DNA of 64,000 nucleotides from Aeromicrobium camelliae (GTDB lineage: Bacteria > Actinomycetota > Actinomycetes > Propionibacteriales > Nocardioidaceae): positions 62,001 to 126,000 of the forward strand of contig NZ_RQJX01000004.1 in NCBI RefSeq assembly GCF_003850045.1, read 5' to 3'. The notes below the pieces were generated by a model, which had not been told where the DNA came from, did not search any database, and saw only the letters and a program-made list of their open reading frames with translations. The translations under genes and the position numbers were made by a program. This document shows, piece after piece, positions 1 through 64,000 of the stretch (within the stretch, counting starts at the first letter, position 1; each line of letters begins with the position of its first letter).

Positions 1-1
1 C

Positions 2-97
2 GATCTCGTCGAGGTCGCCGGAGGCATCCCTCTGCTGCTCTCCAAACGCATCACTCCGGCGCTGTTCACCGACCTCGACGACGGGTGGCCCGCCTGA
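2..97 (+). CDS. C-terminal end of an unrecognised protein (5' partial)
   Basis: An open frame runs in from the left edge and stops at TGA 95-97, giving about 31 C-terminal residues that end in LDDGWPA. It converges on the folate gene with only 12 bases between the stops. The fragment is too short to assign to a family. The lack of upstream sequence means start, length and function are unknown. Confidence 0.5.
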   Translation, partial: DLVEVAGGIPLLLSKRITPALFTDLDDGWPA

Positions 98-109
98 CCG
101 AAACGCTCG

Positions 110-2647
110 TCAGCGCGCGGCGAGGAACCTTCCGAGCAGCGCGTGGCCGTGCCGGGTCAGGATCGACTCGGGGTGGAACTGCACGCCCTCGATCGGGAGT
201 TCGCGGTGGCGGAGCCCCATGACGATGCCAGATCCCGTCCGGGCCGTCACCTCGAGCTCCGCCGGCGGCTCCTCGACCACCAGCGAGTGATAACGCGCGG
301 CGGCGAACGGCGACGGGAGACCGGCGAGGACACCCTGCCCGCGGTGTTCGACGAGGGTCGGCTTGCCGTGCACGGGCTCGACCGCTCGAACGACCCGGGC
401 ACCGAACACCTCTGCGATGACCTGGTGACCGAGGCAGACGCCGAGCAGCGGCACCCCGTGCGCGGCGGCGGCTTGGACGGCATCCCGGCTGGAGCCGGCC
501 TCACGCGGCCCTCCTGGGCCCGGCGAGATCACCACGTGGCTGAACGCGCTGACGTCGGGTAGCGCGGCGTCCGACCGCACGATCGTGGCCCGCGCCCCGA
601 GTTCGCGCGCGTACTGAACGAGGTTGAACACGAACGAGTCGTGGTTGTCGATGAACAGGACGTCGGCTCCCGCGATCGCATCGACGCGAGCCGGCGGGGG
701 CGGCGGCGTCGACAGCAGCGACGCGACGGGACCCGGGACGGCCCACCGCCCCACTCCCGCGACCTGGTGCACCGGCACGATGCCGCGCAGCGCGTTGGTG
801 GCGAACACTTCGGACGCATGCGACAGTTCCCCGAGCCGGATGGAGCGCTCGTAGACCGGGACACCGTGACCACGTGCTCGCTCCAGCACTATGGCGCGCA
901 TCGTGCCCGGGAGGATGCGCCCGTCGAGCGGTGGCGTGTGCAGGCCGTCGTCGAGGACCACGAACACGGACCCGCGACCCGTCTCCAGCACGTCGTCGCC
1001 GTCGAGCAGCAGCGGTTCGTCCGGTCCGTCCGGCAATGCACGACGATCGGCCCACTTGTGGGCGCCGAGTCCGCCCCGAAGCGGAAACGGGACGAGCGCC
1101 CACGATGCCGGGCCGGTATCGAGCGGGGCGGCGGTCGCGGTGAGCCGGCCCGCCGGCGACACCTCGATCCGCAGCCGCTGCGTGCCCGCCAGATCACGCG
1201 CCCGTTCGACGGCGAGTGCCCGTGCCGGAACGGCGACGTCGTGCCCGTAGAGCTCGGCGGCGCTGGCGGCGAGCCGCGAGACGTGGGCGTCGAGCTGCTC
1301 GGGTCGGCCCTCACGTACGAGAAGGGTGGTGAACACTCCCGCGGCCGGATCTCCCGCGGGGGCGCCGGGGCTCGCGCGACGGCCGGGGGCGGCCGCAGCC
1401 GTTTCGACGTCGTCGGCCAGCACCGTGCCGAGGACGCGAGCGAGCGGGCGGGCCTTCACGAAGCACTCCGTGAGTTCAGCGGACGGGTCACTGTCGGCCA
1501 CGATGCCCCCTCCGACCCCGAACCAGACGCGGTCGCCGACGAACTCCAGCGTGCGGATCGCGACGTTGAGTTCGAGGCCCGCAGCGCTGACGTAGCCGAT
1601 CGCCCCGGTGTAGGCCTCGCGCGCGGTGGTCTCGAGTTCGGTGGCCACGAGTTCCATGGCTCGCACCTTGGGCGCTCCCGTCACCGAGCCGGGCGGGAAC
1701 GTGGCGCGCAGCAGCGCGGAGTCGGGCGCACGAACCTGCGCGGCGACGTCGGAGACGAGGTGCCACACGGCGTGGCGTTCGAGGCGAGTGAGAGCGGGCA
1801 CGGCCACACTGCCGGGCTCCGCCACCCGCCCCAGGTCGTTGCGCATGAGGTCGACGATCATGACGTTCTCGGCGCGGTCCTTGCGGGAGGCGAGGAGCTG
1901 CGCCGGGTCGGCGTCGAGCGGGGCGGTGCCCTTGATCGGCGACGTGAGGACAGTGTCGCCTTGCCGCCGCAGGAACAGTTCGGGGGACCAGCTGGCGACG
2001 GCACCGTGGTCGTCGGCGACGTACGCGGCGAAAGCGGGGGCGAGTTGCTCGACACCGGAACAGAACGCATCGAGCGGATCGCCGTGGAACGCCCCCTCCA
2101 GGCGTGCGCACACGTTGACCTGGAAGACGTCACCGGCGTTGATGTGGTCGATGGTGCGGGCGACGGCTCGCCGATGCTCCTCGGGCGACGGGGTGAGCGC
2201 CAGCGGGCCGGCAGTGAACGGACGCGCCGCGGCGTCGCCGGTCACGGCGTCGCGCAGCGCGGTGACGCGCGCTGGATCCGCGTCGTGGAGCCATTCCAGC
2301 CACCACTGTCCGTCCACGCGGCGAAGCACCACGTCATAGAAGCCGACCCGCAGAGCCGGGGTCGGGATGGGCCGTGACGGGACCGGCGGCAGCGCTTCGA
2401 CCTCGCCGGCCAACTGGTAGCCCCACGACCCGATCCAGCCGCCACCGAACCCCTCAGGGTCGGCGTCGCGCGGCAGGTCGACGGCGTCCCAGGTGGCGAG
2501 TTCGCGAACGGGCTCGCAGGCGATGACCGCCTCTCCGACGCTCCAGCCCGAGCCGATGAGCGCGACCAGGCGCGAACGATCACGTAGCGCCCGGAGGACG
2601 TCGGTCGGCGAGGCGTCGAGCGCTATCGGCTCACGGCCGACGGCCAC
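110..2647 (-). CDS. pabB: Trifunctional PabB-PabC-PabA fusion: aminodeoxychorismate synthase plus aminodeoxychorismate lyase
   Basis: 845 residues carrying all steps from chorismate to p-aminobenzoate for folate synthesis. Residues 1-410 are a chorismate-binding PabB domain; SPIKGT (236-241) has Lys239, the residue that distinguishes aminodeoxychorismate synthase from anthranilate synthase (PIAGT). Residues 435-640 are a fold-type IV PLP domain (PabC) with the probable Schiff-base Lys531. Residues 662-845 are a class I glutamine amidotransferase (PabA) with Cys738 in GVCLGHQ and His825/Glu827 in FHPES. The frame stays open upstream inside dnaX, but the homology begins here. GTG 2647 directly follows the dnaX stop (TGA 2651-2649), so translation is probably coupled. 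The amidotransferase is C-terminal, opposite to the usual PabA-PabB order. Fusion of all three enzymes is unusual. Confidence 0.93.
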   Translation of the reverse strand: MAVGREPIALDASPTDVLRALRDRSRLVALIGSGWSVGEAVIACEPVRELATWDAVDLPRDADPEGFGGGWIGSWGYQLAGEVEALPPVPSRPIPTPALRVGFYDVVLRRVDGQWWLEWLHDADPARVTALRDAVTGDAAARPFTAGPLALTPSPEEHRRAVARTIDHINAGDVFQVNVCARLEGAFHGDPLDAFCSGVEQLAPAFAAYVADDHGAVASWSPELFLRRQGDTVLTSPIKGTAPLDADPAQLLASRKDRAENVMIVDLMRNDLGRVAEPGSVAVPALTRLERHAVWHLVSDVAAQVRAPDSALLRATFPPGSVTGAPKVRAMELVATELETTAREAYTGAIGYVSAAGLELNVAIRTLEFVGDRVWFGVGGGIVADSDPSAELTECFVKARPLARVLGTVLADDVETAAAAPGRRASPGAPAGDPAAGVFTTLLVREGRPEQLDAHVSRLAASAAELYGHDVAVPARALAVERARDLAGTQRLRIEVSPAGRLTATAAPLDTGPASWALVPFPLRGGLGAHKWADRRALPDGPDEPLLLDGDDVLETGRGSVFVVLDDGLHTPPLDGRILPGTMRAIVLERARGHGVPVYERSIRLGELSHASEVFATNALRGIVPVHQVAGVGRWAVPGPVASLLSTPPPPPARVDAIAGADVLFIDNHDSFVFNLVQYARELGARATIVRSDAALPDVSAFSHVVISPGPGGPREAGSSRDAVQAAAAHGVPLLGVCLGHQVIAEVFGARVVRAVEPVHGKPTLVEHRGQGVLAGLPSPFAAARYHSLVVEEPPAELEVTARTGSGIVMGLRHRELPIEGVQFHPESILTRHGHALLGRFLAAR

Positions 2648-2648
2648 C

Positions 2649-4664
2649 TCAACCCTCGGACTCGTCGATGATCTGCGCGCCGAGCTGCTCGGCGAGCAGG
2701 GCCTCGGCGTCGGCAGCTCCGCTGTCGAGGACCGGGTCGTCGGGGTCGACGCCCGCGTCGGGGTCGACCGCCGCTGCGCGTTGCGGCGCGGGTTCGCGCA
2801 GCGCTTGGCGGACGGCGTCGGGGACGCGGGCCACGGGGCGGCTCGGCTCCGGGGCGGCGGGCGGAGCGGCGGCCTGGCCCCCACCGGTTCCGGGACCGGG
2901 CTGTGTCGCCGGATCGACTATGGCCTCGATCCGCCATTCGACGCCGAGCACGTCCTGGAGCGCTTGGGCGACGATGCGATCCGATCCGCTGTTCATGAAC
3001 GAGTCGCGCGCGCCGGCATTGACCAAGGAGATGGTCAGCGTCGAGCCCTGCACTCCGGCCACCTGCGCGTTCTGGCTCAGCATGACCCAGGTGAAGCGGC
3101 GCAGATGCTGGATGCGGTCGAGGATCTGCGGCCAGAGTCGGCGGACGTCAGCCGTGGACAGCGCGCCGGGGGCGGGCTGCTCCGGCGCAGGCGTCGCGGG
3201 TGCGGCGGAACCGGGCGCAGGCGCCGGGGGCTCAGCCGGTGGTGCGGAGGGCGCGGACGGTGCCGGCGGCTGCGGGGCCGGACCCGCGTTCTCCTGCGGG
3301 CGCGGGGCCGACTCGCCCCACGGTTCCGGCGCAGAGTCGGGCGCGGTCTGGGGCCGCGGCGCGGGCGCCGGCGCCGGCGGGCTCGGCTCCTGAGGGCGCG
3401 ACGGAGCGACGCTCGGGGCCGACGCCGGCCCGGCGGCCGGGGGCGAGGATACGGCCGGCGGCACGGGAGCGTGATCGGGCGCGGGTGCGGTGCCACCCCC
3501 GGACAGGCGTCGTTCGATCCGCTCGAGTCGAGCTTGGAAGCCCTCCGTGGAATTGTCCGCGCCCGGGACGAGGATGCGGGCGCACATGAGTTCGAGCATG
3601 AGCCGCGGGGCCGTGGCGCCACGGAAGTCGGTCAGGGCCGCGCTGACGATGTCGGCAGCCCGGGTGAGTTCGGAGGGGCCGAAGCCCGCGACCTGCTGCG
3701 CGAGACGTTCGGCGCGGTCACCGGGAACGTCGAGCAGCCCGGTCTCGACGGCCGTGGGGACGGCCGCGAGGATCACGAGGTCACGCAAGCGCTGCAGGAG
3801 GTCCTCGGCGAAGCGACGCGGGTCCTGGCCGGACTCGATGACCTTGTCGACCACCGAGAAGACGGTGCCGCCGTCGCGCGCAGCGAACGCTGAGACCGCC
3901 TCGTCCAGCAACGAATCGGGGGTGTAGCCCAGCAGTTGCACGGCGAGCTCGTACGTCACGCCCTCAGGGCCGGCGCCGCCCAGGAGCTGATCGAGGACGC
4001 TGAGGGTGTCGCGCACCGAGCCCGCGCCGGCGCGTACGACGAGCGGCAGTGCGGTGGGCTCCAGTCGCACTCCCTCCGCCTCGCACAGCTGGTGCAGGTA
4101 GTCGCCGAGCTGCTTGGGCGGCACCAGCCGGAACGGATAGTGGTGCGTCCGCGACCGGATCGTGCCGATGACCTTGTCCGGCTCCGTGGTGGCGAAGATG
4201 AACTTGAGGTGCGGCGGCGGCTCCTCGACGAGCTTGAGCAGCGCATTGAAGCCCTGCGGCGAGACCATGTGGGCCTCGTCGATGATGTAGACCTTGTAGC
4301 GGCTGCTCACGGGCGCGAAGAACGCTCGCTCACGCAGGTCGCGCGCATCGTCGACGCCACCGTGGCTGGCCGCGTCGATCTCGATGACGTCGACGCTGCC
4401 GGGCCCCCCGCGGGCGAGGTCGCGACAGCTTTGGCACTCGCCGCACGGATCGGCGATCGGCGCGCGTTCGCAGTTCAGCGCCCGGGCCAGGATGCGTGCG
4501 CTGGTGGTCTTGCCGCAGCCGCGCGGACCGGAGAACAGGTAGGCGTGGTGGACCCGGTTCGCCGCGAGAGCGTGACGGAGCGGCTCGGTGACGTGATCTT
4601 GGCCGATGACCTCGGCGAAGGTCTCGGGCCGGTAACGGCGGTAGAGAGCCAGGGGAGCATCCAC
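2649..4664 (-). CDS. dnaX: DNA polymerase III subunits gamma and tau
   Basis: 671 residues; the AAA+ clamp-loader ATPase of the replisome. Walker A GPRGCGKT (46-53), four zinc-binding Cys (65, 74, 77, 80), Walker B IIDEAH (127-132) and an SRTHHYPF segment after sensor 1 are all present. The C-terminal half is a long Pro/Ala-rich linker and then a conserved C-terminal domain, so a full tau-length product is encoded. The start is GTG 4664; TAGGCT ends 6 bases upstream, so the mRNA is probably leaderless. The folate fusion gene follows in the same operon. Confidence 0.97.
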   Translation of the reverse strand: MDAPLALYRRYRPETFAEVIGQDHVTEPLRHALAANRVHHAYLFSGPRGCGKTTSARILARALNCERAPIADPCGECQSCRDLARGGPGSVDVIEIDAASHGGVDDARDLRERAFFAPVSSRYKVYIIDEAHMVSPQGFNALLKLVEEPPPHLKFIFATTEPDKVIGTIRSRTHHYPFRLVPPKQLGDYLHQLCEAEGVRLEPTALPLVVRAGAGSVRDTLSVLDQLLGGAGPEGVTYELAVQLLGYTPDSLLDEAVSAFAARDGGTVFSVVDKVIESGQDPRRFAEDLLQRLRDLVILAAVPTAVETGLLDVPGDRAERLAQQVAGFGPSELTRAADIVSAALTDFRGATAPRLMLELMCARILVPGADNSTEGFQARLERIERRLSGGGTAPAPDHAPVPPAVSSPPAAGPASAPSVAPSRPQEPSPPAPAPAPRPQTAPDSAPEPWGESAPRPQENAGPAPQPPAPSAPSAPPAEPPAPAPGSAAPATPAPEQPAPGALSTADVRRLWPQILDRIQHLRRFTWVMLSQNAQVAGVQGSTLTISLVNAGARDSFMNSGSDRIVAQALQDVLGVEWRIEAIVDPATQPGPGTGGGQAAAPPAAPEPSRPVARVPDAVRQALREPAPQRAAAVDPDAGVDPDDPVLDSGAADAEALLAEQLGAQIIDESEG

Positions 4665-4670
4665 GGGTTG

Positions 4671-4676
4671 AGCCTA
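4671..4676 (-). promoter_or_regulatory. -10 hexamer of dnaX (leaderless)
   Basis: TAGGCT on the minus strand, 6 bases before GTG 4664. The spacing puts the transcription start at the start codon; no Shine-Dalgarno sequence fits between. Confidence 0.6.
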
Positions 4677-4708
4677 ACGATCGGGGGCGACAGGCCGCCG
4701 CGGACCGG

Positions 4709-5689
4709 TCACCGAACCGGGGGAAGGTGCCGGGTCAACCAGTCGTCGAGCACCGCATACGCGTGATCGCGGGCGTCCTTGCGCGAGAGGAAGACGTCGT
4801 GCCGGGCGTTCGGGATCGGCACGGAGGTCACCTCGTCGCCCAGGCAACCTGCCCATCGGGCGATCTGACGGACGTCCAGCACCGCGTCCACCGTGTCGAT
4901 CTCCTCGCTCGACCGCGCCAGCAACCGTGACCGGTGCGAGCGCAGCACGAGCGAGGGCACCCCCACGTCGAGACCCCGATGGAAGCGGGCGTGACCGCGG
5001 CGGATGGCGTTGAGCCACCCCACGGTGACCGGGAACCCGGTGAGGGGCTTGAGCGCGAGGTCGTAGTCCCACTCCCCACCGCGGGAGACGTGCAGGCTCG
5101 CGCCATAGGCGTCGAGCGCGGGCAGCTGGATGACCGTCTTCGGCTTCAGGCGGGCCGCGACACGAACCGCCTCCGTCCCGATGCTCCGCATCCACGGCGC
5201 GCCCTGCAGGTCGAACCACGGGCTGTTGAGGATGAGGCCCGCGATGCCGCGCGCCCGCGTCCCTCCGGAGCGGTTCATCCGGTCGAGCCACAGCGGCAGG
5301 ATGAGACCGCCGGTCGAGTGCGCGGCGAGGTACACCGGCACGCCCGTCTCCTCCTGCACGATCCGCAGCGATTCCTCGAGCTCGGCGTCGTAGAAGGCCA
5401 AGTCCGAGACGTAGTGCGCGGTATGCCCGTCGCGCAGGGACCGCCCGCACTTGCGCAGGTCGAGGGAGTAGAAGGCGATCTGCCGGTCGGAGAAGAACTC
5501 GGCGAACTCCTTCTGGAAGAAGTAGTCGGTGAACCCGTGGACGTAGATCACGGCGGCCCGCGGCGCGTCGGTACCGTTGCGGCGCACGAGGGTCGCGCTG
5601 ACAGTTCCCTCCCCATCGGGGTCGACTCCCAGTTCGAGAATCCGTCGTTCGTACGGCTCTCCCAGGATGTCCGTCGTCCAGTCACTCAT
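4709..5689 (-). CDS. Alpha/beta hydrolase (monoacylglycerol-lipase-like)
   Basis: 326 residues of alpha/beta-hydrolase fold. The oxyanion-hole segment YVHGFTDYF is at 49-57, the nucleophile elbow AHSTGG has Ser125, and a likely catalytic His lies in NARHDVF near the C-terminus. No signal peptide is seen, so it is probably cytoplasmic. ATG 5689 was chosen over a longer open frame because GAGGAGCGGC sits just upstream. It points away from the methyltransferase gene at 5808, so 5690-5807 is a divergent control region. The substrate cannot be predicted; a lysophospholipase or short ester is typical of the Hydrolase_4 family. Confidence 0.85.
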   Translation of the reverse strand: MSDWTTDILGEPYERRILELGVDPDGEGTVSATLVRRNGTDAPRAAVIYVHGFTDYFFQKEFAEFFSDRQIAFYSLDLRKCGRSLRDGHTAHYVSDLAFYDAELEESLRIVQEETGVPVYLAAHSTGGLILPLWLDRMNRSGGTRARGIAGLILNSPWFDLQGAPWMRSIGTEAVRVAARLKPKTVIQLPALDAYGASLHVSRGGEWDYDLALKPLTGFPVTVGWLNAIRRGHARFHRGLDVGVPSLVLRSHRSRLLARSSEEIDTVDAVLDVRQIARWAGCLGDEVTSVPIPNARHDVFLSRKDARDHAYAVLDDWLTRHLPPVR

Positions 5690-5807
5690 GGCCGCTCCTC
5701 TCGCGTCGAGCCCACGATAGTGCCGCGCGGCCGCCGCGCGGGCACCTTCCGCCTCCGCGAGGCGGTATCCTCCCAAGTGCACGACCGAGCCGACCCGGAG
5801 GACCGAC

Positions 5808-6791
5808 GTGACTTTCCGTGAAACTGTGATCCACACCCTCCGGCGCAAGTCCGAGCAGCGAATCCCCTCGCTCCTCCTCCGCTATGGCAACAACGCGCGG
5901 AGGACCGTGGAGGACGCCATCGACCGGTCCGGGCGGCGCCAGGAGCGTCTTGAGCGGCTGGGCCGCCATCGCGTGGAAGACGCCGTCAACCAGCAGACCA
6001 ACCTCGGTTGGGTCACCGGCGACCGAATCGAGTCGTTCCCCATCGGTCCCATGGGTCGGCACGACCTGCTCGCCGGGCTGCATCGTGCGCTCCGGCCGCG
6101 GAGTTACTTCGAGATCGGGGTTCACCGTGGAGCGGGACTGGCGCTGGCGGCGACTCGTTCCATCGGCGTGGACCCGGCACCGATCATTTCGCAGCCGTTG
6201 GGCGACGACGTCAAGGTGTACGAGGAGACGAGCGACGATTTCTTCGCGCGCAGCGACGCCTTCGCTCACTTCGAAGGTCTCCCGGTCGACCTCGGATTCA
6301 TCGACGGCATGCACCTCTCGGAATTCGCTCTCCGCGACTTCATGAACCTCGAGAAGCACATGGCGAAGACCGGGGTCATCGTCTTCGACGACATGCTGCC
6401 GCGCAACTCGCTCGAGGCCTACCGCACCCGGCGTACCCGCTGGTGGGCCGGCGATGTCTACAAGGTCACCGAGATCCTGCGGAAATGGCGTCCCGATCTC
6501 GTTCTTCTCCCGGTGAACACCAACCCGACGGGCACTCTCGTCGTGCTGGGGTGCGATCCGGACTCGCGGGTTCTCGACGACGCCTATGAGGAACTGGAGA
6601 CGTACTGCATCACTCCGGATCCTCAGCACGTCGCGTCGGAATGGACCCGCCGGGAGTCGGCGGTGGATCCGCGGGAGCTTCTCGCTAGTCCCGCATGGCA
6701 GCTGCTGCTGCAGATCCGCGATGGTGAGTCCGATCCCGATCGGCTGCCGGAGGCACTCGAGCAACTGCGTTCCCTCGCCCCCATGCGCTGA
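5808..6791 (+). CDS. Class I SAM-dependent methyltransferase (Methyltransf_24 type)
   Basis: 327 residues. Motif I FEIGVHRGAGLAL (101-113), an acidic DP at 122-123 after the next strand, then LGFIDGMH (162-169) and VFDDM (192-196), the arrangement of Methyltransf_24/cephalosporin-hydroxylase-like proteins that methylate sugars. GTG 5808 has GGAGGACCGAC before it, and TATCCT at 5766-5771 could be its -10. It opens the glycan gene block, so modification of a sugar precursor or polymer is likely. The C-terminal 60 residues are not typical of the domain and may be specific to this group. Confidence 0.8.
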   Translation: MTFRETVIHTLRRKSEQRIPSLLLRYGNNARRTVEDAIDRSGRRQERLERLGRHRVEDAVNQQTNLGWVTGDRIESFPIGPMGRHDLLAGLHRALRPRSYFEIGVHRGAGLALAATRSIGVDPAPIISQPLGDDVKVYEETSDDFFARSDAFAHFEGLPVDLGFIDGMHLSEFALRDFMNLEKHMAKTGVIVFDDMLPRNSLEAYRTRRTRWWAGDVYKVTEILRKWRPDLVLLPVNTNPTGTLVVLGCDPDSRVLDDAYEELETYCITPDPQHVASEWTRRESAVDPRELLASPAWQLLLQIRDGESDPDRLPEALEQLRSLAPMR

Positions 6792-6795
6792 CTCC

Positions 6796-6801
6796 TAGAC
6801 T
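6796..6801 (+). promoter_or_regulatory. -10 hexamer of the GT2 gene at 6810 (leaderless)
   Basis: TAGACT, 8 bases before GTG 6810 and inside the short gap after the methyltransferase stop. It implies independent leaderless transcription of the glycosyltransferase. Confidence 0.55.
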
Positions 6802-6809
6802 GACTGCTC

Positions 6810-7694
6810 GTGGCCGCCGTCGACATCGTGATCCCCTACTGGGGGGATCCGGACCTGCTGACGCTCACCGTGGACTCCGTCCTCGGGCAGGACGACGACG
6901 ACTGGACGTTGACGATCCTCGACGACCACTACCCCGATCTCACCGCGTACGAGCGGTACCGCGATCACCCTGACCCCCGCGTCACCTACGTCCGACACGA
7001 GCAGAACGTGGGGATCACCGCCAACTTCGCCCAGGCGGCGCAACGGGCGACCGCCGACTACGTCTGCATCCCGGGCAGTGACGACCTCTTCGACCCCGGT
7101 TACGTGCGCACCGTCAAGGGTGCGATCGCACGGCATCCGGGTGTCGACATCGTCCAGCCGGGCGTCCGCGTCATCGACCAGCACGGTGAGCCGTCGCTGC
7201 CGCTCGTGGATCGCGTCAAGCGCCGGATGCTGGCGCCGCGCGAGGAGACCGTCCTCGCCGCCGAGGACCTCGCGACGAGCCTCATCCGCGGGAACTGGCT
7301 GTACTGGCCCTCGCTGACGTTCCGCACCGAGACCCTGCGCCGGCACGACTTCCGTGACGGCTTCCCCGTCATCCAGGACCTCGCGCTGCTCATGGACATC
7401 GCGTACACCGGGGGGTCGCTCGTGTACACGCCGGAGGTCGCCTTCGCCTACCGCCGCCACGACGGAAGCGCGTCGATGGCGGCACTCGTGGGCGGTTCGC
7501 GGTTCCGCGACGAACGGCGCTACTACCGACTGGCGCACCGCCTCGCCGTCGATCACGGGTGGCGACGGACGGCGCGGGCCGCGCGGCTGAGGATCTTCTC
7601 GCGTCTCCACGCGGCGACGGTGCTGCCAAGGGCTCTGCTGCAGCGCGACGGACAGGGCATCCGCTCAGCGCTCGCGCATCTACTGGGTCCGTGA
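6810..7694 (+). CDS. Family 2 glycosyltransferase
   Basis: 294 residues. The GT-A fold begins with VDIVIPYWG (4-12); LDDHYPD (37-43) is the nucleotide-binding acidic loop and GSDDLFD (89-95) the DxD-like metal site. A basic C-terminal tail rich in Arg may associate with the membrane. No transmembrane helix is obvious, so it acts on the cytoplasmic face, probably adding a sugar to a lipid-linked cell-wall glycan. Its 3' end overlaps the convergent GT2 gene by 15 bases. Donor and acceptor are unknown. Confidence 0.85.
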   Translation: MAAVDIVIPYWGDPDLLTLTVDSVLGQDDDDWTLTILDDHYPDLTAYERYRDHPDPRVTYVRHEQNVGITANFAQAAQRATADYVCIPGSDDLFDPGYVRTVKGAIARHPGVDIVQPGVRVIDQHGEPSLPLVDRVKRRMLAPREETVLAAEDLATSLIRGNWLYWPSLTFRTETLRRHDFRDGFPVIQDLALLMDIAYTGGSLVYTPEVAFAYRRHDGSASMAALVGGSRFRDERRYYRLAHRLAVDHGWRRTARAARLRIFSRLHAATVLPRALLQRDGQGIRSALAHLLGP

Positions 7695-8429
7695 CCGGCG
7701 GCGCCTGGCCTCCAGCGCCAGGCGCAGCAACATGACCCGTGCGCGCAGCACGGGGCCGATCGCCCGCGGACGGGAGGTCGAGGCGTTGGTGTCGTGCAAC
7801 CGCCGCCAGACCACCACCTCGTCGAGATGACGGATCGATCGGTCGACGTTGGCGACGGTCGCGATCCACAGGTCGTGCGACTCGCCCAGGTACGCCGGCA
7901 GCGGCAGCACCCGCTCGAGCGCCGACCGGCGCAGCGCCATGGCCGAGCCGAAATACGGGATGACACCGGCCCAGATCCGCAGCAGATTGCGCCGATGCTG
8001 ACGCGACGTCGACGACGACAGGTGCCACGGCCGACGCCGCACGGGGGAGGGCAACGGCCGACGGTGCTCGAGGTCGACGACGTTGCCGACCGCCACTTCC
8101 GCCTCGCCGAGCGCCGCCACGAGCGCCTCGACCCGCCCTTGCGGCCAGATGTCGTCCTGGTCGCTCAGCACGAGATACTCGCCGCGCGCTGCACTGAGCG
8201 CCTCCCCGAAGGCGCCGACGTACCCGAGATTGCGAGCGGTGCGGCGCACGCTGATACGCGGGTCGCCGAACGATTCGAGCATCGCGAGGGTCTCGTCCGT
8301 GCTGCCGTCGTCGATGACGACGAGCTCGTCCGCCTCCGTGAGCTGGCTCAGGATCGAGTCGACCTGTTCGGCCAGGTACTTCGCCCCGTTGTAGGTCGCC
8401 ATGCACACGCTCACGCGTACCGAGCTCAC
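7680..8429 (-). CDS. Family 2 glycosyltransferase (rhamnosyltransferase-like)
   Basis: 249 residues. VSVCMATYNG (6-15) opens the GT-A fold, DDGSTDE (40-46) binds the nucleotide and LSDQDDIW (88-95) carries the metal-binding acidic residues; the DQDD form is common in rhamnosyl- and galactosyltransferases of wall polysaccharides. GTG 8429 has AAGAGGGG upstream. The gene diverges from the flippase gene at 8489, and a polysaccharide role follows from this context. Confidence 0.87.
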   Translation of the reverse strand: MSSVRVSVCMATYNGAKYLAEQVDSILSQLTEADELVVIDDGSTDETLAMLESFGDPRISVRRTARNLGYVGAFGEALSAARGEYLVLSDQDDIWPQGRVEALVAALGEAEVAVGNVVDLEHRRPLPSPVRRRPWHLSSSTSRQHRRNLLRIWAGVIPYFGSAMALRRSALERVLPLPAYLGESHDLWIATVANVDRSIRHLDEVVVWRRLHDTNASTSRPRAIGPVLRARVMLLRLALEARRRRSRTQ

Positions 8430-8474
8430 GGATCGCCCCTCTTCACGTCGGACACCAGGACTGGCGCGGCACCG

Positions 8475-8480
8475 TAGACT
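8475..8480 (+). promoter_or_regulatory. -10 hexamer of the flippase gene (leaderless)
   Basis: TAGACT, 8 bases before GTG 8489. Same arrangement as at 6796. Confidence 0.55.
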
Positions 8481-8488
8481 TCGGCTCT

Positions 8489-9724
8489 GTGCGCCGCTCC
8501 ATCACCACGAGGCTAGCGGGCTTCACCGGCGGGCCGGTGCTCGCCGCCTTCGCTCCGATGCTCATCCTGCCCGTCATCACGCGGGCCGCGCCCGAGGGCT
8601 GGGCCAGCTTCGCCGCGGGCCAGAGCATCGGCCTCATCGGCATGATCGTGATGATGTTCGGCTGGAGCATCGCCGGGCCGGTGCGTATCGCCCGAGCGGC
8701 CGACCAGGGCGAGCGCGCCCACATCCTCGCGGAGAGCCTCTACACCCGCGCGGTGGCCGCCGCGGTCGTGCTGCCGGTCGCGGCGCTCATCGCCGCAGCC
8801 GTCGCGGACCCGGCCTACCGTTTCGACGCCGTCGCGATCGCGATCGCGTCCGCCGTGGGCGGTTTCAGCCCGTCCTGGTTCTGCATCGGCGCGGGTCAGC
8901 CGGCCAAGCTCACCGTCTACGACGTGTCACCGAAGCTGGCTGCGGCCGCGCTCGCCGTCGTCCTGGTTCTCCTGACCGGGCAGATCACCTGGTACGCGGT
9001 GTTGCTCGCCGTGTTCTGTGCCGCCGCCTACCTCGCCCACGCGCGCCGGGAGATGCGCGGCCACCACAGCGGTCGCCTCACCGTGCGCGAGATCCGCAGC
9101 GCGTTGCGAGCGCAGCTGCCGACCGCGGCCATCGACACAGTCTCCAACAGCTACGGCGCGACTCCGGTGCCGATCGCGTCGGCGGGGCTGCCCGTCGTCG
9201 ACGCGAACCCGTTCGCGTCCGCGGACCGCGTCTACCGGCTGGGGCTGCTCGCGGTGGTGGCCTTCGGCAACGCCTTCCAGGGCTGGGTGCTGGAGAAGGA
9301 CGCGACCGACCGCACGGCGCGTCACCGGCTCGCGATCGTCTGCCATGTGGCGCTCGGAGCCGTCGGGGGTCTCGGTATCGCGATCCTCGGTCCGTGGGCC
9401 ACCGGCATCGCCTTCGGTCAGGACGTCAAGGCCACTCCCCTGGCCTGCGTGCTGTTCGGGCTGGCGTTCGTGTGCATCTCGTCTACCACCCCGTTCATCC
9501 GCAACGTCCTCGTGCCGCACGGACGGTTCCGACTCGTTCTGGCGGTCACCTGCGTGTCCGCGATCGCCGGACTCACGGTGATGATCTCCGGTGCCGCGAC
9601 CGGCTCGGCCACCACGATCGCGGTCGGAGTGCTGACCTCCGAGGTCATCACGATGACCGCGCTGGTCATTCCGGCCGCTCGGCTCCTGAAGCGAGAGGCC
9701 GCAGCCGCCAGCGCACGTCCATGA
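8489..9724 (+). CDS. Wzx-type polysaccharide flippase (MOP superfamily)
   Basis: 411 residues, strongly hydrophobic, with about 10-12 predicted membrane segments and short charged loops. The N-terminal helix contains FTGGPVLAAFAPMLILPV and a conserved-looking GWASFAAGQS loop, as in O-antigen/teichoic-acid exporters. It would flip a lipid-linked oligosaccharide assembled by the neighbouring glycosyltransferases. The last 59 bases overlap the convergent GT2 gene. Length is near the family norm of 400-480. Confidence 0.8.
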   Translation: MRRSITTRLAGFTGGPVLAAFAPMLILPVITRAAPEGWASFAAGQSIGLIGMIVMMFGWSIAGPVRIARAADQGERAHILAESLYTRAVAAAVVLPVAALIAAAVADPAYRFDAVAIAIASAVGGFSPSWFCIGAGQPAKLTVYDVSPKLAAAALAVVLVLLTGQITWYAVLLAVFCAAAYLAHARREMRGHHSGRLTVREIRSALRAQLPTAAIDTVSNSYGATPVPIASAGLPVVDANPFASADRVYRLGLLAVVAFGNAFQGWVLEKDATDRTARHRLAIVCHVALGAVGGLGIAILGPWATGIAFGQDVKATPLACVLFGLAFVCISSTTPFIRNVLVPHGRFRLVLAVTCVSAIAGLTVMISGAATGSATTIAVGVLTSEVITMTALVIPAARLLKREAAAASARP

Positions 9725-10634
9725 GGTCGGCCTGAACGCTGGCGGGCATGCGTCCGAGGCTCCGGCCGGATCCCCCGTCTCGCCATGCCCGCAGGACGAC
9801 CCGCAGCATCCGAGAGCGCGGCCGGGCGAAGGCGATGACCTCGACCAGGTGAAGCGCCTCCACGACGCTCGCGATCGTCAGCCGCCGACGGAACCGGCCA
9901 CCGTACGCCCGATTGATCACCCGCCGGTTGCGGACACGGTAGTAGTACCGGAACGGCGTACTGAGCGTGACCGCGGAGGGCAGCGGAGACCCCGCGAATC
10001 GGCCCGCCCACCACGGCCGGCGATAGGCCGCGCCGAGCCGGTGGCCGAGACGGGTTCCCGGCGCCGCGACCGGCGGCATCCCGGCCGCCTCGGCACGCAG
10101 TGCGTACTCCACGTCGACCAGGTCGATGAACAGGTCCTCGCGCAGCGGCCCGAGTCGGTCCCACGTGGACCGGGGGAGGTACGTCCCGGACTGGATGGGC
10201 TCGCGCGCGAGCAAGACCCCCGAGGGGTCGGTCGCCATCACCTGGCGAGTCTGGGACCAGAACTCGGGCACGGCGTACGAGACGTCGACTCCCTTCGCGC
10301 GCGCCTGCTCCAGCGCGTCACGCAGCGCCGCCACCATCCCCGCCGGGGGCACCGAATCCTGATCGAAGAGCACGACGGCCCCGGCACCGCGCTCGAACGC
10401 CGCCGCGATGCCGCGATTGAGTGCGGCGGCGATCCCGAGGTTGTCCGGCTGCCGGAACACCTCGACCCCCTCGTCGACCAACGCGGCGAAGACGTCCTCG
10501 TCGGGGTCGGGCCCGTGATCGTCCACGACGACGACGGCATCCACCTGCTCACGGATCGCCCCGACGTTCGCCAGGAGGGAGCCGTCCGGTGAGAAGACCG
10601 AGAGCACGGCCCACGTCGAGACGGGCTCAGACAT
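9666..10634 (-). CDS. Family 2 glycosyltransferase (rhamnosyltransferase type)
   Basis: 322 residues. VVVDDHGPD (35-43) and VLFDQDS (88-94) are the GT-A acidic loops; the FDQDS form and a long C-terminal region with basic and aromatic residues match rhamnosyltransferases such as the RfbF/RfbN group. ATG 10634 overlaps the stop of the DUF2304 gene by 8 bases, so it is translated from the same message. A longer open frame upstream is rejected because it lies inside DUF2304. Confidence 0.87.
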   Translation of the reverse strand: MSEPVSTWAVLSVFSPDGSLLANVGAIREQVDAVVVVDDHGPDPDEDVFAALVDEGVEVFRQPDNLGIAAALNRGIAAAFERGAGAVVLFDQDSVPPAGMVAALRDALEQARAKGVDVSYAVPEFWSQTRQVMATDPSGVLLAREPIQSGTYLPRSTWDRLGPLREDLFIDLVDVEYALRAEAAGMPPVAAPGTRLGHRLGAAYRRPWWAGRFAGSPLPSAVTLSTPFRYYYRVRNRRVINRAYGGRFRRRLTIASVVEALHLVEVIAFARPRSRMLRVVLRAWRDGGSGRSLGRMPASVQADLMDVRWRLRPLASGAERPE

Positions 10635-10992
10635 CGTCGGCGTCGGTCGGGGCGACGTCGGGCGTGATGCGCTCCATCTCGGCCCGCAGCAGCGTGACCT
10701 CCTCCGCAACCCGTCGGATCTCGTCCTCGGCGCGCGACAACTCCCACGACAGGTGCAGACTCACGCCGAGCAGCAGGGTGATGCCGAGGAAGAACAGCAG
10801 GTTGGACGGCACTTGCACACCCGCGACGGAGGCCAGCCAGCCGAGGAGCGGCGGGGACACCTCGAGCACGAGCATCGCGACGCCGACCACGATCCACAGG
10901 ACGGCGTACTTCTCCTGCAGTTGGCGGCGCAGCAGCATGAGCACGACGGCCGCGATGAACAGCACCGTCATGGCGGTGATGACGAAGATCAT
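10627..10992 (-). CDS. DUF2304 small membrane protein
   Basis: 121 residues. Three hydrophobic helices (about 2-19, 30-50, 62-82) are followed by a charged amphipathic C-terminal helix ending in an acidic tail. This is the DUF2304 layout, and such proteins are usually encoded beside a dolichyl-phosphate-mannose-synthase-like GT2, as here: the start shares one base with the stop of the GT2 gene at 10992. It probably anchors or completes that transferase at the membrane. Confidence 0.85.
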   Translation of the reverse strand: MIFVITAMTVLFIAAVVLMLLRRQLQEKYAVLWIVVGVAMLVLEVSPPLLGWLASVAGVQVPSNLLFFLGITLLLGVSLHLSWELSRAEDEIRRVAEEVTLLRAEMERITPDVAPTDADDV

Positions 10993-11726
10993 CAGAGTGT
11001 CTCCTCCCGCGGAGCGACGGGCTGGCGCATGACCGCGAAGACGAGCGCGAACACCGAGCGGAACAGGTAGACCATGGCGCCGATCGGCCGCTGGCTCGGT
11101 TTGCCGTGTCGCCGCTGCCGCATCTCCACCGGCACCTGCGTGACCGTGAGCCCGTTGTGCACTGCGGCGACGAGCGAGTCGATCGTGTCGCCCAGGTACT
11201 CGGCGGGGTAGTACGCGACGTACTGGCGGATCGCGCGCCGGTTGGCCGCGCGGAACCCGGACGTGACATCGGTCAGCTTCGTGCGGGCGATGCGCGAGAG
11301 CACGAACGCCAGCAGCACCATCGCCCAGCGACGTGGACCGCGCACCGTGTACTCGCCGCGCTCGGCGAACCGCGCCCCGATCGAGATGTCGGCCTCCTCG
11401 AGACCGTCGAGCACCCGGAGGATGTCGGCGGGATCGTGCTGGCCGTCGGCGTCCACCTGGATCGCCCGGTCGTAGTCGTGGCGCTCGGCGTAACGGAAAC
11501 CAGTCCGCATGGCCCCGCCCACACCGAGATTGAACGGCAGCTGCAACACCGTCGCGCCGGCGTCGCGGGCCTCACGCGCGGTGTGGTCGGTCGACCCGTC
11601 GTCGATGACCACGACGTCGAAATCCGGCGTCGCCGAACGGATCTCCCGCACCGTGCTCGCGATGTTGGCTTGTTCGTTCCAGGCGGGCACGATCACGAGC
11701 GTGCGCTGGTCAGTCGAGGCTGTCAT
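10992..11726 (-). CDS. Polyprenyl-phosphate glycosyltransferase (DPM1-like GT2)
   Basis: 244 residues. LVIVPAWNEQ (10-19), DDGSTD (42-47) and VDADGQHDP (91-99) are hallmark motifs of dolichyl/polyprenyl-phosphate sugar synthases, which load a sugar on undecaprenyl- or decaprenyl-phosphate. One amphipathic C-terminal stretch (VYLFRSVFALVFAV) may touch the membrane; the partner DUF2304 gene supplies real helices. ATG 11726 follows TAGGCT by 9 bases. This gene, DUF2304 and the next GT2 form an operon. The lipid-linked sugar may serve the large DUF6541 protein or the GT-C step of the same glycan. Confidence 0.88.
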   Translation of the reverse strand: MTASTDQRTLVIVPAWNEQANIASTVREIRSATPDFDVVVIDDGSTDHTAREARDAGATVLQLPFNLGVGGAMRTGFRYAERHDYDRAIQVDADGQHDPADILRVLDGLEEADISIGARFAERGEYTVRGPRRWAMVLLAFVLSRIARTKLTDVTSGFRAANRRAIRQYVAYYPAEYLGDTIDSLVAAVHNGLTVTQVPVEMRQRRHGKPSQRPIGAMVYLFRSVFALVFAVMRQPVAPREETL

Positions 11727-11735
11727 GACGACACG

Positions 11736-11741
11736 AGCCTA
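11736..11741 (-). promoter_or_regulatory. -10 hexamer of the DPM1-like operon
   Basis: TAGGCT on the minus strand with 9 bases to ATG 11726, consistent with a leaderless or nearly leaderless message. Confidence 0.5.
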
Positions 11742-11770
11742 ACGGCATGTCGCCGCAGGTCGTGTATCCC

Positions 11771-13732
11771 TCACAGGTCGTCGCACACCGTCACGCGGTA
11801 CAACTGGACCGAACCTTCCGTAGCGACCAGTTCGGTGGTCTGCGGATCGGGCCGGCGCAGTCCGGCCAGCAGGGTGTTGCGGTAGCCGGCGCCGTTGAAG
11901 TCCGCGATGTACAGCTCGGAGGAGTCGGCGAGTTCGTCGGCGGCGGCGCAGAGGCGGTCGCGGTTCTCCGGCCGGTCGGCGTGCTCGATCGAGTGGAAGA
12001 TCTCCAGCTCCTCCTCACTCGCCTCGTAGAACATGTACGCAGGGGCCGTGCGGATTCCCGTGAGGGCGTAGATGAACGGCGTGCCGGCCCCCGGCTCGCC
12101 CAGGATGAGCGCGTCGTCGGGCACGATCTCGGGAAGCCGTTCGATCATCCGCAGCTCCTCGCGATCGATGAGCTGCGAACGCTGCGTCGGCACATAAGCG
12201 GACGTGGTCCAGGCCATCGCCTGGCCGATCGTCTGCTGGAACGTCAGGAGCGCGCAGCCGACGGCGAACAACGCGATCGCGACCGGCGCCGCGAACCGCC
12301 GGCCCGGCAGGTACCGGCGGACGAGCACGGCCACCGCCTTGCCGACCGCGACCGCGCCCACCACCGTCGGGACGAGCGCCCCGACCGCGGTCAGCGCGGC
12401 GAGGCGCGGGTTGTCTTGGTAGAAGACGCCGACGACGTACTCGCGCAGCGCTCCGTTGGGCACTCCCGTGGAGACGATGAACAGCAGGCCGAAGACGAGC
12501 CAGGCGGCGACGAACGCGAACTGCCGACGCCACACCAGGACACCGACGCCCACGAGCATGAAGACCGTGACGACCCAGGGGATCGACGAACCGAGCGGAC
12601 TGACCGTGAGCCACTCACGCACGGCCCCGACCGGTCCCTGGTACGCCTTCCACGGAGCGACGTCGAGCGACGGACGCAGCCGATTCCACACGGCTGCGAA
12701 CCCGCCGACCAGGACGATCCCGGCGACGATCGCGATCACCAGCGTCTGCCCGCGTTGGGAACGACGGCTGGTCACCCACTCGCCGAGCCGCACGAGCACC
12801 ATCGCGAGCGCGGCGAGGCCCCACGCCATCACCGCGTTCGGGTGCGCGAGCAGGGCGCCTGGAAGCGCCGCGATCGCGATCAGCAGGGCCACCAGGATCG
12901 AGCCCTCGGCATGCGTGCCGCGCACCCGCAACACCAGGACGGTGAGCGCCAGGAGCGCCGGCAGCAGTGTCACACCGAAGAAGTTCGGGTAGAGCGTTCC
13001 CCAGTTGAGCAGCAGCAGGGGGAACGCCTGGAAGCCGCAGGCGACGAGGGCCGCGGCCCACGGGACGGCGCGGTGTCGGCCGACGGTCACCGACGCCAGG
13101 AAGATCGTGCCGGCGACCCATCCGAGCGAGGCCGCCGCGATGTTGGCGGCGTTGATCGCCGCCGGAACGGACACGCCGGTCACCTCGGCGATGAGCGCCG
13201 CGAAGCCGTGCCAGGCGGCCGGATACAGGCTCGATTCGCCGTCGAAGTTCGCGAACGAGGAGATGCTGAGCGAGGACGCGTTGCCGGTTTCCAGCGCCCA
13301 CCGGATCGCGCTCGTGTGGAAGGCGTTGTCGAACCGCATCGAGAAGTTCTCCGGTGACTTGACCGACTGCGCGATGAGGTAGGTCATGAGCACCGTGCCG
13401 AGGACGAGTGCCCCGGCGAGGGGCCAGAACGGCGCGGAAGCCGGCATCCGTCGCGACGAGGTGTCCCGGTTCCTGCGCACGACCCACCCGAGGCCGGCGG
13501 CCACCAGCAGGCCGGCCAGCCAGACGAGGGCGACGGGGACCAGTCCCCAGCCGAGACCAAGCCAGGGCGCGACGATCGCCGCGCCGCTGATCACGGTGAC
13601 GCCCACGGGAACGCCGGCGGCGACGATGCCGAAGCCCCTCAGGCCGAGGGCGGCGACGAGCGTCGCCCCCGGTAGGACGAGCAGGGCCGCGGCCACGACG
13701 ACGCTGGGCGTCAGTGCGATCCAATCGAGCAC
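11771..13732 (-). CDS. Large polytopic membrane protein, DUF6541-type
   Basis: 653 residues. About 12-14 hydrophobic helices occupy residues 1-520, followed by an extracytoplasmic domain of some 130 residues that contains two Cys. The pattern matches DUF6541, a family found in actinobacterial cell-wall glycan loci and resembling GT-C membrane glycosyltransferases. GTG 13732 is preferred because GGAGAGGACTCGGC precedes it; upstream codons have no helix or homology. It may use the polyprenyl-phosphate sugar made by the adjacent operon. The exact reaction is unknown. Confidence 0.75.
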   Translation of the reverse strand: MLDWIALTPSVVVAAALLVLPGATLVAALGLRGFGIVAAGVPVGVTVISGAAIVAPWLGLGWGLVPVALVWLAGLLVAAGLGWVVRRNRDTSSRRMPASAPFWPLAGALVLGTVLMTYLIAQSVKSPENFSMRFDNAFHTSAIRWALETGNASSLSISSFANFDGESSLYPAAWHGFAALIAEVTGVSVPAAINAANIAAASLGWVAGTIFLASVTVGRHRAVPWAAALVACGFQAFPLLLLNWGTLYPNFFGVTLLPALLALTVLVLRVRGTHAEGSILVALLIAIAALPGALLAHPNAVMAWGLAALAMVLVRLGEWVTSRRSQRGQTLVIAIVAGIVLVGGFAAVWNRLRPSLDVAPWKAYQGPVGAVREWLTVSPLGSSIPWVVTVFMLVGVGVLVWRRQFAFVAAWLVFGLLFIVSTGVPNGALREYVVGVFYQDNPRLAALTAVGALVPTVVGAVAVGKAVAVLVRRYLPGRRFAAPVAIALFAVGCALLTFQQTIGQAMAWTTSAYVPTQRSQLIDREELRMIERLPEIVPDDALILGEPGAGTPFIYALTGIRTAPAYMFYEASEEELEIFHSIEHADRPENRDRLCAAADELADSSELYIADFNGAGYRNTLLAGLRRPDPQTTELVATEGSVQLYRVTVCDDL

Positions 13733-13841
13733 GCCGAGTCCTCTCCTTCGCTGAAGCCGACGCTCGATCTTCTCCGGCGTGCGGCGCAGATCGGGCACCC
13801 CAGCCGATCTCCGTCTGTCGAACCTAGCCCACGCCACCACA

Positions 13842-15173
13842 ATGGGAGCCGTGGACACTCCGAGGCGAACCTTGCGCACGCTCGATCTGGCGCTTCGCAT
13901 CGGAGAGACGCTGCTGGCCAACGGGGCCGGCACCGCGGACGTGCAGGCGACGATGTCGTCGATCTGCCACCACCTGGGACTGCGCGGCACCTATGTGGAC
14001 GTCACCTACGTCATGCTGACGATCATCCACCAGCACGACCTCGACGAGGTGCCGCTGGCGCTGCGTCGCAACGTGCAGCACCGCGAGACCGACTTCGAGG
14101 ACCTCACCGATGTCGACCTGGTCGTGTCGCGGCTCCTCGCCGACGAGATCGACCTCGACGAGGCGCGTCGTCAGATCGCGGCGATCTCGACGCGCGGCCA
14201 CCCTCGGCCGCGCTGGTCGGTGATCGCCAGCGGCGGACTCGTCGGCGCCGGGATCGCACTGCTCATCGGCGGCGACTGGATCGTCGCTCTCATCGCCGCG
14301 GTGGCGGCCTGGCTCATCGAGGTCATCCGGCACCGGATGGCTCGCCGTCGTCTCCCCGAGTTCTACATCCAGGTCGCCGGCGGCCTGTGCGCCTCCCTGC
14401 TCGCCGTAGGCGCGGCGGCCCTGCACATCCCGGCGAACCCGTCCCTCGTCATCTCGGCGAACATCGTGGTCCTGCTCGCGGGACTCGGCTTCATCGGTGC
14501 CATCCAGGACGCGCTGACCGGCTACTACCTCACCGCCGGTGCCCGTGTCTTCGAGGTGCTGCTCTCGACCGTCGGCATCATCGTCGGCGTCAGCACCGGG
14601 CTGATGGCGGGCGGGATGCTCGGCGTCGACGTGGCGAACCAGACCTCCTTGCCCGCGTTGTCGCAGCTGCCGGCCGTCATCGGCGGTGCCGCGCTCGCGG
14701 CGATGGCCTTCGCACACTCCTCGTATGCGCCCTGGCGCATCATCGTTCCCGTCGGGCTGATCGCCGGTCCCGCAGCAGGTCTCATCACGGCGATCGGGAA
14801 CACGGGTCTGGACCGCTCGTTCGCCGCGGCCGTGGGCGCCATCGCGATCGGCGTCGTCAGCTATCCGGTCTCGCGCTGGGGGCGCGTGCCGACGCTCGTG
14901 GTGGTCGTCTCGGCGATCGTGCCGATGCTGCCCGGCCTCACGATCTACCGCTCGCTTTCGCAGCTTGCGGAAGAGAATCTGTCCGGGATCTTCCAGGGCA
15001 TCACCGCCGGCGGTATCGCGGTGGCGCTCGCAGCCGGCGTCATCTTCGGGGAGTACATCGCTCAGCCGCTCGCGCGGGAGACCCGTCGCCTGGAACGGCG
15101 GCTCGCCGGCCCCCGTCTCGTGGGGCCGTTCCGGGCCAAGTCCCGCCGGCGCGAACTCAAGCATCTGTCATAA
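13842..15173 (+). CDS. Threonine/serine exporter family protein (ThrE type)
   Basis: 443 residues. The N-terminal 130 residues form the ThrE hydrophilic domain (LALRIGETLLANGAGTADV, a typical opening), followed by about ten membrane helices in two blocks, the ThrE plus ThrE_2 arrangement in one chain. The product should export threonine, serine or small peptides through the plasma membrane. ATG 13842 and GTG 13851 are both possible; neither has a convincing ribosome site. It diverges from the DUF6541 gene. Confidence 0.85.
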   Translation: MGAVDTPRRTLRTLDLALRIGETLLANGAGTADVQATMSSICHHLGLRGTYVDVTYVMLTIIHQHDLDEVPLALRRNVQHRETDFEDLTDVDLVVSRLLADEIDLDEARRQIAAISTRGHPRPRWSVIASGGLVGAGIALLIGGDWIVALIAAVAAWLIEVIRHRMARRRLPEFYIQVAGGLCASLLAVGAAALHIPANPSLVISANIVVLLAGLGFIGAIQDALTGYYLTAGARVFEVLLSTVGIIVGVSTGLMAGGMLGVDVANQTSLPALSQLPAVIGGAALAAMAFAHSSYAPWRIIVPVGLIAGPAAGLITAIGNTGLDRSFAAAVGAIAIGVVSYPVSRWGRVPTLVVVVSAIVPMLPGLTIYRSLSQLAEENLSGIFQGITAGGIAVALAAGVIFGEYIAQPLARETRRLERRLAGPRLVGPFRAKSRRRELKHLS

Positions 15174-15200
15174 CGCTGGTGCCGGCTCCCACCGATGGGT

Positions 15201-15226
15201 TACCGTGCGGTAAGCAAGCGCTTAGT
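15201..15226 (+). promoter_or_regulatory. Two overlapping inverted repeats before the acyl-CoA dehydrogenase operon
   Basis: TACCG-TG-CGGTA (15201-15212) adjoins TAAGC-AAGC-GCTTA (15211-15224). The stretch AGCAAGCGCTTAGT (15213-15226) fits the KstR2 consensus AnCAAGnnCTTGnT at every fixed position except one. KstR2 is the TetR repressor of steroid-ring breakdown in Mycobacterium and Rhodococcus; a related repressor is a fair guess. It lies 17-42 bases before the start codon, where it would block transcription. Confidence 0.55.
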
Positions 15227-15242
15227 GAGTGGGAGCACAGGT

Positions 15243-16403
15243 ATGAGACGTCAGTTGTCCGCCGAGGACGCGAAGTTCCGCGACGAGTTGCGCGAGTTCT
15301 TCACGACCCGGATTCCCGAGGAGATCCGCGAGGCCGTGCGGTCGCGCCGTGAGCTGACCAAGGAGCAGATGGTCGAGAGCCAACGCATCCTCAACGCGGC
15401 CGGGCTCGCCGTCCCGCAATGGCCGGTCGAGTGGGGAGGTCAGGACTGGACTCAGCTCCAGCGCCACATCTGGCACGAGGAGATGGCGCTCGCGTGCGTC
15501 CCGCCGCCGCTGACCTTCAACACGAACATGGTCGGGCCGGTCATCGCGACCTTCGGCTCCCAGGAGCAGAAGGAGCGGTTCCTCCCTGCGACGGCCAACC
15601 TCGACATCTGGTGGTCGCAGGGCTTCTCCGAGCCCGACGCCGGCTCCGACCTCGCCTCACTGCGCACGACCGCCGTCCGCGACGGCGACGAGTACATCGT
15701 CAACGGGCAGAAGACCTGGACGACGCTCGGCCAGCACGGCGACTGGATCTTCACCCTCGTGCGCACCGACCCGACGGCGCCCAAGCGTCAGCAGGGCATC
15801 AGCTTCCTGCTCATCGACATGACCACGCCGGGACTCACCGTGCGCCCGATCGAACTCATCGACGGCGGCGTGGAGGTCAACGAGGTCTTCTTCGAGAACG
15901 TGCGCGTCCCCGCCGAGAACCTGGTCGGCGAGGAGAACAAGGGCTGGACCTACGCCAAGTTCCTGCTCGGCAACGAGCGCACGGGCATCGCGTCGGTGGG
16001 TGCCACCAAGCGGAACCTCGCGACGGCCAAGCAGCACGCGGCCGAACTCGGCCTCCTCGACGACCCGTCGTACGCGGGCCGCATCGCGGAGCTGGAGAAC
16101 CAGCTGCTGGCGCTCGAGCTCACCGCGCTGCGCGTGGCCGGCAACTCGACGGACGGCAAGCCCGATCCGGCGTCGTCGATCCTCAAACTGCAGGGCACGG
16201 TGCTCCAGCAGGCCGTGACGGAGCTGGCGGTCGACCTCGCGGGGCCCGCGGCCCTCGCCTCGGGGGCAGGGGACACCAGCGAGCTGCCCGAGTGGGCGCG
16301 GCTGGCCACGCCGGTCTACCTGAACTACCGCAAGACTTCCATCTACGGCGGCTCGAACGAGGTGCAGCGCACCATCATCGCCGGCACCATCCTGGGACTG
16401 TGA
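15243..16403 (+). CDS. Acyl-CoA dehydrogenase (first of a pair)
   Basis: 386 residues of the FAD-dependent acyl-CoA dehydrogenase family. The N-terminal domain contains SEPDAGSDLASL (FAD/substrate loop), the beta domain NGQKTWTT, and the C-terminal helix domain ends with YGGSNEVQRTIIAGTILG, the usual FAD-pocket signature. ATG 15243 has GGGAG 9 bases upstream. The second dehydrogenase begins seven bases after the stop, the arrangement of heteromeric FadE pairs that oxidise steroid side chains or other bulky acyl-CoAs. Substrate cannot be read from sequence. Confidence 0.93.
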   Translation: MRRQLSAEDAKFRDELREFFTTRIPEEIREAVRSRRELTKEQMVESQRILNAAGLAVPQWPVEWGGQDWTQLQRHIWHEEMALACVPPPLTFNTNMVGPVIATFGSQEQKERFLPATANLDIWWSQGFSEPDAGSDLASLRTTAVRDGDEYIVNGQKTWTTLGQHGDWIFTLVRTDPTAPKRQQGISFLLIDMTTPGLTVRPIELIDGGVEVNEVFFENVRVPAENLVGEENKGWTYAKFLLGNERTGIASVGATKRNLATAKQHAAELGLLDDPSYAGRIAELENQLLALELTALRVAGNSTDGKPDPASSILKLQGTVLQQAVTELAVDLAGPAALASGAGDTSELPEWARLATPVYLNYRKTSIYGGSNEVQRTIIAGTILGL

Positions 16404-16409
16404 GCTGAC

Positions 16410-17561
16410 ATGGACTTCACGATCGACGCAGAACAAGAAGCCCTCAAGGGCGCCGTCCGCGGCCTCCTCGCTCGGGCGTACCCGTCCTCGGAGACCCGCC
16501 GCGAGGTCGTCACGACCGAGCCGGGCTTCGGCGAGGACACCTGGGGCAAGCTCGCCGAGATGGGCCTGCTGGGCCTGCCGTTCGCCGAGGCGGACGGCGG
16601 CACGGGCGCGGGGCCGGTGGAAGTCTCGCTCGTCGCCGAGGAGCTCGGCCGCGTGCTCGCGCCGGAGCCGTTCGTCGAGGCCGTCGTGCTCGCCGGCGGC
16701 CTCATCGCCTCCGCCGCCGACGACCAGCAGCGCGCCTCGCTGCTCGAACCGCTCGCCGCCGGGGAGAGTGTTCCCGCCGTCGCGTGGCTCGAGCCCGGCC
16801 GCCGCTGGGAGACCCGCGCCGAAGGAGTCACCGCGACCTGGGCGAACGAGGGCTGGACGCTCACCGGTGTCAAAGAGCCGGTGCTGTGGGGCGCACGAGC
16901 CGATCTGCTCGTCGTCAGCGCAGCGACGGACGTCGGCACCGGCTTGTTCCTCGTGACCCCCGAGGCCACCGGGCTCACCCGCGACGGGTACACGACTCAC
17001 GACGGCCTGCGCGCTGCTCGCGTCGAGTTCCGCGCGACCCCGGCCACGCCGCTCGGCGACGTCAGTCGCGACCAGACGGCGTTGCTCGACGCGGCGGTCG
17101 ACGCGGCACGCGTCGCCTACGCCCATGAGGCCCTCGGCGCGATGTCGACGGCCCTGGACACCACGGTCGGCTACCTGAAGACCCGCAAGCAGTTCGGCGT
17201 CACCCTCAACACGTTCCAGGCGCTGACGTTCCGCGCTGCCGACATGTACGTCTCGTTGGAGCTGGCCCGCAGCACCATCACGTGGGCGACGATCGTGCTC
17301 GATGCGGCCGCCGAGGGCCAGGACGTCGACGTTCCGACCGCGGTGGCCCAGGCCGCGCTCCAGGTCAGCCGCGCCGGCCGGCACATCGGTCAGGACGCGA
17401 TCCAGTTGCACGGCGGCATCGGCATGACCGCCGAGTACAGCGTCGGCCACTACACGAGTCGGCTCACCGCGATCGAGCACCTCATCGGAGACGGCGCCTT
17501 TCACCGCGCTCGGCTCGCTGCCCGGGTGAGCGACCACGAGGTCATCGACCCGATCGGCTGA
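16410..17561 (+). CDS. Acyl-CoA dehydrogenase (second of a pair)
   Basis: 383 residues, more divergent than its partner, which is usual for the second subunit of alpha2beta2 FadE enzymes. MGLLGLPFAEADGG lies near the N-terminus, TRKQFGVTLNTFQA is the FAD-contacting arginine segment, and DAIQLHGGIGMTAEY the C-terminal signature. It probably forms a complex with the 15243 product. A strong hairpin follows, ending the operon. Confidence 0.92.
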   Translation: MDFTIDAEQEALKGAVRGLLARAYPSSETRREVVTTEPGFGEDTWGKLAEMGLLGLPFAEADGGTGAGPVEVSLVAEELGRVLAPEPFVEAVVLAGGLIASAADDQQRASLLEPLAAGESVPAVAWLEPGRRWETRAEGVTATWANEGWTLTGVKEPVLWGARADLLVVSAATDVGTGLFLVTPEATGLTRDGYTTHDGLRAARVEFRATPATPLGDVSRDQTALLDAAVDAARVAYAHEALGAMSTALDTTVGYLKTRKQFGVTLNTFQALTFRAADMYVSLELARSTITWATIVLDAAAEGQDVDVPTAVAQAALQVSRAGRHIGQDAIQLHGGIGMTAEYSVGHYTSRLTAIEHLIGDGAFHRARLAARVSDHEVIDPIG

Positions 17562-17618
17562 GCGGAGGTACCCGCCTCCCTCGTTCTCCGGTCGCTACTC
17601 GACCGCGACACGCACACG

Positions 17619-17655
17619 ACGAAGGGCCGCAGCCCCCCGAGCTGCGGCCCTTCGT
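17619..17655. terminator. Bidirectional hairpin between convergent genes
   Basis: Arms 17619-17633 and 17641-17655 form a perfect 15-bp stem (core GGGCCGCAGC/GCTGCGGCCC) with a 7-base loop. It sits between the acyl-CoA dehydrogenase and LPXTG genes, which both end towards it. There is no clear U-tract, as is common in actinobacteria. Confidence 0.85.
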
Positions 17656-17671
17656 GGTCGGTGGGGGTGCT

Positions 17672-19222
17672 CTAGCTCAGCCCGAGCGGCCCGGCCTCGT
17701 CGTCCTTACCCCGGCGGGTGAGCAGGTAGCCCGTGCCGAGGATGGCGAGTCCGCCGAAGAGCACGGGGGCGAGCAGGCCGACGCCGGTGCGCGGCAGCCA
17801 GCCGTCGGGACCGGCGGTGCCGGTGTCACCCCCGCCGCCGGCTCCAGGATCGCCGTCGCAGTCCGTGGTGCACGGCGGGATGGCCGTGGCCGCGGTGTCG
17901 ACGAGGCTGTTGCCGAGCAGCAGGTCGGCGAGCTGGCCCTGTTCGCCCCCGACGGCGAGCAGCTTGACCCGCAGCGCGGAGATCGAGGCGGCGCGGTCGG
18001 TCAGCTCGGTCTCGCCGCTGTAGCGCGCCGCATACTCGTTCGGCACGTTGACGAGGACCTGGGCGATGTTCGCGAGGGCGTCGGTCAGTTGGGTAAGCCC
18101 GGCACCGAGCGGCTCGGCGAGCGTCTCGAGGCCGTTGACCAGCTGGGTGCGGATCTGCTCGACCACGGTCTCCAGGACACCGGTGAGCTGGTCGAGCGGA
18201 AGCGGGGTGGCCGCTCCGCCGGGCGCGACGACCGAGATCGTGAGGTCACCCAGGGTGTCCTCGACGACCGCGAGGAAGTTGTCGACGAAGGTGGGGAGCT
18301 CGTTGACCAGCGCCGGCAGCGCGTAGTGGAGGAGGTCGGTGTTCTCCGGCAGGTTGTTGAGGTCCAGGCCGAGGCTGCGGAACAGCTGCTCCAGGTCGAG
18401 GACCAGAGCACCGAGTTCCGCGTCGTACCGAAGCCCGCCCTGCGTGGGCTGCTCCAGCCCGTCGAGCAGTGTGCCGACACCCGTCACCCGCAGGCCGCCG
18501 ATGTCGGGGACCTGGGCGCAGGACTCGGTATCGAGCTGCAGCAGGCCGAGCAGCGTCTCGCAGACTCCCGGACCGGTCAGGTCGATGGTCGACAGATCGA
18601 CAGCGTCCGAACCGAGGCCCTCGGCGATCGCGCGGAGCGCGGGAACCTCGAGCACGATCTGCGAACCGGCGAGCGAGTAGCTGCGCTGCAGTTCCTGGTC
18701 AGCCGTCTCGTAGCGCGCCTGCGAGGTCACGGCGCCCAGCTCGAGACGCAGGTCGGCCACGTACTGCGTGAGCGGCTCGAGGGCACCGCCGGAGAGCCGG
18801 AGCGTGGCCGCGTTGGTGGCGGGCTGGGACTCTCCGCCGACGTGGACGATACCGTCGCGGGTCACCGCGCCACTGGCGGCGTAGGCGAGGCCCCCCTGTC
18901 CGGTCTGGGCGTAGGAGCCGACGGCGCCGATCTCGCTCGCGAGCAGGGTGTCACCCACGGGGATCGTCAGCTGGTCAAGTGCCTGCAGCGGACTCTCGGT
19001 GAACTGCTCCCCGCCCTCGGGGAACGTCGACGAGGCGCCTTCCTCCTCCACGCCGTCACCGACGATGTCGACGAGTTCGCCGAGGGCGTTCTTGCCGGCG
19101 AGGAACTGCGATTCGGCGTACGACGTGTACGCGACCGCGTTTTCTGCAGACGCCGGGAGCGGCGCTGCGACCAGAAGGGCGCTGAGCCCCGTGACCAGGA
19201 GGCTGGAACCGAGAATCCTCAT
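17672..19222 (-). CDS. LPXTG-anchored surface protein (choice-of-anchor G type)
   Basis: 516 residues. A Sec signal peptide covers 1-26 (h-region LLVTGLSALLVAAPL, cleavage after ASA). The mature part is rich in Leu, Ala and Gly and has two Cys pairs. The C-terminus has a Gly-rich spacer, LPRTG, a hydrophobic helix (LLAPVLFGGLAILGTGYLL) and RRGK, a complete sortase signal. The product should be attached to the cell wall; no sortase is encoded here. It resembles choice-of-anchor G family proteins, whose role is unknown. Confidence 0.85.
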   Translation of the reverse strand: MRILGSSLLVTGLSALLVAAPLPASAENAVAYTSYAESQFLAGKNALGELVDIVGDGVEEEGASSTFPEGGEQFTESPLQALDQLTIPVGDTLLASEIGAVGSYAQTGQGGLAYAASGAVTRDGIVHVGGESQPATNAATLRLSGGALEPLTQYVADLRLELGAVTSQARYETADQELQRSYSLAGSQIVLEVPALRAIAEGLGSDAVDLSTIDLTGPGVCETLLGLLQLDTESCAQVPDIGGLRVTGVGTLLDGLEQPTQGGLRYDAELGALVLDLEQLFRSLGLDLNNLPENTDLLHYALPALVNELPTFVDNFLAVVEDTLGDLTISVVAPGGAATPLPLDQLTGVLETVVEQIRTQLVNGLETLAEPLGAGLTQLTDALANIAQVLVNVPNEYAARYSGETELTDRAASISALRVKLLAVGGEQGQLADLLLGNSLVDTAATAIPPCTTDCDGDPGAGGGGDTGTAGPDGWLPRTGVGLLAPVLFGGLAILGTGYLLTRRGKDDEAGPLGLS

Positions 19223-19326
19223 GGAGTGCCTTTGCGTATCGAGCGAAGTCTGTCGTGCGGCTCAACGAGGGCTCGCGACAAAAGTTACGGCGCACTCCGG
19301 ATAAGTTGTGACTCTGTTCAGGATTA

Positions 19327-19989
19327 TCAGGAGTCGCGATTCACGCGCAGCAGGGTTCCCTTTCCTGGGACGTCGCGGATCTCGTCGGCGACGAGGGACA
19401 CACCCTGCGTCGGCAACCACTCGCCGAGCGCCTCGGCCTGCGCGACCGTGCCGACCTGGAGGATGACCGCTCCGCCCTCGAGCAGGTGCCGTCCGGCGAC
19501 TACGAGGCAGGAACGAGCGAGGTCCAAGCCGTCAGCGCCGCCGTCGATAGCGGTGAGGGGATCCTCGGGGTAGTCCTGCGTGCGTTCGCTCTCCACCCAC
19601 GGCGGGTCCGCCACGATGAGAGCGAACCGTTCGCCGGGCGTGATCGCCGACTCCAGCGGACCGCAGCGCACCTCGGTGTACGCGGCACGGCGCGATGCGC
19701 GAACGTTGTCCCAGGCGAGGCGGCACGCCACGGGATCGGCATCGACCAGGACGAGGTCGCGATCGCTCTCATGCGCCGCCAGCAGACCGATCTGTCCCGC
19801 ACCGGTGCACAACTCGAGGATGGGGCCGTCGGGGACGACGGAGAGCAGGTCGGCAGCCCAGGCCGACTGCACCGCTGTCCACGGCCGAGGGCGCAGCACA
19901 CGCTCATCGAACGCGATGGTCAGCGGACCGAAATCGATGGTCTCGCGAGGCGGCTCAGCCACGGCGGTGTCGTCGTCGGGTGAGGGCAC
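19327..19989 (-). CDS. Small-domain SAM-dependent methyltransferase (HemK/RsmC-like)
   Basis: 220 residues. ILELCTGAGQIGLLA is motif I, LVDADPVA the acidic end of the second strand, and ADPPWV replaces the NPPY motif of N-methyltransferases acting on glutamine or bases. GTG 19989 lies 6 bases after TATCGT, so the message may be leaderless. Targets could be a release factor, ribosomal protein or RNA base; the altered motif prevents a firm choice. Confidence 0.8.
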   Translation of the reverse strand: MPSPDDDTAVAEPPRETIDFGPLTIAFDERVLRPRPWTAVQSAWAADLLSVVPDGPILELCTGAGQIGLLAAHESDRDLVLVDADPVACRLAWDNVRASRRAAYTEVRCGPLESAITPGERFALIVADPPWVESERTQDYPEDPLTAIDGGADGLDLARSCLVVAGRHLLEGGAVILQVGTVAQAEALGEWLPTQGVSLVADEIRDVPGKGTLLRVNRDS

Positions 19990-19995
19990 GGGACG

Positions 19996-20001
19996 ACGAT
20001 A
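19996..20001 (-). promoter_or_regulatory. -10 hexamer of the methyltransferase gene (leaderless)
   Basis: TATCGT on the minus strand, 6 bases before GTG 19989. Confidence 0.45.
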
Positions 20002-20138
20002 GGGCCAGCATCACGAGTCGGCATCCCGAGACGTTCTGCGACCGTGTCGCGGGCAGCAAGCCCCCTCTACCACCGACGAACGAAGAAACCAGCGCGACTC
20101 TCGACTAGCGAGCGTCGCGCTGGCTCCTTGCGTGGCAG

Positions 20139-20223
20139 CGGAGGATAGGGGATTCGAACCCCTGAGGGCGTTAACCCAACCCGCTTTCCAAGCGAGCGCA
20201 CTAGGCCACTATGCGAATCCTCC
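20139..20223 (-). tRNA. tRNA-Ser(GGA)
   Basis: 85 nt. The acceptor stem GGAGGAT pairs with ATCCTCC with discriminator G at 20139. The anticodon stem CTCGC/GCGGG closes the loop TTGGAAA with anticodon GGA (codon UCC). A long variable arm and a GGTTCGAATCC T-arm confirm a serine tRNA. CCA is not encoded. Confidence 0.95.
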
Positions 20224-20306
20224 GCGGACGAGCGTACCGGGCCGACCCAGGAGCGAGGGAATCGGCCCCGGTCCGCTCGGCCTGGCCGAGCCCGTATGAT
20301 GGGGGA

Positions 20307-20397
20307 CAGCCCCTCGCGTGGCGGCACATCACCCAACTCCCCCAGGGCAGGAATGCAGCAAGGGTCAGTGATCCCTGTCGGGTACGCGAGGGGTCCT
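20307..20397 (+). ncRNA. ffs: Signal recognition particle RNA (4.5S type)
   Basis: Outer helix CCCCTCGCG (20310-20318) pairs with CGCGAGGGG (20385-20393). The apical part contains GGGCAGGAATGCAGCAAGGG, the conserved Ffh-binding symmetric loop and tetraloop region of bacterial SRP RNA. TATGAT at 20295-20300 fits a -10 for a start near 20307. Exact ends are estimated. It works with Ffh in co-translational membrane targeting. Confidence 0.92.
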
Positions 20398-20517
20398 TTC
20401 GTTCCCGGGAGATTCACTGCCACCTGGTGACCGCAGAACTCCCCTGAGGCGTCAGTTTTCGAAGTTCACCTGGTCAACCGCACCCTGACGGGTGCGGGAG
20501 GGCTGTGGTGTACGCCC

Positions 20518-20523
20518 TAGACT
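20518..20523 (+). promoter_or_regulatory. -10 hexamer of the gene at 20531 (leaderless)
   Basis: TAGACT with 7 bases to GTG 20531. Confidence 0.55.
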
Positions 20524-20530
20524 GAGCGGC

Positions 20531-20836
20531 GTGATCTTTCGACGCGTGGGGGACGGTCGACCCTATCCGGACCACGGCCTGACCCAGAACGACTGGGCGC
20601 AGATCTCGCCGACCCAGGTGCGCCTCGACGATCTCACCACCACCAAGAAGGAGCTCGACCTCGCGACGCTCCTCGACGACGACTCCACGTACTTCGGCGA
20701 TCTCTTCGCCCACGTCGTCAGCTGGCGCGGCGAGCTGTTCTTGGAGGACGGCCTCCACCGGGCGCTGCGCGCGGCGCTCCAGCAGCGCACGATGCTGCAC
20801 GCCCGGGTCTACTCGTTCGGGGGAAGGAAGTCATGA
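20531..20836 (+). CDS. Small conserved protein with ParB/sulfiredoxin-like motif
   Basis: 101 residues starting at GTG 20531, VIFRRVGDGRPYPDHG. The segment ELFLEDGLHRALRAAL near residue 80 resembles the DGxHRxxA motif of ParB N-terminal/sulfiredoxin folds. Relatives are common in actinobacteria next to LytR_C genes, as here, where the stop overlaps the next start by 4 bases (ATGA). Some databases call them VapB-like antitoxins; no toxin is present, so that name is not supported. Function unknown. Confidence 0.7.
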   Translation: MIFRRVGDGRPYPDHGLTQNDWAQISPTQVRLDDLTTTKKELDLATLLDDDSTYFGDLFAHVVSWRGELFLEDGLHRALRAALQQRTMLHARVYSFGGRKS

Positions 20837-21366
20837 GTTCCCTGCGCGAGAAGCTCTTCCTCGGCGCGGCCGGCCTGACGTTCGTCGGGGCCACCGCCAT
20901 CGGCGTCAACCTCCTGTTCGCCTCGGCCGACACGGCGGAGGACGACAGCGAGACCTGCGAGACCCAGGTGATCGCCGCCGGCGAGCCCGTGCAGAGCAGC
21001 ATGGTGACGGTCAACATCTTCAATGCGAGCGACGCCGCCGGGTTGGCGAACCGCGTGCGCATCAATCTCGAGGGCAAGGGCTTCCTCGGCGGGCGCATCG
21101 GCAACAGCGAGAGCGAAGTTCCCGCCGACAACGTCACGATCCTCACCAACGGCCAGGACGATCCGACCGTGCAGTTGGTGGCTCAGCAGTTCAACGGGGA
21201 CGTGCAGTTCGCCGAGCCGGACATCACGCTCGACGACGGCGTCACGGTGATCCTCGGACCCAACTACCAGGACCTGCGCGGCGACGCGCCGACCGAGATC
21301 CCCGCATCGCAGGAGACCACGGTCTGCGTCCCCACGATCGACCTCTCCGAGGTCGACCAGGGCTGA
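20833..21366 (+). CDS. LytR C-terminal domain protein, membrane anchored
   Basis: 177 residues. A basic start and one hydrophobic helix (about 8-30, LGAAGLTFVGATAIGVNLLF) anchor an extracytoplasmic LytR_C domain: VNIFNASDAAGLANRVRINLEGKGF is the typical opening and VTVILGPNYQDL its end. Two Cys (near 42 and 168) could form a disulfide. LytR_C domains are linked with cell-wall polymer ligases, but no LCP catalytic domain is present. Translationally coupled to the previous gene. Confidence 0.85.
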   Translation: MSSLREKLFLGAAGLTFVGATAIGVNLLFASADTAEDDSETCETQVIAAGEPVQSSMVTVNIFNASDAAGLANRVRINLEGKGFLGGRIGNSESEVPADNVTILTNGQDDPTVQLVAQQFNGDVQFAEPDITLDDGVTVILGPNYQDLRGDAPTEIPASQETTVCVPTIDLSEVDQG

Positions 21367-21369
21367 CGG

Positions 21370-21804
21370 TCAGCCGAGCAGACGAGCGAGCCGTCGCACG
21401 GCGAACTCGTATCCCTGGACGCCCGCGCCCACGATGGTGCAGCTGGCGATCGGCGAGATGTAGGAGTGGTGCCGGAACTCCTCGCGCGCGTGCACGTTCG
21501 TGAGGTGCACCTCGACGACGGGGAGCTGGACTCCGGTCAGCGCGTCGCGCAGCGCGACGGAGGTGTGCGTGAGACCGCCGGGATTGATGATGATGCCGGC
21601 GCAGTCGGTGCGGGCCTCGTGGATCGCATCGATCAACACGCCCTCGTGGTTGCTCTGCACGGCACGCACATCGAACTCGAGCTCGGCGGCCGTCGTCGTC
21701 ACGAGCGCCACGACGTCGTCGAGGGTCTCGTGCCCGTAGATCGCAGGCTCGCGCGTGCCGAGCAGGTTGAGGTTCGGGCCGTTGAGGAGAAGGAGACGCT
21801 TCAC
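21370..21804 (-). CDS. aroQ: Type II 3-dehydroquinate dehydratase
   Basis: 144 residues, the usual length. It interconverts 3-dehydroquinate and 3-dehydroshikimate. Catalytic Tyr23 (IYGHETL), Arg18, Asn75 (INPGGLTH), His100 (VEVHLTN) and Arg111 are in place. GTG 21804 overlaps the qsuB stop by 4 bases, so it is coupled to the quinate/shikimate operon and probably serves catabolism, like QsuC. Confidence 0.96.
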
Positions 21805-23588
21805 GCGGTCACCGTACCGTTTTCCCGCTGCGCGGCGAGCCGGACCGGGGCGTTGGGCGCTCCGTACCCGTCGTACGCACCACGACGCTCGACGAGTTCG
21901 AGGAACACGCCACCGACGATCGGCGTGTAGAAGTGGATGAACTCGCCGTCGGCGTCTCGGTCGTAGAGCAGATCGAGCTCACGCAGCACGTCCAGAGTGC
22001 TCGGGTCGAGGCCGAAGCGCGCCGCGAGGTCGTCGTAGTAGTTGTCCGGAATCGGCAGGAACCGCAGCCCGCGCTGACGGGCCTCGCGGGCGACGGCGAC
22101 GACGTCGTCGCACCGCACTGCCACGTGCTGTGCCGGCACCGGCGCGGTCGGCGGGGCGAGGTTCAGCGGGATGCGCAGCACTCCGTCGTCCGTGCGCATG
22201 ACCTGGCTGCGGACCAGGCCGCTGGGACCCGGCACGTCGGTGGACGACTCCGCGGCGAGGCCCAACACGCTGCTGTAGAACAGCACGGCCTCGTCGAAGT
22301 CCTGCCACGGCTGGGCGAGGTTGATGTGGTCGACCACGCCGGACAACTGCTGCTCCGGTCCCCCGCCGTCGAACTCCGCGACCCACGAGGACTCCGCAGG
22401 CTGATCGTTCCAGTAGACCTCGGTGCCGTCCGGGGCGGCGACGGCGCGAAGGTCCTGCTCGCCCGCGTAGGTCCGGCGGAAGACGCGCGGCGCGCCGAGC
22501 GACTCGGCGCGGTCGGCTGCCTCGGCGGCGTCGTCGACGCGGACGCCGATCGCGGCCAGCTGCGGCGCCTCGTGCCGGGCCTTCTCGTTGAGGATGACGC
22601 GCGTCTCGCCCGCGGACCACAACCGGACAGGCTTGCTGCGGTGCCGACCGCGGAAGGTGAAGCCGATCCGATCGAGCATCTCCTCGAGCGGGCCGAGGTT
22701 CTCGCCCTTGAACTCGACGAAGTCGACGGCCAGCGGCGCTGCTGCAGCGGTCAGGCGATCGGTGCTCCAGCCGGCGGCCTCCGCGGTGCGGTCGGCCAGC
22801 CAGGTCAGCGAGCGGCGGGCGTGGGCGGCGGTGCGGACCACGTCGGTCTGGCGGAACGTGTCGTTGAAGACCTCGAGCGAAAGCGGGCCGGCGTACCCGG
22901 CGCGCAGCACATGCCCGAGGAAGGCCGTCAGGTCGAAGCTGCCCTCGCCGGGGAAGAGGCGGTGGTGACGGCTCCACGAGAGGACGTCCATGTCGAGCGC
23001 CGGAGCGTCGGCCAGCTGGAGGAAGAAGATCTTCTCACCGGGGATGTCCTCGATCGCGGAGGGATCGTGCCCGCGCGAGAGGATGTGGAAGCTGTCGAGG
23101 CACGTCCCCAGGTTGGGCCGATCGGCCATCTCGACGATACGCCAGGCGTGGCGATAGTCGTCGACGAAGCGGCCCCAGGCGAGCGCCTCGTAGGCGATGC
23201 GGATGCCACGTTCGGCGGCTCGATCGGCCAGCTCACCGAGCTGGCGGGCGGCAACTTCGTCATCGCCGATCGTCGCGGTCGCCACGTTGCTGCACACGAG
23301 CACGGTGTCGGCCCCGAGGCGTTGCATGACGTCGAACTTCGCCTCCGCGCGACGCAGGTTGTCCGCGAAGGTCGCCTCGTCGACCCCTTCGAAGTCCCGG
23401 AACGGCTGGAAAAGGTCGACCGTGAGTCCGAGCCGGTCGCACAGAGCGCGGATCTCCTCGGGGGACTCATAGGCGGCGACGAGGTCGGCATCCATGATCT
23501 CGACCCCGTCGAAGCCGGCCGCCGCGCAGGCGTGCAGCTTCTCGACGAGCCCTCCCGACAGACAGACCGTGGCAATCGCGGTACGCAT
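21801..23588 (-). CDS. qsuB: 3-dehydroshikimate dehydratase, QsuB type (TIM barrel plus HPPD-like domain)
   Basis: 595 residues. Residues 1-275 are a sugar-phosphate-isomerase-type TIM barrel whose metal ligands are all present: Glu134, Asp165, Gln191, Glu239, in the segments AYEAL, LDSFH, LQLAD and LEVFN. Residues 290-595 are a tandem VOC domain resembling 4-hydroxyphenylpyruvate dioxygenase ([10 protein letters not shown], ending FLELVERRG), a fusion typical of QsuB. The enzyme makes protocatechuate from 3-dehydroshikimate, feeding the pca genes downstream. ATG 23588 is chosen because TACATT lies 6 bases upstream, making a leaderless start; that hexamer is inside a TetR-type operator. Confidence 0.94.
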
Positions 23589-23594
23589 GCCGAG

Positions 23595-23614
23595 AATGTA
23601 CCAACGGGTACATT
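23595..23614. promoter_or_regulatory. TetR-type operator overlapping the qsuB -10
   Basis: Perfect inverted repeat AATGTACC-AACG-GGTACATT. Its left arm is also the qsuB -10 (TACATT on the minus strand, 6 bases before ATG 23588). A related site is at 24368-24387. The TetR gene between them is the likely regulator. Confidence 0.75.
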
Positions 23615-23664
23615 GCCGTGGTGGACGGCGGGTGACGCCCGCCACGCTCAGGGAGGGGCCCCGC

Positions 23665-23670
23665 TAGGGT
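23665..23670 (+). promoter_or_regulatory. -10 hexamer of the TetR gene (leaderless)
   Basis: TAGGGT, 7 bases before GTG 23678, which decides the start of the TetR gene in favour of 23678 over GTG 23669. Confidence 0.5.
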
Positions 23671-23677
23671 GGCGCGT

Positions 23678-24313
23678 GTGAGCGACCAGCCGATCCGCCA
23701 GCGCGATGCCGAGCGCACGCGGGCCGAGCTCCTGGCCGTAGCGACCGAGGTGTTCGCCGAGTCGGGGTACTCCGGCGCTCGTGTCGATGAGATCGCCGAG
23801 CGGACGCGCACCACCAAGCGGATGATCTACTACTACTTCGGCGGCAAGGAGCAGCTGTACCTCGCCGTCCTGGAGGAGGCGTACCGCGGCATCCGCGAGG
23901 CTGAACGCGGCCTGGACGTCGGCGAACTGGGCCCGGTGGAGGCGATGCGACGGCTCGCCGAGCTGACGTACGACCATCATCTGGAGCACCAGGCGTTCAT
24001 CCGCCTCGTGGCGATCGAGAACATCCATCGCGGCGAGCACATTCAGCGCCTGCAGAGCCTGCGCGACCTCGGCCAGCCGGCCATGTCGCTGCTCGACGAG
24101 ATCCTCGAGCGCGGCCGCGTCGAGGGCGTGTTCCGCGACGATGTCGACGCCTTCGACGTCCACCTCATCATCAGCGCCTACTGCGTCTTCCAGGTCGCCA
24201 ACCAGTACACCTTCGGCTACCTCTTCTCGCGCGATCTGCACGCCCCCGAGAGCCGCACGCATCTGCGCGCGCTCATCGGCGACGTCGTCGTCTCCTGGCT
24301 CAGCCGCCGCTGA
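23678..24313 (+). CDS. TetR-family regulator of quinate/shikimate genes
   Basis: 211 residues. The N-terminal helix-turn-helix includes FAESGYSGARVDEIAERTRTTKRMIYYYFGGKEQLY, and a C-terminal ligand domain follows. It sits between qsuB and the QsuD-type dehydrogenase; matching operators lie before both, so it probably represses both units until shikimate, quinate or a derived ligand binds. GTG 23669 is an alternative start three codons earlier. In Corynebacterium the analogous regulator QsuR is LysR-type, so the regulator has been exchanged. Confidence 0.88.
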   Translation: MSDQPIRQRDAERTRAELLAVATEVFAESGYSGARVDEIAERTRTTKRMIYYYFGGKEQLYLAVLEEAYRGIREAERGLDVGELGPVEAMRRLAELTYDHHLEHQAFIRLVAIENIHRGEHIQRLQSLRDLGQPAMSLLDEILERGRVEGVFRDDVDAFDVHLIISAYCVFQVANQYTFGYLFSRDLHAPESRTHLRALIGDVVVSWLSRR

Positions 24314-24367
24314 GCTCCAGCCACCACCCCCTTGACAGCCCTGGGCGGCACTGTGATTCACTTCACG

Positions 24368-24387
24368 TACGTACCGGTTAGTACATT
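24368..24387. promoter_or_regulatory. TetR-type operator before the QsuD-like gene
   Basis: TACGTACC-GGTT-AGTACATT matches the qsuB site at 13 of 20 positions and is strongest in the two GTAC cores. Its TACATT end (24382-24387) could be the -10 for the dehydrogenase gene, whose ATG 24406 has AGGAGAAGG before it. Confidence 0.65.
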
Positions 24388-24405
24388 AGCTAGTTCAGGA
24401 GAAGG

Positions 24406-25281
24406 ATGCCGTCCCGTCCCCCCTACCTCGTCGGCCTCGTCGGCAACGGGGTTCGTCCGTCGCTCACCCCGCCGCTGCACATGGCCGAAGCCGCCGCGCT
24501 GGGTCTCGACTACGTGTACCGCCCGATCGACCTGCTGGAGCACGACCTGCCCGCCACGGCGATCGGCGACCTGCTGCGTCAGGCGCGCGTGTTCGGCTTC
24601 GACGCACTCAACATCACCCACCCGTGCAAGCAGCTCGTGATCGACCACCTCGACGCGCTCTCGCCGACAGCGGCCGCTCTCGGCGCCGTGAACACCGTCG
24701 TCTTCGGCGCGGACGGGAGCACGACGGGCTACAACACCGACACCACGGGGTTCGAGACGTCGATCCGCACCGCTCTGCCCGGAGCCTCTCTCGCGCACGT
24801 CGTGATGCTCGGCGCCGGCGGAGCCGGTGCGGCCGTCGCCGACGCGCTCGCGCGCCTGGGGACCACGCACCTCGTCGTCGTCGACGTCGAGCCGTCCCGC
24901 GCGGCGAGCCTCGCCGCCGACCTCGGCGGCCGTCACAGCGAGACCCGCGTCGACTCCGCGGGGCCCGACGAGCTTCCCGGCCTGCTGGCTGCGGCGACCG
25001 GGGTCGTCCACTGCACGCCGACCGGCATGGCCGACCATCCCGGCCTGCCCTTCGACGCGTCCTTGCTGGACCCGCAGTTCTGGGTGGCCGACATCGTGTA
25101 CCGGCCGCTGGACACCGCACTCCTGCAGGCGGCCCGCGAGGCCGGCTGCCGCACGCTCGACGGCGGCCACATGGCCGTGCACCAGGCCGTCGACGCCTTC
25201 CGGCTCATCACCGGCATCGACCCCGACGTCGACCGCATGAGCCGTCACTTCCGCACCCTCGTCGCCGCCGACGAGGACTGA
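24406..25281 (+). CDS. qsuD: Quinate/shikimate dehydrogenase (QsuD type)
   Basis: 291 residues. Catalytic Lys75 (THPCKQ) and Asp112 (YNTDTTG) are present. The substrate loop is Ser19-x-Thr21 rather than the SxS of biosynthetic AroE; Ser/Thr is seen in QsuD-type catabolic enzymes. After GAGGAG (136-141) the second strand ends in Asp160 (VVVDVEP), which favours NAD over NADP. It would oxidise shikimate to 3-dehydroshikimate, and possibly quinate to dehydroquinate. The next gene is the permease, 25 bases away. Confidence 0.9.
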   Translation: MPSRPPYLVGLVGNGVRPSLTPPLHMAEAAALGLDYVYRPIDLLEHDLPATAIGDLLRQARVFGFDALNITHPCKQLVIDHLDALSPTAAALGAVNTVVFGADGSTTGYNTDTTGFETSIRTALPGASLAHVVMLGAGGAGAAVADALARLGTTHLVVVDVEPSRAASLAADLGGRHSETRVDSAGPDELPGLLAAATGVVHCTPTGMADHPGLPFDASLLDPQFWVADIVYRPLDTALLQAAREAGCRTLDGGHMAVHQAVDAFRLITGIDPDVDRMSRHFRTLVAADED

Positions 25282-25306
25282 GTCCCCGCAATCAGGAGAA
25301 CGACCA

Positions 25307-26638
25307 ATGGAGACATCCCGCCACGCGGCCGAGCCGGAGGCCACCACCAAGACGCCGGTCCGCGCCGCCGCCAGCTTCATGGGCAGCGCCGTCGAGTACT
25401 ACGACTTCTTCATCTTCGGCTCCGCCGCCGCACTGATCTTCCCCACCGTGTTCTTCCCGAGCGACAACCAGGCGTCGCTCGTGATGAGCTTCGCGACGTT
25501 CGGATTCGCCTACGTGGCCCGCCCCTTCGGCGCCGTCATCCTCGGCCACTTCGGCGACCGCGTGGGCCGGCAGAAGGTCCTCATGTTCACGCTGCTGCTC
25601 ATGGGGTTGTCGACCTTCATCATCGGCTGCCTGCCGAGCTTCGAGCAGATCGGCTGGTTCGCGCCCGCCCTGCTGGTGCTGTGCCGGCTGATGCAGGGGC
25701 TGTCGGCGGCGGGCGAGCAGGCCGGTGCCAGTTCGCTGACCCTCGAGCACGCGCCCGACGACCGCCGCTCCTTCTACACGTCCTGGACGTTGACGGGCAC
25801 GCAGGGCGGCCAGATCCTCGCCGCGCTCATCTTCATCCCGGTCGTCGCGTTGCCCGACGACATCAAGTACAGCTGGGGCTGGCGCGTGCCGTTCTGGCTC
25901 AGCGCCGTGGTCGTCATCGTGGCCTACTTCATCCGCCGGTCGCTGCACGAGCCGCCGACGTTCGCCAAGGCCAAGGCCCAGGGCGACGTGGCCAAGATCC
26001 CGGTCGTCGAGCTGCTGCGCACCCACGGCTGGGACGTGACCCGCGTGATCGCCTGCGCCTTCATCGCGGCCGTGTCGACCGTGTTCGGCAACCTCGCCAT
26101 CGCGTACGGCACCGAGGTCGGCCTGCGCGAGTCGATCACGCTGTGGCTCGTCGTGGTGGCCAACATCGTCGCCCTGGTGACTCAGCCGCTGTTCGGGATG
26201 CTCGCCGACCGGATCGGCCGCAAGCCCGTCTTCATCTACGGCGCCGTCGCGAGCGCGGTGCTGATGCCGTTCTACATGCGGTCCATGTCCGGCGACAGCG
26301 AGCTGCTGGTGTTCGCCCTCGCGATCGCGACATTCTCCTTCGGGTACGCCGCGGCCAACGCCGTCTGGCCCTCGTTCTACGGCGAGATGTTCAGTGCCAA
26401 GGTGCGCTTCTCGGGCATGGCGATCGGCACGCAGCTCGGCTTCCTCATGGCCGGGTTCGCGCCGTCGATCGTGACCGCACTGGGCGGCGTCCAGGAGGGC
26501 GGCTGGGTCGTCATCGCGGGCTTCACGGCGACGATCTGCGCGATCGCCTCCCTTGCCGCGCTCACCGCCCGCGAAACCAGGGACGTGCCGACCGAGCAGC
26601 TCGGGACGCCGGCGAAGGACACGCAGCTCGGCGCGTGA
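25307..26638 (+). CDS. MHS-family MFS permease, probable shikimate/quinate importer
   Basis: 443 residues, 12 predicted helices. Metabolite:H+ symporter hallmarks are SAVEYYDFFIFGSAAA in helix 1, GDRVGRQKVLM in the first cytoplasmic loop and the family ADRIGRKPVF repeat in the middle. ShiA of E. coli belongs to this family. Its position directly after the dehydrogenase and under the same operator makes shikimate or quinate the likely substrate. ATG 25307 has AGGAGAACGACC before it. A hairpin follows. Confidence 0.88.
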   Translation: METSRHAAEPEATTKTPVRAAASFMGSAVEYYDFFIFGSAAALIFPTVFFPSDNQASLVMSFATFGFAYVARPFGAVILGHFGDRVGRQKVLMFTLLLMGLSTFIIGCLPSFEQIGWFAPALLVLCRLMQGLSAAGEQAGASSLTLEHAPDDRRSFYTSWTLTGTQGGQILAALIFIPVVALPDDIKYSWGWRVPFWLSAVVVIVAYFIRRSLHEPPTFAKAKAQGDVAKIPVVELLRTHGWDVTRVIACAFIAAVSTVFGNLAIAYGTEVGLRESITLWLVVVANIVALVTQPLFGMLADRIGRKPVFIYGAVASAVLMPFYMRSMSGDSELLVFALAIATFSFGYAAANAVWPSFYGEMFSAKVRFSGMAIGTQLGFLMAGFAPSIVTALGGVQEGGWVVIAGFTATICAIASLAALTARETRDVPTEQLGTPAKDTQLGA

Positions 26639-26643
26639 GCGTC

Positions 26644-26678
26644 CGCTCCCCGCGAGGCACCACGTCTCGCGGGGAGCG
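26644..26678. terminator. Bidirectional hairpin between permease and IclR gene
   Basis: CGCTCCCCGCGAG (26644-26656) pairs perfectly with CTCGCGGGGAGCG (26666-26678) over a 9-base loop. The genes on both sides end towards it. Confidence 0.85.
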
Positions 26679-26679
26679 C

Positions 26680-27432
26680 TCAGCGCGTGGAGAGCTGCCG
26701 GGAGATCCCGCGCGCGGCGACCTGCAGCGCGGCCAGCAACCGGGGGCGGTCACGCCGCAGGCTCGCCACCACCACGCCGATGGCGGCCACCGCCTCGTCG
26801 TCGCGCAGCACCGGCACCGCAAGAGAGGCGGCGCCGAGGCTCATCTCCTCGCTGGTGGTGGCATACCCGTCATTGCGCACCCGGTCCAGCTGTTCGGCCA
26901 GGACGGACGGCTGCGTGATGGTGTACGGCGTGACCCGGGTGAGCTGCCCGAGTACCCGCTGCTGCACGTCGGCCGGCGCGTGGGCGAGGAGCACCTTGCC
27001 CACGCCGGTCGAGTGCATCGGCAGGGTCGAACCGACCGTACTCACGACCGGCACCGAGGCCCTGCCGCGCATCCGCTCCAGGTAGAGCACCTGATCGCCG
27101 TCGCGTACCGCGAGGTGCACCGTCGCCCTCGTCGTGGCGTGGACGTCGTGGAGGACCGGCTCGGCCACGCGCCGCAGGCCCGCCTCCACAGGAGCGAGCA
27201 GGCCGACGTCCCACAGCAGCCGGCCGATGACGTAATCGCCCTGCGGCCGGCGCGTGAGCGCTCCACCGGCCACCAGCTCCTGCACCAGTCGGTGCGCCGT
27301 CGCGAGGGGAAGCCTCGCTCTGTCGGCCACCTCGCTCAGCGTCAGCTGCCGGTGGTGTTCATCGAAGGCGGCCAGGATCGCGAGCACCCGCGAGGCCACG
27401 CTCGCCCCGGGCGTGGACGTGTTCCCAGCCAC
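26680..27432 (-). CDS. IclR-family regulator divergent from pcaH
   Basis: 250 residues. A winged helix-turn-helix (about 14-70, LTLSEVADRARLPLATAHRLVQEL) and an IclR effector domain with the typical MHSTGVGKVLLA segment. GTG 27432 is chosen for the GAGGAGCGAAT before it; the frame stays open for 15 more codons that run through the operator. Its position, back to back with pcaH and sharing a palindrome, suggests control of pcaHGBL and itself. It is a different IclR subfamily from the PcaR at 31325. Confidence 0.88.
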   Translation of the reverse strand: MAGNTSTPGASVASRVLAILAAFDEHHRQLTLSEVADRARLPLATAHRLVQELVAGGALTRRPQGDYVIGRLLWDVGLLAPVEAGLRRVAEPVLHDVHATTRATVHLAVRDGDQVLYLERMRGRASVPVVSTVGSTLPMHSTGVGKVLLAHAPADVQQRVLGQLTRVTPYTITQPSVLAEQLDRVRNDGYATTSEEMSLGAASLAVPVLRDDEAVAAIGVVVASLRRDRPRLLAALQVAARGISRQLSTR

Positions 27433-27448
27433 ATTCGCTCCTCGGTCG

Positions 27449-27464
27449 TTTCCGCTGAGCGAAA
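27449..27464. promoter_or_regulatory. IclR-type palindrome in the IclR-pcaH gap
   Basis: TTTCCGCT/AGCGAAA around a central G, an imperfect inverted repeat typical of IclR operators. It is 17 bases upstream of the IclR start and 33 bases upstream of the pcaH -10. Confidence 0.55.
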
Positions 27465-27496
27465 TCGTACGCTTCACCCGCGCACCCCGAGGGGCC

Positions 27497-27502
27497 TAGG
27501 GT
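27497..27502 (+). promoter_or_regulatory. -10 hexamer of pcaH (leaderless)
   Basis: TAGGGT with 7 bases to ATG 27510. It favours ATG 27510 over GTG 27501, which lies inside the hexamer. Confidence 0.55.
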
Positions 27503-27509
27503 GCCGGGC

Positions 27510-28304
27510 ATGACCACCCAGCCGATCTCCACCGACCCGGACAGCGCCTCGGCCAGCCAAGAGCAGATCAACGGCGAGATCGCGGCCATCGCGGAGGACT
27601 ACCGCGCCTCGGGCGTGGAGGAGACGCAACCGCGCCTCGACTACGCGCCGTACCGCAGCTCGCTGCTGCGTCACCCCACCAAGTCACTGCACCACGCCGA
27701 TCCGGAGACGATCGAGCTGTGGGCCCCGTGCTTCGGGCACCGCGATGTGCATCCCCTCGAGGCCGACCTCACGATCCAGCACGGCGGCGAGCCGCTGGGC
27801 GAACGCATGCGGCTGGTCGGCCGCATCGTCGACGGTGACGGCCGGCCGGTGCGCAACCAGCTGGTCGAGATCTGGCAGGCCAACGCCGGCGGACGGTACG
27901 TGCACAAGCGCGACCAGCACCCCGCGCCGATCGATCCGAACTTCACGGGCGTCGGCCGCTGCCTGACCGACGACGACGGCAACTACGCGTTCACGACGAT
28001 CAAGCCGGGCCCGTACCCGTGGAAGAACCACCGCAACGCGTGGCGCCCGGCGCACATCCACTTCTCGCTGTTCGGCACCGACTTCACGCAGCGGATGATC
28101 ACCCAGATGTACTTCCCGGGCGATCCGCTGTTCGCGCTCGATCCGATCTTCCAGTCGATCACCGACCCGAAGGCGCGCGAGCGGCTCGTCGCGCAGTACG
28201 ACCATTCGGTGACGACCCACGAGTGGGCCACCGGCTACCGCTGGGACATCGTGCTGACGGGCAGCCACCGCACGCCGCTCGAGACCGAGACCGACGAGGA
28301 CTGA
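27510..28304 (+). CDS. pcaH: Protocatechuate 3,4-dioxygenase beta subunit
   Basis: 264 residues. Non-haem Fe(III) enzyme that cleaves protocatechuate between the two hydroxyls to give 3-carboxy-cis,cis-muconate. All four iron ligands can be placed: Tyr130 (GGRYVHK), Tyr169 (PGPYPWK), His182 and His184 (PAHIHFS), with the same spacing as the Pseudomonas enzyme. An N-terminal extension of about 22 residues precedes the domain. pcaG follows after 4 bases and makes the partner subunit. Confidence 0.97.
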   Translation: MTTQPISTDPDSASASQEQINGEIAAIAEDYRASGVEETQPRLDYAPYRSSLLRHPTKSLHHADPETIELWAPCFGHRDVHPLEADLTIQHGGEPLGERMRLVGRIVDGDGRPVRNQLVEIWQANAGGRYVHKRDQHPAPIDPNFTGVGRCLTDDDGNYAFTTIKPGPYPWKNHRNAWRPAHIHFSLFGTDFTQRMITQMYFPGDPLFALDPIFQSITDPKARERLVAQYDHSVTTHEWATGYRWDIVLTGSHRTPLETETDED

Positions 28305-28308
28305 CGAC

Positions 28309-28866
28309 ATGGCAGATCTGATCGCAACGCCCGGCCAGACCATCGGGCCCTTCTACGGCTACGCGCTGCCCTACGAAGGCGACAACGAACTCGTCCCGCC
28401 CGGTCGCGCCGACGCCATCCGGCTGCACGGCCAAGTGCTCGACGGTGCCGGCGCGCCCGTTCCCGACGCTTTGCTCGAACTGTGGCAGGCCGACGCGGAC
28501 GGCAACGTCGTCCAGCAGCCGGGCTCGCTGAAGCGCGACGGGTGGACCTTCACCGGATGGGGTCGCGCGGCCACCGACGACGCCGGGCACTACACGTTCT
28601 CGACGCTGCGCCCGGGCCCGACCGAGCCCGGAAAGGCGCCGTTCTTCCTGGTGACCGTGTTCGGACGCGGGGTGCTCAACCGTCTCTTCACCCGGGCCTA
28701 CCTGCCCGAGGACAGGGAGGCGCTCGCCGCCGATCCCCTGCTGACGTCGCTGCCGGCCGAGCGCCGCGATTCCTGCATCGCCGCTGCCGACGCGCACGGG
28801 TACCGATTCGATATCCGGCTCCAGGGCGAGGACGAGACCGTCTTTCTGACGTATCCGCGACACTGA
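28309..28866 (+). CDS. pcaG: Protocatechuate 3,4-dioxygenase alpha subunit
   Basis: 185 residues. The opening TPGQTIGPFYGYAL and the LLELWQADADG strand are typical of the alpha chain, which has the same fold as PcaH but lacks the iron ligands. It assembles with PcaH. ATG 28309 is four bases after the pcaH stop and has GACGAGGACTGACG upstream. Confidence 0.96.
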   Translation: MADLIATPGQTIGPFYGYALPYEGDNELVPPGRADAIRLHGQVLDGAGAPVPDALLELWQADADGNVVQQPGSLKRDGWTFTGWGRAATDDAGHYTFSTLRPGPTEPGKAPFFLVTVFGRGVLNRLFTRAYLPEDREALAADPLLTSLPAERRDSCIAAADAHGYRFDIRLQGEDETVFLTYPRH

Positions 28867-28871
28867 ACAAC

Positions 28872-30080
28872 GTGACTGATCTGTTGTGGCCCGGCGACGA
28901 GCGGGCGGAGCGAGTCTTCTCCGATCCGGCGATCGTCGAGGCGATGGTGGCTGTCGAAGACGCCTGGTTGGGCGCGCTCGTCGCCAACGGCGTCGCACCT
29001 GCGAGCGCCGCGGGCGCGCTGACCGGGCTCGTCGGCGACGACGACGTGGTGGGTCTGGCGACCGGCGCGGAGTCGGGCGGCAACCCGGTGATCGGGCTCG
29101 TCGCGCTGCTGCGCGAGCGGACCGATGGGGAGACGGCGCGGTGGTTGCACCGCGGGCTGACGAGCCAGGACGTCCTCGATACGGCGCTCGTGCTGTGCGC
29201 CCGCGATGCCATCAACGCGATCGACGAGGCGGTCCGCGGACAACTCGGGGCGATCGTCCGGCTCGCTACCGAGCACCGTGACACTCCGATGGTGGCCCGG
29301 ACCCTGACGCAGCCGGCCGTGCCCCAGACCTTCGGGGCCAAGGTCGCGCGGTGGGGCGAGGGGATCGTCGACGCCGCTGCCGGGCTCCGGCGAGTGCGTT
29401 CCTCGCTGCCGGTCCAGCTCGGCGGGGCGGCAGGAACGATGGCGGCCGCCACCGAGCTCTCCGGCGACCAGGCCGTCGCCCTCGCCCTCGTCCGCGAGAC
29501 GGCCGAACGCCTCGGGCTCGACACGAGCCTGCCGTGGCACACTTCCCGCGGCCGCCTCACCGAGATCGGCGACGCGCTCGTGACGTGCACGGATGCGTGG
29601 GGGCACGTGGCCGCGGACGTCCTGGTGATGACCCGCCCGGAGATCGGCGAGGTCAGCGAGGGCACGGGCGGGGGCTCGTCGACCATGCCGCACAAGAGCA
29701 ATCCGGTGATGTCCGTCCTCCTGCGCCGCACCGCCCTCGTCGCCCCGGGTCTCGCGCAGACACTGCACCTGGCGGCCGCGACGATGGAGGACGAGCGGGC
29801 CGCCGGAGCCTGGCACGCCGAGTGGGACGCGCTCCGCCTGCTGGCCCGCCGCACCCTGGTCGCCGCCCGTCACGCGGAGGTCCTGCTCGGCGGGCTGCGC
29901 GTCGACGTCGAACGCATGTCCTTCAACCTCGCCTCGGCCACCGGGGTCGAGGCGGAGCAACAGTCGATGGTGAAGCTGACCGGACGCCTCCCGTCGAGCT
30001 CCTATCTGGGCATCGCGCCGCTGCTGGCGGACTCCGCGGTGTCCTCGATCCGCGACTTCCTCGAGGAGGACCCTGCATGA
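28872..30080 (+). CDS. pcaB: 3-carboxy-cis,cis-muconate cycloisomerase
   Basis: 402 residues of the fumarase/aspartase superfamily. The signature SSTMPHKSNP is at 269-278 and HRGLTSQDVLDTAL (93-106) is the substrate loop. It closes the muconate to 4-carboxymuconolactone. GTG 28872 lies five bases after pcaG; the frame extends further upstream, but only in pcaG's shadow. The length is slightly below the 450 of proteobacterial PcaB, as is common in actinobacteria. The stop overlaps pcaL by 4 bases. Confidence 0.95.
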   Translation: MTDLLWPGDERAERVFSDPAIVEAMVAVEDAWLGALVANGVAPASAAGALTGLVGDDDVVGLATGAESGGNPVIGLVALLRERTDGETARWLHRGLTSQDVLDTALVLCARDAINAIDEAVRGQLGAIVRLATEHRDTPMVARTLTQPAVPQTFGAKVARWGEGIVDAAAGLRRVRSSLPVQLGGAAGTMAAATELSGDQAVALALVRETAERLGLDTSLPWHTSRGRLTEIGDALVTCTDAWGHVAADVLVMTRPEIGEVSEGTGGGSSTMPHKSNPVMSVLLRRTALVAPGLAQTLHLAAATMEDERAAGAWHAEWDALRLLARRTLVAARHAEVLLGGLRVDVERMSFNLASATGVEAEQQSMVKLTGRLPSSSYLGIAPLLADSAVSSIRDFLEEDPA

Positions 30081-31264
30081 CCGTTCCCCGCATCACCGGT
30101 GTCGAGCTCAGCCCCGCGGGGACGGGGCCGCTGGTACTGCTCGGGCCCTCGCTGGGCACGAGCGCCACCGCTCTGTGGTCGGCGGCCGCCGCGCCGCTCG
30201 CCGCGGACTTCCATGTCGTGGCGTGGAACCTGCCCGGGCACGGAGCCAACACGACCGTGGGGGAACCGTTCACCATGGCCGAGCTGGCCGCCGGCGTCGT
30301 CGCGCTCGCGGACGCCCTCGCGCCCGGCGAGCCCTTCTACTACGCGGGCGACTCGGTGGGCGGCGCCGTCGGGCTGCAGCTGCTGCTCGATCATCCCGAT
30401 CGAGTCCGTTCGGCCGCCCTGCTCGCGACCGGAGCGAAGATCGGCGAGGAGTCCGGCTGGCGCGAACGCGCCGCCACGGTCCGGGCCAGCGGCACACCGT
30501 CGATGGTGACCGGGTCGGCGCAGCGCTGGTTCGGCCCGGGCTTCATGGAACGGGAGCCGGAGGTCGCCACCGAGTTGCTGCACTCGCTCCAGGACGCGGA
30601 CGCCGAGGGCTACGCGCAGGTGTGCGAAGCGTTGGCGACCTTCGACGTCCGCGAGCGACTCGGGCAGATCGGTGCGCCCGTCCTCGCGATCGCGGGCGCC
30701 GAGGACGGGCCGACACCGCCGGCCAGCCTCGGACAGATCGCCGACGCGGTGCAGCACGGCCGGCTCGTCGTCCTCGACGGCGTGGCCCATCTGCCTCCGG
30801 CCGAGCGGCCGCACGAGGTGGGCGTACTGCTGCTGGAGCACTTCACCGGCGCGGGCGACGTCGTCACCGCGTTGACGACCGGCGCCACGAGCGAGCAGGT
30901 GTACGACGCGGGGATGTCGGTGCGCCGCGAGGTGCTCGGCGACGCTCACGTCGACCGGGCGACCGCCTCGATCACGGACTTCACCGAGGAGTTCCAGCGC
31001 TTCATCACGCAGTACGCCTGGGGCGGCATCTGGACCCGCCCCGGGCTCGACCGGCGCACCCGATCGTTCATCACGCTCACCGCGCTCCTCGCTCGCGGGC
31101 ATCACGAGGAGTTCGCGATGCACGTCCGCGCCGCCAAGCGCAACGGGCTGAGCGATGACGAGATCAAGGAACTCATCCTCCAGTGCGCGATCTACTGCGG
31201 CGTCCCGGATGCGAACAACGCCTTCAAGATCGCCCAGCGCGTCCTGGCCGAGCCGGCGGAGTGA
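30077..31264 (+). CDS. pcaL: PcaL: 3-oxoadipate enol-lactonase fused to 4-carboxymuconolactone decarboxylase
   Basis: 395 residues. Residues 1-260 are an alpha/beta hydrolase (PcaD) with nucleophile Ser93 in GDSVGG and a C-terminal His in GVAHLPPAERP. Residues 270-395 are the PcaC decarboxylase domain (DFTEEFQRFITQYAWGGIW, HHEEFAMHVRAA). The two domains run consecutive steps from 4-carboxymuconolactone to 3-oxoadipate. This fusion is typical of actinobacteria such as Streptomyces and Rhodococcus. ATGA overlap with pcaB. Confidence 0.96.
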   Translation: MTVPRITGVELSPAGTGPLVLLGPSLGTSATALWSAAAAPLAADFHVVAWNLPGHGANTTVGEPFTMAELAAGVVALADALAPGEPFYYAGDSVGGAVGLQLLLDHPDRVRSAALLATGAKIGEESGWRERAATVRASGTPSMVTGSAQRWFGPGFMEREPEVATELLHSLQDADAEGYAQVCEALATFDVRERLGQIGAPVLAIAGAEDGPTPPASLGQIADAVQHGRLVVLDGVAHLPPAERPHEVGVLLLEHFTGAGDVVTALTTGATSEQVYDAGMSVRREVLGDAHVDRATASITDFTEEFQRFITQYAWGGIWTRPGLDRRTRSFITLTALLARGHHEEFAMHVRAAKRNGLSDDEIKELILQCAIYCGVPDANNAFKIAQRVLAEPAE

Positions 31265-31312
31265 GAGGTCCTCTCCGCCGCCCGCTCGCCCGAAGTCGCG
31301 GCGTTCGAGGTT

Positions 31313-31318
31313 TAGGCT
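31313..31318 (+). promoter_or_regulatory. -10 hexamer of pcaR (leaderless)
   Basis: TAGGCT, 6 bases before ATG 31325, giving pcaR its own leaderless promoter after pcaL. Confidence 0.55.
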
Positions 31319-31324
31319 GACGAC

Positions 31325-32095
31325 ATGAACCCGCCCGGCGACCAGTTCGTCCAGTCCCTTGCCCGGGGACTGGCGGTCATCACGGCGTTCGACTCCGAGC
31401 ACCCGGAGATGTCGCTCACCGAGGTCGCGCAGCGCACCGGTTTCAGCCGGGCGACCGCGCGGCGGTTCCTCCACACGCTGGTGGAGCTGGGGTACATGCG
31501 CACCGACGGCAAGACGTTCGCGCTCACCCCGCAGGTCATGCGGCTCGGCACCGCTTACCTCTCCGGACTCGGTCTGCCGCAGCTGGCGCAGCCGCACCTC
31601 GAGCGGATGTCCGCCGCACTCGGCGAGTCCACTTCCGCCGCCGTCCTCGACGGCACCGAGATCGTCTACGTCGCGCGGGTAGCCACCCGTCGCATCATGA
31701 GTGTCGGGATCACGGTCGGCACCCGGTTCCCCGCCTATGCGACCTCGATGGGACGGGTCCTGCTCGCGGCCCTCGACGCTCCCGCCCTCGATGCCTACTT
31801 CGCCGAGGCGACGCTGGTTCCCCGCACGCCGCGCACGCTGCACACCGAGCCGGCACTGCGCGACGAGCTCGACCGGGTGCGCGAGCGGGGATGGTGTCTC
31901 GTGGACCAGGAACTCGAGCGGGGGCTGACCTCGATGGCGGCGCCCGTGCGGGACCGGAACGGCTCCACGGTGGCTGCCGTGAACATCTCGATGACGCACA
32001 CGGACACCGGCGAAGGGCACCAGGAGGCGCTCGCCGCGCTGCTGGAGTGCGCCGCTGCCGTGAGCAAAGACGTCGCGGAGCACGGCCTGAACTGA
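31325..32095 (+). CDS. pcaR: IclR-family regulator of the beta-ketoadipate pathway (PcaR/PcaU/PobR group)
   Basis: 256 residues. The opening DQFVQSLARGLAVITAFD and HTH LTEVAQRTGFSRATARRFLHTL match the PcaR/PcaU/PobR subfamily, which responds to protocatechuate or 3-oxoadipate. The effector domain contains PAYATSMGRVLLA. It lies between pcaL and pcaF; two inverted repeats before pcaF are probable targets. Whether it activates or represses is unclear; the site position below the pcaF -10 favours repression. Confidence 0.92.
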   Translation: MNPPGDQFVQSLARGLAVITAFDSEHPEMSLTEVAQRTGFSRATARRFLHTLVELGYMRTDGKTFALTPQVMRLGTAYLSGLGLPQLAQPHLERMSAALGESTSAAVLDGTEIVYVARVATRRIMSVGITVGTRFPAYATSMGRVLLAALDAPALDAYFAEATLVPRTPRTLHTEPALRDELDRVRERGWCLVDQELERGLTSMAAPVRDRNGSTVAAVNISMTHTDTGEGHQEALAALLECAAAVSKDVAEHGLN

Positions 32096-32106
32096 GCCTG
32101 TGCTCG

Positions 32107-32136
32107 TTGATCTCCCTGGGGAGGGCGGGGTACAGT
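32107..32136 (+). promoter_or_regulatory. pcaF promoter
   Basis: -35 TTGATC (32107-32112), 18-base spacer, -10 TACAGT (32131-32136). The expected start is near 32143, at the edge of the operator pair. Confidence 0.6.
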
Positions 32137-32142
32137 AGCGAC

Positions 32143-32177
32143 GTTCGTTCCACGAACTTGTGTTCGCATAGCGAACA
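32143..32177. promoter_or_regulatory. Tandem IclR-type operators before pcaF
   Basis: GTTCG-ttcca-CGAAC (32143-32157) and TGTTCGC-ATA-GCGAACA (32161-32177) are two inverted repeats with the same GTTCG/CGAAC core as PcaU- and PobR-type sites. Together they fill the region between the predicted +1 and the ribosome site AAGGAG. Confidence 0.75.
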
Positions 32178-32190
32178 GAAGGAGACTCTC

Positions 32191-33372
32191 ATGGCTCATC
32201 TGTACGCCGCCGTCCGCACGCCGTTCGGCAAGTTCAACGGCGCCCTCGCCGGGGTCCGCCCCGACGACCTCGCCGCCACCGCCGTCACCGGCGTGCTGAG
32301 CAAGACGCCCGGACTCGACCCCGCCGCCATCGGCGACGTCGTGTGGGGCAACGCCAACGGCGCCGGTGAGGACAACCGGAACGTCGGACGCATGGCCGTC
32401 CTCCTCGCCGGGCTCCCCGTGAGCGTCCCGGCCACCACCGTCAACCGCCTGTGCGGCTCCAGCCTCGACGCGGCCATGATCGCCTCGCGCACGGTGGACA
32501 CCGGCGACGCCGACGTCGTCCTCGCCGGCGGCGTCGAGTCGATGACACGCGCGCCCTGGGTCCTGCCGAAGCCCCATCGCGGCTTCCCGGCCGGTGACGT
32601 CACCGCCGTGTCCACCACGCTCGGCTGGCGTCTGGTGAATCCGGAGATGCCGAAGGAATGGACCATCTCCCTGGGCGAGGCCAACGAGCAGCTCGCCGAC
32701 AAGTTCGGCATCAGCCGGGAGCGGCAGGACGAGTTCGCCGCGCGCTCGCACGCCCTCGCGGACGCGGCCTGGAACGACGGCTTCTACGACGACCTCACCG
32801 TGAGCGTCCCGGGTGTCGAGCTGACCCGCGACGAGGGCATCCGCCCGGGCACCACCGTGGAGAAGCTCTCGACGCTCCGCCCGGCCTTCCGGCCCGACGG
32901 TCTCATCACCGCCGGCAACGCGTCGCCGCTCAACGACGGAGCCTCGGCCCTCGTCATCGGCTCCGAACGCGCCCGCGACCAGATCGGCGTCGATCCGATC
33001 GCCCGCATCGCCGGCCGCGGTGCCGCAGCGCTCGAGCCGCAGATGTTCGGATACGCGCCCGTCGAGGCGGCCAACCAGGCCCTCGCGCGCGCCGGCATCA
33101 GCTGGAGCGACGTCGGCGCCGTCGAGCTCAACGAGGCCTTCGCGGTCCAGTCGCTGGCCTGCGTCGACGCCTGGAAGGTCGACCCGGAGATCGTCAACGT
33201 CAAGGGCGGCGCGATCGCCATCGGCCACCCCCTCGGCGCCTCCGGCGGACGCGTCCTCGGCACTCTCGCGCACGTGCTGCGCGAGCGCGGCGAGCGGTGG
33301 GGCGTCGCGGCGATCTGCATCGGCGTCGGCCAGGGTCTCGCCGTCGTGCTGGAGAACGAGGAGGCTGCGTGA
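32191..33372 (+). CDS. pcaF: 3-oxoadipyl-CoA thiolase
   Basis: 393 residues. Thiolase with nucleophile Cys88 (RLCGSSLDA), His346 (GHPLGASGG) and the second Cys376 (CIGVGQG). It splits 3-oxoadipyl-CoA into succinyl-CoA and acetyl-CoA, the last step of the pathway. ATG 32191 has AAGGAGACTCTC upstream. The stop overlaps pcaI by 4 bases (GTGA). Confidence 0.95.
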   Translation: MAHLYAAVRTPFGKFNGALAGVRPDDLAATAVTGVLSKTPGLDPAAIGDVVWGNANGAGEDNRNVGRMAVLLAGLPVSVPATTVNRLCGSSLDAAMIASRTVDTGDADVVLAGGVESMTRAPWVLPKPHRGFPAGDVTAVSTTLGWRLVNPEMPKEWTISLGEANEQLADKFGISRERQDEFAARSHALADAAWNDGFYDDLTVSVPGVELTRDEGIRPGTTVEKLSTLRPAFRPDGLITAGNASPLNDGASALVIGSERARDQIGVDPIARIAGRGAAALEPQMFGYAPVEAANQALARAGISWSDVGAVELNEAFAVQSLACVDAWKVDPEIVNVKGGAIAIGHPLGASGGRVLGTLAHVLRERGERWGVAAICIGVGQGLAVVLENEEAA

Positions 33373-34061
33373 GCCGCGCACAGATCGTCACCTCCCCCGC
33401 CGAGGCGGTCGCCGGGATCGAGGACGGATCGACCGTCCTCGTGGGCGGGTTCGGCATGGCGGGCATGCCGGTCACGCTCATCGACGCGCTGATCGAGCAA
33501 GGCGCCTCCGACCTCACGATCGTCAGCAACAACGCCGGGAACGGTGACACCGGCCTCGCGGCCCTGCTCGCCGCCGGGCGGGTGCGCAAGGTCATCTGCT
33601 CGTTCCCGCGTCAGCACGACTCCTACGTCTTCGACGACCTCTACCGCTCCGGCAAGCTCGAGCTCGAAGTCGTCCCGCAGGGCAACCTCGCCGAGCGCAT
33701 GCGCGCCGCCGGTGCCGGGATCGGTGCCTTCTACTGCCCCACCGGGGTCGGCACGCCGCTCGCCGAGGGCAAGGAGCGACGCACGATCGACGGCCGCGAC
33801 TACGTGCTGGAGTACCCGATCCAGGGCGACTACGCCCTCATCGGCGCGCAGACGGCCGACCCGATGGGCAACCTGCTGTACCGCAAGACCGCCCGCAACT
33901 TCGGGCCGGTGATGGCCACCGCGGCCCGCACCACGATCGTCGAGGTCCGCGAGACCGTCGGGCTCGGCGAGATCGACCCCGAGGCCGTGGTGACCCCGGG
34001 CATCTACGTGGACCGCATCCTCGATCTGTCCGCCCTCGCTTCCCAGGAGGTGGCGTCGTGA
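33369..34061 (+). CDS. pcaI: 3-oxoadipate CoA-transferase subunit A
   Basis: 230 residues. The CoA-transferase alpha-subunit signature VLVGGFGMAGMPVTLIDAL lies at about 24-42. With PcaJ it moves CoA from succinyl-CoA to 3-oxoadipate. GTG 33369 overlaps the pcaF stop, and the next gene overlaps its own stop, so the three proteins are made together. Confidence 0.95.
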   Translation: MSRAQIVTSPAEAVAGIEDGSTVLVGGFGMAGMPVTLIDALIEQGASDLTIVSNNAGNGDTGLAALLAAGRVRKVICSFPRQHDSYVFDDLYRSGKLELEVVPQGNLAERMRAAGAGIGAFYCPTGVGTPLAEGKERRTIDGRDYVLEYPIQGDYALIGAQTADPMGNLLYRKTARNFGPVMATAARTTIVEVRETVGLGEIDPEAVVTPGIYVDRILDLSALASQEVAS

Positions 34062-34738
34062 GCATCGCCGTCGCTGCGACCCAGACCCTCGAGCACCTCG
34101 ACCGCGGCCCGCTGAGCAAGGACGAGCTGGCCGCCCTCGTGGCCCGCGACATCCCGCAGGGCTCCTACGTCAACCTCGGCATCGGCCAGCCGACGACGGT
34201 CGCCGATCACCTCAGCGCCGACAGTGGCGTCGTGCTGCACACCGAGAACGGCATGCTCGGCATGGGGCGGGCCGCGCAAGGCGACGAGATCGACCCGGAC
34301 CTCATCAACGCGGGCAAGGTTCCCGTCACCGAGCCTCCGGGCGCGGCGTACTTCCATCACGCCGACTCGTTCGCCATGATGCGCGGCGGCCACCTCGACG
34401 TGTGCGTGCTCGGCGCGTTCCAGGTGAGCGCCACCGGCGACCTCGCCAACTGGCACACCGGCGCACCGGACGCCATCCCCGCCGTGGGTGGCGCGATGGA
34501 CCTCGCCATCGGCGCCAAGGACGTCTTCGTGATGATGACCTTGTTCGCCAAGGACGGGACGGCGAAGCTGGTGTCCGAGTGCACGTATCCGCTGACGGGA
34601 GTGGGGTGCGTGAGCCGCGTGTACACCGATCGCGCCTTGTTCCTCGTCGGCGCTGACGGCGCGACGGTCGTGGAGACGTTCGGGATGAGTGTCGAGGAGC
34701 TCGACGAGCGTCTCGACATCGACCTGCGCACGCTCTGA
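34058..34738 (+). CDS. pcaJ: 3-oxoadipate CoA-transferase subunit B
   Basis: 226 residues. Catalytic Glu63 is in HTENGMLGMG, the signature of class I CoA-transferase beta subunits; VNLGIGQPTTVADHL precedes it. GTG 34058 overlaps the pcaI stop by 4 bases. This gene completes the pathway from protocatechuate to central metabolism in the window. Confidence 0.95.
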   Translation: MSIAVAATQTLEHLDRGPLSKDELAALVARDIPQGSYVNLGIGQPTTVADHLSADSGVVLHTENGMLGMGRAAQGDEIDPDLINAGKVPVTEPPGAAYFHHADSFAMMRGGHLDVCVLGAFQVSATGDLANWHTGAPDAIPAVGGAMDLAIGAKDVFVMMTLFAKDGTAKLVSECTYPLTGVGCVSRVYTDRALFLVGADGATVVETFGMSVEELDERLDIDLRTL

Positions 34739-34754
34739 CCCGGCCGGCCACGAC

Positions 34755-34760
34755 TAGGCT
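34755..34760 (+). promoter_or_regulatory. -10 hexamer of the DUF202 pair (leaderless)
   Basis: TAGGCT with 6 bases to GTG 34767. Confidence 0.55.
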
Positions 34761-34766
34761 CGGGTC

Positions 34767-35141
34767 GTGAGCGCTGACGAGTCCCGAAGCCGTCTGGCTC
34801 AGTGGCTGCTCCCCGGTGGCGAGGAACCGGACCCGCGGTTCACGCTCGCCAACGAGCGGACGTTCCTCGCGTGGATTCGCACTGCGCTCGCGTTCATCGC
34901 CGCCGGCGTCGCCCTCGAAGCGTTCGGCGACGAGCTCTTCCACCCCGGACTGCGCCGCGCGGTCTCGCTCATCGTGGTGGCGATCGGGCTCTTCATCGCG
35001 CTCAGCGCGGGCGCGCGGTGGCGCCGGGTGGAGAACAGCCTGCGCCGCCATGCGCCGCTCCCGCCGCCGGCGCTGCTTCCGTTGCTCGCGCTCGGTACCG
35101 TGCTCGCCGCCGGCGTGGTCGTCGCGCTGGTGCTGACGTGA
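34767..35141 (+). CDS. YidH/DUF202 membrane protein
   Basis: 124 residues. DPRFTLANERTFLAWIRTALAFIAAGVAL is the DUF202 signature, followed by two more hydrophobic helices, so three in total. Function of the family is unknown. The next gene, also DUF202, overlaps it by 4 bases (GTGA); the pair may form a heteromer. Confidence 0.88.
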   Translation: MSADESRSRLAQWLLPGGEEPDPRFTLANERTFLAWIRTALAFIAAGVALEAFGDELFHPGLRRAVSLIVVAIGLFIALSAGARWRRVENSLRRHAPLPPPALLPLLALGTVLAAGVVVALVLT

Positions 35142-35437
35142 GCCTGGAGACGCAACCCGAGCGCACGCGGTTGGCATGGGGCCGCACAGCCCTCTCGCTG
35201 CTCATCGTCGGCGCTCTTTTCTTGCGCTGGGCCCCGACCGCCGGCCCGCTCGTCCTCGCGCCGGTCGTGGTCAGCGCGGCCTTCGCGTTCGCGATCTCGA
35301 CTGCGCAGCGGAAGCGGTACACCACGCAGACCCTCGAGCGGGAGAACGCGGACCGCGCGGTAGCGAGCATCATCCTGACGACGGCCGGGGTGGCCGTCCT
35401 GGCGATCTTCGCGCTCATCGCGGTCGCCACCATCTGA
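35138..35437 (+). CDS. Second DUF202 membrane protein
   Basis: 99 residues. PERTRLAWGRTALSLLIVGALFLRW is a shorter version of the DUF202 first helix, with two further helices. GTG 35138 overlaps the stop of the first DUF202 gene, so both are translated from one message. Confidence 0.85.
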   Translation: MSLETQPERTRLAWGRTALSLLIVGALFLRWAPTAGPLVLAPVVVSAAFAFAISTAQRKRYTTQTLERENADRAVASIILTTAGVAVLAIFALIAVATI

Positions 35438-35454
35438 CGCGCCGGTCTGCCACC

Positions 35455-36348
35455 ATGAGGAGCATGGCTCTCCCGCCCGCTCTCGAAGGTTTCACTGAAC
35501 GCAGCCTCGATGTGAACGGCGTCCGCCTGCACGTCGTCGAAGGCGGCACCGAGCACGACGGCCCTCCGATCGTGCTCGTGCACGGGTGGCCGCAGCACTG
35601 GTGGATCTGGCGCGACGTCATGCCGGTGCTCGCCCGACGGCACCACGTCGTGGCGGTCGACCTCCGCGGCCACGGCTGGAGTGCCGCACCCCGCGCTCGT
35701 GGCGACGCCTACGACAAGCGGGTGCTGGCCCGCGAACTGCTCGCGCTGCTCGACGAGTTGGGCCTCGACCGGCCGGTGCTCGTCGGGCACGACTGGGGCG
35801 GATGGGTCTCGCTCGTCGCGGCCTCGCTGGCCCCGGAGCGACTGCACGGCGTCGTCGGCATCGCGATCGTCGCCCCGTGGGCCACCGTCCCGCTGCGCGA
35901 CCTCTGGCGGTTCGGCTATCAGCTCGTGGTCGGCGGTCCGCTCGGCTACCTCGCGCACACCGCGATGAAGCAGCGCTTTCTGCGCCTCGTGTTCCGCCTC
36001 GGAGCCGGGCGCGGGCGTCGCCTCGCGAGCGACGAGCAGAAGGTGTACCTCGAGCGCTTCCGCGAACCCGCGCGGGCACGCGCGGGCGTGGCGATGTACC
36101 GGCGCTTCCTCACCCACGAGATGCCGGCCGCGCTGCGGGGTCGTTACGCGCGCCCGGTGCCCACGGATTTTCCCGTCCTGCTCCTGCCAGGCCGTGACGA
36201 CGGCGTGCTCGCTCCCGAGCTCGTCCGCCGGGCCGAGGCTCCGAACGTGGAGGTGCGGGTCGTCGAGGGCGCCGGACACTGGGTGCCCGAACAGCAGCCG
36301 GAGGTCGTCGTGGAGCAGGTCGAGCGCTTCGTGTCGGCGATGCCATGA
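35455..36348 (+). CDS. Alpha/beta hydrolase, epoxide-hydrolase-like
   Basis: 297 residues. HGWPQHWWIW is the HGxP oxyanion motif, VGHDWGGW carries an Asp nucleophile (typical of epoxide hydrolases and haloalkane dehalogenases), GRDDGVL an acid and GAGHWVPEQQP the His. ATG 35455 and ATG 35464 are both possible starts. A lid-domain Tyr pair, needed for true epoxide opening, is plausible but not proven by motif. It may hydrolyse epoxides or haloalkanes. Confidence 0.82.
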   Translation: MRSMALPPALEGFTERSLDVNGVRLHVVEGGTEHDGPPIVLVHGWPQHWWIWRDVMPVLARRHHVVAVDLRGHGWSAAPRARGDAYDKRVLARELLALLDELGLDRPVLVGHDWGGWVSLVAASLAPERLHGVVGIAIVAPWATVPLRDLWRFGYQLVVGGPLGYLAHTAMKQRFLRLVFRLGAGRGRRLASDEQKVYLERFREPARARAGVAMYRRFLTHEMPAALRGRYARPVPTDFPVLLLPGRDDGVLAPELVRRAEAPNVEVRVVEGAGHWVPEQQPEVVVEQVERFVSAMP

Positions 36349-36355
36349 TGACGAG

Positions 36356-37366
36356 GTGAGCCTCGACGACTTCATCGCCGGCCTCCCGAAGGCCGAACTC
36401 CACGTCCACCACGTCGGTTCGGCCTCGCCGCGCACGGTGGCTGAGCTCGCTGCGCGGCACGCGGGCGAGACCCCGGTCCCCGCTGACCCGGAACGGCTGG
36501 CGGAGTACTTCACGTTCACCGACTTCGCGCACTTCGTCGAGGTGTACCTGTCGGTCGTCGATCTGCTCCGCACGCCCGAGGACATCTGGACGCTCACGCA
36601 CGAGGTCGCGCGGGACCTGGCCGGCCAGAACGTGCGGTACGCCGAGCTGACGATGACGCCGTACACGTCCATCGTCCGCGGCATCTCCGCCGAGGCGTAC
36701 GTCGAGGCCATCGAGGACGCGCGCCGCACTGCCGAGCGCGACTTCGGGCTGACGTTGCGCTGGTGCTTCGACATCCCCGGCGAGTCGGGCCTGGAGGCCG
36801 CGGACGTCACGCTCGAGACGGCGTTGCGGCTGCGGCCGGAGGGTCTCGTCTCGTTCGGCCTCGGCGGCCCGGAGATCGGCGTTCCCCGGCCACAGTTCGC
36901 CCCGCATTTCGAGCAGGCGATCGCGGCCGGCTTGCGGTCGGTGCCGCATGCCGGGGAATCGACAGGACCGGAGACGATCTGGGAGGCCATCCGGTTCCTC
37001 GGCGCCGAACGCATCGGCCACGGGATCTCCGCGGCCCAGGACACCCGACTCCTCGAGTACCTCGCCGAGCACGGCATCGTCCTGGAGGTGTGCCCGACCT
37101 CGAACGTCCGCACCCGGTCGACCCCGTCGTTCGAGGAGCATCCGCTGCCGGCCCTCGTGGCCGCCGGCGTTCCGGTGACGATCAACTCCGACGACCCGCC
37201 GATGTTCGGCACCACACTCAACCGCGAGTATGCGGTCGCCGCGGAACTACTCGGCCTGGACGAACGAGGGGTCGCCGACCTGGCCCGGGGCGCCGTTCGC
37301 GCCAGCTTCGCCGACGACTCCGTGCAGCGGGAGATCCTCGACGAGATCGAGCGCTACGCGAGCTGA
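36356..37366 (+). CDS. Adenosine-deaminase-family amidohydrolase
   Basis: 336 residues. The metal motif is HVH (His16, His18), with HAGES, GHGIS and NSDDPP further along, so a Zn-dependent purine-type deaminase is clear. The segment after HVH reads HVGSAS, where adenosine deaminases have LDG or LEG; the Asp/Glu that binds the ribose 5'-hydroxyl is replaced by Val20. That favours a substrate other than adenosine, perhaps a 5'-modified nucleoside; aminofutalosine is one candidate. Similar proteins occur in Streptomyces. Start GTG 36356. Confidence 0.85.
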   Translation: MSLDDFIAGLPKAELHVHHVGSASPRTVAELAARHAGETPVPADPERLAEYFTFTDFAHFVEVYLSVVDLLRTPEDIWTLTHEVARDLAGQNVRYAELTMTPYTSIVRGISAEAYVEAIEDARRTAERDFGLTLRWCFDIPGESGLEAADVTLETALRLRPEGLVSFGLGGPEIGVPRPQFAPHFEQAIAAGLRSVPHAGESTGPETIWEAIRFLGAERIGHGISAAQDTRLLEYLAEHGIVLEVCPTSNVRTRSTPSFEEHPLPALVAAGVPVTINSDDPPMFGTTLNREYAVAAELLGLDERGVADLARGAVRASFADDSVQREILDEIERYAS

Positions 37367-37394
37367 TCGGCTGACGGTCGAGTTCCCAGCGCTC

Positions 37395-38030
37395 TCATCG
37401 GGAAGCGTTGTGCTTGCCGATGTCCTCGAGGATGCCGTTCAGCTCAGGGTGGATCGTGTGACTCATCCGCGTGATGAGGCCTCGACTCGCCAGGAGTCTC
37501 GGCGAGAGGGAACTCAGGGCGCGGTTCAGCTCAGCCGGATCGAGCCGCTCCGTCACCGGATCCTGGAACCGGGTGCTCACGCCTCGACCGAACTCCCCGA
37601 TCGACACGGTGCGCTTGTCCTCCGGATGCGAGCAACCAGGGCGGTCGACGGTGAGCACGTGAGCGGGGGCGGCGTCCTCTGCCGCAGATGGCACGACGCG
37701 GCCGAACCCGTACTGCATCACCGAGGGTTCCTTCCTTCTCCAGGACGTACTGGGCTGGACCACGACCAGCGCATGGGACTTGCGATCATGGCGGTATAGA
37801 GCCTCCGCCAAGGACGCCGCGAAGTGCTCCTGGCGCGTGCCGTGCACCTCGTCGACGGGGAAGCTCAGCCACAGCGTCTTGCGGTTCGACGACGAGCGGT
37901 ACTCCTCCACCGCGTTGATCTCGACTCCGCGGGTCACGGGGTAGATCACGTGATGGGAGGCGACGATCATCCACTTCCGTCCCAGCACGCGGCTGCGGCT
38001 GGGGACGTCGAAGGGCCGGCGGCGGAACAT
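37395..38030 (-). CDS. Hypothetical protein
   Basis: 211 residues without a domain I recognise. It contains Arg-rich ends, KWMIVASHHVIYPVTRGVEINAVEEY and a Cys-His near the middle (GCSHPEDKRTVS); no signal peptide or membrane helix is seen. ATG 38030 has AAGGAGTCACC upstream, a good ribosome site, so it is probably real. It sits alone between the deaminase and the exporter gene, and its codon use looks less biased than that of its neighbours. It could be an acquired gene. Confidence 0.6.
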   Translation of the reverse strand: MFRRRPFDVPSRSRVLGRKWMIVASHHVIYPVTRGVEINAVEEYRSSSNRKTLWLSFPVDEVHGTRQEHFAASLAEALYRHDRKSHALVVVQPSTSWRRKEPSVMQYGFGRVVPSAAEDAAPAHVLTVDRPGCSHPEDKRTVSIGEFGRGVSTRFQDPVTERLDPAELNRALSSLSPRLLASRGLITRMSHTIHPELNGILEDIGKHNASR

Positions 38031-38164
38031 GGTGACTCCTTGGTCTGAGCGAACGTCGTGCGGACGGCGCGGCGCTGCCTTCTTCGCTGCTCATGCTGCC
38101 AGGCGCTTGAGTGGAGGGCGTCCAGGGTCGGCACCCGCGGCCTCGCTGGTCGCCGCGCGCACGC

Positions 38165-39094
38165 TTAGGCCGGCTGGCGTGAGAGTTCTCGCCGTGGGGC
38201 CACGACCAGCAAGGTGGCGACCAGCGCGAGCCCGAGCCCGGCGGCGGTCAGCGCGGTGAGCGGTTCGTCGAACATCGCCGCTCCCCACACCGTCGTCACG
38301 GGCGGCACGAGGAACATCAGGCTGTTGACCGTGGTCACGCCGGTCCTCCTCAGCAGCAGCCAGTACAGACCGTAGCCGCCGAAGGTCGACAGGACGACGA
38401 GCCACGTCATCGCGACCCAGAAGGAGGCGGTCGCCGGCGGGATCGCGTCCCCGGCGACCACGGCCATCCCAGTGAAGCTCACTGCCGAGGTCAGGCAATG
38501 GATGGTCAGCGCGCTGAGCGGCGCCGTCGGAGCGGGAGCGCGCCGTTCGATGAACGTCGCGGCCACGAGCGACACCATGCCGGCGAACGGCACCGCGTAG
38601 GCCCACCACGGCGTTCCGCTCGCGACGTGGGTGGCGTCCACCCACGTCACCAACGCGACCCCGACCAGCCCGAGCACGAGCCCGATCCACTGCCGCCCCG
38701 TTACCGCCGTTCCCAGGAGGGGTCCGACGAGCGCCGCGACCACGAGCGGCTGGATGCCGTCGATGAGGGCGGTGGTGCCGGTGCTCACCCCCAGGTCGAT
38801 CGCCCAGTACACGGTCAGCAGATACCCCGATTGGGAGAGCGCGCCGACCGCCACCTGGCGCCCGACACCGCGTCGCGCCAGTCGCTGCTTCCCGGACTGG
38901 TTCCTCAGGAAGAACGGCACCAGGACGAGAGCCAACGGGAGGAACCGCCACATCAGGATCGTCGGCACCGCCGCGTCCTGCGCGCCGAGCTTGGCGCCGA
39001 TGAAGCCGGACGACCAGCAGATCACGAACAGCGCGGCGAGGCCGAGTGTGATCACGCCATGGCGACCCACTGGTATACCGATCGGTTTAGTCAT
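38165..39094 (-). CDS. EamA/DMT-family exporter
   Basis: 309 residues, ten predicted helices in two five-helix repeats (FVICWSSGFIGAKLG in the first, TFGGYGLYWLLLRRTG in the second). DMT exporters move amino acids, nucleosides or drugs outwards. ATG 39094 is chosen because TACGGT (minus strand) lies 6 bases upstream, a leaderless start; the longer frame runs through the divergent TetR gene. The TetR repressor at 39131 probably controls it. Confidence 0.87.
   Translation of the reverse strand: MTKPIGIPVGRHGVITLGLAALFVICWSSGFIGAKLGAQDAAVPTILMWRFLPLALVLVPFFLRNQSGKQRLARRGVGRQVAVGALSQSGYLLTVYWAIDLGVSTGTTALIDGIQPLVVAALVGPLLGTAVTGRQWIGLVLGLVGVALVTWVDATHVASGTPWWAYAVPFAGMVSLVAATFIERRAPAPTAPLSALTIHCLTSAVSFTGMAVVAGDAIPPATASFWVAMTWLVVLSTFGGYGLYWLLLRRTGVTTVNSLMFLVPPVTTVWGAAMFDEPLTALTAAGLGLALVATLLVVAPRRELSRQPA
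39074..39089. promoter_or_regulatory. TetR operator 1, inside the exporter's first codons
   Basis: TATACCGATCGGTTTA, one mismatch from the perfect site at 39105. It covers codons 2-7 of the exporter, so repressor bound here would block elongation or assist looping with site 2, 31 bases away centre to centre. Confidence 0.7.
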
Positions 39095-39104
39095 AGACCG
39101 ACCG

Positions 39105-39120
39105 TATACCGATCGGTATA
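39105..39120. promoter_or_regulatory. TetR operator 2 between exporter and TetR gene
   Basis: TATACCGATCGGTATA is a perfect 16-base palindrome. It overlaps the TetR -10 (TAAAAT 39119-39124, 6 bases before ATG 39131) and the exporter -10 (TACGGT, minus strand, 39101-39106). Confidence 0.85.
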
Positions 39121-39130
39121 AAATGGCCAC

Positions 39131-39706
39131 ATGACGACGACGCTGACACCCAAGGCCCGCGCAGTGCTGACCGCCGCCTCGGAGCTGTTCTACGCCCAGG
39201 GCATTCACGCGGTGGGCGTCGACGCGATCGCTGAGCGTGCCGGGGTCACCAAGAAGACGTTGTACGACCGTTTCGGCTCCAAGGACCGTCTCGTCGTCGA
39301 GTATCTGCGCGATCGAGACGCGCAGTGGCGCACCTTCCTCGACCCGCGGATCGAGGCCGCGGGGCCGGTGCCGGCGCAACGACTGGCCGCGATCTTCGAC
39401 GCGTCAGCCGAGTGGGCGGCCGAACGCGGGACCAAGGGCTGCGGCATGGTCAACGCGCACGCGGAGATCAGCGACCCCGACCATCCCGCCTATCGGGTCA
39501 TCGTCGGGCAGAAGCAGTGGATGCTGCGGTTGTTCCGCGAACTGGCCGAGGCGGCTGGGGCGGGCGACCAGACGGAGTCGCTGGCCGAGGAGATCCTCCT
39601 CCTGCACGAAGGGGCGCTGGTCGCCGCGGGCATCGGGGTGCTTCCCGACGCCTTCGCGCGAGCACGCGACCTTGCCGTCAGTCGGCTCGCCGCAGCCGTC
39701 CGCTGA
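39131..39706 (+). CDS. TetR-family regulator of the divergent exporter
   Basis: 191 residues. HTH segment FYAQGIHAVGVDAIAERAGVTKKTLYDRFGSKDRLV, then a C-terminal domain of the TetR_C type (TKGCGMVNAHAEISD). ATG 39131 is leaderless after TAAAAT. It very likely represses the DMT exporter and itself through the two TATACCGATCGG sites. The inducer is unknown. Its 3' end overlaps the convergent serine hydrolase by 29 bases. Confidence 0.9.
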   Translation: MTTTLTPKARAVLTAASELFYAQGIHAVGVDAIAERAGVTKKTLYDRFGSKDRLVVEYLRDRDAQWRTFLDPRIEAAGPVPAQRLAAIFDASAEWAAERGTKGCGMVNAHAEISDPDHPAYRVIVGQKQWMLRLFRELAEAAGAGDQTESLAEEILLLHEGALVAAGIGVLPDAFARARDLAVSRLAAAVR

Positions 39707-40493
39707 CCCACTGGCCGATGGCGGCCATCGCGCTGAGCACATCGTCGCGCCGGTCGCCGCCGTCAGGATCCCACTGCGCCAGCACGGCATACGCGATCGC
39801 GGCGTCGGGTCCGCCGACCACGCCGACATCGGCGCGAACGCCCGCATCGGTCCCGGTCTTATTGGCCAGGCGCACGCTGCGGTCCGCCTCCCGATGCGCC
39901 AGCGGGTCGAGACCGAAGGCCGAGGCGACCATGGAGAGGTCCGTGTTCACCCGCAGCCACCCGAGCACCTGTTCACTCACCGGCGCGGCGAGGACCTCTG
40001 CCCGCGACATCCGGACCATGAGGTCGGCCAGCTCCGCGGCGGTACCGACCGAGAGCGCGGGCGGGTCGTCGGGTGCCCGCTGATCGCGGACCCGGTCGAG
40101 CAGCCGCGAGTCGGTGAAACCGAGCGTCTTGGTCAACGCCGTGACCGACTCGAGCCCCAACCGCCGCAGCAGCGCATTGGTGGCGAGGTTGTCGCTGACG
40201 GCCCCGACGAGCCAGCACGCGTCCTCCGCGCTCAGTTCCGGTTGTCGCAGCACCTGCCAGAGGCCGGAATCGGCGACCTGGTCCTCGCGGTCCCGGCTCA
40301 GCTGCTCGGCAGGATCGAGCTCTCCTGACGCGAAACGCCGCGCCGCCTCGATGAGGACGAACAGCTTCCCGACGCTCGCAGTGGAGACGACGGCGTCCGG
40401 CTGGTGGGCCGCGATGACCTCGCCCGTGCGGGCGTCACGCAGGCACACCGACCACGACACTCCGGCAGGAAGGGCCGGCAGCGCCGGGGTCAC
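39678..40493 (-). CDS. Serine hydrolase with class A beta-lactamase fold
   Basis: 271 residues. Ser40-Val-Gly-Lys43 (SxxK), Ser99-Asp-Asn101 (SDN) and Lys211-Thr-Gly (KTG) are the three penicillin-recognising motifs. There is no signal peptide, and the omega-loop Glu of true beta-lactamases (ExxLN) is not found in the region after SDN, so antibiotic hydrolysis is doubtful. GTG 40493 overlaps the LLM oxidoreductase stop (GTGA), so the two are translated together. A peptidase or esterase role in the cytoplasm is possible. Confidence 0.82.
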   Translation of the reverse strand: MTPALPALPAGVSWSVCLRDARTGEVIAAHQPDAVVSTASVGKLFVLIEAARRFASGELDPAEQLSRDREDQVADSGLWQVLRQPELSAEDACWLVGAVSDNLATNALLRRLGLESVTALTKTLGFTDSRLLDRVRDQRAPDDPPALSVGTAAELADLMVRMSRAEVLAAPVSEQVLGWLRVNTDLSMVASAFGLDPLAHREADRSVRLANKTGTDAGVRADVGVVGGPDAAIAYAVLAQWDPDGGDRRDDVLSAMAAIGQWVSGRLRRAD

Positions 40494-41512
40494 CGATTCG
40501 GTTCCCAGCCGATCGCCGGCAGGACGTGCTCGGCGAGCGCGCCGAGCAGTCGCGCGTTGTAATCCACGCCCAGCTGGTTGGGGACTGTGAGCAGCAGGGT
40601 GTCGGCCTCGCGTACGGCCTGATCCTGGGCGAGTTCCTGGGCGAGGGCATCGGGTTCGCCGACGTAGGACTTGCCGAAACGCGCGAGACCGCCGTCGAGG
40701 AACCCGACCTGGTCCTCTCCGGAGCGGTCGCCGAAGTACATGCGGTCGCGGTCGTCGAGGAGCGGGATGACACTGCGGCTCACCGAGACCCGCGGCTCGC
40801 GGTCCCATCCCGCCTCCGCCCACGTGCTCCGGAACCGCTGGATCTGTTCGGTCTGCAACTCGTCGAAGGGGACTCCGGTGTCCTCGGTCAGCAGCGTCGA
40901 GCTCATGAGGTTCATGCCCTGGCGAGCGGTCCACTCGGCGGTCGCCCGCGTGCCCGAACCCCACCAGATGCGCTCGGGGAGGCCGGGCGCTTGAGGCTGG
41001 ATCGGCAAGGGGACCTCCTGGCCGGTCATCTTCGGGTCGGACGTCGCGATGCCGGCGCCGGCGATCGCGGCGCGGAACAGTTCGGCGTGGGCGCGGGCCA
41101 TGTCCGCGTCGGTCAGGCCCTCCGGCGGCACGTGCCCGAAAGCCTCGTAACCGCGCTGAGCCGGCTCCGGTGACCCGCGGCTGATGCCGAGCTGGAGTCG
41201 CCCTCCGGCGATGAGGTCGGCCGCGGCGGCCTCCTCAGCCATGTAGAGCGGGTTCTCGTAGCGCATGTCGATCACCCCGGTGCCGATCTCGATGCGCGAG
41301 GTCCGCGCACCGATCGCCGCCAGCAAGGGGAACGGTGCGGCGAGTTGGCGGGCGAAGTGATGAACGCGCACGTACGCGCCGTCGATGCCGATCTCCTCGG
41401 CGGCGACGGCCAACTCGATCGACTGCAGCAGCGCATCGGCCCCGGTGCGGGCCTGCGAGCCCGGCACCGCCTGCCAATGACCGAAGGACAGAAACCCGAC
41501 TCGCTTCTTCAC
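40490..41512 (-). CDS. LLM-class flavin-dependent oxidoreductase
   Basis: 340 residues of the luciferase-like monooxygenase TIM-barrel family (VGFLSFGHWQ at the start, GGRLQLGISRGSPEPAQRGYEAFG in the flavin region). It uses FMN or F420; the sequence does not tell which. The downstream serine hydrolase is coupled. Upstream lies a 60-base inverted repeat. Substrate unknown. Confidence 0.87.
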   Translation of the reverse strand: MKKRVGFLSFGHWQAVPGSQARTGADALLQSIELAVAAEEIGIDGAYVRVHHFARQLAAPFPLLAAIGARTSRIEIGTGVIDMRYENPLYMAEEAAAADLIAGGRLQLGISRGSPEPAQRGYEAFGHVPPEGLTDADMARAHAELFRAAIAGAGIATSDPKMTGQEVPLPIQPQAPGLPERIWWGSGTRATAEWTARQGMNLMSSTLLTEDTGVPFDELQTEQIQRFRSTWAEAGWDREPRVSVSRSVIPLLDDRDRMYFGDRSGEDQVGFLDGGLARFGKSYVGEPDALAQELAQDQAVREADTLLLTVPNQLGVDYNARLLGALAEHVLPAIGWEPNR

Positions 41513-41544
41513 GACTTCACCCTACGCCGGGCACGCTCCCCACC

Positions 41545-41604
41545 AGATGTGGTCAGCACTGGGTCACCGAAGCTGGTCGAAGTGACCCGGAAGTGACCAC
41601 ATCT
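41545..41604. repeat. 60-base interrupted palindrome / hairpin
   Basis: Outer stem AGATGTGGTCA (41545-41555) / TGACCACATCT (41594-41604), a 5x5 internal loop, inner stem GGGTCAC/GTGACCC and a 14-base apical loop. It lies between the transaminase stop and the LLM gene start. It could end the transaminase transcript or be a mobile REP-like element; no second copy was noticed in the window. Confidence 0.7.
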
Positions 41605-41612
41605 CGCCGACG

Positions 41613-42737
41613 TCAGCGCACGGCGGTCGCGATGCGCGTGATGCCGGCTTCGAGGAGCTCGGGCGTGGTGGCGTAGTTGAGCCGGGCGTGCCGCCGGCCT
41701 CCCTCGCCGAACGGCAGCCCGGAGTTCAGCGCGACCCTCCCACGCTCGAGGATCCGGGCCGCGGGGTCGTCGCCCAGCGCGGCCGGGAACTCGAGCCAGG
41801 CGAGGTACCCGCCGGGGCCTTGCGTCCACCGGACGTCCGGAAGATGCGTGGAGAGAAGGCCGCGAAGGATCGCCCGGTTCTCCTCCAGATCACCGATGAG
41901 CGCGTTCAGCCACTCGCGGCCTTCGCTCACCGCGGCGACGTGCGCGGCCAGGCCGAACTGGCTCGCACCGTGGCCCGCGAGCGGCGGCAGCGTGGCGAGC
42001 TCGTCGGCTGCCTCCGGTCCGGCGAAGAGCAGACCCGCCTTCACGCCCGCCAGATTGAAACCCTTGGACGCCGAGGTGGCCACGTAGGACCGCTCGCTCC
42101 CGGCGACGGAGAGGAACGGCACGAACCCCGCAGGCACGAGCAGCGCGTGGATCTCGTCGACGAGCACGCGGGCGCCGCGCTCGGCGGCGATGCGCGCCAC
42201 GGCCTCGAGTTCGGCCCGCGTGTGGACCGCGCCGGTGGGATTGTGCGGGCTGCACAGCAGATAGGCAGCGCCGGGTCCGACGCGCCGGAGCACGGTGTCC
42301 AGTCGGTCGAGGTCGAGGCGGCCGTCCGGTCCGAGCGGCGCCGTTTCGAGCCGCCTCCCGGTCCACTCGATGACGTCGAAGAACGGCGGATAGACGGGCG
42401 GGTTGAGCACGAGGGGCGCCCCGGGTTCCGTGCTCAACTCGATGGCCGTGCGCAACCCCGTCATGACGTCGGCGACCTCGAGACCGGTCTCCGCGGAGGG
42501 CGCCCACCCCCAGCGAGCGGAAGCGAAATCGGCGAAGGCCCGCAGGTAGTGCCCCGACTGCGGGTACCCGACGTCTCCGCGCTCGAGCAGCGCGGTCACC
42601 GCCCGGCGCACCGGCTCCGGCGGCGCCACGTCCATCTCCGCCACCCACATCGGCAGGACGTCCGACGGGTACTCGCTCCACTTGAGGCTGGTGCGCTGAC
42701 GCAACTGCTCTTCGGTCATCTCCCGCAACGGCCGCAT
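41613..42737 (-). CDS. MalY/PatB-type PLP aminotransferase (C-S lyase)
   Basis: 374 residues, fold type I. PLP Lys225 (TSASKGFNLAG), SPHNPTG (163-169) and Asp194 (VLVDEIHA) are in place; LPMWVAEMDVAPP near the N-terminus is the MalY/PatB signature. Such enzymes cleave cystathionine or cysteine conjugates. It diverges from the isocitrate-lyase-like gene; 42738-42856 is the shared control region. Confidence 0.88.
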   Translation of the reverse strand: MRPLREMTEEQLRQRTSLKWSEYPSDVLPMWVAEMDVAPPEPVRRAVTALLERGDVGYPQSGHYLRAFADFASARWGWAPSAETGLEVADVMTGLRTAIELSTEPGAPLVLNPPVYPPFFDVIEWTGRRLETAPLGPDGRLDLDRLDTVLRRVGPGAAYLLCSPHNPTGAVHTRAELEAVARIAAERGARVLVDEIHALLVPAGFVPFLSVAGSERSYVATSASKGFNLAGVKAGLLFAGPEAADELATLPPLAGHGASQFGLAAHVAAVSEGREWLNALIGDLEENRAILRGLLSTHLPDVRWTQGPGGYLAWLEFPAALGDDPAARILERGRVALNSGLPFGEGGRRHARLNYATTPELLEAGITRIATAVR

Positions 42738-42783
42738 GCGTCCATCGTGCCCGCTCCCGCAACGGAACGGGCGAGGAAGGGCT

Positions 42784-42813
42784 TGACAGTGTGACGTGCA
42801 TCTCTCCTATGAT
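42784..42813 (+). promoter_or_regulatory. Strong sigma-70-type promoter of the lyase/hydro-lyase operon
   Basis: TTGACA (42784-42789), 18-base spacer, TATGAT (42808-42813). This is the closest match to consensus in the window. A start near 42820 gives a 36-base leader with GAGGAG (42847-42852). Confidence 0.8.
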
Positions 42814-42818
42814 CCGTA

Positions 42819-42840
42819 TTACGTAAAGCGTTCCGTAAAG
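42819..42840. promoter_or_regulatory. Repeated CGTAAAG boxes at the operon start
   Basis: CGTAAAG occurs at 42822-42828 and 42834-42840, 12 bases apart; the first overlaps the palindrome TTACGTAA (42819-42826). They lie at the predicted +1, where the IclR-family regulator encoded at the end of the operon could bind as a repressor. Confidence 0.55.
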
Positions 42841-42856
42841 TGAAACGAGGAGTTCG

Positions 42857-43723
42857 ATGCCCAACCGATTGCGCGCTCAGCTGGACGACGACCTGGTGAT
42901 CGCACCCGGCGTCTGGGACGGGCTCACCGCGGTACTCGCCGAGCAGGCCGGGTTCTCCGCGCTCTGCGCGTCCGGCTTCGCGATCTCCGCGTCGCTGGGC
43001 TACCCCGACGCGGAGCTCTACACGATGACCGAGAACCTCCAGGCGGTGCGCACGATCCGCGAGGCCAGTTCCCTGCCGCTCGTCGCGGACATCGACACCG
43101 GCTACGGCAACGCCGTCAACGCGGTGCGCACCGCCCGTCGCTTCCTCGACGCCGGGGTGGAAGCGGTCTTCATGGAGGACCAGGAGTCGCCGAAGCGATG
43201 CCCGCTGACCACCGGCGCCGCCCTCCCGCTTCTCGACGTCACGACCGCTGCCGGAAAGGTACGGGCCGTGAAGGACACCGTCGGCGATGAGGTCCTCGTC
43301 ATCGCCCGCACCGACGCGCGCGGCGACGAGGCGATCCGGCGCGCGCTGGCCTACGTCGAGGCCGGAGCCGACCTCATCATGCCGGTGACCAAGACCTTCA
43401 GCACGGTCGAGGAGTGGGCACGCTGCCATGCCGAGGTGGGTGTCCCGCTGATGGCCACGCTCACCGCGTCGGCGTGGACGGAGAAGGCGTTCACGCCCGC
43501 CGTCATGCGCGAGATCGGTGTCGGGCTGGCCATCTTGCCCACGCAGCTCCTGATGACCGTCGCCGGCGCCGCTGAGCGCACGCTGGCGCGCCTCGCCCGC
43601 GGTGACGACCCCGCCACCGTCGGCACGGCAGAGAACGCGATGGCGCACGATCGGTTCGTCGATCTCATCGGGACCGCGGACGTCGAACGGCTCCAGCACA
43701 CCTACCTGCCCGAGAGCGCTTGA
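42857..43723 (+). CDS. Isocitrate lyase/PEP mutase-superfamily lyase
   Basis: 288 residues. TIM barrel with metal ligands ADIDTGYG (Asp78, Asp80) and MEDQ (Glu107). The catalytic loop is SPKRCPL: Cys115 is kept as in isocitrate, methylisocitrate and dimethylmalate lyases, but the usual GH after KRC is replaced by PL. It should cleave a hydroxy-di- or tricarboxylate by retro-aldol/Claisen reaction to an oxoacid and a second acid. ATG 42857 has GAGGAG at 42847. It opens a five-gene cluster with a hydro-lyase, a permease and an IclR regulator. Confidence 0.88.
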   Translation: MPNRLRAQLDDDLVIAPGVWDGLTAVLAEQAGFSALCASGFAISASLGYPDAELYTMTENLQAVRTIREASSLPLVADIDTGYGNAVNAVRTARRFLDAGVEAVFMEDQESPKRCPLTTGAALPLLDVTTAAGKVRAVKDTVGDEVLVIARTDARGDEAIRRALAYVEAGADLIMPVTKTFSTVEEWARCHAEVGVPLMATLTASAWTEKAFTPAVMREIGVGLAILPTQLLMTVAGAAERTLARLARGDDPATVGTAENAMAHDRFVDLIGTADVERLQHTYLPESA

Positions 43724-43732
43724 GGGGGACCG

Positions 43733-45001
43733 GTGCCACAGACCATCGTTGAGAAGATCCTCGCGCGCACCGCAGGCCGTGACGAGGTCCGCGCCGGCGA
43801 GAACCTGCCGTGCCGGCCGGATTACATGATCGCCTACGACTTCCCGGGCTATACCGACGTGATGTTCCGGCAGATGCACGACGACTTCGGCATCACGAAG
43901 CTCGCCGAACCCGAGCGCTATCTCGTGTTCATCGACCACATGCTCACGCGCGGCGACCAGCGCGAACAGGATGTTCACCGTGTCACCCGAGAGTGGTGCG
44001 AGTTCTACGGCATCCGGCTGCACGAGGCGGACGGCATCGGCCATCAGGTCATGGTCGAGCGCGGCTACGCAGCCCCGGGCAACTTCCTCATCCACTTCGA
44101 CGGACACATCTCCGGCGCGGGCGCGTTCAACGCCCTCGGCTGGGGCGTGCGGCGCGACCTCCTCGAGGGCTGGGTCAAGGGTGAGCTCTTCCTCGACATC
44201 CCCGCCACGACCCGATTCGAGCTGGTCGGCGAGTTCCAGCCCGGCGTCGACAGTCGCGACCTGGTTCACGAGATCATCGCGCGGCTGGGCGCCGACGGCT
44301 GCGCCCACCAGGTGATGGAATTCGGCGGGCCCGGCGCACGCGCGATGAAGATCGACCACCGCCAGGCGCTGTGCGGCATGGCGATGTTCACCGGCGCGGT
44401 GTCGGCGATCTTCGAGCCCGACGACACGATCCTCGAGCGGGCCGGGCAGGTCACCGAGGGGGAGCTGGCCCCGGTCTGGCCGGACCCCGACGCGACGTAC
44501 GCGGCCGTCCACACGATCGATCTGTCGCAACTGCGACCCCGCGTCGTCACGCCGGGATCCGCCCGAGCGGCCAACACCAAGCTGGCCGACGAGCTCACCG
44601 GAACCGCCGTCACGAAGGCCTTCATCGGGTCCTGCGCGAGCGGGCGGATCGAGGACATCCGCGCGGCCGCGTCCGTCCTCGACGGGCGCACCGTCGCACC
44701 GGGGGTGACACTGAACGTCGTCCCGACGTCGAAGGCGGTCCACGATCAGGCCGAGCGCGAAGGACTCCTCGACGTCCTGCGGGCGGCCGGCGCGCAGATC
44801 GCGCAATCGAGTTGCGACTTCTGCTTCGGCTACCAGAAACCCCTGCAACCCGAGGACGTGTGCATCTCCACGGGGGTCCTCAACATCTCCGGACGGATGG
44901 GCAGCACAGACGCGGGCATCTACATGGGTTCGGCGTTCACCGTGGCGGCGAGCGCCGTGAGCGGACACATCAACACAGCGGCGGAGGTGACGCGCGAATG
45001 A
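43733..45001 (+). CDS. Aconitase-superfamily hydro-lyase, large subunit (LeuC/DmdA-like)
   Basis: 422 residues, the length of LeuC/HACN proteins. The [4Fe-4S] ligands are Cys301 (GSCASGR), Cys361 and Cys364 (SSCDFC). DGHISGAGAFNALG replaces the usual DSHTSTHGAFGALA, and STGVLNISGR replaces STSNRNFEGR, so substrate-contact residues differ from isopropylmalate isomerase. GTG 43733 is nine bases after the lyase stop. It should dehydrate or isomerise a hydroxyacid before or after the lyase step. Relatives include 2,3-dimethylmalate dehydratase. Confidence 0.85.
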   Translation: MPQTIVEKILARTAGRDEVRAGENLPCRPDYMIAYDFPGYTDVMFRQMHDDFGITKLAEPERYLVFIDHMLTRGDQREQDVHRVTREWCEFYGIRLHEADGIGHQVMVERGYAAPGNFLIHFDGHISGAGAFNALGWGVRRDLLEGWVKGELFLDIPATTRFELVGEFQPGVDSRDLVHEIIARLGADGCAHQVMEFGGPGARAMKIDHRQALCGMAMFTGAVSAIFEPDDTILERAGQVTEGELAPVWPDPDATYAAVHTIDLSQLRPRVVTPGSARAANTKLADELTGTAVTKAFIGSCASGRIEDIRAAASVLDGRTVAPGVTLNVVPTSKAVHDQAEREGLLDVLRAAGAQIAQSSCDFCFGYQKPLQPEDVCISTGVLNISGRMGSTDAGIYMGSAFTVAASAVSGHINTAAEVTRE

Positions 45002-45537
45002 CCGGCTACCCACCTCCCCCCGATCTCATCGAGGGCCGCGTCGCCTGGGTGTTCGGCGACGACTTCGACGTCGACCTCGTCATCGGCGTCGAGAACATCA
45101 AGACCTACGACGCGGACGAGCTGCGCGCCGTGACGATGAAGGCGTACGACGAGAGCTTCGTCGACCGGGTGCGTCCCGGCGACGTCATCGTCGGAGGCCG
45201 GAACTTCGGCTACGGGCACCCGCACTATCCACCGATGGTGGCGCTGCGCAACCTCGGCATCGCCGCGGTGCTGGCCGAGTCGTTCTCGCCGGGGTTCTGG
45301 CGCGGCGAGACCTACAACGGGATGCCCTTGCTGACGGTGCCGGGCATCAGCCAGACGGTCCGCCTCGGCGACCCGGTCACGGTGGACTGGCGCACGGCGA
45401 CGGTTCACATCCAGCGTGCGGACGGCACGCAGACTCTCACGGGCCAGGCGCCCAGCGATCGGGTTCAGCGCATCATCAGCGCCGGCGGATCGTTCAACCT
45501 CATGCTCGCCGAGCACGCACAGGAAGAAAGCAGATGA
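44998..45537 (+). CDS. Aconitase-superfamily hydro-lyase, small subunit (LeuD/DmdB-like)
   Basis: 179 residues. Swivelling domain opening VFGDDFDVDLVIGVENIKTY, an altered form of the GDNIDTDxIIPxRY motif. The loop NFGYGHPHYPP (69-79) stands where LeuD and aconitase have NFGCGSSREHA; the Ser and Arg that bind the substrate carboxylate are missing. ATG 44998 overlaps the large subunit stop by 4 bases, so a 1:1 complex is expected. Substrate must differ from isopropylmalate. Confidence 0.85.
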   Translation: MTGYPPPPDLIEGRVAWVFGDDFDVDLVIGVENIKTYDADELRAVTMKAYDESFVDRVRPGDVIVGGRNFGYGHPHYPPMVALRNLGIAAVLAESFSPGFWRGETYNGMPLLTVPGISQTVRLGDPVTVDWRTATVHIQRADGTQTLTGQAPSDRVQRIISAGGSFNLMLAEHAQEESR

Positions 45538-46847
45538 CCGACACCACCTCGTCCTCGACGTCGACTCCGCCGGCGGTCTCCGAATCGACGGCGCGACGCG
45601 CTGCCGTCGCCGGCGGCGTCGGCACGCTGATCGAGTACTACGACTTCAGCGTCTACGCGTTCCTCGCCCTCACCATCGGCCCGCTGTTCTTCCCCAGCGA
45701 CAAGCCGGCCGTCTCGCTCCTGCTGACCCTCGCGGTGTTCGGCTCCGCCTACGTCATGCGCCCGCTCGGCGGCTGGTTCTTCGGCCGACTCGGCGACCGG
45801 CGCGGCCGGCGCCACGCGCTCGTCATCACCGTCGTCGCGATGGGCATGTGCTGCGCGCTGCTCGGCCTGCTGCCGACGTATGCGCAGGTCGGCGTCCTCG
45901 CGCCGATCCTCCTGGTGCTGATCCGGCTCGCGCAGGGCTTCTCCGCCGGCGGCGAGATCGGCGGTGCGGCGACCTACATCGCAGAGTCCTCGCCCGCGGG
46001 CCGCCGCGGCATCTACGGCTCGCTGACGCCCATCGGCTCCACCCTCGGCTTCGCCGTGGCCGCGACCATCGTCGGCATCGTCTCGCAGGTCACCACCGAC
46101 GAGCAGATGGCGGCGTGGGGCTGGCGCATCCCGTTCCTCATCTCGATCCCCCTGGCCGCGCTGTGCCTGTGGGCTCGGGTGAAGCTCGAGGACACGCCGG
46201 AGTTCGAGGAGATGGCCGACAAGGCCGAGGTCGTGCGCAGCCCGCTCATGCAGGTGGTGCGCGAGCACCCGATGTCGGTCCTGCGGGTCATCGGCATCGC
46301 GATCGCGATGAACGGCACCGGCTACATCGGCCTGACGTACTTCAACATCTACCTCGTCGACGAGGGGTTCGCGCAGCAGTCGGTGTACTGGACCTCCGCG
46401 ATCGCCATCGCCCTGGCGTGCGCATCGTTCCCGGTCGCCGGGATGCTGACGGACCGGTTCGGTCGTCGCCCGGTGCTCCTCGGCGCGTATGCCGCGTACG
46501 TGATCATCGCCTGGCCGGCGTTCGCGATCATGGGCGCGACGGGCAGCCTCCTCGTGGTCGCGCTGGTCTACATCGTCTACATGATGTTCAACGGATTGGC
46601 GCAGGTGCCGGCGTTCCCGCAGTTCACCGAGCTGTTCCCGCGTCAGGTGCGGTACACGGGCGTCGCGCTCGGGTTCAACATCGGCACGATCGTCGCCGGT
46701 GGCAGCGCTCCGTACATCGCCGCTCAGCTGGTGGAGTCGACCGGCAACTCGATGGCACCGGCGTACTGGGTCATGGCCGTCGCGCTCATCGGCATCGTCA
46801 CCGTCTCGACGATGCGCGAGACCGGCAAGGCGGCGCTGCCGAAGTGA
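45534..46847 (+). CDS. MHS-family MFS permease for the lyase substrate
   Basis: 437 residues, 12 helices. GTLIEYYDFSVYAFLALTIGP and GRLGDRRGRRHALV are metabolite:H+ symporter motifs (family of citrate, alpha-ketoglutarate, shikimate and dicarboxylate carriers). ATG 45534 overlaps the small-subunit stop (ATGA). Its place in the operon suggests it imports the hydroxyacid that the hydro-lyase and lyase degrade. A strong hairpin follows. Confidence 0.9.
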   Translation: MTDTTSSSTSTPPAVSESTARRAAVAGGVGTLIEYYDFSVYAFLALTIGPLFFPSDKPAVSLLLTLAVFGSAYVMRPLGGWFFGRLGDRRGRRHALVITVVAMGMCCALLGLLPTYAQVGVLAPILLVLIRLAQGFSAGGEIGGAATYIAESSPAGRRGIYGSLTPIGSTLGFAVAATIVGIVSQVTTDEQMAAWGWRIPFLISIPLAALCLWARVKLEDTPEFEEMADKAEVVRSPLMQVVREHPMSVLRVIGIAIAMNGTGYIGLTYFNIYLVDEGFAQQSVYWTSAIAIALACASFPVAGMLTDRFGRRPVLLGAYAAYVIIAWPAFAIMGATGSLLVVALVYIVYMMFNGLAQVPAFPQFTELFPRQVRYTGVALGFNIGTIVAGGSAPYIAAQLVESTGNSMAPAYWVMAVALIGIVTVSTMRETGKAALPK

Positions 46848-46858
46848 CGAGGTGACTC

Positions 46859-46892
46859 GTAGCGCCGCGGGACCGTGGTCCCGCGGCGCTAC
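46859..46892. terminator. Near-perfect 34-base palindrome after the permease gene
   Basis: GTAGCGCCGCGGGACC (46859-46874) pairs with GGTCCCGCGGCGCTAC (46877-46892) across two bases. It probably terminates the lyase operon. TACTCT overlapping its right edge may be the -10 of the IclR gene, so it could also be an operator. Confidence 0.75.
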
Positions 46893-46935
46893 TCTGTCCG
46901 CACAGCAGCAGCCGAGCACAGAAGGGAGTGCCGCG

Positions 46936-47727
46936 GTGGCACCCGAGCCCGACGCGACCCAGGGCATCGATCAACGCAACTACGTGGGCTCGGTGCTCAA
47001 GGCGTGTCGGTTGATGGCGTACTTCGACCATCAGCGACCCGAACTCACCTTGGCCGAGGTTGCCGAGCGCTCGGGGATGAACAAGACGACGGCCTACCGC
47101 CTGCTCAACACGCTGGTCATGGCCGGTTGGCTCGCGCGCAGTGAGAGCAACGCGTACCGCCCGACGATGCGCGTGTTCCAGATCGGCTCCGTCGCGCTCG
47201 CGTCCACGAACCTTCCCACCGAGGCCAAGCCCGTGCTGCGCTCCCTCGCCGACCGATTCGGCGACACCGCGTACCTGATGGTGCCGAGCGGGCGGAACGC
47301 CGTCTGCATCGACGCGATCACCGGGGACTCGCCGGTGACGGTGAACGCGGTCGCCGTAGGGTCCAGCCTGCCGCTGCACGCAGCCGCGGGCCCGGTCACC
47401 ATGCTCGCCTTCGTGCCGGGCCTCCTCGAGGAGGAGTTGAGCCACGACGATCGTGAGCCGTTCACGCCGGGCACGATCACCGACCCCGAGCACCTGCGTT
47501 CCGTGGTGGAGAAGGTGCGCGAGCAGGGCTACGCCGTCAGCGAAGGCGACTTCCTCTCCGACGTCGCCGCCGTCGCCGCCCCGATCTTCGGCTCCGACGG
47601 CGCCTGCGTCGGCACGATCAGTCTCGGCGGAACGGTCGACCGCATCCGCGGCGCACGTTTCGACGATATCGTCGCCGGCGTCGTCGCAGCAGGCAAGGAC
47701 CTCACCGCCCGCCTCCAGGGCCGCTGA
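46936..47727 (+). CDS. IclR-family regulator of the lyase operon
   Basis: 263 residues. HTH segment LTLAEVAERSGMNKTTAYRLLNTLV and an effector domain with SSLPLHAAAGPVTML. GTG 46936 has GGGAG upstream. It follows the hydro-lyase operon on the same strand and most likely binds the CGTAAAG boxes at 42819-42840. The effector is probably the imported hydroxyacid. Confidence 0.87.
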   Translation: MAPEPDATQGIDQRNYVGSVLKACRLMAYFDHQRPELTLAEVAERSGMNKTTAYRLLNTLVMAGWLARSESNAYRPTMRVFQIGSVALASTNLPTEAKPVLRSLADRFGDTAYLMVPSGRNAVCIDAITGDSPVTVNAVAVGSSLPLHAAAGPVTMLAFVPGLLEEELSHDDREPFTPGTITDPEHLRSVVEKVREQGYAVSEGDFLSDVAAVAAPIFGSDGACVGTISLGGTVDRIRGARFDDIVAGVVAAGKDLTARLQGR

Positions 47728-47739
47728 CCAGGCCCTGAT

Positions 47740-48417
47740 TCAGACGCGCTCGGGGGCGTCAGCGGACTCGATGACTTCCTTCGCTCGGCGAAAGGCGCCG
47801 ATCGTGGCCTCGCGCCCGATACGGCCAGACGCCTGATCGAGTCGGTTCCAGGCCAAGTTGCTGGGGTGCGGGCACCGCACCGTAGCGATAGGCAGAGGCG
47901 CAGCCGCATCCCAAGCGCGCTGTGCCTCCTTGCCGAGCAGGACGACGAGTTCAAGATTCGGCAGCAGACCAACGAGCTCGACCAGGTAGGTACCCGCCCG
48001 ATGCGCTTGCGCTTGGAAGGTTCGACGTGGTTGATGCGCTTGGTCGGGATCCTTGACCCACCATGGGATGACGTTCCAGTGAAGAGCACGCTGGTAGTCA
48101 AGCCCCGACGCTTCATACGCCTTGGTGCAGTTGTGGGCGGTCTGGTCGTTGTTGTCGATCGAGATGAACCCCGAGCCGTCCGCGACTGCCGACGGGTCCT
48201 GCAGCAGAAACAACACCTGCGCCTGAATGCCTCCCGATCGCGGGTCGAAGGCTGGCACCTTCTCGCCGGTGCGCTCGGCCACCGAGGTTGCCCAGGCGTG
48301 GAGGGGTCCAATATGAGCACGGTCGAGTTGAGCGCGCCGCTCCGCGATCGAACCCGGCCTCTCGCGCTCGTCCAGCAAGGTCCCGTTCTGCCAGGCCAGC
48401 CGGTTGAACACCGTCAT
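47740..48417 (-). CDS. Uracil-DNA-glycosylase-superfamily protein
   Basis: 225 residues. LFLLQDPSAVADGSGFIS stands where UDGs have the GxDPYH-type motif, NVIPWW is the family's hydrophobic core strand, and CPHPSNLAWN is the HPS/T motif before the DNA-intercalation loop. DNDQT-like Asn/Asp residues follow the first motif. It could excise deaminated or alkylated bases, but the altered catalytic motif leaves activity open. It overlaps the DUF2277 gene by 4 bases. Confidence 0.75.
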   Translation of the reverse strand: MTVFNRLAWQNGTLLDERERPGSIAERRAQLDRAHIGPLHAWATSVAERTGEKVPAFDPRSGGIQAQVLFLLQDPSAVADGSGFISIDNNDQTAHNCTKAYEASGLDYQRALHWNVIPWWVKDPDQAHQPRRTFQAQAHRAGTYLVELVGLLPNLELVVLLGKEAQRAWDAAAPLPIATVRCPHPSNLAWNRLDQASGRIGREATIGAFRRAKEVIESADAPERV

Positions 48418-48713
48418 GACGTCGGGGCCGTGCGGATGCGTACTTCGCGCTCCATGCGTTTCTCGTGGCGCTGGCGCCCTTTGACCGCCTCCAGCTCGCG
48501 ATTCTTGGGCGGCGCCTTGGTCACGAGATCGTCGAGCAGCCGGCGCGTGGCGTGGGCGATCTCGTCGACAGCCCGGTCGAACGCCTCTTCGTTCGCGCGG
48601 GAAGGGCGGGTCGATCCGCTGACCTTCCGAACGAACTGCAGAGCGGCTTCGCGGACCTCGTCATCGGTGGTGGGCGGGTCGAAGTTGTGAAGAACCCGGA
48701 TGTTCCGGCACAT
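48414..48713 (-). CDS. DUF2277 family protein
   Basis: 99 residues. MCRNIRVLHNFDPPTTDDEVREAA is the conserved DUF2277 opening. The rest is helical and basic, ending in KGRQRHEKRMEREVRIRTAP. The stop overlaps the UDG-like start (ATGA), so the two are coexpressed. Function unknown; a DNA- or RNA-linked role is an inference from its partner. Confidence 0.88.
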   Translation of the reverse strand: MCRNIRVLHNFDPPTTDDEVREAALQFVRKVSGSTRPSRANEEAFDRAVDEIAHATRRLLDDLVTKAPPKNRELEAVKGRQRHEKRMEREVRIRTAPTS

Positions 48714-48805
48714 GACGTGATGCTACGCGCGGACGTCGGACCTGGGGAAGCGGAAAAGGCCCCCGATCCGGCTGAGAATCAGCAGGATCGAAGGCCTTTC
48801 CATGG

Positions 48806-48892
48806 CGGTGGCGGTGGGATTTGAACCCACGGTGGGTTTGACCCCACACATCATTTCGAGTGATGCACCTTCGGCCGCTCGGACACGCCACC
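48806..48892 (-). tRNA. tRNA-Ser(CGA)
   Basis: 87 nt. Acceptor stem GGTGGCG pairs with CGCCACC with discriminator G at 48806. Anticodon stem CATCA/TGATG encloses CTCGAAA, anticodon CGA (codon UCG). A long variable arm and T-arm GGGTTCAAATCCC are typical of tRNA-Ser. Confidence 0.95.
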
Positions 48893-49039
48893 GGGAGGTA
48901 CCTTACCGGACCGGCCAAGACGCCAGAAAACCGGGCCCGTCCCGGTCTCCGTCGCTCACCGACGCGCTGATTGTGACGATGGGGAGCCCGAATGACCGGC
49001 ATCGCAGCCGAAACGCCACGCTCTCGGCGTGGTCGCGGG

Positions 49040-49612
49040 TCAGTCTTCCGGCACTCCGACGTCGAAGAGCGCCATCGTCTGCGCGAGCATCCGGTAGTAG
49101 CCGACGAGGACCGACAGTTCCACGAGCTGCTGTTCGCCGAGGACTGCCACCGCGCGGGCGTAGTCCTCGTCGCCGAGAGTCTCGCCCCGCAGGAGATCGG
49201 TGGCGAGCGCATAGGCCGTCGACTCGGCCTCGTCCGCGCCAACGAACTCGTCGGTGCGGATCGCGTCGATCTCCTGGCGGGCGAGTCCAGTGGCGAGCGC
49301 GATACGCTCGTGCGCCCACCACTGGAACTCACTGCCCAGCCGATCCGCGACGAGGAGGATGACGATCTCGCGGATACGGTCGGACAGGCTCGTCCGGAAG
49401 CGCAGCGCGGCGCCGAGCTCCTGCAGCGGCCCGCCGACACGCGGCGCGTGCAGCATCACCCCATACGGGCCGTTCAGCGACCCGTCGGCCTGCGCCAACG
49501 GGAAGAGCTGCGGCCCGCGGGAGCGGTCACCGCCCGCGATCGCCTCGTACACCTCACGCTGATCCTCGTCGAGCTCACTCGGAACGAGCTTGCGCAACCT
49601 CACCGGCACCAC
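49040..49612 (-). CDS. AhpD/carboxymuconolactone-decarboxylase-fold protein
   Basis: 190 residues. LSDRIREIVILLVADRLGSEFQWWAHERIALATGL is the AhpD-like core, but the Cys pair of AhpD (CxxC) is absent and EFQWWAHE takes its place, as in many CMD-family proteins of unknown role. GTG 49612 has GAGAGGATCAG before it. It is not part of the pca pathway, whose decarboxylase is in PcaL. Confidence 0.82.
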   Translation of the reverse strand: MVPVRLRKLVPSELDEDQREVYEAIAGGDRSRGPQLFPLAQADGSLNGPYGVMLHAPRVGGPLQELGAALRFRTSLSDRIREIVILLVADRLGSEFQWWAHERIALATGLARQEIDAIRTDEFVGADEAESTAYALATDLLRGETLGDEDYARAVAVLGEQQLVELSVLVGYYRMLAQTMALFDVGVPED

Positions 49613-49648
49613 CTGATCCTCTCGTCGAGGACCACCGTAGGGGACCGG

Positions 49649-50257
49649 TCAGCGCAGGTCCGGGTTGCTGATCGAGAGCATGGTGTCGCTGAACAGGTCG
49701 ATCTCGTCCTCACGCGTCCGACCCGTGCCGCCACCGCCGAGCATGCTCGCGAGCTCGCCCGTCGCGCGGTCGATCCGGCGTTGCAGGGCGTGCTCGCCCG
49801 AGGAACCCCAGTCGTGCGGCGAGGCGAAGATGCCCGTCGGCACGATGAAGGCCTGCAGGTAGGAGAACAACGGGCGCAGCGCCATGTCGATCGCCAGCGA
49901 GTGCCGCGCGGTACCGCCGGTCGCCGCGAGCAGCACCGGCTTGCCGATGATCGCGTCGGTCTCCATGGCGTCCACGAAGGACTTGAACAGGCCCGGGTAG
50001 GACACCTTGAAGATCGGCACGGCGACGATCAGCGCGTCGGCGGCGGCCACCTGGTCGTACACGTGCTGCAGCCGCGCGGAGGCGAAGCCGGTGAGGCTCG
50101 CGTCGGTGATGTCGTGAGCAAGCTCGCGCAGGCTCACGACCTCGACGCTGACGTCCCCGAGGCGCTCGCGGGCCGACGCGACGACCTTGTCGGCGAGCAT
50201 GCGGGTGGTCGACGGCTCGCCCAGCCCGGCGGACAGGGCGACGATCGAGACGGTCAT
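49649..50257 (-). CDS. NADPH-dependent FMN reductase (CE1759 type)
   Basis: 202 residues, flavodoxin-like. VALSAGLGEPSTTRMLAD at the N-terminus and VAVPIFKVSYPGLFKSFVDAM for the FMN site. It supplies reduced FMN to the LLM oxidoreductase at 50254, whose stop overlaps its start by 4 bases. The same pair is conserved in Corynebacterium (CE1758/CE1759). Confidence 0.88.
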   Translation of the reverse strand: MTVSIVALSAGLGEPSTTRMLADKVVASARERLGDVSVEVVSLRELAHDITDASLTGFASARLQHVYDQVAAADALIVAVPIFKVSYPGLFKSFVDAMETDAIIGKPVLLAATGGTARHSLAIDMALRPLFSYLQAFIVPTGIFASPHDWGSSGEHALQRRIDRATGELASMLGGGGTGRTREDEIDLFSDTMLSISNPDLR

Positions 50258-51345
50258 GCCTGGACCTCCTTCTCCGCGTTCTTGGCGTCGACGCGAGCCG
50301 CGTGGGTGGGCGCGTCCGGGACGTTCGCCGGGCGGCGCTTGGCGAACTCCTCCCGCATCGTCGGAAGGATCTCGCCGAGCAGGTCGAGCTGCTCGAGCAC
50401 GGTCTTGAGCGGCAGGCCGGCGTGATCGACGAGGAACAGCTGGCGCTGGTAATCGCCGAAGAAGTCGGCGAACTGCAGCGTCCGCTCCAGCACCTGCTGC
50501 GGGCTGCCGACGGTCAACGGGGTGGCCTCCGTGAACTCCTCGAGGCTCGGCCCGTGGCCGTACACCGGGGCGACGTCGAAGTACGGACGGAACTCGTTCA
50601 CCGCGTCCTGGCTGTTCTTGCGCATGAAGAACTGTCCGCCGAGCCCGACGATCGCCTGCTCCGGATCGCCGTGCCCGTAGTGGGCGTAGCGCTGCCGGTA
50701 GAAGTTGATCAGCCGGATGTAGTGCTCCTTGGGCCAGAAGATGTTGTTCGCGAAGTAGCCGTCACCGTAGTAGGCGGCCAGCTCCGCGACCTCGGGCGTG
50801 CGGATCGAGCCGTGCCACACGAACGGCGCGACGCCGTCGAGCGGCGCGGGCGTCGACGTGAAGCCCTGCAGCGGAGTGCGGAACTTGCCCTCCCAGTTGA
50901 CGACCGGCTCATCCCAGAGCTTGCGCAGCAACTGGTAGTTCTCGATCGTCAGCTCGACGCCCTTGCTGATGTCCTTGCCGAACCACGGGTACACCGGGGC
51001 GGTGTTGCCGCGGCCGAGCATGAGGTCCATGCGGCCATCGACGAGGTGCTGCAGCGTCGCGTAGTCCTCGGCGATCTTCACCGGGTCGTTGGTCGTGATG
51101 AGCGTGGTCGACGTCGACAAGATGAGGTTCTTCGTCTGCGCGCCGATGTACGCCAGCGTCGTGGTGGGGCTCGACGGCACGAACGGCGGGTTGTGGTGCT
51201 CGCCGGTCGCAAAGACGTCCAGACCGATCTCGTCGGCCTTCTTGGCGATCTCGACGGTCGCCTTGATGCGCTCGTGCTCGGTGGGCGTCGTGCCGTTCAC
51301 CGGATCGGGAGTGACATCACCGACGGTGAAGATGCCGATCTGCAT
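50254..51345 (-). CDS. LLM-class flavin-dependent oxidoreductase (CE1758 type)
   Basis: 363 residues. MQIGIFTVGDVTPDP and GRMDLMLGRGNTAPVYPWFGKD match the CE1758 group of luciferase-like monooxygenases. It forms a two-component system with the FMN reductase. ATG 51345 follows GAGGAGCACGCC. The inverted repeat at 51358 lies 12 bases upstream, so expression is probably repressed. The substrate is unknown. Confidence 0.87.
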   Translation of the reverse strand: MQIGIFTVGDVTPDPVNGTTPTEHERIKATVEIAKKADEIGLDVFATGEHHNPPFVPSSPTTTLAYIGAQTKNLILSTSTTLITTNDPVKIAEDYATLQHLVDGRMDLMLGRGNTAPVYPWFGKDISKGVELTIENYQLLRKLWDEPVVNWEGKFRTPLQGFTSTPAPLDGVAPFVWHGSIRTPEVAELAAYYGDGYFANNIFWPKEHYIRLINFYRQRYAHYGHGDPEQAIVGLGGQFFMRKNSQDAVNEFRPYFDVAPVYGHGPSLEEFTEATPLTVGSPQQVLERTLQFADFFGDYQRQLFLVDHAGLPLKTVLEQLDLLGEILPTMREEFAKRRPANVPDAPTHAARVDAKNAEKEVQA

Positions 51346-51357
51346 GGCGTGCTCCTC

Positions 51358-51379
51358 AGTAGTTGAATCTTTAACTACT
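51358..51379. promoter_or_regulatory. AGTAGTT inverted repeat before the LLM/FMN-reductase operon
   Basis: AGTAGTT-N8-AACTACT, with A/T-rich centre. Arm length and spacing fit MarR- or DUF24-type repressors. No such regulator is encoded in the window, so it would act from elsewhere. Confidence 0.65.
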
Positions 51380-51435
51380 CTACCACGGTCTCGCCTGATC
51401 TCATTCCCCTTTCGCCCGTCGAGGACGCGCAGCCA

Positions 51436-51465
51436 TTGACGCGGGCGTGGTGCACGTCACAGAAT
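51436..51465 (+). promoter_or_regulatory. Promoter of the GH95-like gene
   Basis: TTGACG (51436-51441), 18-base spacer, CAGAAT (51460-51465). The -10 is weak. The predicted start falls on the LacI-type palindrome. Confidence 0.5.
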
Positions 51466-51472
51466 GTGCTGG

Positions 51473-51484
51473 TCAAACGTTTGA
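51473..51484. promoter_or_regulatory. LacI-type operator
   Basis: TCAAACGTTTGA, a 12-base palindrome with the central CG typical of LacI/GalR boxes. It sits just downstream of the predicted -10 and before the ribosome site. The LacI gene at 54631 is the likely regulator. Confidence 0.7.
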
Positions 51485-51502
51485 TCACAGCGAGGAGCGC
51501 AC

Positions 51503-54282
51503 ATGAAGAGGGTTCGGGGGTTCAGACAGCCGTCCTGACCGCGGCCGGTGCAGTGGTCTGGGCGTTATGCCCAGCGGCCGCGAGCGGGGCACCAACGGAC
51601 GCGACACCAGGGACGACGACCGCGTGGCGAGACGGATCCCTATCCGTCGACACCGCGGCACTGGTGAGTCGGTCGGATCTGGTCTTACAGAAGGCGCCGT
51701 GGCGCACGGACCAAGCCGTCCCTCTCGGCACCGGTTCCGTCGGCGCAGCCGTGTGGAGCCAGGACGGCTTCACGGCTCAACTCAACCGCGGAGACGTCTA
51801 TCCAGACATGCAGTCGGCCGGACAGCTCGTCATCCCAGGCCTGTTCACCATGGCCGAAGCCGACGACTACTCCGGCCGGTTGTCGATGCATGACGCGACG
51901 CTGACGCAGAGCGGCGCGGGTATCACTGCGCGCACGTGGATGCCCGCCGGAAGCGAGCAATTGATCGTCGAGGTCAGCGGCGTCGATCCTCGCGAGACGC
52001 AAGAGGTCATGCTGAGACTGTGGGACGGCCGGTTCCCACAAGCGGTCGCCCGCGGGAACGTGGCTGCGCTCGCCGAGACGTTCCAGGACGAACGGAACGG
52101 TCGCGTGACCGGACAGGTCGCGGCAGTGAAGGCCGACGCCCGCGATCCGCGCGCCACGGTGGTCGACGACCGCGAGGTCAAGCTCGAGTTCTGCCCGCGC
52201 CAGGACGGAACGTTCCGTCTCGTGGTGGGCATCCCGTCCTGGGATGGCTCCAAGCTGGAGCGCACGTTGGCTCACGCGGTCCAGGAACGCGGCAACCCTC
52301 GCCAGGCGCATGAGAAGTGGTGGCGTGACTTCTGGCAGAACGCAGCCCCCATGCGCTGGGACTCCGAGGACGGCACCGCCCGGTATTTCGAGACCCTGCG
52401 AGTTCAGCAGCTCTACATGGGCGCCTCGTCACAGCGAGCGGCTGTTCCGACGAGCCACGGTGGCGTGACGAGCATCTTCTCCTCGACCCGCGACAGCATC
52501 CACTGGTCCGCCGACAGCTGGTGGCACTTCAACCTGCGGCAGCCCGTGTGGACGAACTTCGGCGCGGGTACGGCCGAACTCAACGAGTCCTACGTCAATC
52601 TCTACCTCGACCGCCTCGAGGACATGGAGGCCTGGACGCGGCAGCACTGGCCCGCGGCCGAGGGCATCTGCGTTCCCGAGTTCCTGCGTTACGACGGCAC
52701 CGCCGAGGCGTGCCGTGCCGACGACGAGCCCTCTCACGTCAACCGCATCCTCAGCACCGGCGCCGAGGTGTCGCACAACCTGTGGCTGCAGTACCGGCAC
52801 ACCGGTGACGAGAAGCTTTTGAAGCGCAGCTACCCGCTCATGGCTCAGGTCGCACGTTTCTATCTGTCGGTGCTGGAGCCGGACGCCGACGGCATCCTTC
52901 ACCTCCACCACGCGAACGCGCTGGAGGTCCAGTGGGACACCACCGACCCCACGCCGGACGTCGCCGGCATGCGAACGATGTTCCCGATCGTCGCCGATCT
53001 TGCGCAGAAGTACGGCGACCACGATCTCGCCCGCCAACTCCATGACGCCATCGAGAAGCTCCCGGAGTTGCCGACGACCGAGCGGAACGGGCAGCAGGTG
53101 ATCGCGTGGTCCGCGACCGACGAACCGGCGCACAACACCCAGAATCCCGATCTGGAGGCCGTGTGGCCGTGGGGCGTTGCAGGCGCAGCGGACGAGATCG
53201 CGCACGCCACGTTCGAGAACCGCGTGCACGACCAGACGCGGGAGTGGGCGTCGGACGCTCAGTGGGCGGCCCGGCTCGGCCGCGCGGACGACATGCGCGA
53301 GCTCCTCGTGCGCGGAACCACCGACTTCCAGGCCTTCGCGAACGGCTTCAGCGCCCACAACCGTCGGGCCGACCCGCTGCGCGGCGGAGAGTTCTACGAC
53401 GGTTGGAACGCGGTCGTGGCCTCCACGCTGCAGGACGCACTGGTCCGCGAGGACGACGGGACCATCACCGTCGCAGGATCGTTGCCGCAAGACTGGGACG
53501 TCACCGGGGCCGTCGAGGTTCCCGGCGGCCACCGGATCAGCGTCGAGGCCCACGACGGCCGAGCCACCCTGGTCGGAATCGAGGCCGGCAGTTCCGAGAA
53601 GGTGACGCTGGCGAACCCGTGGCCCGGCGAGGAGATCCAGCTGACCGACGGACGCGGCCGCCGTGTGCTGGCTGAGACGACCGGCCCGTCGCTCGAGCTC
53701 CAGGCGAAGGAGGGACAGTCCTACGTCGTGCAGCGATCGAGTGCGCCGCTGAGCCAGTTCCGCTTCGCAGCGCTCGGCGGTGCGAAGGCCGAGCAGGTCC
53801 AGCACCTCGGCAATCGCTCCTACGGCGTGGACTCGGGAGTGCCGCAGATCATGAGCGACGTCGTTCGGGTCCTGCAGCCGTGGGACGTGCGTCCGTTGCT
53901 TCGTGCGGCGAACGGCGCGCTCACCTACACCGATCGCAGTTACACGATCACGTCGCTGCCTGAGGCGTTGGAAGGTTCGGCCCTCATCCGCGGCATCAAC
54001 GGCGACGGCAAGGTGACGTCCGCGGATTACCTCTCGCTGCAGATCGAGCGTCCTGCCACGGTGTTCGTGGCATTCGCGGCGAACGGCGAAGGAGTGTGGT
54101 GGCCCGCGTGGCTGGAGACCGACGGCTGGCAACGGACCGGGGACGTGGTGGCGACGACCGACCGGCCGATGGTGGTGTTCCGCAAGGACGTGGAGCCCGG
54201 TCGTGTGACCCTCGGCGGTAACTCCGGCGTGGAGGGGCAGGGCGGCAGCAGCTACATCACGTTCGTGTCAGCCCGGGACTGA
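51503..54282 (+). CDS. Secreted GH95-like glycoside hydrolase, frameshift near the start
   Basis: About 926 residues if the frame is repaired. ATG 51503 has GAGGAG 5 bases upstream, but its frame stops after 11 codons. The long frame is reached by a -1 shift at the G5 run 51516-51520; with one more G it reads MKRVRG-VQTAVLTAAGAVVW and on to ASGA, a complete signal peptide. The mature enzyme has an N-terminal beta domain (VPLGTGSVGAAVWSQDG, compare PLGNGxLGAMVFGG of GH95), an (alpha/alpha)6 region (SIHWSADSWWHFNLRQPVW, NPDLEAVWPWGVAG) and a C-terminal accessory domain ending VTLGGNSG. Likely an alpha-L-fucosidase or -galactosidase; the exact family is uncertain. Confidence 0.75.
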
Positions 54283-54290
54283 CGCCCCAT

Positions 54291-54325
54291 CACTGAGCCC
54301 CCGCCGAGCCGGCGGGGGCTCAGTG
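54291..54325. terminator. Bidirectional hairpin after the GH95-like gene
   Basis: CACTGAGCCCCCGCCG (54291-54306) and its complement (54310-54325) form a perfect 16-bp stem with a 3-base loop. It separates the convergent glycosidase gene and the sugar-catabolic array. Confidence 0.88.
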
Positions 54326-54328
54326 GTG

Positions 54329-54634
54329 TCAGGGGCGAGCGAGGGGATCGTTGCCGTGAGGATTCAAGGCCGTCACTGTGGCCGTGATCCACGGCCACAG
54401 CGGCAGGCTCGACAGGGCGTGCTGCAACTCGGCCTCGTCGGCCGCGCGCCACAGACCGATGTTGCGCCATCCGCCCGCGGGCGGGCGCCAGAGCCGCACG
54501 AGGAAACCCTCGCTGGCGAGCTCCGTGGCTCGTCGCGCCTCAGCAGCGCGCAACGCCTCGAACTCGGCCGATCCGATATCAGCGGGGAGGTCGAGTTCCA
54601 TCTCGACGAGGAACTCCCGTGGCCCGGTCGTCAT
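54329..54634 (-). CDS. Muconolactone-isomerase-family protein
   Basis: 101 residues. FLVEMELDLPADIGSAEFEALRAAEARRA, LWRPPAGGWRNIGLW and SSLPLWPWITATVTAL follow the CatC fold closely. No catA or catB is nearby, and it is the last gene of a sugar operon, so it may isomerise a sugar lactone rather than muconolactone. ATG 54634 overlaps the LacI stop (ATGA). Confidence 0.82.
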   Translation of the reverse strand: MTTGPREFLVEMELDLPADIGSAEFEALRAAEARRATELASEGFLVRLWRPPAGGWRNIGLWRAADEAELQHALSSLPLWPWITATVTALNPHGNDPLARP

Positions 54635-55623
54635 CGCGGGGCAGGGCCGGTCGACGCCCGGATGGTCAGCTCCATCGGCTGCGCGACCACCTCTTCGATG
54701 GGCTCGTCGGCGGGTGTGCGTGCGAGCAGGTCGATCGCGCGCGCACCGAGCTCGTGCAACGGCATCTTGACGGTGGTGAGCGCGGGGGACACGTACTCCG
54801 CGATCTCCGCGTCGTGCACCGCGATGAGCGAGACGTCCGCCGGAATCTCGACCCCGGCTTCGCGGAGGGCCTCCATCGCGCCCAAGGCCGACGGGACGTT
54901 GGCGGCCACGACAGCGGTGAAGGCGGGTCCCGCACGCAGCGCCGACGCCATGGCCTCCCGGCCGCCCGCCGCGCTGTAGTCGCCGTTCAAGCGCACCTCG
55001 GGCACGTCCAGGCCGGCGTCGCGGAGCGCCGCCTCGAATCCCGCGCGCCGGCGCTGGGCGGTGTCCGCGTCGTCCGGTCCGCCGAGGAACACGATGCGGC
55101 TGTGGCCGAGCCCGATCAGGTGGTCGACGGCCATCCGCGACGCGCGTGCGTCGTCGAGGACGACGTATCGCCGGCCACCGGGAACGGCGCGGTTCACCAG
55201 GACATAGGGCACGGCGAGGCGGGACATGTCGAGCGTGGGGCCGCCGGCCACCAGCAGTCCGTCCACCCGGCCGCCGTCGACGGCGTCGTACCACGCCGCC
55301 GGGTCCCAGCCCGAGCCCGTCGACGTCATGACGACGCTGCCGCGGGCTGCCGCGGCCTCCTCGGCCCCGGAGATGATGTGGGCGTAGACGGGGTTGGTGA
55401 AGTCCGGGATCACGAGCCCGTACGCGCCCGCGCGCGCCGACCGCAGGCTTCGGGCGATCGCGTTCGGCCGGTAGCCGAGCATGGACGCCTGCTCGAGGAT
55501 CCGCTGGCGGGTCTCTTCACGGACCCGCACCGACTCACCGCGTAGCACGCGCGAGACCAGCGAGACGTCGACCTGAGCCGCTTTGGCCACGTCAGCCAAC
55601 GTGACCCGCGCTGAGGTAGCCAT
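54631..55623 (-). CDS. LacI-family regulator
   Basis: 330 residues. HTH VTLADVAKAAQVDVSLVSRVLRG followed by the hinge LGYRPNAIARSLRS, then a periplasmic-binding-protein-like effector domain (GLVIPDFTNPVYAHII). It is encoded 21 bases after the VOC gene, within the array, and probably controls the array and the glycosidase through TCAAACGTTTGA. The effector should be the sugar or a lactone. Confidence 0.92.
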   Translation of the reverse strand: MATSARVTLADVAKAAQVDVSLVSRVLRGESVRVREETRQRILEQASMLGYRPNAIARSLRSARAGAYGLVIPDFTNPVYAHIISGAEEAAAARGSVVMTSTGSGWDPAAWYDAVDGGRVDGLLVAGGPTLDMSRLAVPYVLVNRAVPGGRRYVVLDDARASRMAVDHLIGLGHSRIVFLGGPDDADTAQRRRAGFEAALRDAGLDVPEVRLNGDYSAAGGREAMASALRAGPAFTAVVAANVPSALGAMEALREAGVEIPADVSLIAVHDAEIAEYVSPALTTVKMPLHELGARAIDLLARTPADEPIEEVVAQPMELTIRASTGPAPR

Positions 55624-55644
55624 CGTCTCCTCCCCTCCTCGATC

Positions 55645-56103
55645 TCAGGCCGGGGGTGGCTGAACCAGCTCGAGCGTGATGTCGTCCGGGTCAAGAAAGT
55701 AGCACGTATAACCCCCGCGGTTACGCCCCTCGGTGATCGCCTGCGGCGGCGACACGAACCGCACGCCGCGCGCCTCGAGCCGTTCGTGTTCGGCGAGGGC
55801 ATCCTCGACGCAGAACGCCATGTGCGAAGCCCCCGGCCGATGGCGGCCGGGGCCGAACGGCTCACCCTGGGGCGTCACGTACTGCACCAGCTCGAGGTCG
55901 TGCGTGGACGCGGCGCGGGGCTGCCCGGGAACGGCGAGCTGCGCGATCCGCAGCGACGCGTCCTCGTACCCGACTAGTGCCCGCGTGTACGCGTTGTCCT
56001 GGTCCTGCTGATGGACGAGTTCGAGACCGAGAACGTCGGTGTAGAAGGCGACGGAGCGGTCGATGTCCGCCACGGTGAAGCTGAAATGCCACACGCCCTT
56101 CAT
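55645..56103 (-). CDS. VOC-family (glyoxalase/dioxygenase superfamily) protein
   Basis: 152 residues, two beta-alpha-beta-beta-beta modules. Candidate metal ligands are His6 (VWHFSF), His of GASHMAFCVED and Glu of ITLELVQ. The family includes lyases, isomerases and epimerases as well as dioxygenases. ATG 56103 overlaps the E1-beta stop (ATGA), so it belongs to the array. Its step in the pathway is unknown. Confidence 0.85.
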   Translation of the reverse strand: MKGVWHFSFTVADIDRSVAFYTDVLGLELVHQQDQDNAYTRALVGYEDASLRIAQLAVPGQPRAASTHDLELVQYVTPQGEPFGPGRHRPGASHMAFCVEDALAEHERLEARGVRFVSPPQAITEGRNRGGYTCYFLDPDDITLELVQPPPA

Positions 56104-57083
56104 GACCGCACCACCTCGCGCAACGCCGTCTCGATCTCGTCCGTCTGCGGCAGGAGCGCTGCCGCGAGCTGGGGTGCGGACGGGATCCGCGAGTCCTTCA
56201 ACGCGACGCGGCGCGGCGGCACGGCCAGCTGGGCACCGGATTCGACGACCCGGCTCACCACCTCGGCACCGAACCCGCCGGTCCGCGCGGCCTCGTGGAC
56301 GACGACGAGTCGTCCCGTGCGCCCCACGCTCTCGAGAACCGCCTCGTCGTCGAAGGGGTTGAGCCAGACCGCCTCGATCACATCGACCCCGACCCCGTCG
56401 GCTTCGAGTCGATCAGCCGCATCGAGGACCTTCTGCGTGATGGCACCCCACGTCACGACGGTGACGTCGTCACCGCTGCGCGGACGGCGATGGCCGCCGA
56501 TCGGCGCGATCGGCTGACCGACGGTGACTTCCTGCTTCGTGCCGGCGTACAGCGTGCGGTTCTCGATCACGACCGTCGGGTCATCGCATGCGATGGCCGA
56601 GAGCAGCAGGTCGTAGGAGTCCTGCGCGGTCCGCGGCATGCAGACGCGAATGCCGGGAACGTGCAGCAGCAGCGCCTCGAGATTCTGGGAGTGCTGCGCG
56701 CACGCCGCCGGTGCGGTGCCCTGCTGGGTGCGGATCGTCAGCGGCGCAGCGGTGCGCCCCTCCGAGACGTAGCGGACGTTGGCCGCCTGGTTGACGATCT
56801 GATCGAACGCCACGAGCGAGAAGTCGATCCACATGATCTCGACGATCGGCCGGCGCCCGAAGCTGGCGGCACCCACGGCGGCGCCGAGCATCGCGGTCTC
56901 GCTGATCGGGGTATCGAACACCCGGTCACCGAACCTTTTCTGCAGGCCGCGAGACACGCCGAAGACGCCTCCCGGCTTCCCGACGTCCTCGCCGTACAGC
57001 AGCGTCTCGGGCATCTCCTCGAGGGCGCGCGCGAGGGCGGCGTTCACGGCACCGCCCACGTTGAGCTTGACGATCTCAGGCAT
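56100..57083 (-). CDS. TPP-dependent dehydrogenase E1, beta subunit
   Basis: 327 residues. LLYGEDVGKPGGVFGVSRGLQKRFGDRVFDTPISE is the transketolase-type pyrimidine domain of E1-beta chains, and the C-terminal transketolase domain ends near HEAARTGGFGAEV. It pairs with the alpha subunit encoded upstream, overlapping its stop by 8 bases. Close to acetoin/pyruvate dehydrogenase E1 (AcoB/PdhB), but no E2 or E3 gene is present. Confidence 0.9.
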   Translation of the reverse strand: MPEIVKLNVGGAVNAALARALEEMPETLLYGEDVGKPGGVFGVSRGLQKRFGDRVFDTPISETAMLGAAVGAASFGRRPIVEIMWIDFSLVAFDQIVNQAANVRYVSEGRTAAPLTIRTQQGTAPAACAQHSQNLEALLLHVPGIRVCMPRTAQDSYDLLLSAIACDDPTVVIENRTLYAGTKQEVTVGQPIAPIGGHRRPRSGDDVTVVTWGAITQKVLDAADRLEADGVGVDVIEAVWLNPFDDEAVLESVGRTGRLVVVHEAARTGGFGAEVVSRVVESGAQLAVPPRRVALKDSRIPSAPQLAAALLPQTDEIETALREVVRS

Positions 57084-58032
57084 ACAGGTGCTCCTTGGCG
57101 GTAGCGGGGTCGACGAGGGGGTCGGCGAGAGCGGCCGCGGCGGCACGGTCCATCTCCTCACGCGCGCGGCGCTCGCACCGGTCGAGCGTCTCCTGCCCCA
57201 CGCCCGAGGCGAGGAGCGTGCGCGTCAGCGCGGCGATGGGTTCCACCTCGCGGTCGGCGTCGAGCTCACCCGCCGGCCGGTACTGCTCGGCGTCGCCGAT
57301 GTAGTGGCCGACGAGGCGCTGCGTGTGCGCCTCGATGAAGGAGGGGCCGCGTCCTGCGACGGCCGACTCGACCGAGAGACGGACCGCCGTCCGGACCTGC
57401 GCGAGGTCGTTGCCGTCTACGCGGACGGCCGGGATACCGAGCGCCGTCGCGCGCTGCGACAGGTCCGGGTTGGCGACCATGTCATTGATCGGCGTCAGCT
57501 CGGAGTAGCGGTTGTTCTCGCAGATGAAGATCACGCCGAGACCGAAGGCGGCCGCGAAGTTCATCGCCTCGGTGACCGCGCCCTGATTCATGGCACCGTC
57601 GCCGAACACGGTCATCGCGATGCGGCCGCTGCCGTCGTACCGGGCGGCGAGTGCGGCGCCGACGGCGATGGGGGCGCCGGCCCCGACGATCGAGTTCTCG
57701 CCGTGGAACCCGTGCTGGGGTGCCGAGAAGTGGGCCGATCCGCCGCGTCCACCGTTGACGCCGCTGACCCGCCCCAGCACCTCGCCGAAGATCTCGCGCG
57801 GCGGCACGCCTCGGGCGACGGCCCAGCCGTGCCCCCGGTAGGTGGCGTAGAGCGCGTCGTGGGCGCGCAGTTCGCTACAGGCTCCGACCGCGACAGACTC
57901 CTGCCCGATCGCGAGGTGGACCGATCCGACCACCTGGTCGGCGAGGCGGAGCTCGCGGATCTTCTCTTCCAACGCGCGGATGCGCCACATCGCGGACAAG
58001 TCGTCGAGACCGCGGGTGATGATGTCGTTCAT
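57076..58032 (-). CDS. TPP-dependent dehydrogenase E1, alpha subunit
   Basis: 318 residues. The TPP/Mg motif GDGAMNQGAVTEAMNFAAAFGLGVIFICENN is complete, and HGFHGENSIVGAGAPIAVG is the usual AcoA/PdhA loop. ATG 58032 overlaps the lyase stop by 4 bases. With the beta subunit it would decarboxylate or cleave a 2-oxo or acyloin compound; the absence of E2 suggests a free enzyme, or use of a lipoyl protein encoded elsewhere. Confidence 0.9.
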   Translation of the reverse strand: MNDIITRGLDDLSAMWRIRALEEKIRELRLADQVVGSVHLAIGQESVAVGACSELRAHDALYATYRGHGWAVARGVPPREIFGEVLGRVSGVNGGRGGSAHFSAPQHGFHGENSIVGAGAPIAVGAALAARYDGSGRIAMTVFGDGAMNQGAVTEAMNFAAAFGLGVIFICENNRYSELTPINDMVANPDLSQRATALGIPAVRVDGNDLAQVRTAVRLSVESAVAGRGPSFIEAHTQRLVGHYIGDAEQYRPAGELDADREVEPIAALTRTLLASGVGQETLDRCERRAREEMDRAAAAALADPLVDPATAKEHLYA

Positions 58033-59414
58033 GCGGGGTCCTTCCAGGGTCGGGGGTGGGTCGCGAGCTCGCTTCGCCACGCGCCCACGGCGGCAGCCGC
58101 GATCTGCGACGCGTCGCCCGTCGCTGTCGTCGCGTCGAGTTCGATGGAGGGCAGGTGCGGATGATCGGCGAGCCACGCGGTCAAGACCTGCTGCAGCGTG
58201 ACGCACTCCCGCCTCGCCTGCTGAGCGAGGGCGTAGACGGCGTCGTGAGCCTCTTCTCGTCCCAAGTGCGGTGCGAGGGCGATCATCGCCGACTCGCTCA
58301 TGATGAGGCCGCCGTCGGCGTCGAGGTTGGCGCGCATCCGGTCCGGGTGCACCGCCAGGGTCTCGACCAGTTCGGCGGCCAGGGCGAGGGCAGAGGCCGT
58401 GTCGACGAACAGCGCCGGGATGAGGGACCACTCGATCTGCCACTCACCGGCCGACCGCTCGTGGCCGACCTCCGCCGCCCGGGACAGACCCGTGAAGGCC
58501 GTCCGGGCCGACACCGCGAAGCCGATGATCGATTCGCTGAAGATGGGGTTCGACTTCTGCGGCATCGTCGACGAAGCGCCGCGGTGGTGCCCCACCGCTT
58601 CGGTCACCTCGCCGATCTCCGTCCGCGACAGGTCTGTCACCTCCCGGGCGAGTCGAGAGGCGCTGGTGGCGCTGCCGACACACACCGCGGCCACATGGAC
58701 GATCGCATCGCGCGAAGCGTGCCAGGGGACCGTCGCGTCGACGAGCCCGAGACGCTCGGCGACGATCGTGCGGATCTTCGCGGCTCGGTCACCCAGCGCG
58801 TCCGACGTTCCCCCGGCCCCGAACAGCGAGACCCGACGAACGTCGTCCCGGCACTCGAGGAGGCGAGAACGGTGGCGCGTCACCTCAGCGAGATAGACGC
58901 CGAGCTTGGCTCCCAACGTCGTCGGAACCGCCTGCTGACCGTGGGTCCGGCCGGCCATCACCGTCTCGGCATGCTCGGCCGTGAGAGCGGCGAGGGCGTC
59001 GCCGAGGCTCCTGAGCCGACGCTCGAGCACCGCCAACGCAGCGTCGAGCTGCAGCGCCAGACCGCTGTCCATGATGTCCTGCGTGGTGGCGCCGAGGTGA
59101 ACGCTGCCGCGGTGCTGCGGCGCCAACGCCGCATCGAGCTGTCGGACCAGGCCGAGGATCGGGTAGCCGACGTTGCGGGCACTCTCCCAGAGGGCGTCCT
59201 CGTCGATGCTCGCCGGATCGGCGCACACCTGCTCGATCGCAGCGGCCCGTTCCGGGTCGATGATCCCGAGCCGGCCTTGCGCGTGTGCCAGTGCGGCCTC
59301 GACCTTCTTCCAGCCGTCGATCGTGTTCGAGGCGGAGAAGACGGCGGCCATCTCACGGTCGCCGTACAGCTCGGCCAGCAGGTCCAGCCCGCGGGCGGGC
59401 ATGGGTGTCGTCAT
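58029..59414 (-). CDS. Fumarase/aspartase-superfamily lyase
   Basis: 461 residues, mostly helical. The three conserved regions are GATTQDIMD (108-116), AGRTHGQQA (154-162) and SSTMPQKSNP (281-290), nearest to adenylosuccinate lyase and carboxymuconate cycloisomerase. The purine and arginine pathways are not encoded here, so it is likely a catabolic beta-eliminase or cycloisomerase of the sugar array. Start ATG 59414 shares a base with the SDR stop. Confidence 0.88.
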   Translation of the reverse strand: MTTPMPARGLDLLAELYGDREMAAVFSASNTIDGWKKVEAALAHAQGRLGIIDPERAAAIEQVCADPASIDEDALWESARNVGYPILGLVRQLDAALAPQHRGSVHLGATTQDIMDSGLALQLDAALAVLERRLRSLGDALAALTAEHAETVMAGRTHGQQAVPTTLGAKLGVYLAEVTRHRSRLLECRDDVRRVSLFGAGGTSDALGDRAAKIRTIVAERLGLVDATVPWHASRDAIVHVAAVCVGSATSASRLAREVTDLSRTEIGEVTEAVGHHRGASSTMPQKSNPIFSESIIGFAVSARTAFTGLSRAAEVGHERSAGEWQIEWSLIPALFVDTASALALAAELVETLAVHPDRMRANLDADGGLIMSESAMIALAPHLGREEAHDAVYALAQQARRECVTLQQVLTAWLADHPHLPSIELDATTATGDASQIAAAAVGAWRSELATHPRPWKDPA

Positions 59415-60196
59415 CAGTGCATCTCCAGTCCGCCGTCGACGTTGATCGCCTGTCCGGTCACGAAAGCCGACCCCTCGCCGGCGAGAAAAGCCACCACGCG
59501 GGCGAGTTCGTCGGGATCACCGACGCGCCCGAGTGCCGTTCGAGCGGCCAGCTCCGACAGGTACTGCTCCCCGGCACCGGGACCGAACTGCTCGTCGCGA
59601 TCGCGGATGATGCCGGCCCACATGTCGGTGAGGAAGACGCCGGGGCACACGGCATTCACCCGAGCCCTCGGCCCGTACGCCAGGGCAGCGGACTTGGTGA
59701 ACGACAGCAGGGCCGCCTTCGAAGCCGCATAATCGGCGGCGTTCGGGCGCCCGGAGCGTCCGGCGACCGAGGAGATCAGCACGATGCTCCCGTTCTCCAT
59801 CAGATCGGCCGCTCCTTGAACCGTTGCCACCACACCGCCGAGATTGACATCCAAGGTGCGGTCCCACTGCTCCGCGGAGATCTGTGACAGCGGCGTGGTG
59901 CGCATGATGCCGACCGCGCTGACGAGCACGTTGAGCCGGGACGCGCCCGCCGCGGCCAGTGCCTTCTCGGGGAGAGCCCGGCACTGCTCACGCTCGGAGA
60001 GATCGACGCCGAGGGCGTGGACGGTGCAGCTCTCGGAGGTCACGGCCTCGGACAGTTCCGCCGCGGCCCGGTCGAGTCGCTCGGACGGCAGATCCGCCAG
60101 CACGATGTCCGTCGCATCCTCCGCGAGACGGGCGGCGCACGCGCGTCCCAGGCCACCGGCTCCGCCGGTGATGAGAACGGTGCGGGGCGCGCTCAT
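59414..60196 (-). CDS. Short-chain dehydrogenase/reductase
   Basis: 260 residues. TGGAGGLG (10-17), Ser143, Tyr156-x-x-x-Lys160 and the PG segment CPGVFLTDM are standard. Asp35 after the second strand favours NAD+, fitting an oxidative role such as 2-keto-3-deoxy-sugar-acid or sugar dehydrogenase. ATG 60196 overlaps the Gfo/Idh/MocA stop (ATGA). Confidence 0.93.
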   Translation of the reverse strand: MSAPRTVLITGGAGGLGRACAARLAEDATDIVLADLPSERLDRAAAELSEAVTSESCTVHALGVDLSEREQCRALPEKALAAAGASRLNVLVSAVGIMRTTPLSQISAEQWDRTLDVNLGGVVATVQGAADLMENGSIVLISSVAGRSGRPNAADYAASKAALLSFTKSAALAYGPRARVNAVCPGVFLTDMWAGIIRDRDEQFGPGAGEQYLSELAARTALGRVGDPDELARVVAFLAGEGSAFVTGQAINVDGGLEMH

Positions 60197-61281
60197 GCGT
60201 CGACCTTCTGAGCCTCGTGGGTGGACATCGACGTGTAGAGCGCCTCGACGAGCGCGAGGGTGCCGAGGTTGTCGGCCGCCGCGGTGGGCGCCTCCGTTCC
60301 GTCGGCGATCGCGCGGAGCAACCCGGCCATCGGCCCGACGAAGGCGTCCGGGATCCAACGGCGGGTCACCGGGTACGGCAACCAACCGTCGGTGGGAAGC
60401 ACGCGGCTGAACAGTTCGAGGGTGTCGGGCCTGCCGTGCGGGTAGTCATAGAGCAGTCCGAGGGTGCCGCGCACGGAGCCCTCCGACCCGTCGATCCGGA
60501 ACTCGGCGCGGAAGTCCCCGGCGATGTTCTCGTGGTTGACGTGCAGCACCGCGCTGACCCCGTCGGGATAGACGAGGGTCGACATCGTGCGGGTCTCACC
60601 GCGTGCCGCCTGACCTGGCCGGGATCCGCCCACGCAGAAGACCCGTTCGGGGTCTCCGAGAATGGAGCGGATCGAATCCAGGTAGTGGATCGAGTGGTAG
60701 CTGATCTCGAGGCGATCGGAGGTCAGCAGCCAGGGCCAGTCCGACCAGTCCGTGACGATATCGGTGCGGAACTCGATGGCCGTGGGACGTCCGATCCAAC
60801 CGCGCTGCACGATCGAGCGCGCCGCTGCGATGCCCTCCTCGAAACGCATCTGCTGGTTGACCGCGACGTGGACGCCGGCTGCACGCGCCAGCTCAACGAG
60901 TTCACGACCGGTCTCCAGGTCCGGGGCGAACGGCTTCTGGCAGAGCATGTGCTTGCCCCGCGCGACCGCTTGCCGCACGATCTGCGGCTGGGCGCTGGCG
61001 ACCACAGCGATGTCGACGATCTCGACTGCCGGGTCGTCGAGCAGGTCCTCCAGCGACGTATGGATGGTCGGGATGCCGTGGCGAGACGCGACATCGGCCG
61101 CTCGCTCGGTGTCGAGGTCATAGATCGCGACGACCTCCAGACCGGCCGCCGCATAGGCGGGCAGGTGCGCATTGTCGACGATGGCTCCGGCGCCGATCAC
61201 GCCGATCCGACGGCGTAGTTCCGGTGGCACGGCGAGGTCGACGTCGTGGGCGACGTCCGACCAGATCTCGGGTCCGCTCAT
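60193..61281 (-). CDS. Gfo/Idh/MocA-family oxidoreductase
   Basis: 362 residues. NAD(P) motif GVIGAGAIV (27-35); CQKP (114-117) replaces the usual EKP but keeps the catalytic Lys116. ISYHSIHYLDSIR matches the conserved His/Asp region near the sugar site. It may oxidise a pyranose to the lactone cleaved by the next gene product. ATGA overlap with the amidohydrolase gene. Confidence 0.91.
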   Translation of the reverse strand: MSGPEIWSDVAHDVDLAVPPELRRRIGVIGAGAIVDNAHLPAYAAAGLEVVAIYDLDTERAADVASRHGIPTIHTSLEDLLDDPAVEIVDIAVVASAQPQIVRQAVARGKHMLCQKPFAPDLETGRELVELARAAGVHVAVNQQMRFEEGIAAARSIVQRGWIGRPTAIEFRTDIVTDWSDWPWLLTSDRLEISYHSIHYLDSIRSILGDPERVFCVGGSRPGQAARGETRTMSTLVYPDGVSAVLHVNHENIAGDFRAEFRIDGSEGSVRGTLGLLYDYPHGRPDTLELFSRVLPTDGWLPYPVTRRWIPDAFVGPMAGLLRAIADGTEAPTAAADNLGTLALVEALYTSMSTHEAQKVDA

Positions 61282-62141
61282 GCGGGCACCTCCTGCGTGA
61301 TGCGGTAGACAGCGGCTGCGGTGTCGGCCAGGATCGCGGCTCGTTCCTCGGTGGTCAGCGGCTCCAGGAGCTCACACAGAACCTCCCACCAGCGGGCGTA
61401 ACCGCCGCCGAGGACGCTCACCGGCCAGTCGGTCCCGAACATCAACCGCTCGGCGCCGAAGCACTCGAGCGCGATGTCGAGGGCGGGCCGAAGATCTGCC
61501 GCGGTGTACCCCGGCGCGGCGGCGGTATCCAGGCCGGAGACCTTGGCGGTGACCTGGGGGTACGCCGCGGCGCGGCGCAGCGATGCCTCCCACTCGCGGA
61601 GATCACCTGCTGCCAGCGGCGGCTTGGCCAGGTGATCGATGACCAGTCGGAGCTCAGGAAAACGCTCAGCGAGCACGGGGACGAGCTCCAGATGACGCGG
61701 GACCACGGCGATCACGTCGTACGAGAGACCGGCCTGCTCCACTCGGGCCAGACCACGTGCCACGTCGGCTCGCACGAGCCAGTCCGGGTCCGGCTCGTCG
61801 TGGTTCTGATGACGGACTCCGACGATGCGCCGGTCGGTGGCGTACTCCTCGAGGACCTGCGCAGTCGCCGCTTCGTCGGTCAGCGGGGCCCAGGCCACGA
61901 TGCCCACGACCCGCTCCCACCGGTCTGCCGCGCCGATCATCGCGCGGGTGTCGGCCAGGTTCCCGGCCGCCTGGACGAGCACGATGTCGTCCACGCCGCT
62001 GGCGGCGACCAGCGGTTCGGCGTCCTCCACCTGGAAGCTGCGGTAGATGGCTCCGGCCTCGGGCGTGAGCCAGGAGTACTCGCCGGTCTCCAGGTCCCAC
62101 AGGTGTTGATGCGCGTCGATGACACGCAGACCGTCGATCAT
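61278..62141 (-). CDS. Sugar-lactone amidohydrolase (L-fuconolactonase/L-rhamnonolactonase group)
   Basis: 287 residues, TIM barrel of COG3618. DAHQHLWD (9-16) holds the HxH metal site, VIDHLAKPP and MFGTDWPV supply further ligands. Characterised members hydrolyse L-fucono- or L-rhamnonolactone; others open 2-pyrone dicarboxylate. In this operon a deoxysugar lactone is likely. ATG 62141 overlaps the mutarotase stop (ATGA). Confidence 0.9.
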   Translation of the reverse strand: MIDGLRVIDAHQHLWDLETGEYSWLTPEAGAIYRSFQVEDAEPLVAASGVDDIVLVQAAGNLADTRAMIGAADRWERVVGIVAWAPLTDEAATAQVLEEYATDRRIVGVRHQNHDEPDPDWLVRADVARGLARVEQAGLSYDVIAVVPRHLELVPVLAERFPELRLVIDHLAKPPLAAGDLREWEASLRRAAAYPQVTAKVSGLDTAAAPGYTAADLRPALDIALECFGAERLMFGTDWPVSVLGGGYARWWEVLCELLEPLTTEERAAILADTAAAVYRITQEVPA

Positions 62142-62470
62142 CGCTCCTCCTGTTCTCGCATCGACCAGACCAGCCGCGGCGCGCGCAGCGGCGGGATGGC
62201 GTCGACCTCCCTGAACCCCTCGACGAGTTCGGCCATCTGCTCCTGCCAGCGCACATCAGCCGGATGACCCGCGATGCGTTCCGCGACCGCCTCGTAGTCG
62301 TCGGTGTCGATGACGTGGAGCAGGTCGCGCCCATCGCGCCAGATCGCCCAGTCCCGGACTCCCGCGCTGCGCAGCAGGGCGAGGAGATCGGCGGGGATCT
62401 CCCGATGCTCCCGGTCGTAGTCCTCCTCGCGCCCCGAGATCAGCACGCTGTGCAATACCGCGGCCCTCAT
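62138..62470 (-). CDS. L-rhamnose mutarotase family protein
   Basis: 110 residues, the family length. His22 (YDREHREIPADLL) is the catalytic base position of RhaM and WAIWRDGRDLLHVID is the characteristic second strand. It interconverts sugar anomers so the dehydrogenase or kinase can act. It overlaps the permease stop by 4 bases. Specificity for L-rhamnose versus L-fucose is open. Confidence 0.9.
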   Translation of the reverse strand: MRAAVLHSVLISGREEDYDREHREIPADLLALLRSAGVRDWAIWRDGRDLLHVIDTDDYEAVAERIAGHPADVRWQEQMAELVEGFREVDAIPPLRAPRLVWSMREQEER

Positions 62471-63729
62471 CGCTGCTCGCTGGAGCCCGTCGCCACGAGG
62501 TCGGCTTCGCGTTCCGCGGCCGACCCGGACGGACGGTCATTCGGCGCCGGTGCCACAGTTCGCAACTTCACACGCTGCCGCCGGCGGAGCGCGATCGTGT
62601 ACATGCCGGCCGCGACGATCAGCACGACACCTTGAATGAGGCCCTGGTAGTTCGCCCCGAGGTTGAGGATGTTGAAGCCGTTGGCGAGCGTGATGAGGAT
62701 CAGCGCCCCGATCAACGACTTCACGACACTGCCCAGTCCGCCGAACAGCGAGGTGCCGCCGAGGATCGCCGCCGCCAGGGCGGTCAGCTCGAACCCGTTG
62801 AGGCCCGTGGGGTTGATCGAGGTGAGCCGGGACGCGTAGAGGACACCGACGAACGCGGCGGCGACGCCGTTGAGCACGAACGGGACGACGCGATAGCGGT
62901 TGACGGCGATGCCCGACAGCCGCGCGGCCTCCGCGTTCCCGCCCGTGGCGTAGAGCCGGCGGCCGATCGTCGTGAACCGCAACACCCAGGCGGCGACTGC
63001 GACGATGACCAGCATGTAGATGGCGCGCTGGCTGAGCTCGATGGTCAGGATGAGCACTGGCGAGAGTGCGACCAGCAGAACGCCGGCACCGAGGGGTACG
63101 AGCACGTTCAGTTGCGTCACCGGTCGACCTGCGCGACGCGTGCTCCACCAGCGCCACGCGCCCCACAGCAGCAGCGCCACTCCGGCGATCAGGTACAGGT
63201 TCGGGGTCACCCAGCGAGACGCGTCCAGGGCCCGCAAGCTGTCCCGCGCGGCTCCCGTCTCAGCGGTGATCGTGCGGCCGTCGGTGAGGATGAGGACCAG
63301 ACCTCGCACAGCCGTCATCGTTCCCAACGTCACGATGAAGGCGTTGATGCCGATGTATTGGACCACCACCCCGTTGAACAGGCCGACGCCGGCTCCGACG
63401 AGGAGTGCGGCCACGAAGGCCCCCCAGAAACCGAGCGACGGCATCAGGACGAGGCAGGTCGCGGCTCCGAGCGCCGCCACGGAGCCGACCGACAGGTCGA
63501 AGTTGCCCGAGATCAGCACGATCGTGGTCGTCACCGCGATGATCCCCAGCAACGCGGCCTGATCCATCACATTGGAGATGTTGTTGGGTGAGACGTAGCT
63601 CGGCCGCCCGGACATCGCGGTGGCCACGCTGAGCACGGCGACGAGCACACAGAAGGCGTAGACGACGCCGGCGTTGCTCAGCTGCAGCCAGGACGGCAGC
63701 GAGCGCCCGGCGGTACGGAGTTCAGGCAT
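62467..63729 (-). CDS. ABC sugar transporter permease (RbsC type)
   Basis: 420 residues with about ten helices; GNFDLSVGSVAALGAATCLVL and GGTSLFGGLGSVVKSLIGALI are the BPD_transp_2 hallmarks. ATG 63729 is used because the ATPase stop overlaps it by 8 bases. The carbohydrate-uptake-2 family (ribose, rhamnose, fucose) fits the operon. The solute-binding protein lies beyond the window. Confidence 0.93.
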   Translation of the reverse strand: MPELRTAGRSLPSWLQLSNAGVVYAFCVLVAVLSVATAMSGRPSYVSPNNISNVMDQAALLGIIAVTTTIVLISGNFDLSVGSVAALGAATCLVLMPSLGFWGAFVAALLVGAGVGLFNGVVVQYIGINAFIVTLGTMTAVRGLVLILTDGRTITAETGAARDSLRALDASRWVTPNLYLIAGVALLLWGAWRWWSTRRAGRPVTQLNVLVPLGAGVLLVALSPVLILTIELSQRAIYMLVIVAVAAWVLRFTTIGRRLYATGGNAEAARLSGIAVNRYRVVPFVLNGVAAAFVGVLYASRLTSINPTGLNGFELTALAAAILGGTSLFGGLGSVVKSLIGALILITLANGFNILNLGANYQGLIQGVVLIVAAGMYTIALRRRQRVKLRTVAPAPNDRPSGSAAEREADLVATGSSEQR

Positions 63730-64000
63730 GAGTGACCTCTCGTGGGGTGGACCCCAGCCCATGCGCCAGGGTGATGAGTTCTTCCTCGGTGGTGCGATGC
63801 GCCTCGACGTCGGCGACGATCCGGCCGCCCCGGACGACGAGGACCCGTGTCGCGACCGAGAGCAGCTCCTCGAAGTCGCTGCACGCGACCACGACGGCCT
63901 GCCCTTGGGCGGCGAGCTGAGCGACGACGCCCAGCAGATCGGCCTTGGCGCCGACGTCGATACCCGCGGTGGGCTCGTCGAGCAGCCAGACCCGCGTCGG
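63722..64000 (-). CDS. ABC sugar transporter ATP-binding protein, C-terminal end (5' partial)
   Basis: The C-terminal 92 residues are visible, coming in from the right edge. LLDEPTAGIDVGAK is the Walker B/D-loop of the second ATPase half of RbsA-type proteins; CSDFEELLSVATRVLVVRGGRIVAD follows. It powers the permease at 62467. The start and Walker A motifs lie outside the window. Confidence 0.93.
   Translation of the reverse strand, partial: PTRVWLLDEPTAGIDVGAKADLLGVVAQLAAQGQAVVVACSDFEELLSVATRVLVVRGGRIVADVEAHRTTEEELITLAHGLGSTPREVTHA

Follow-up and report, generated by a model that had tools for sequence, protein, structure and literature searches.

A five-gene unit of Aeromicrobium camelliae combines an ICL/PEP-mutase superfamily lyase with an aconitase-type hydro-lyase that lacks the general-base serine. 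We regard it as a candidate catabolic operon that probably serves, on induction, to import a hydroxy- or unsaturated di- or tricarboxylate, to hydrate or dehydrate it and to cleave a C-C bond in it. Related units are present in Actinomycetota, Pseudomonadota and one member of the Bacillota. In our estimate there is an even chance that they represent an aconitase branch of at least three phyla in which a conserved His-x-His(-Tyr) loop took the place of the general-base serine, jointly with the change to a K-x-C-P, Val/Ile-Thr/Ser-Lys/Arg lyase, and that they form a catabolic pathway for a class of acids whose breakdown is undescribed. If this is true, such a natural, conserved, serine-less, multi-phylum clade would mean that a [4Fe-4S] hydro-lyase scaffold can function with a different base. 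The parallel change in the lyase leaves fewer substrates to consider and opens the question to a test with two purified enzymes.

Gene organization and promoter region

The five open genes (Table 1) lie on one strand of the window, the 64,000-nucleotide stretch that was analysed, and neighbours among the first four either overlap or are at most 10 bases apart. Their order and family assignments, as proposed in an earlier sequence-only reading, were borne out by the gene calls and profile matches. The permease scored 409.7 bits against TIGR00883 (MHS subfamily; cut-off 443.45) in a match spanning nearly the whole model, and its Sugar_tr match was above the Pfam gathering score. The regulator belongs to the IclR family, with HTH_IclR (58.3 bits) and IclR_C (102.8 bits) both above their gathering scores. 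As that reading had stated, no CoA ligase or synthase genes were called within the unit. Plasmid records label such proteins '3-isopropylmalate dehydratase', 'aconitase family protein' and 'isocitrate lyase/PEP mutase family protein'; the first of these labels is probably wrong as to function.

Table 1. Genes and predicted control elements of the unit
Feature	Position	Strand	Details
Second half-site ACGGAACG	42762..42769		Precedes the -35; pairs as an inverted repeat with CGTTCCGT at 42829-42836; 59 nt between arms
Promoter-like sequence	42783..42813	+	TTGACA (42783), 19 nt, TATGAT (42808); 11/12 matches, custom scan
Putative IclR operator CGTAA-AGCG-TTCCG	42822..42835		Differs from CGGAA-N4-TTCCG at one position; lies after the -10 and before the lyase start
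ICL/PEP-mutase superfamily lyase	42857..43723	+	288 aa; loop PKRCPL; D51, D78, D80, E107, C115, R151 kept
Aconitase/LeuC-type hydro-lyase large subunit	43733..45001	+	422 aa; GTG start; Cys301, Cys361, Cys364 kept
LeuD/DmdB-type hydro-lyase small subunit	44998..45537	+	179 aa; GHPHY(P) in place of GSSRE
MHS-type major-facilitator permease	45534..46847	+	437 aa; profile matches
IclR-family regulator	about 46936..47727	+	263 aa; start picked by codon model

A custom scan of both strands of the whole window (spacers 15-20 nt) returned the promoter in Table 1 as the sole match of at least 10/12, and ten mononucleotide shuffles pooled gave two matches of 10/12 and none of 11/12. The claim that this is the best promoter in the window therefore stands in the custom scan, but a stock scanner confined to spacers of 16-18 nt reported no promoter in 40000-50000, which indicates that the spacing is suboptimal. 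The inverted repeat CGGAA-N4-TTCCG was found with no more than one mismatch in 44 of the 87 regions upstream of related units versus 0.6% of 3339 control windows, a count made in the same regions in which the repeat had been discovered and across loci many of which are closely related. Two mismatches were present in 18/87 regions, including that of the nearest relative, A. piscarium, and at least three in 25/87; no Pseudomonadota or Neobacillus region among the 87 contained the repeat with two or fewer. We propose that the regulator probably represses transcription from this site, which overlies the start region, as long as no inducer is bound, and the half-site upstream of the -35 is a possible second IclR contact.

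A lyase with a conserved non-canonical loop

The lyase has the alpha/beta-barrel fold, the Mg2+ Asp pair and the catalytic Asp, Cys and Arg of the ICL/PEP mutase superfamily, whose mechanism residues are described in the accessible part of PMC7609661. The six residues listed in Table 1 are kept in 84/84 related lyases, so that the Mg2+/Cys/Arg centre is retained, and the AlphaFold model (pLDDT 91.6) matches PrpB/PEP-mutase structures. The translation confirmed the earlier observation that KRCPL stands where KRCGH is canonical. Among the related lyases K-x-C-P is invariant (84/84), KRCP is followed by Ile, Leu, Ala or Val, and the Glu of the PrpB FPE motif is replaced by Val or Ile (V177 here), with two extra residues. 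A KRCP-type loop alone is not tied to a hydro-lyase, as a lyase of 35-36% identity (L122) has KRCPF and no hydro-lyase match within its 3.8 kb.

The sequence-only reading had been reminded of 2-methylcitrate or 2,3-dimethylmalate breakdown. In a variant of the 2-methylcitrate cycle, the hydro-lyase would be a methylaconitate hydratase and the lyase PrpB, which is indeed the best NCBIfam match of the lyase (TIGR02317, 186.5 bits). However, this score is far under the cut-off of 354.4, KRCGH and the FPE Glu are both lost, the A. camelliae genome has no PrpD match and no other ICL/PrpB match, and the operon includes a permease. The lyase is thus outside PrpB by score, by its KRCPL loop and by V177, and we consider the variant very improbable; the methylcitrate cycle itself was rejected on the missing PrpD and second PrpB-type matches and the loop differences.

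Loss of the general-base serine in the hydro-lyase

The three cluster cysteines and D123-G124-H125 are present in 87/87 related large subunits, the large subunit aligned to 5acn and 4nqy, and the small-subunit model (pLDDT 92.6; like that of the lyase, a single chain) matches LeuD-type small subunits, which together place the enzyme in the aconitase superfamily. A serine base is common to aconitase chemistry, according to the available text of PMC8184944, and the accessible portion of PMC7308503 presents GSSRE as a highly conserved motif of the small subunits of isopropylmalate isomerases and of related aconitases. In an ungapped alignment, the small subunit has GHPHYP at the GSSRE position of its relatives and so departs from the superfamily outside AcnX. 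GHPHY is found in 87/87 related small subunits, partly by construction because NFGYGHPH was one of two search patterns; a whole-protein search gave GHPHY in 9/9 matches of at least 60% identity and GSSR in the other 4/4. Six of six distant lyase/hydro-lyase pairs that were inspected are canonical in both enzymes (KxCGH with GSSR), which argues that the two changes go together. The emphasis of the sequence-only reading on the lyase loop understated the case, as the larger change is the loss of the serine and GSSRE.

Further changes are NIK instead of YLR/YLV in the small-subunit recognition loop, and DGH for DSH and VLNI for NRNF, with one arginine lost, in the large subunit. Decay to a pseudo-enzyme was rejected because the altered residues are conserved across phyla. 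The equivalog cut-offs were missed for isopropylmalate isomerase (LEU2 245.4 versus 610.65 bits; leud 75.9 versus 245.85) and homoaconitase (HacA_Meth 230 versus 550; HacB_Meth 90.8 versus 230), and narrowly for the LeuD/DmdB family (TIGR02087, 107.7 versus 108.95); Pfam AcnX gave 24.7 bits against 31.5, with no Ser in the loop. An enzyme of leucine biosynthesis or a TCA aconitase was also rejected, since the two other, more weakly matching aconitase-family members of the genome, one in a frame of 474 aa accompanied by a separate small-subunit match and the other in a frame of 977 aa, would by size be LeuC/LeuD and AcnA. Homologues of more than about 60% identity with proven isopropylmalate or methylisocitrate activity had been named as evidence against a new pathway; no close solved homologue was found, the lyase having 26-34% identity to solved structures among the matches listed and the small subunit about 33% in its best matches.

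Distribution of the gene set

Close relatives of the lyase and of the small subunit share an identical set of genomes, 9 of 341 in the family and 2 of 396 in the phylum; this co-occurrence is more than chance. The joint occurrence of the genes elsewhere, for which the sequence-only reading had suggested a search, is likewise supported by 88 loci that gene clustering showed to share the core: the large subunit was present at 87, the small subunit at 87 and the lyase at 84; one locus with the hydro-lyase (L081) has no lyase match in its 20.5 kb. A transporter was found in 82/87 gene blocks (MHS 60, LIV-type ABC 17, TTT binding protein 7) and IclR in 78, while an AMP-forming acyl-CoA ligase was found in 35, a KSTD-like FAD dehydrogenase in 11 and an MBL-fold protein with an FAD-linked oxidase in 4. 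With these additional genes, the full route may need more than the five, or different taxa may use different substrates.

Another explanation is that the hydro-lyase left hydroxy-acid chemistry and now, for example, dehydrates an acid derived from a ring or a lactone or catalyses a different isomerisation. The lyase would then use the product of the hydro-lyase, which would itself be supplied by the MBL-fold, alpha/beta-hydrolase and FAD enzymes encoded at other loci. The loss of the Ser base and the NR arginine and the presence of accessory enzymes in subsets of loci are consistent with it, as is the nearest outgroup (L148), which shares a His-x-His loop, lacks a lyase match within its 17 kb and hints at an older His-x-His stage acting without the lyase. 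However, the commonest block type (31/87) has MHS and no labelled ligase, FAD, hydrolase or MBL genes, and there an imported ready-made acid would be enough. We consider this explanation unlikely.

Proposed pathway

In the proposed catabolic operon, the MHS permease would import an organic acid, to which a heterodimeric hydro-lyase of the LeuCD/DmdAB branch, presumably of the [4Fe-4S] type, would add water, or from or within which it would remove or move it, with the Ser alkoxide base probably replaced by one of the residues in the conserved His74-Pro75-His76-Tyr77 loop. The product would be a 2-hydroxy acid bearing a beta-carboxylate, and the Mg2+/Cys115 lyase may split it into a 2-oxo acid and a carboxylic acid. 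A pyruvate-type 2-oxo acid appears likelier than glyoxylate because the genome has no malate synthase match; it also has no glyoxylate carboligase over the cut-off. Glyoxylate use through aminotransferases could still occur. The released acid is less likely to bear the distal carboxylate of succinate, as the GH of KRCGH and the PrpB FPE Glu are replaced, mostly by hydrophobic residues. In some relatives, the ligase may convert this acid to a CoA ester; in general it could act on a product or an upstream substrate. The earlier proposal is upheld for the pair of enzymes with non-canonical active sites beside a permease, for the lack of a close solved homologue and for the co-occurrence of the genes, but use without CoA activation, consistent with the gene content here, is weakened by the ligases of related blocks, and methylcitrate is disfavoured.

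The DmdAB/Dml pair of nicotinate fermentation performs hydration and then cleavage, with no CoA in those steps. By analogy, a branched C4-C6 dicarboxylate (citraconate, citramalate or 2,3-dimethylmalate) might be hydrated to citramalate or dimethylmalate and cleaved to pyruvate and acetate or propionate. The two enzyme superfamilies are the same, pyruvate would suit the lack of a malate synthase match in the genome, propionate would suit the methylmalonyl-CoA mutase that is present, and the hydrophobic lyase-loop residues suit a small leaving acid. Nevertheless, such a route has a low probability in our judgement, given the missed TIGR02087 cut-off, the loss of GSSRE and KRCGH, and an invariant Lys35 at the Arg position of a methanogen homoaconitase, which suggests an extra negative group. 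In the scavenging of 2-alkylmalates such as 2-isopropylmalate, the acid would be isomerised to a 3-alkylmalate, whose cleavage would release glyoxylate and an alkylacetate (isovalerate, for example); where relatives have the ligase, it would convert the alkylacetate to a CoA ester. Such scavenging would fit a LeuCD-type enzyme, the hydrophobic loop residues and the ligase-bearing blocks; it is quite improbable, however, given the absent GSSRE motif (PMC7308503, as accessible) and a genome without malate synthase or an above-cut-off glyoxylate carboligase.

Comparison with known systems

Searches of a PMC collection that lacks most subscription journals listed no description of this gene set, which does not prove that none exists. 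The accessible text of PMC9875883 accounts for the fate of itatartarate only in part and raises an aconitase-like hydratase as a speculation, with no link to this operon found there, and that of PMC9804861 names dimethylmalate lyase only in a methylcitrate cluster. Tricarballylate utilisation shares a permease related to TcuC and, at one locus (L018), a flavoprotein weakly matching TcuA, but the scores are 264.3 bits versus a cut-off of 445 and 87.8 versus 369, and the unit here has no dehydrogenase.

PrpB (E. coli 1mum and others) has the same fold (TM 0.86 to 1mum), Mg2+ ligands and catalytic Asp, Cys and Arg, but identity is 26-32% among the matches listed, and the present lyase is of the KRCP type, with the FPE Glu replaced and a score below the PrpB cut-off. 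The Dml system (2,3-dimethylmalate lyase/DmdAB) likewise joins a LeuCD-type hydro-lyase to an ICL-superfamily lyase without CoA, and 3fa3 was matched by fold and profile at 28% identity. 2,3-Dimethylmalate lyase has a KRCGH-type loop, from which the present loop differs; here the loops of both enzymes are altered, and a permease and IclR are in the operon. LeuCD and HACN (4nqy, 4kp2, 3vba, 2pkp) share the two-subunit architecture, the three cluster cysteines and the small-subunit fold, but here GSSRE has become GHPHY, DSH has become DGH and NRNF has become VLNI, and the equivalog cut-offs are missed. Aconitase X, too, has diverged from the rest of the superfamily and has an altered substrate site, according to the accessible part of PMC8184944, but its serine base is kept (Ser70; S70A is almost inactive). 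In contrast, the serine is gone in the hydro-lyase described here, whereas the aconitase-type Cys ligands remain.

Results

Gene unit and promoter

All five genes of the unit proposed in the sequence-only reading, namely a lyase, the large and small subunits of a hydro-lyase, an MHS permease and an IclR regulator, are present in the window, with the IclR start placed by a codon-model gene call. Their products fall into the expected superfamilies in Pfam and NCBIfam, and none of the five reaches an NCBIfam cut-off; the nearest is the small subunit, whose 107.7 bits fall just short of the 108.95 set for the LeuD/DmdB model. In our own promoter scan, TTGACA-19-TATGAT is the only site with at least 10 of 12 matches in the whole window, and a stock scan with shorter spacers reported no promoter between 40000 and 50000. 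The divergent neighbouring gene encodes what we take, from its sequence, to be a MalY/PatB-like aminotransferase; its cluster also precedes the unit in Aeromicrobium piscarium (L013) and is not one of the clusters that recur across the remaining loci. The tRNA-Ser (cga) gene just downstream of the unit is a possible integration context.

Features of the window and of related loci
Feature	Location	Coordinates	Strand or orientation
tRNA-Ser (gga)	window	20138-20223	
MalY/PatB-like aminotransferase (presumed)	window	41613-42737	divergent from unit
Inverted repeat copy	window	42822-42835	
Lyase	window	42857-43723	+
Hydro-lyase large subunit	window	43733-45001	+
Hydro-lyase small subunit	window	44998-45537	+
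MHS permease	window	45534-46847	+
IclR regulator (start near 46936)	window	46936-47727	+
tRNA-Ser (cga)	window	48803-48892	
LeuCD-like pair, second serine-less form	L148, Roseomonas marmotae p1318-1	7992-9990	
ICL-family lyase	L122, G165:C155	2511-3326	
Large-subunit gene split over two frames	L010, Polaromonas sp. P1-6 plasmid	7654-8986	

Related loci and co-occurrence

A search of plasmid records with the whole small subunit matched 34 records, the best eight at 45.9-69.5% identity, and 285 relatives emerged when genome contigs were searched with a profile; the window, seven of those best eight plasmid loci and the best 80 of the 285 contig relatives make up a set of 88 loci. The best of the 80 contig loci is A. 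piscarium, with a small subunit at 88% identity, as in one further genome of the window's genus, which makes Aeromicrobium the likely genus of the window. By tblastn both subunits occur in 88/88 loci and the lyase in 85; by gene clustering the counts are 87, 87 and 84 for large subunit, small subunit and lyase. In four loci no lyase gene was called: L029 carries a truncated lyase at a contig end, L066 starts with the large subunit near a contig end, the lyase match of L010 lies about 20 kb off and L081 has no lyase match. The L010 copy, with its split large-subunit gene and a distant lyase match in two pieces, looks decayed.

The sequence-only reading had suggested checking whether the genes co-occur elsewhere, and lyase and small subunit do so. 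Among 341 family genomes, the same nine carry small subunits at 60% identity or more and lyases at 57% or more, below which the lyases drop to 46% or less and the small subunits to 37% or less. Small-subunit matches at E <=1e-8 occur in 164 of 396 phylum genomes; the same two genomes (our own included) have small subunits at 70% or more and lyases at E <=1e-45, and all other small-subunit matches listed are at 44% or less. The distribution of the unit is therefore patchy, and it behaves as a whole.

Counts over 87 delimitable gene blocks, with families assigned from ten example proteins, are not independent because many loci are closely related (Nocardia, Rhodococcus). A transporter is found in 82/87 blocks (MHS 60, LIV-type ABC 17, TTT binding protein 7; none of the three in 5/87), an IclR regulator in 78/87, a KSTD-like FAD dehydrogenase in 11/87, an alpha/beta hydrolase in 5/87 and an MBL-fold protein with an FAD-linked oxidase in 4/87. 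The proposal that the substrate is used without CoA activation finds partial support only, as acyl-CoA ligase genes lie in 35/87 of these blocks.

Upstream regions

The inverted repeat CGGAA-N4-TTCCG is exact in 20/87 upstream regions and has at most one mismatch in 44/87, the corresponding rates being 0.6% for 3339 control windows and 0.5% for shuffles, with the repeat having been discovered in the same regions in which it was counted. In 35 of those 44 it lies 26-41 nt before the first gene. Two mismatches are seen in 18/87 regions and three or more in 25/87, the latter including all Pseudomonadota and Neobacillus regions. The window copy has one mismatch and lies directly 3' of the -10 element, with an inverted half-site upstream of the -35. 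Repression by IclR through this repeat would be the simplest reading.

Lyase

D51, D78, D80, E107, K113, C115 and R151 are present in 84/84 lyases, and the Asp, Cys and Arg correspond to those of the ICL mechanism (PMC7609661). The loop reads K-x-C-P in 84/84, the next residue being Ile, Leu, Ala or Val in 83/84. At the position of the Glu of the PrpB FPE motif stands Val or Ile, then Thr or Ser, then Lys or Arg, each in 84/84. The AlphaFold model (mean pLDDT 91.6) gives 50 listed structure matches at TM 0.83-0.90 and 26-34% identity, labelled as carboxyphosphonate phosphorylmutase, PrpB, PEP mutase, petal death protein and dimethylmalate lyase.

The 3.06-Mb genome, whose listed completeness is 100%, shows no match to malate synthase, to PrpD or, besides the window lyase, to an ICL-family or PrpB-type enzyme; for glyoxylate carboligase nothing exceeds the cut-off, the best of four weaker matches scoring 385.1 versus 711.2 bits. 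Within the families searched, it thus has neither a glyoxylate shunt nor a methylcitrate dehydratase; methylmalonyl-CoA mutase matches are present. Pyruvate-type products are favoured over glyoxylate because of this complement, which lacks a malate synthase match and a glyoxylate carboligase over the cut-off.

Canonical pairs and phylogeny

A KxCGH lyase accompanies a GSSR small subunit (the canonical forms) in 6/6 pairs with both loops read: genomes G339 (L107, L125) and G215 (L106, L128), Pseudoroseomonas (L143), Rhodococcus (L144), Roseomonas (L146) and Burkholderia plantarii (L147). Outside this count, the small subunits of G023 and G015 are of the GSSR type, each with a lyase match at a distance of about 2 kb. 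Units that combine a LeuCD-type hydro-lyase and a lyase of the ICL type are therefore a wider kind than the variant group, that is, the GHPHY/KxCP forms like those of the window. A strict coupling of loop and hydro-lyase is argued against by L122, whose lyase (35-36% identity) has a KRCPF loop and no hydro-lyase match within its 3.8 kb.

The variant rows form one clade among the hydro-lyase rows sampled (branch support 100/100 and 99/98), in midpoint-rooted trees of 22 variant rows versus 12 (large) or 11 (small) others with several long branches. The nearest outgroup row, L148, was grouped with the canonical rows in the tree; it has a GH-HNH loop, DEGN in place of DSHT and no lyase match within 17 kb, and may be an intermediate, on a long branch. 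Its neighbours are fumarate hydratase genes, a 2-hydroxyacid dehydrogenase, a CoA transferase and TTT binding proteins.

Discussion

The observation made in the sequence-only reading is confirmed, the mechanism class of the hydro-lyase/lyase unit is fairly secure, and the hydro-lyase is the more interesting of the two enzymes. Its large subunit has the three cluster cysteines in 87/87, D123-G124-H125 replaces the DSH of the relatives shown, and VLN or TLN replaces their NRN, with the next GR retained; the arginine aligned with aconitase Arg447 is therefore gone. In the small subunit, NFGYGHPHY stands ungapped for NFGCGSSRE in 87/87, a count biased by the use of NFGYGHPH as one of the two patterns with which the contig loci were sought. 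Independent evidence is provided by the 13 hits of the whole-protein family search, with GHPHY in the nine at 60% identity or more and GSSR in the other four; GHPHYP is also found in 7/7 plasmid loci, which were collected before the pattern search. Lys35 of the small subunit, conserved in 87/87, is Arg in a methanogen homoaconitase and Val in an isopropylmalate isomerase. The best structure matches of its AlphaFold model (mean pLDDT 92.6) are methanogen isomerase small subunits (TM 0.83/0.88), aconitases being weaker.

In aconitases the general base is a serine alkoxide, and aconitase X needs a counterpart of this base (PMC8184944); for the small subunits of isopropylmalate isomerase and for related aconitases, GSSRE is described as a highly conserved motif (PMC7308503). 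Judged by its residues, the variant group departs from this serine/GSSRE rule while retaining the cluster ligands.
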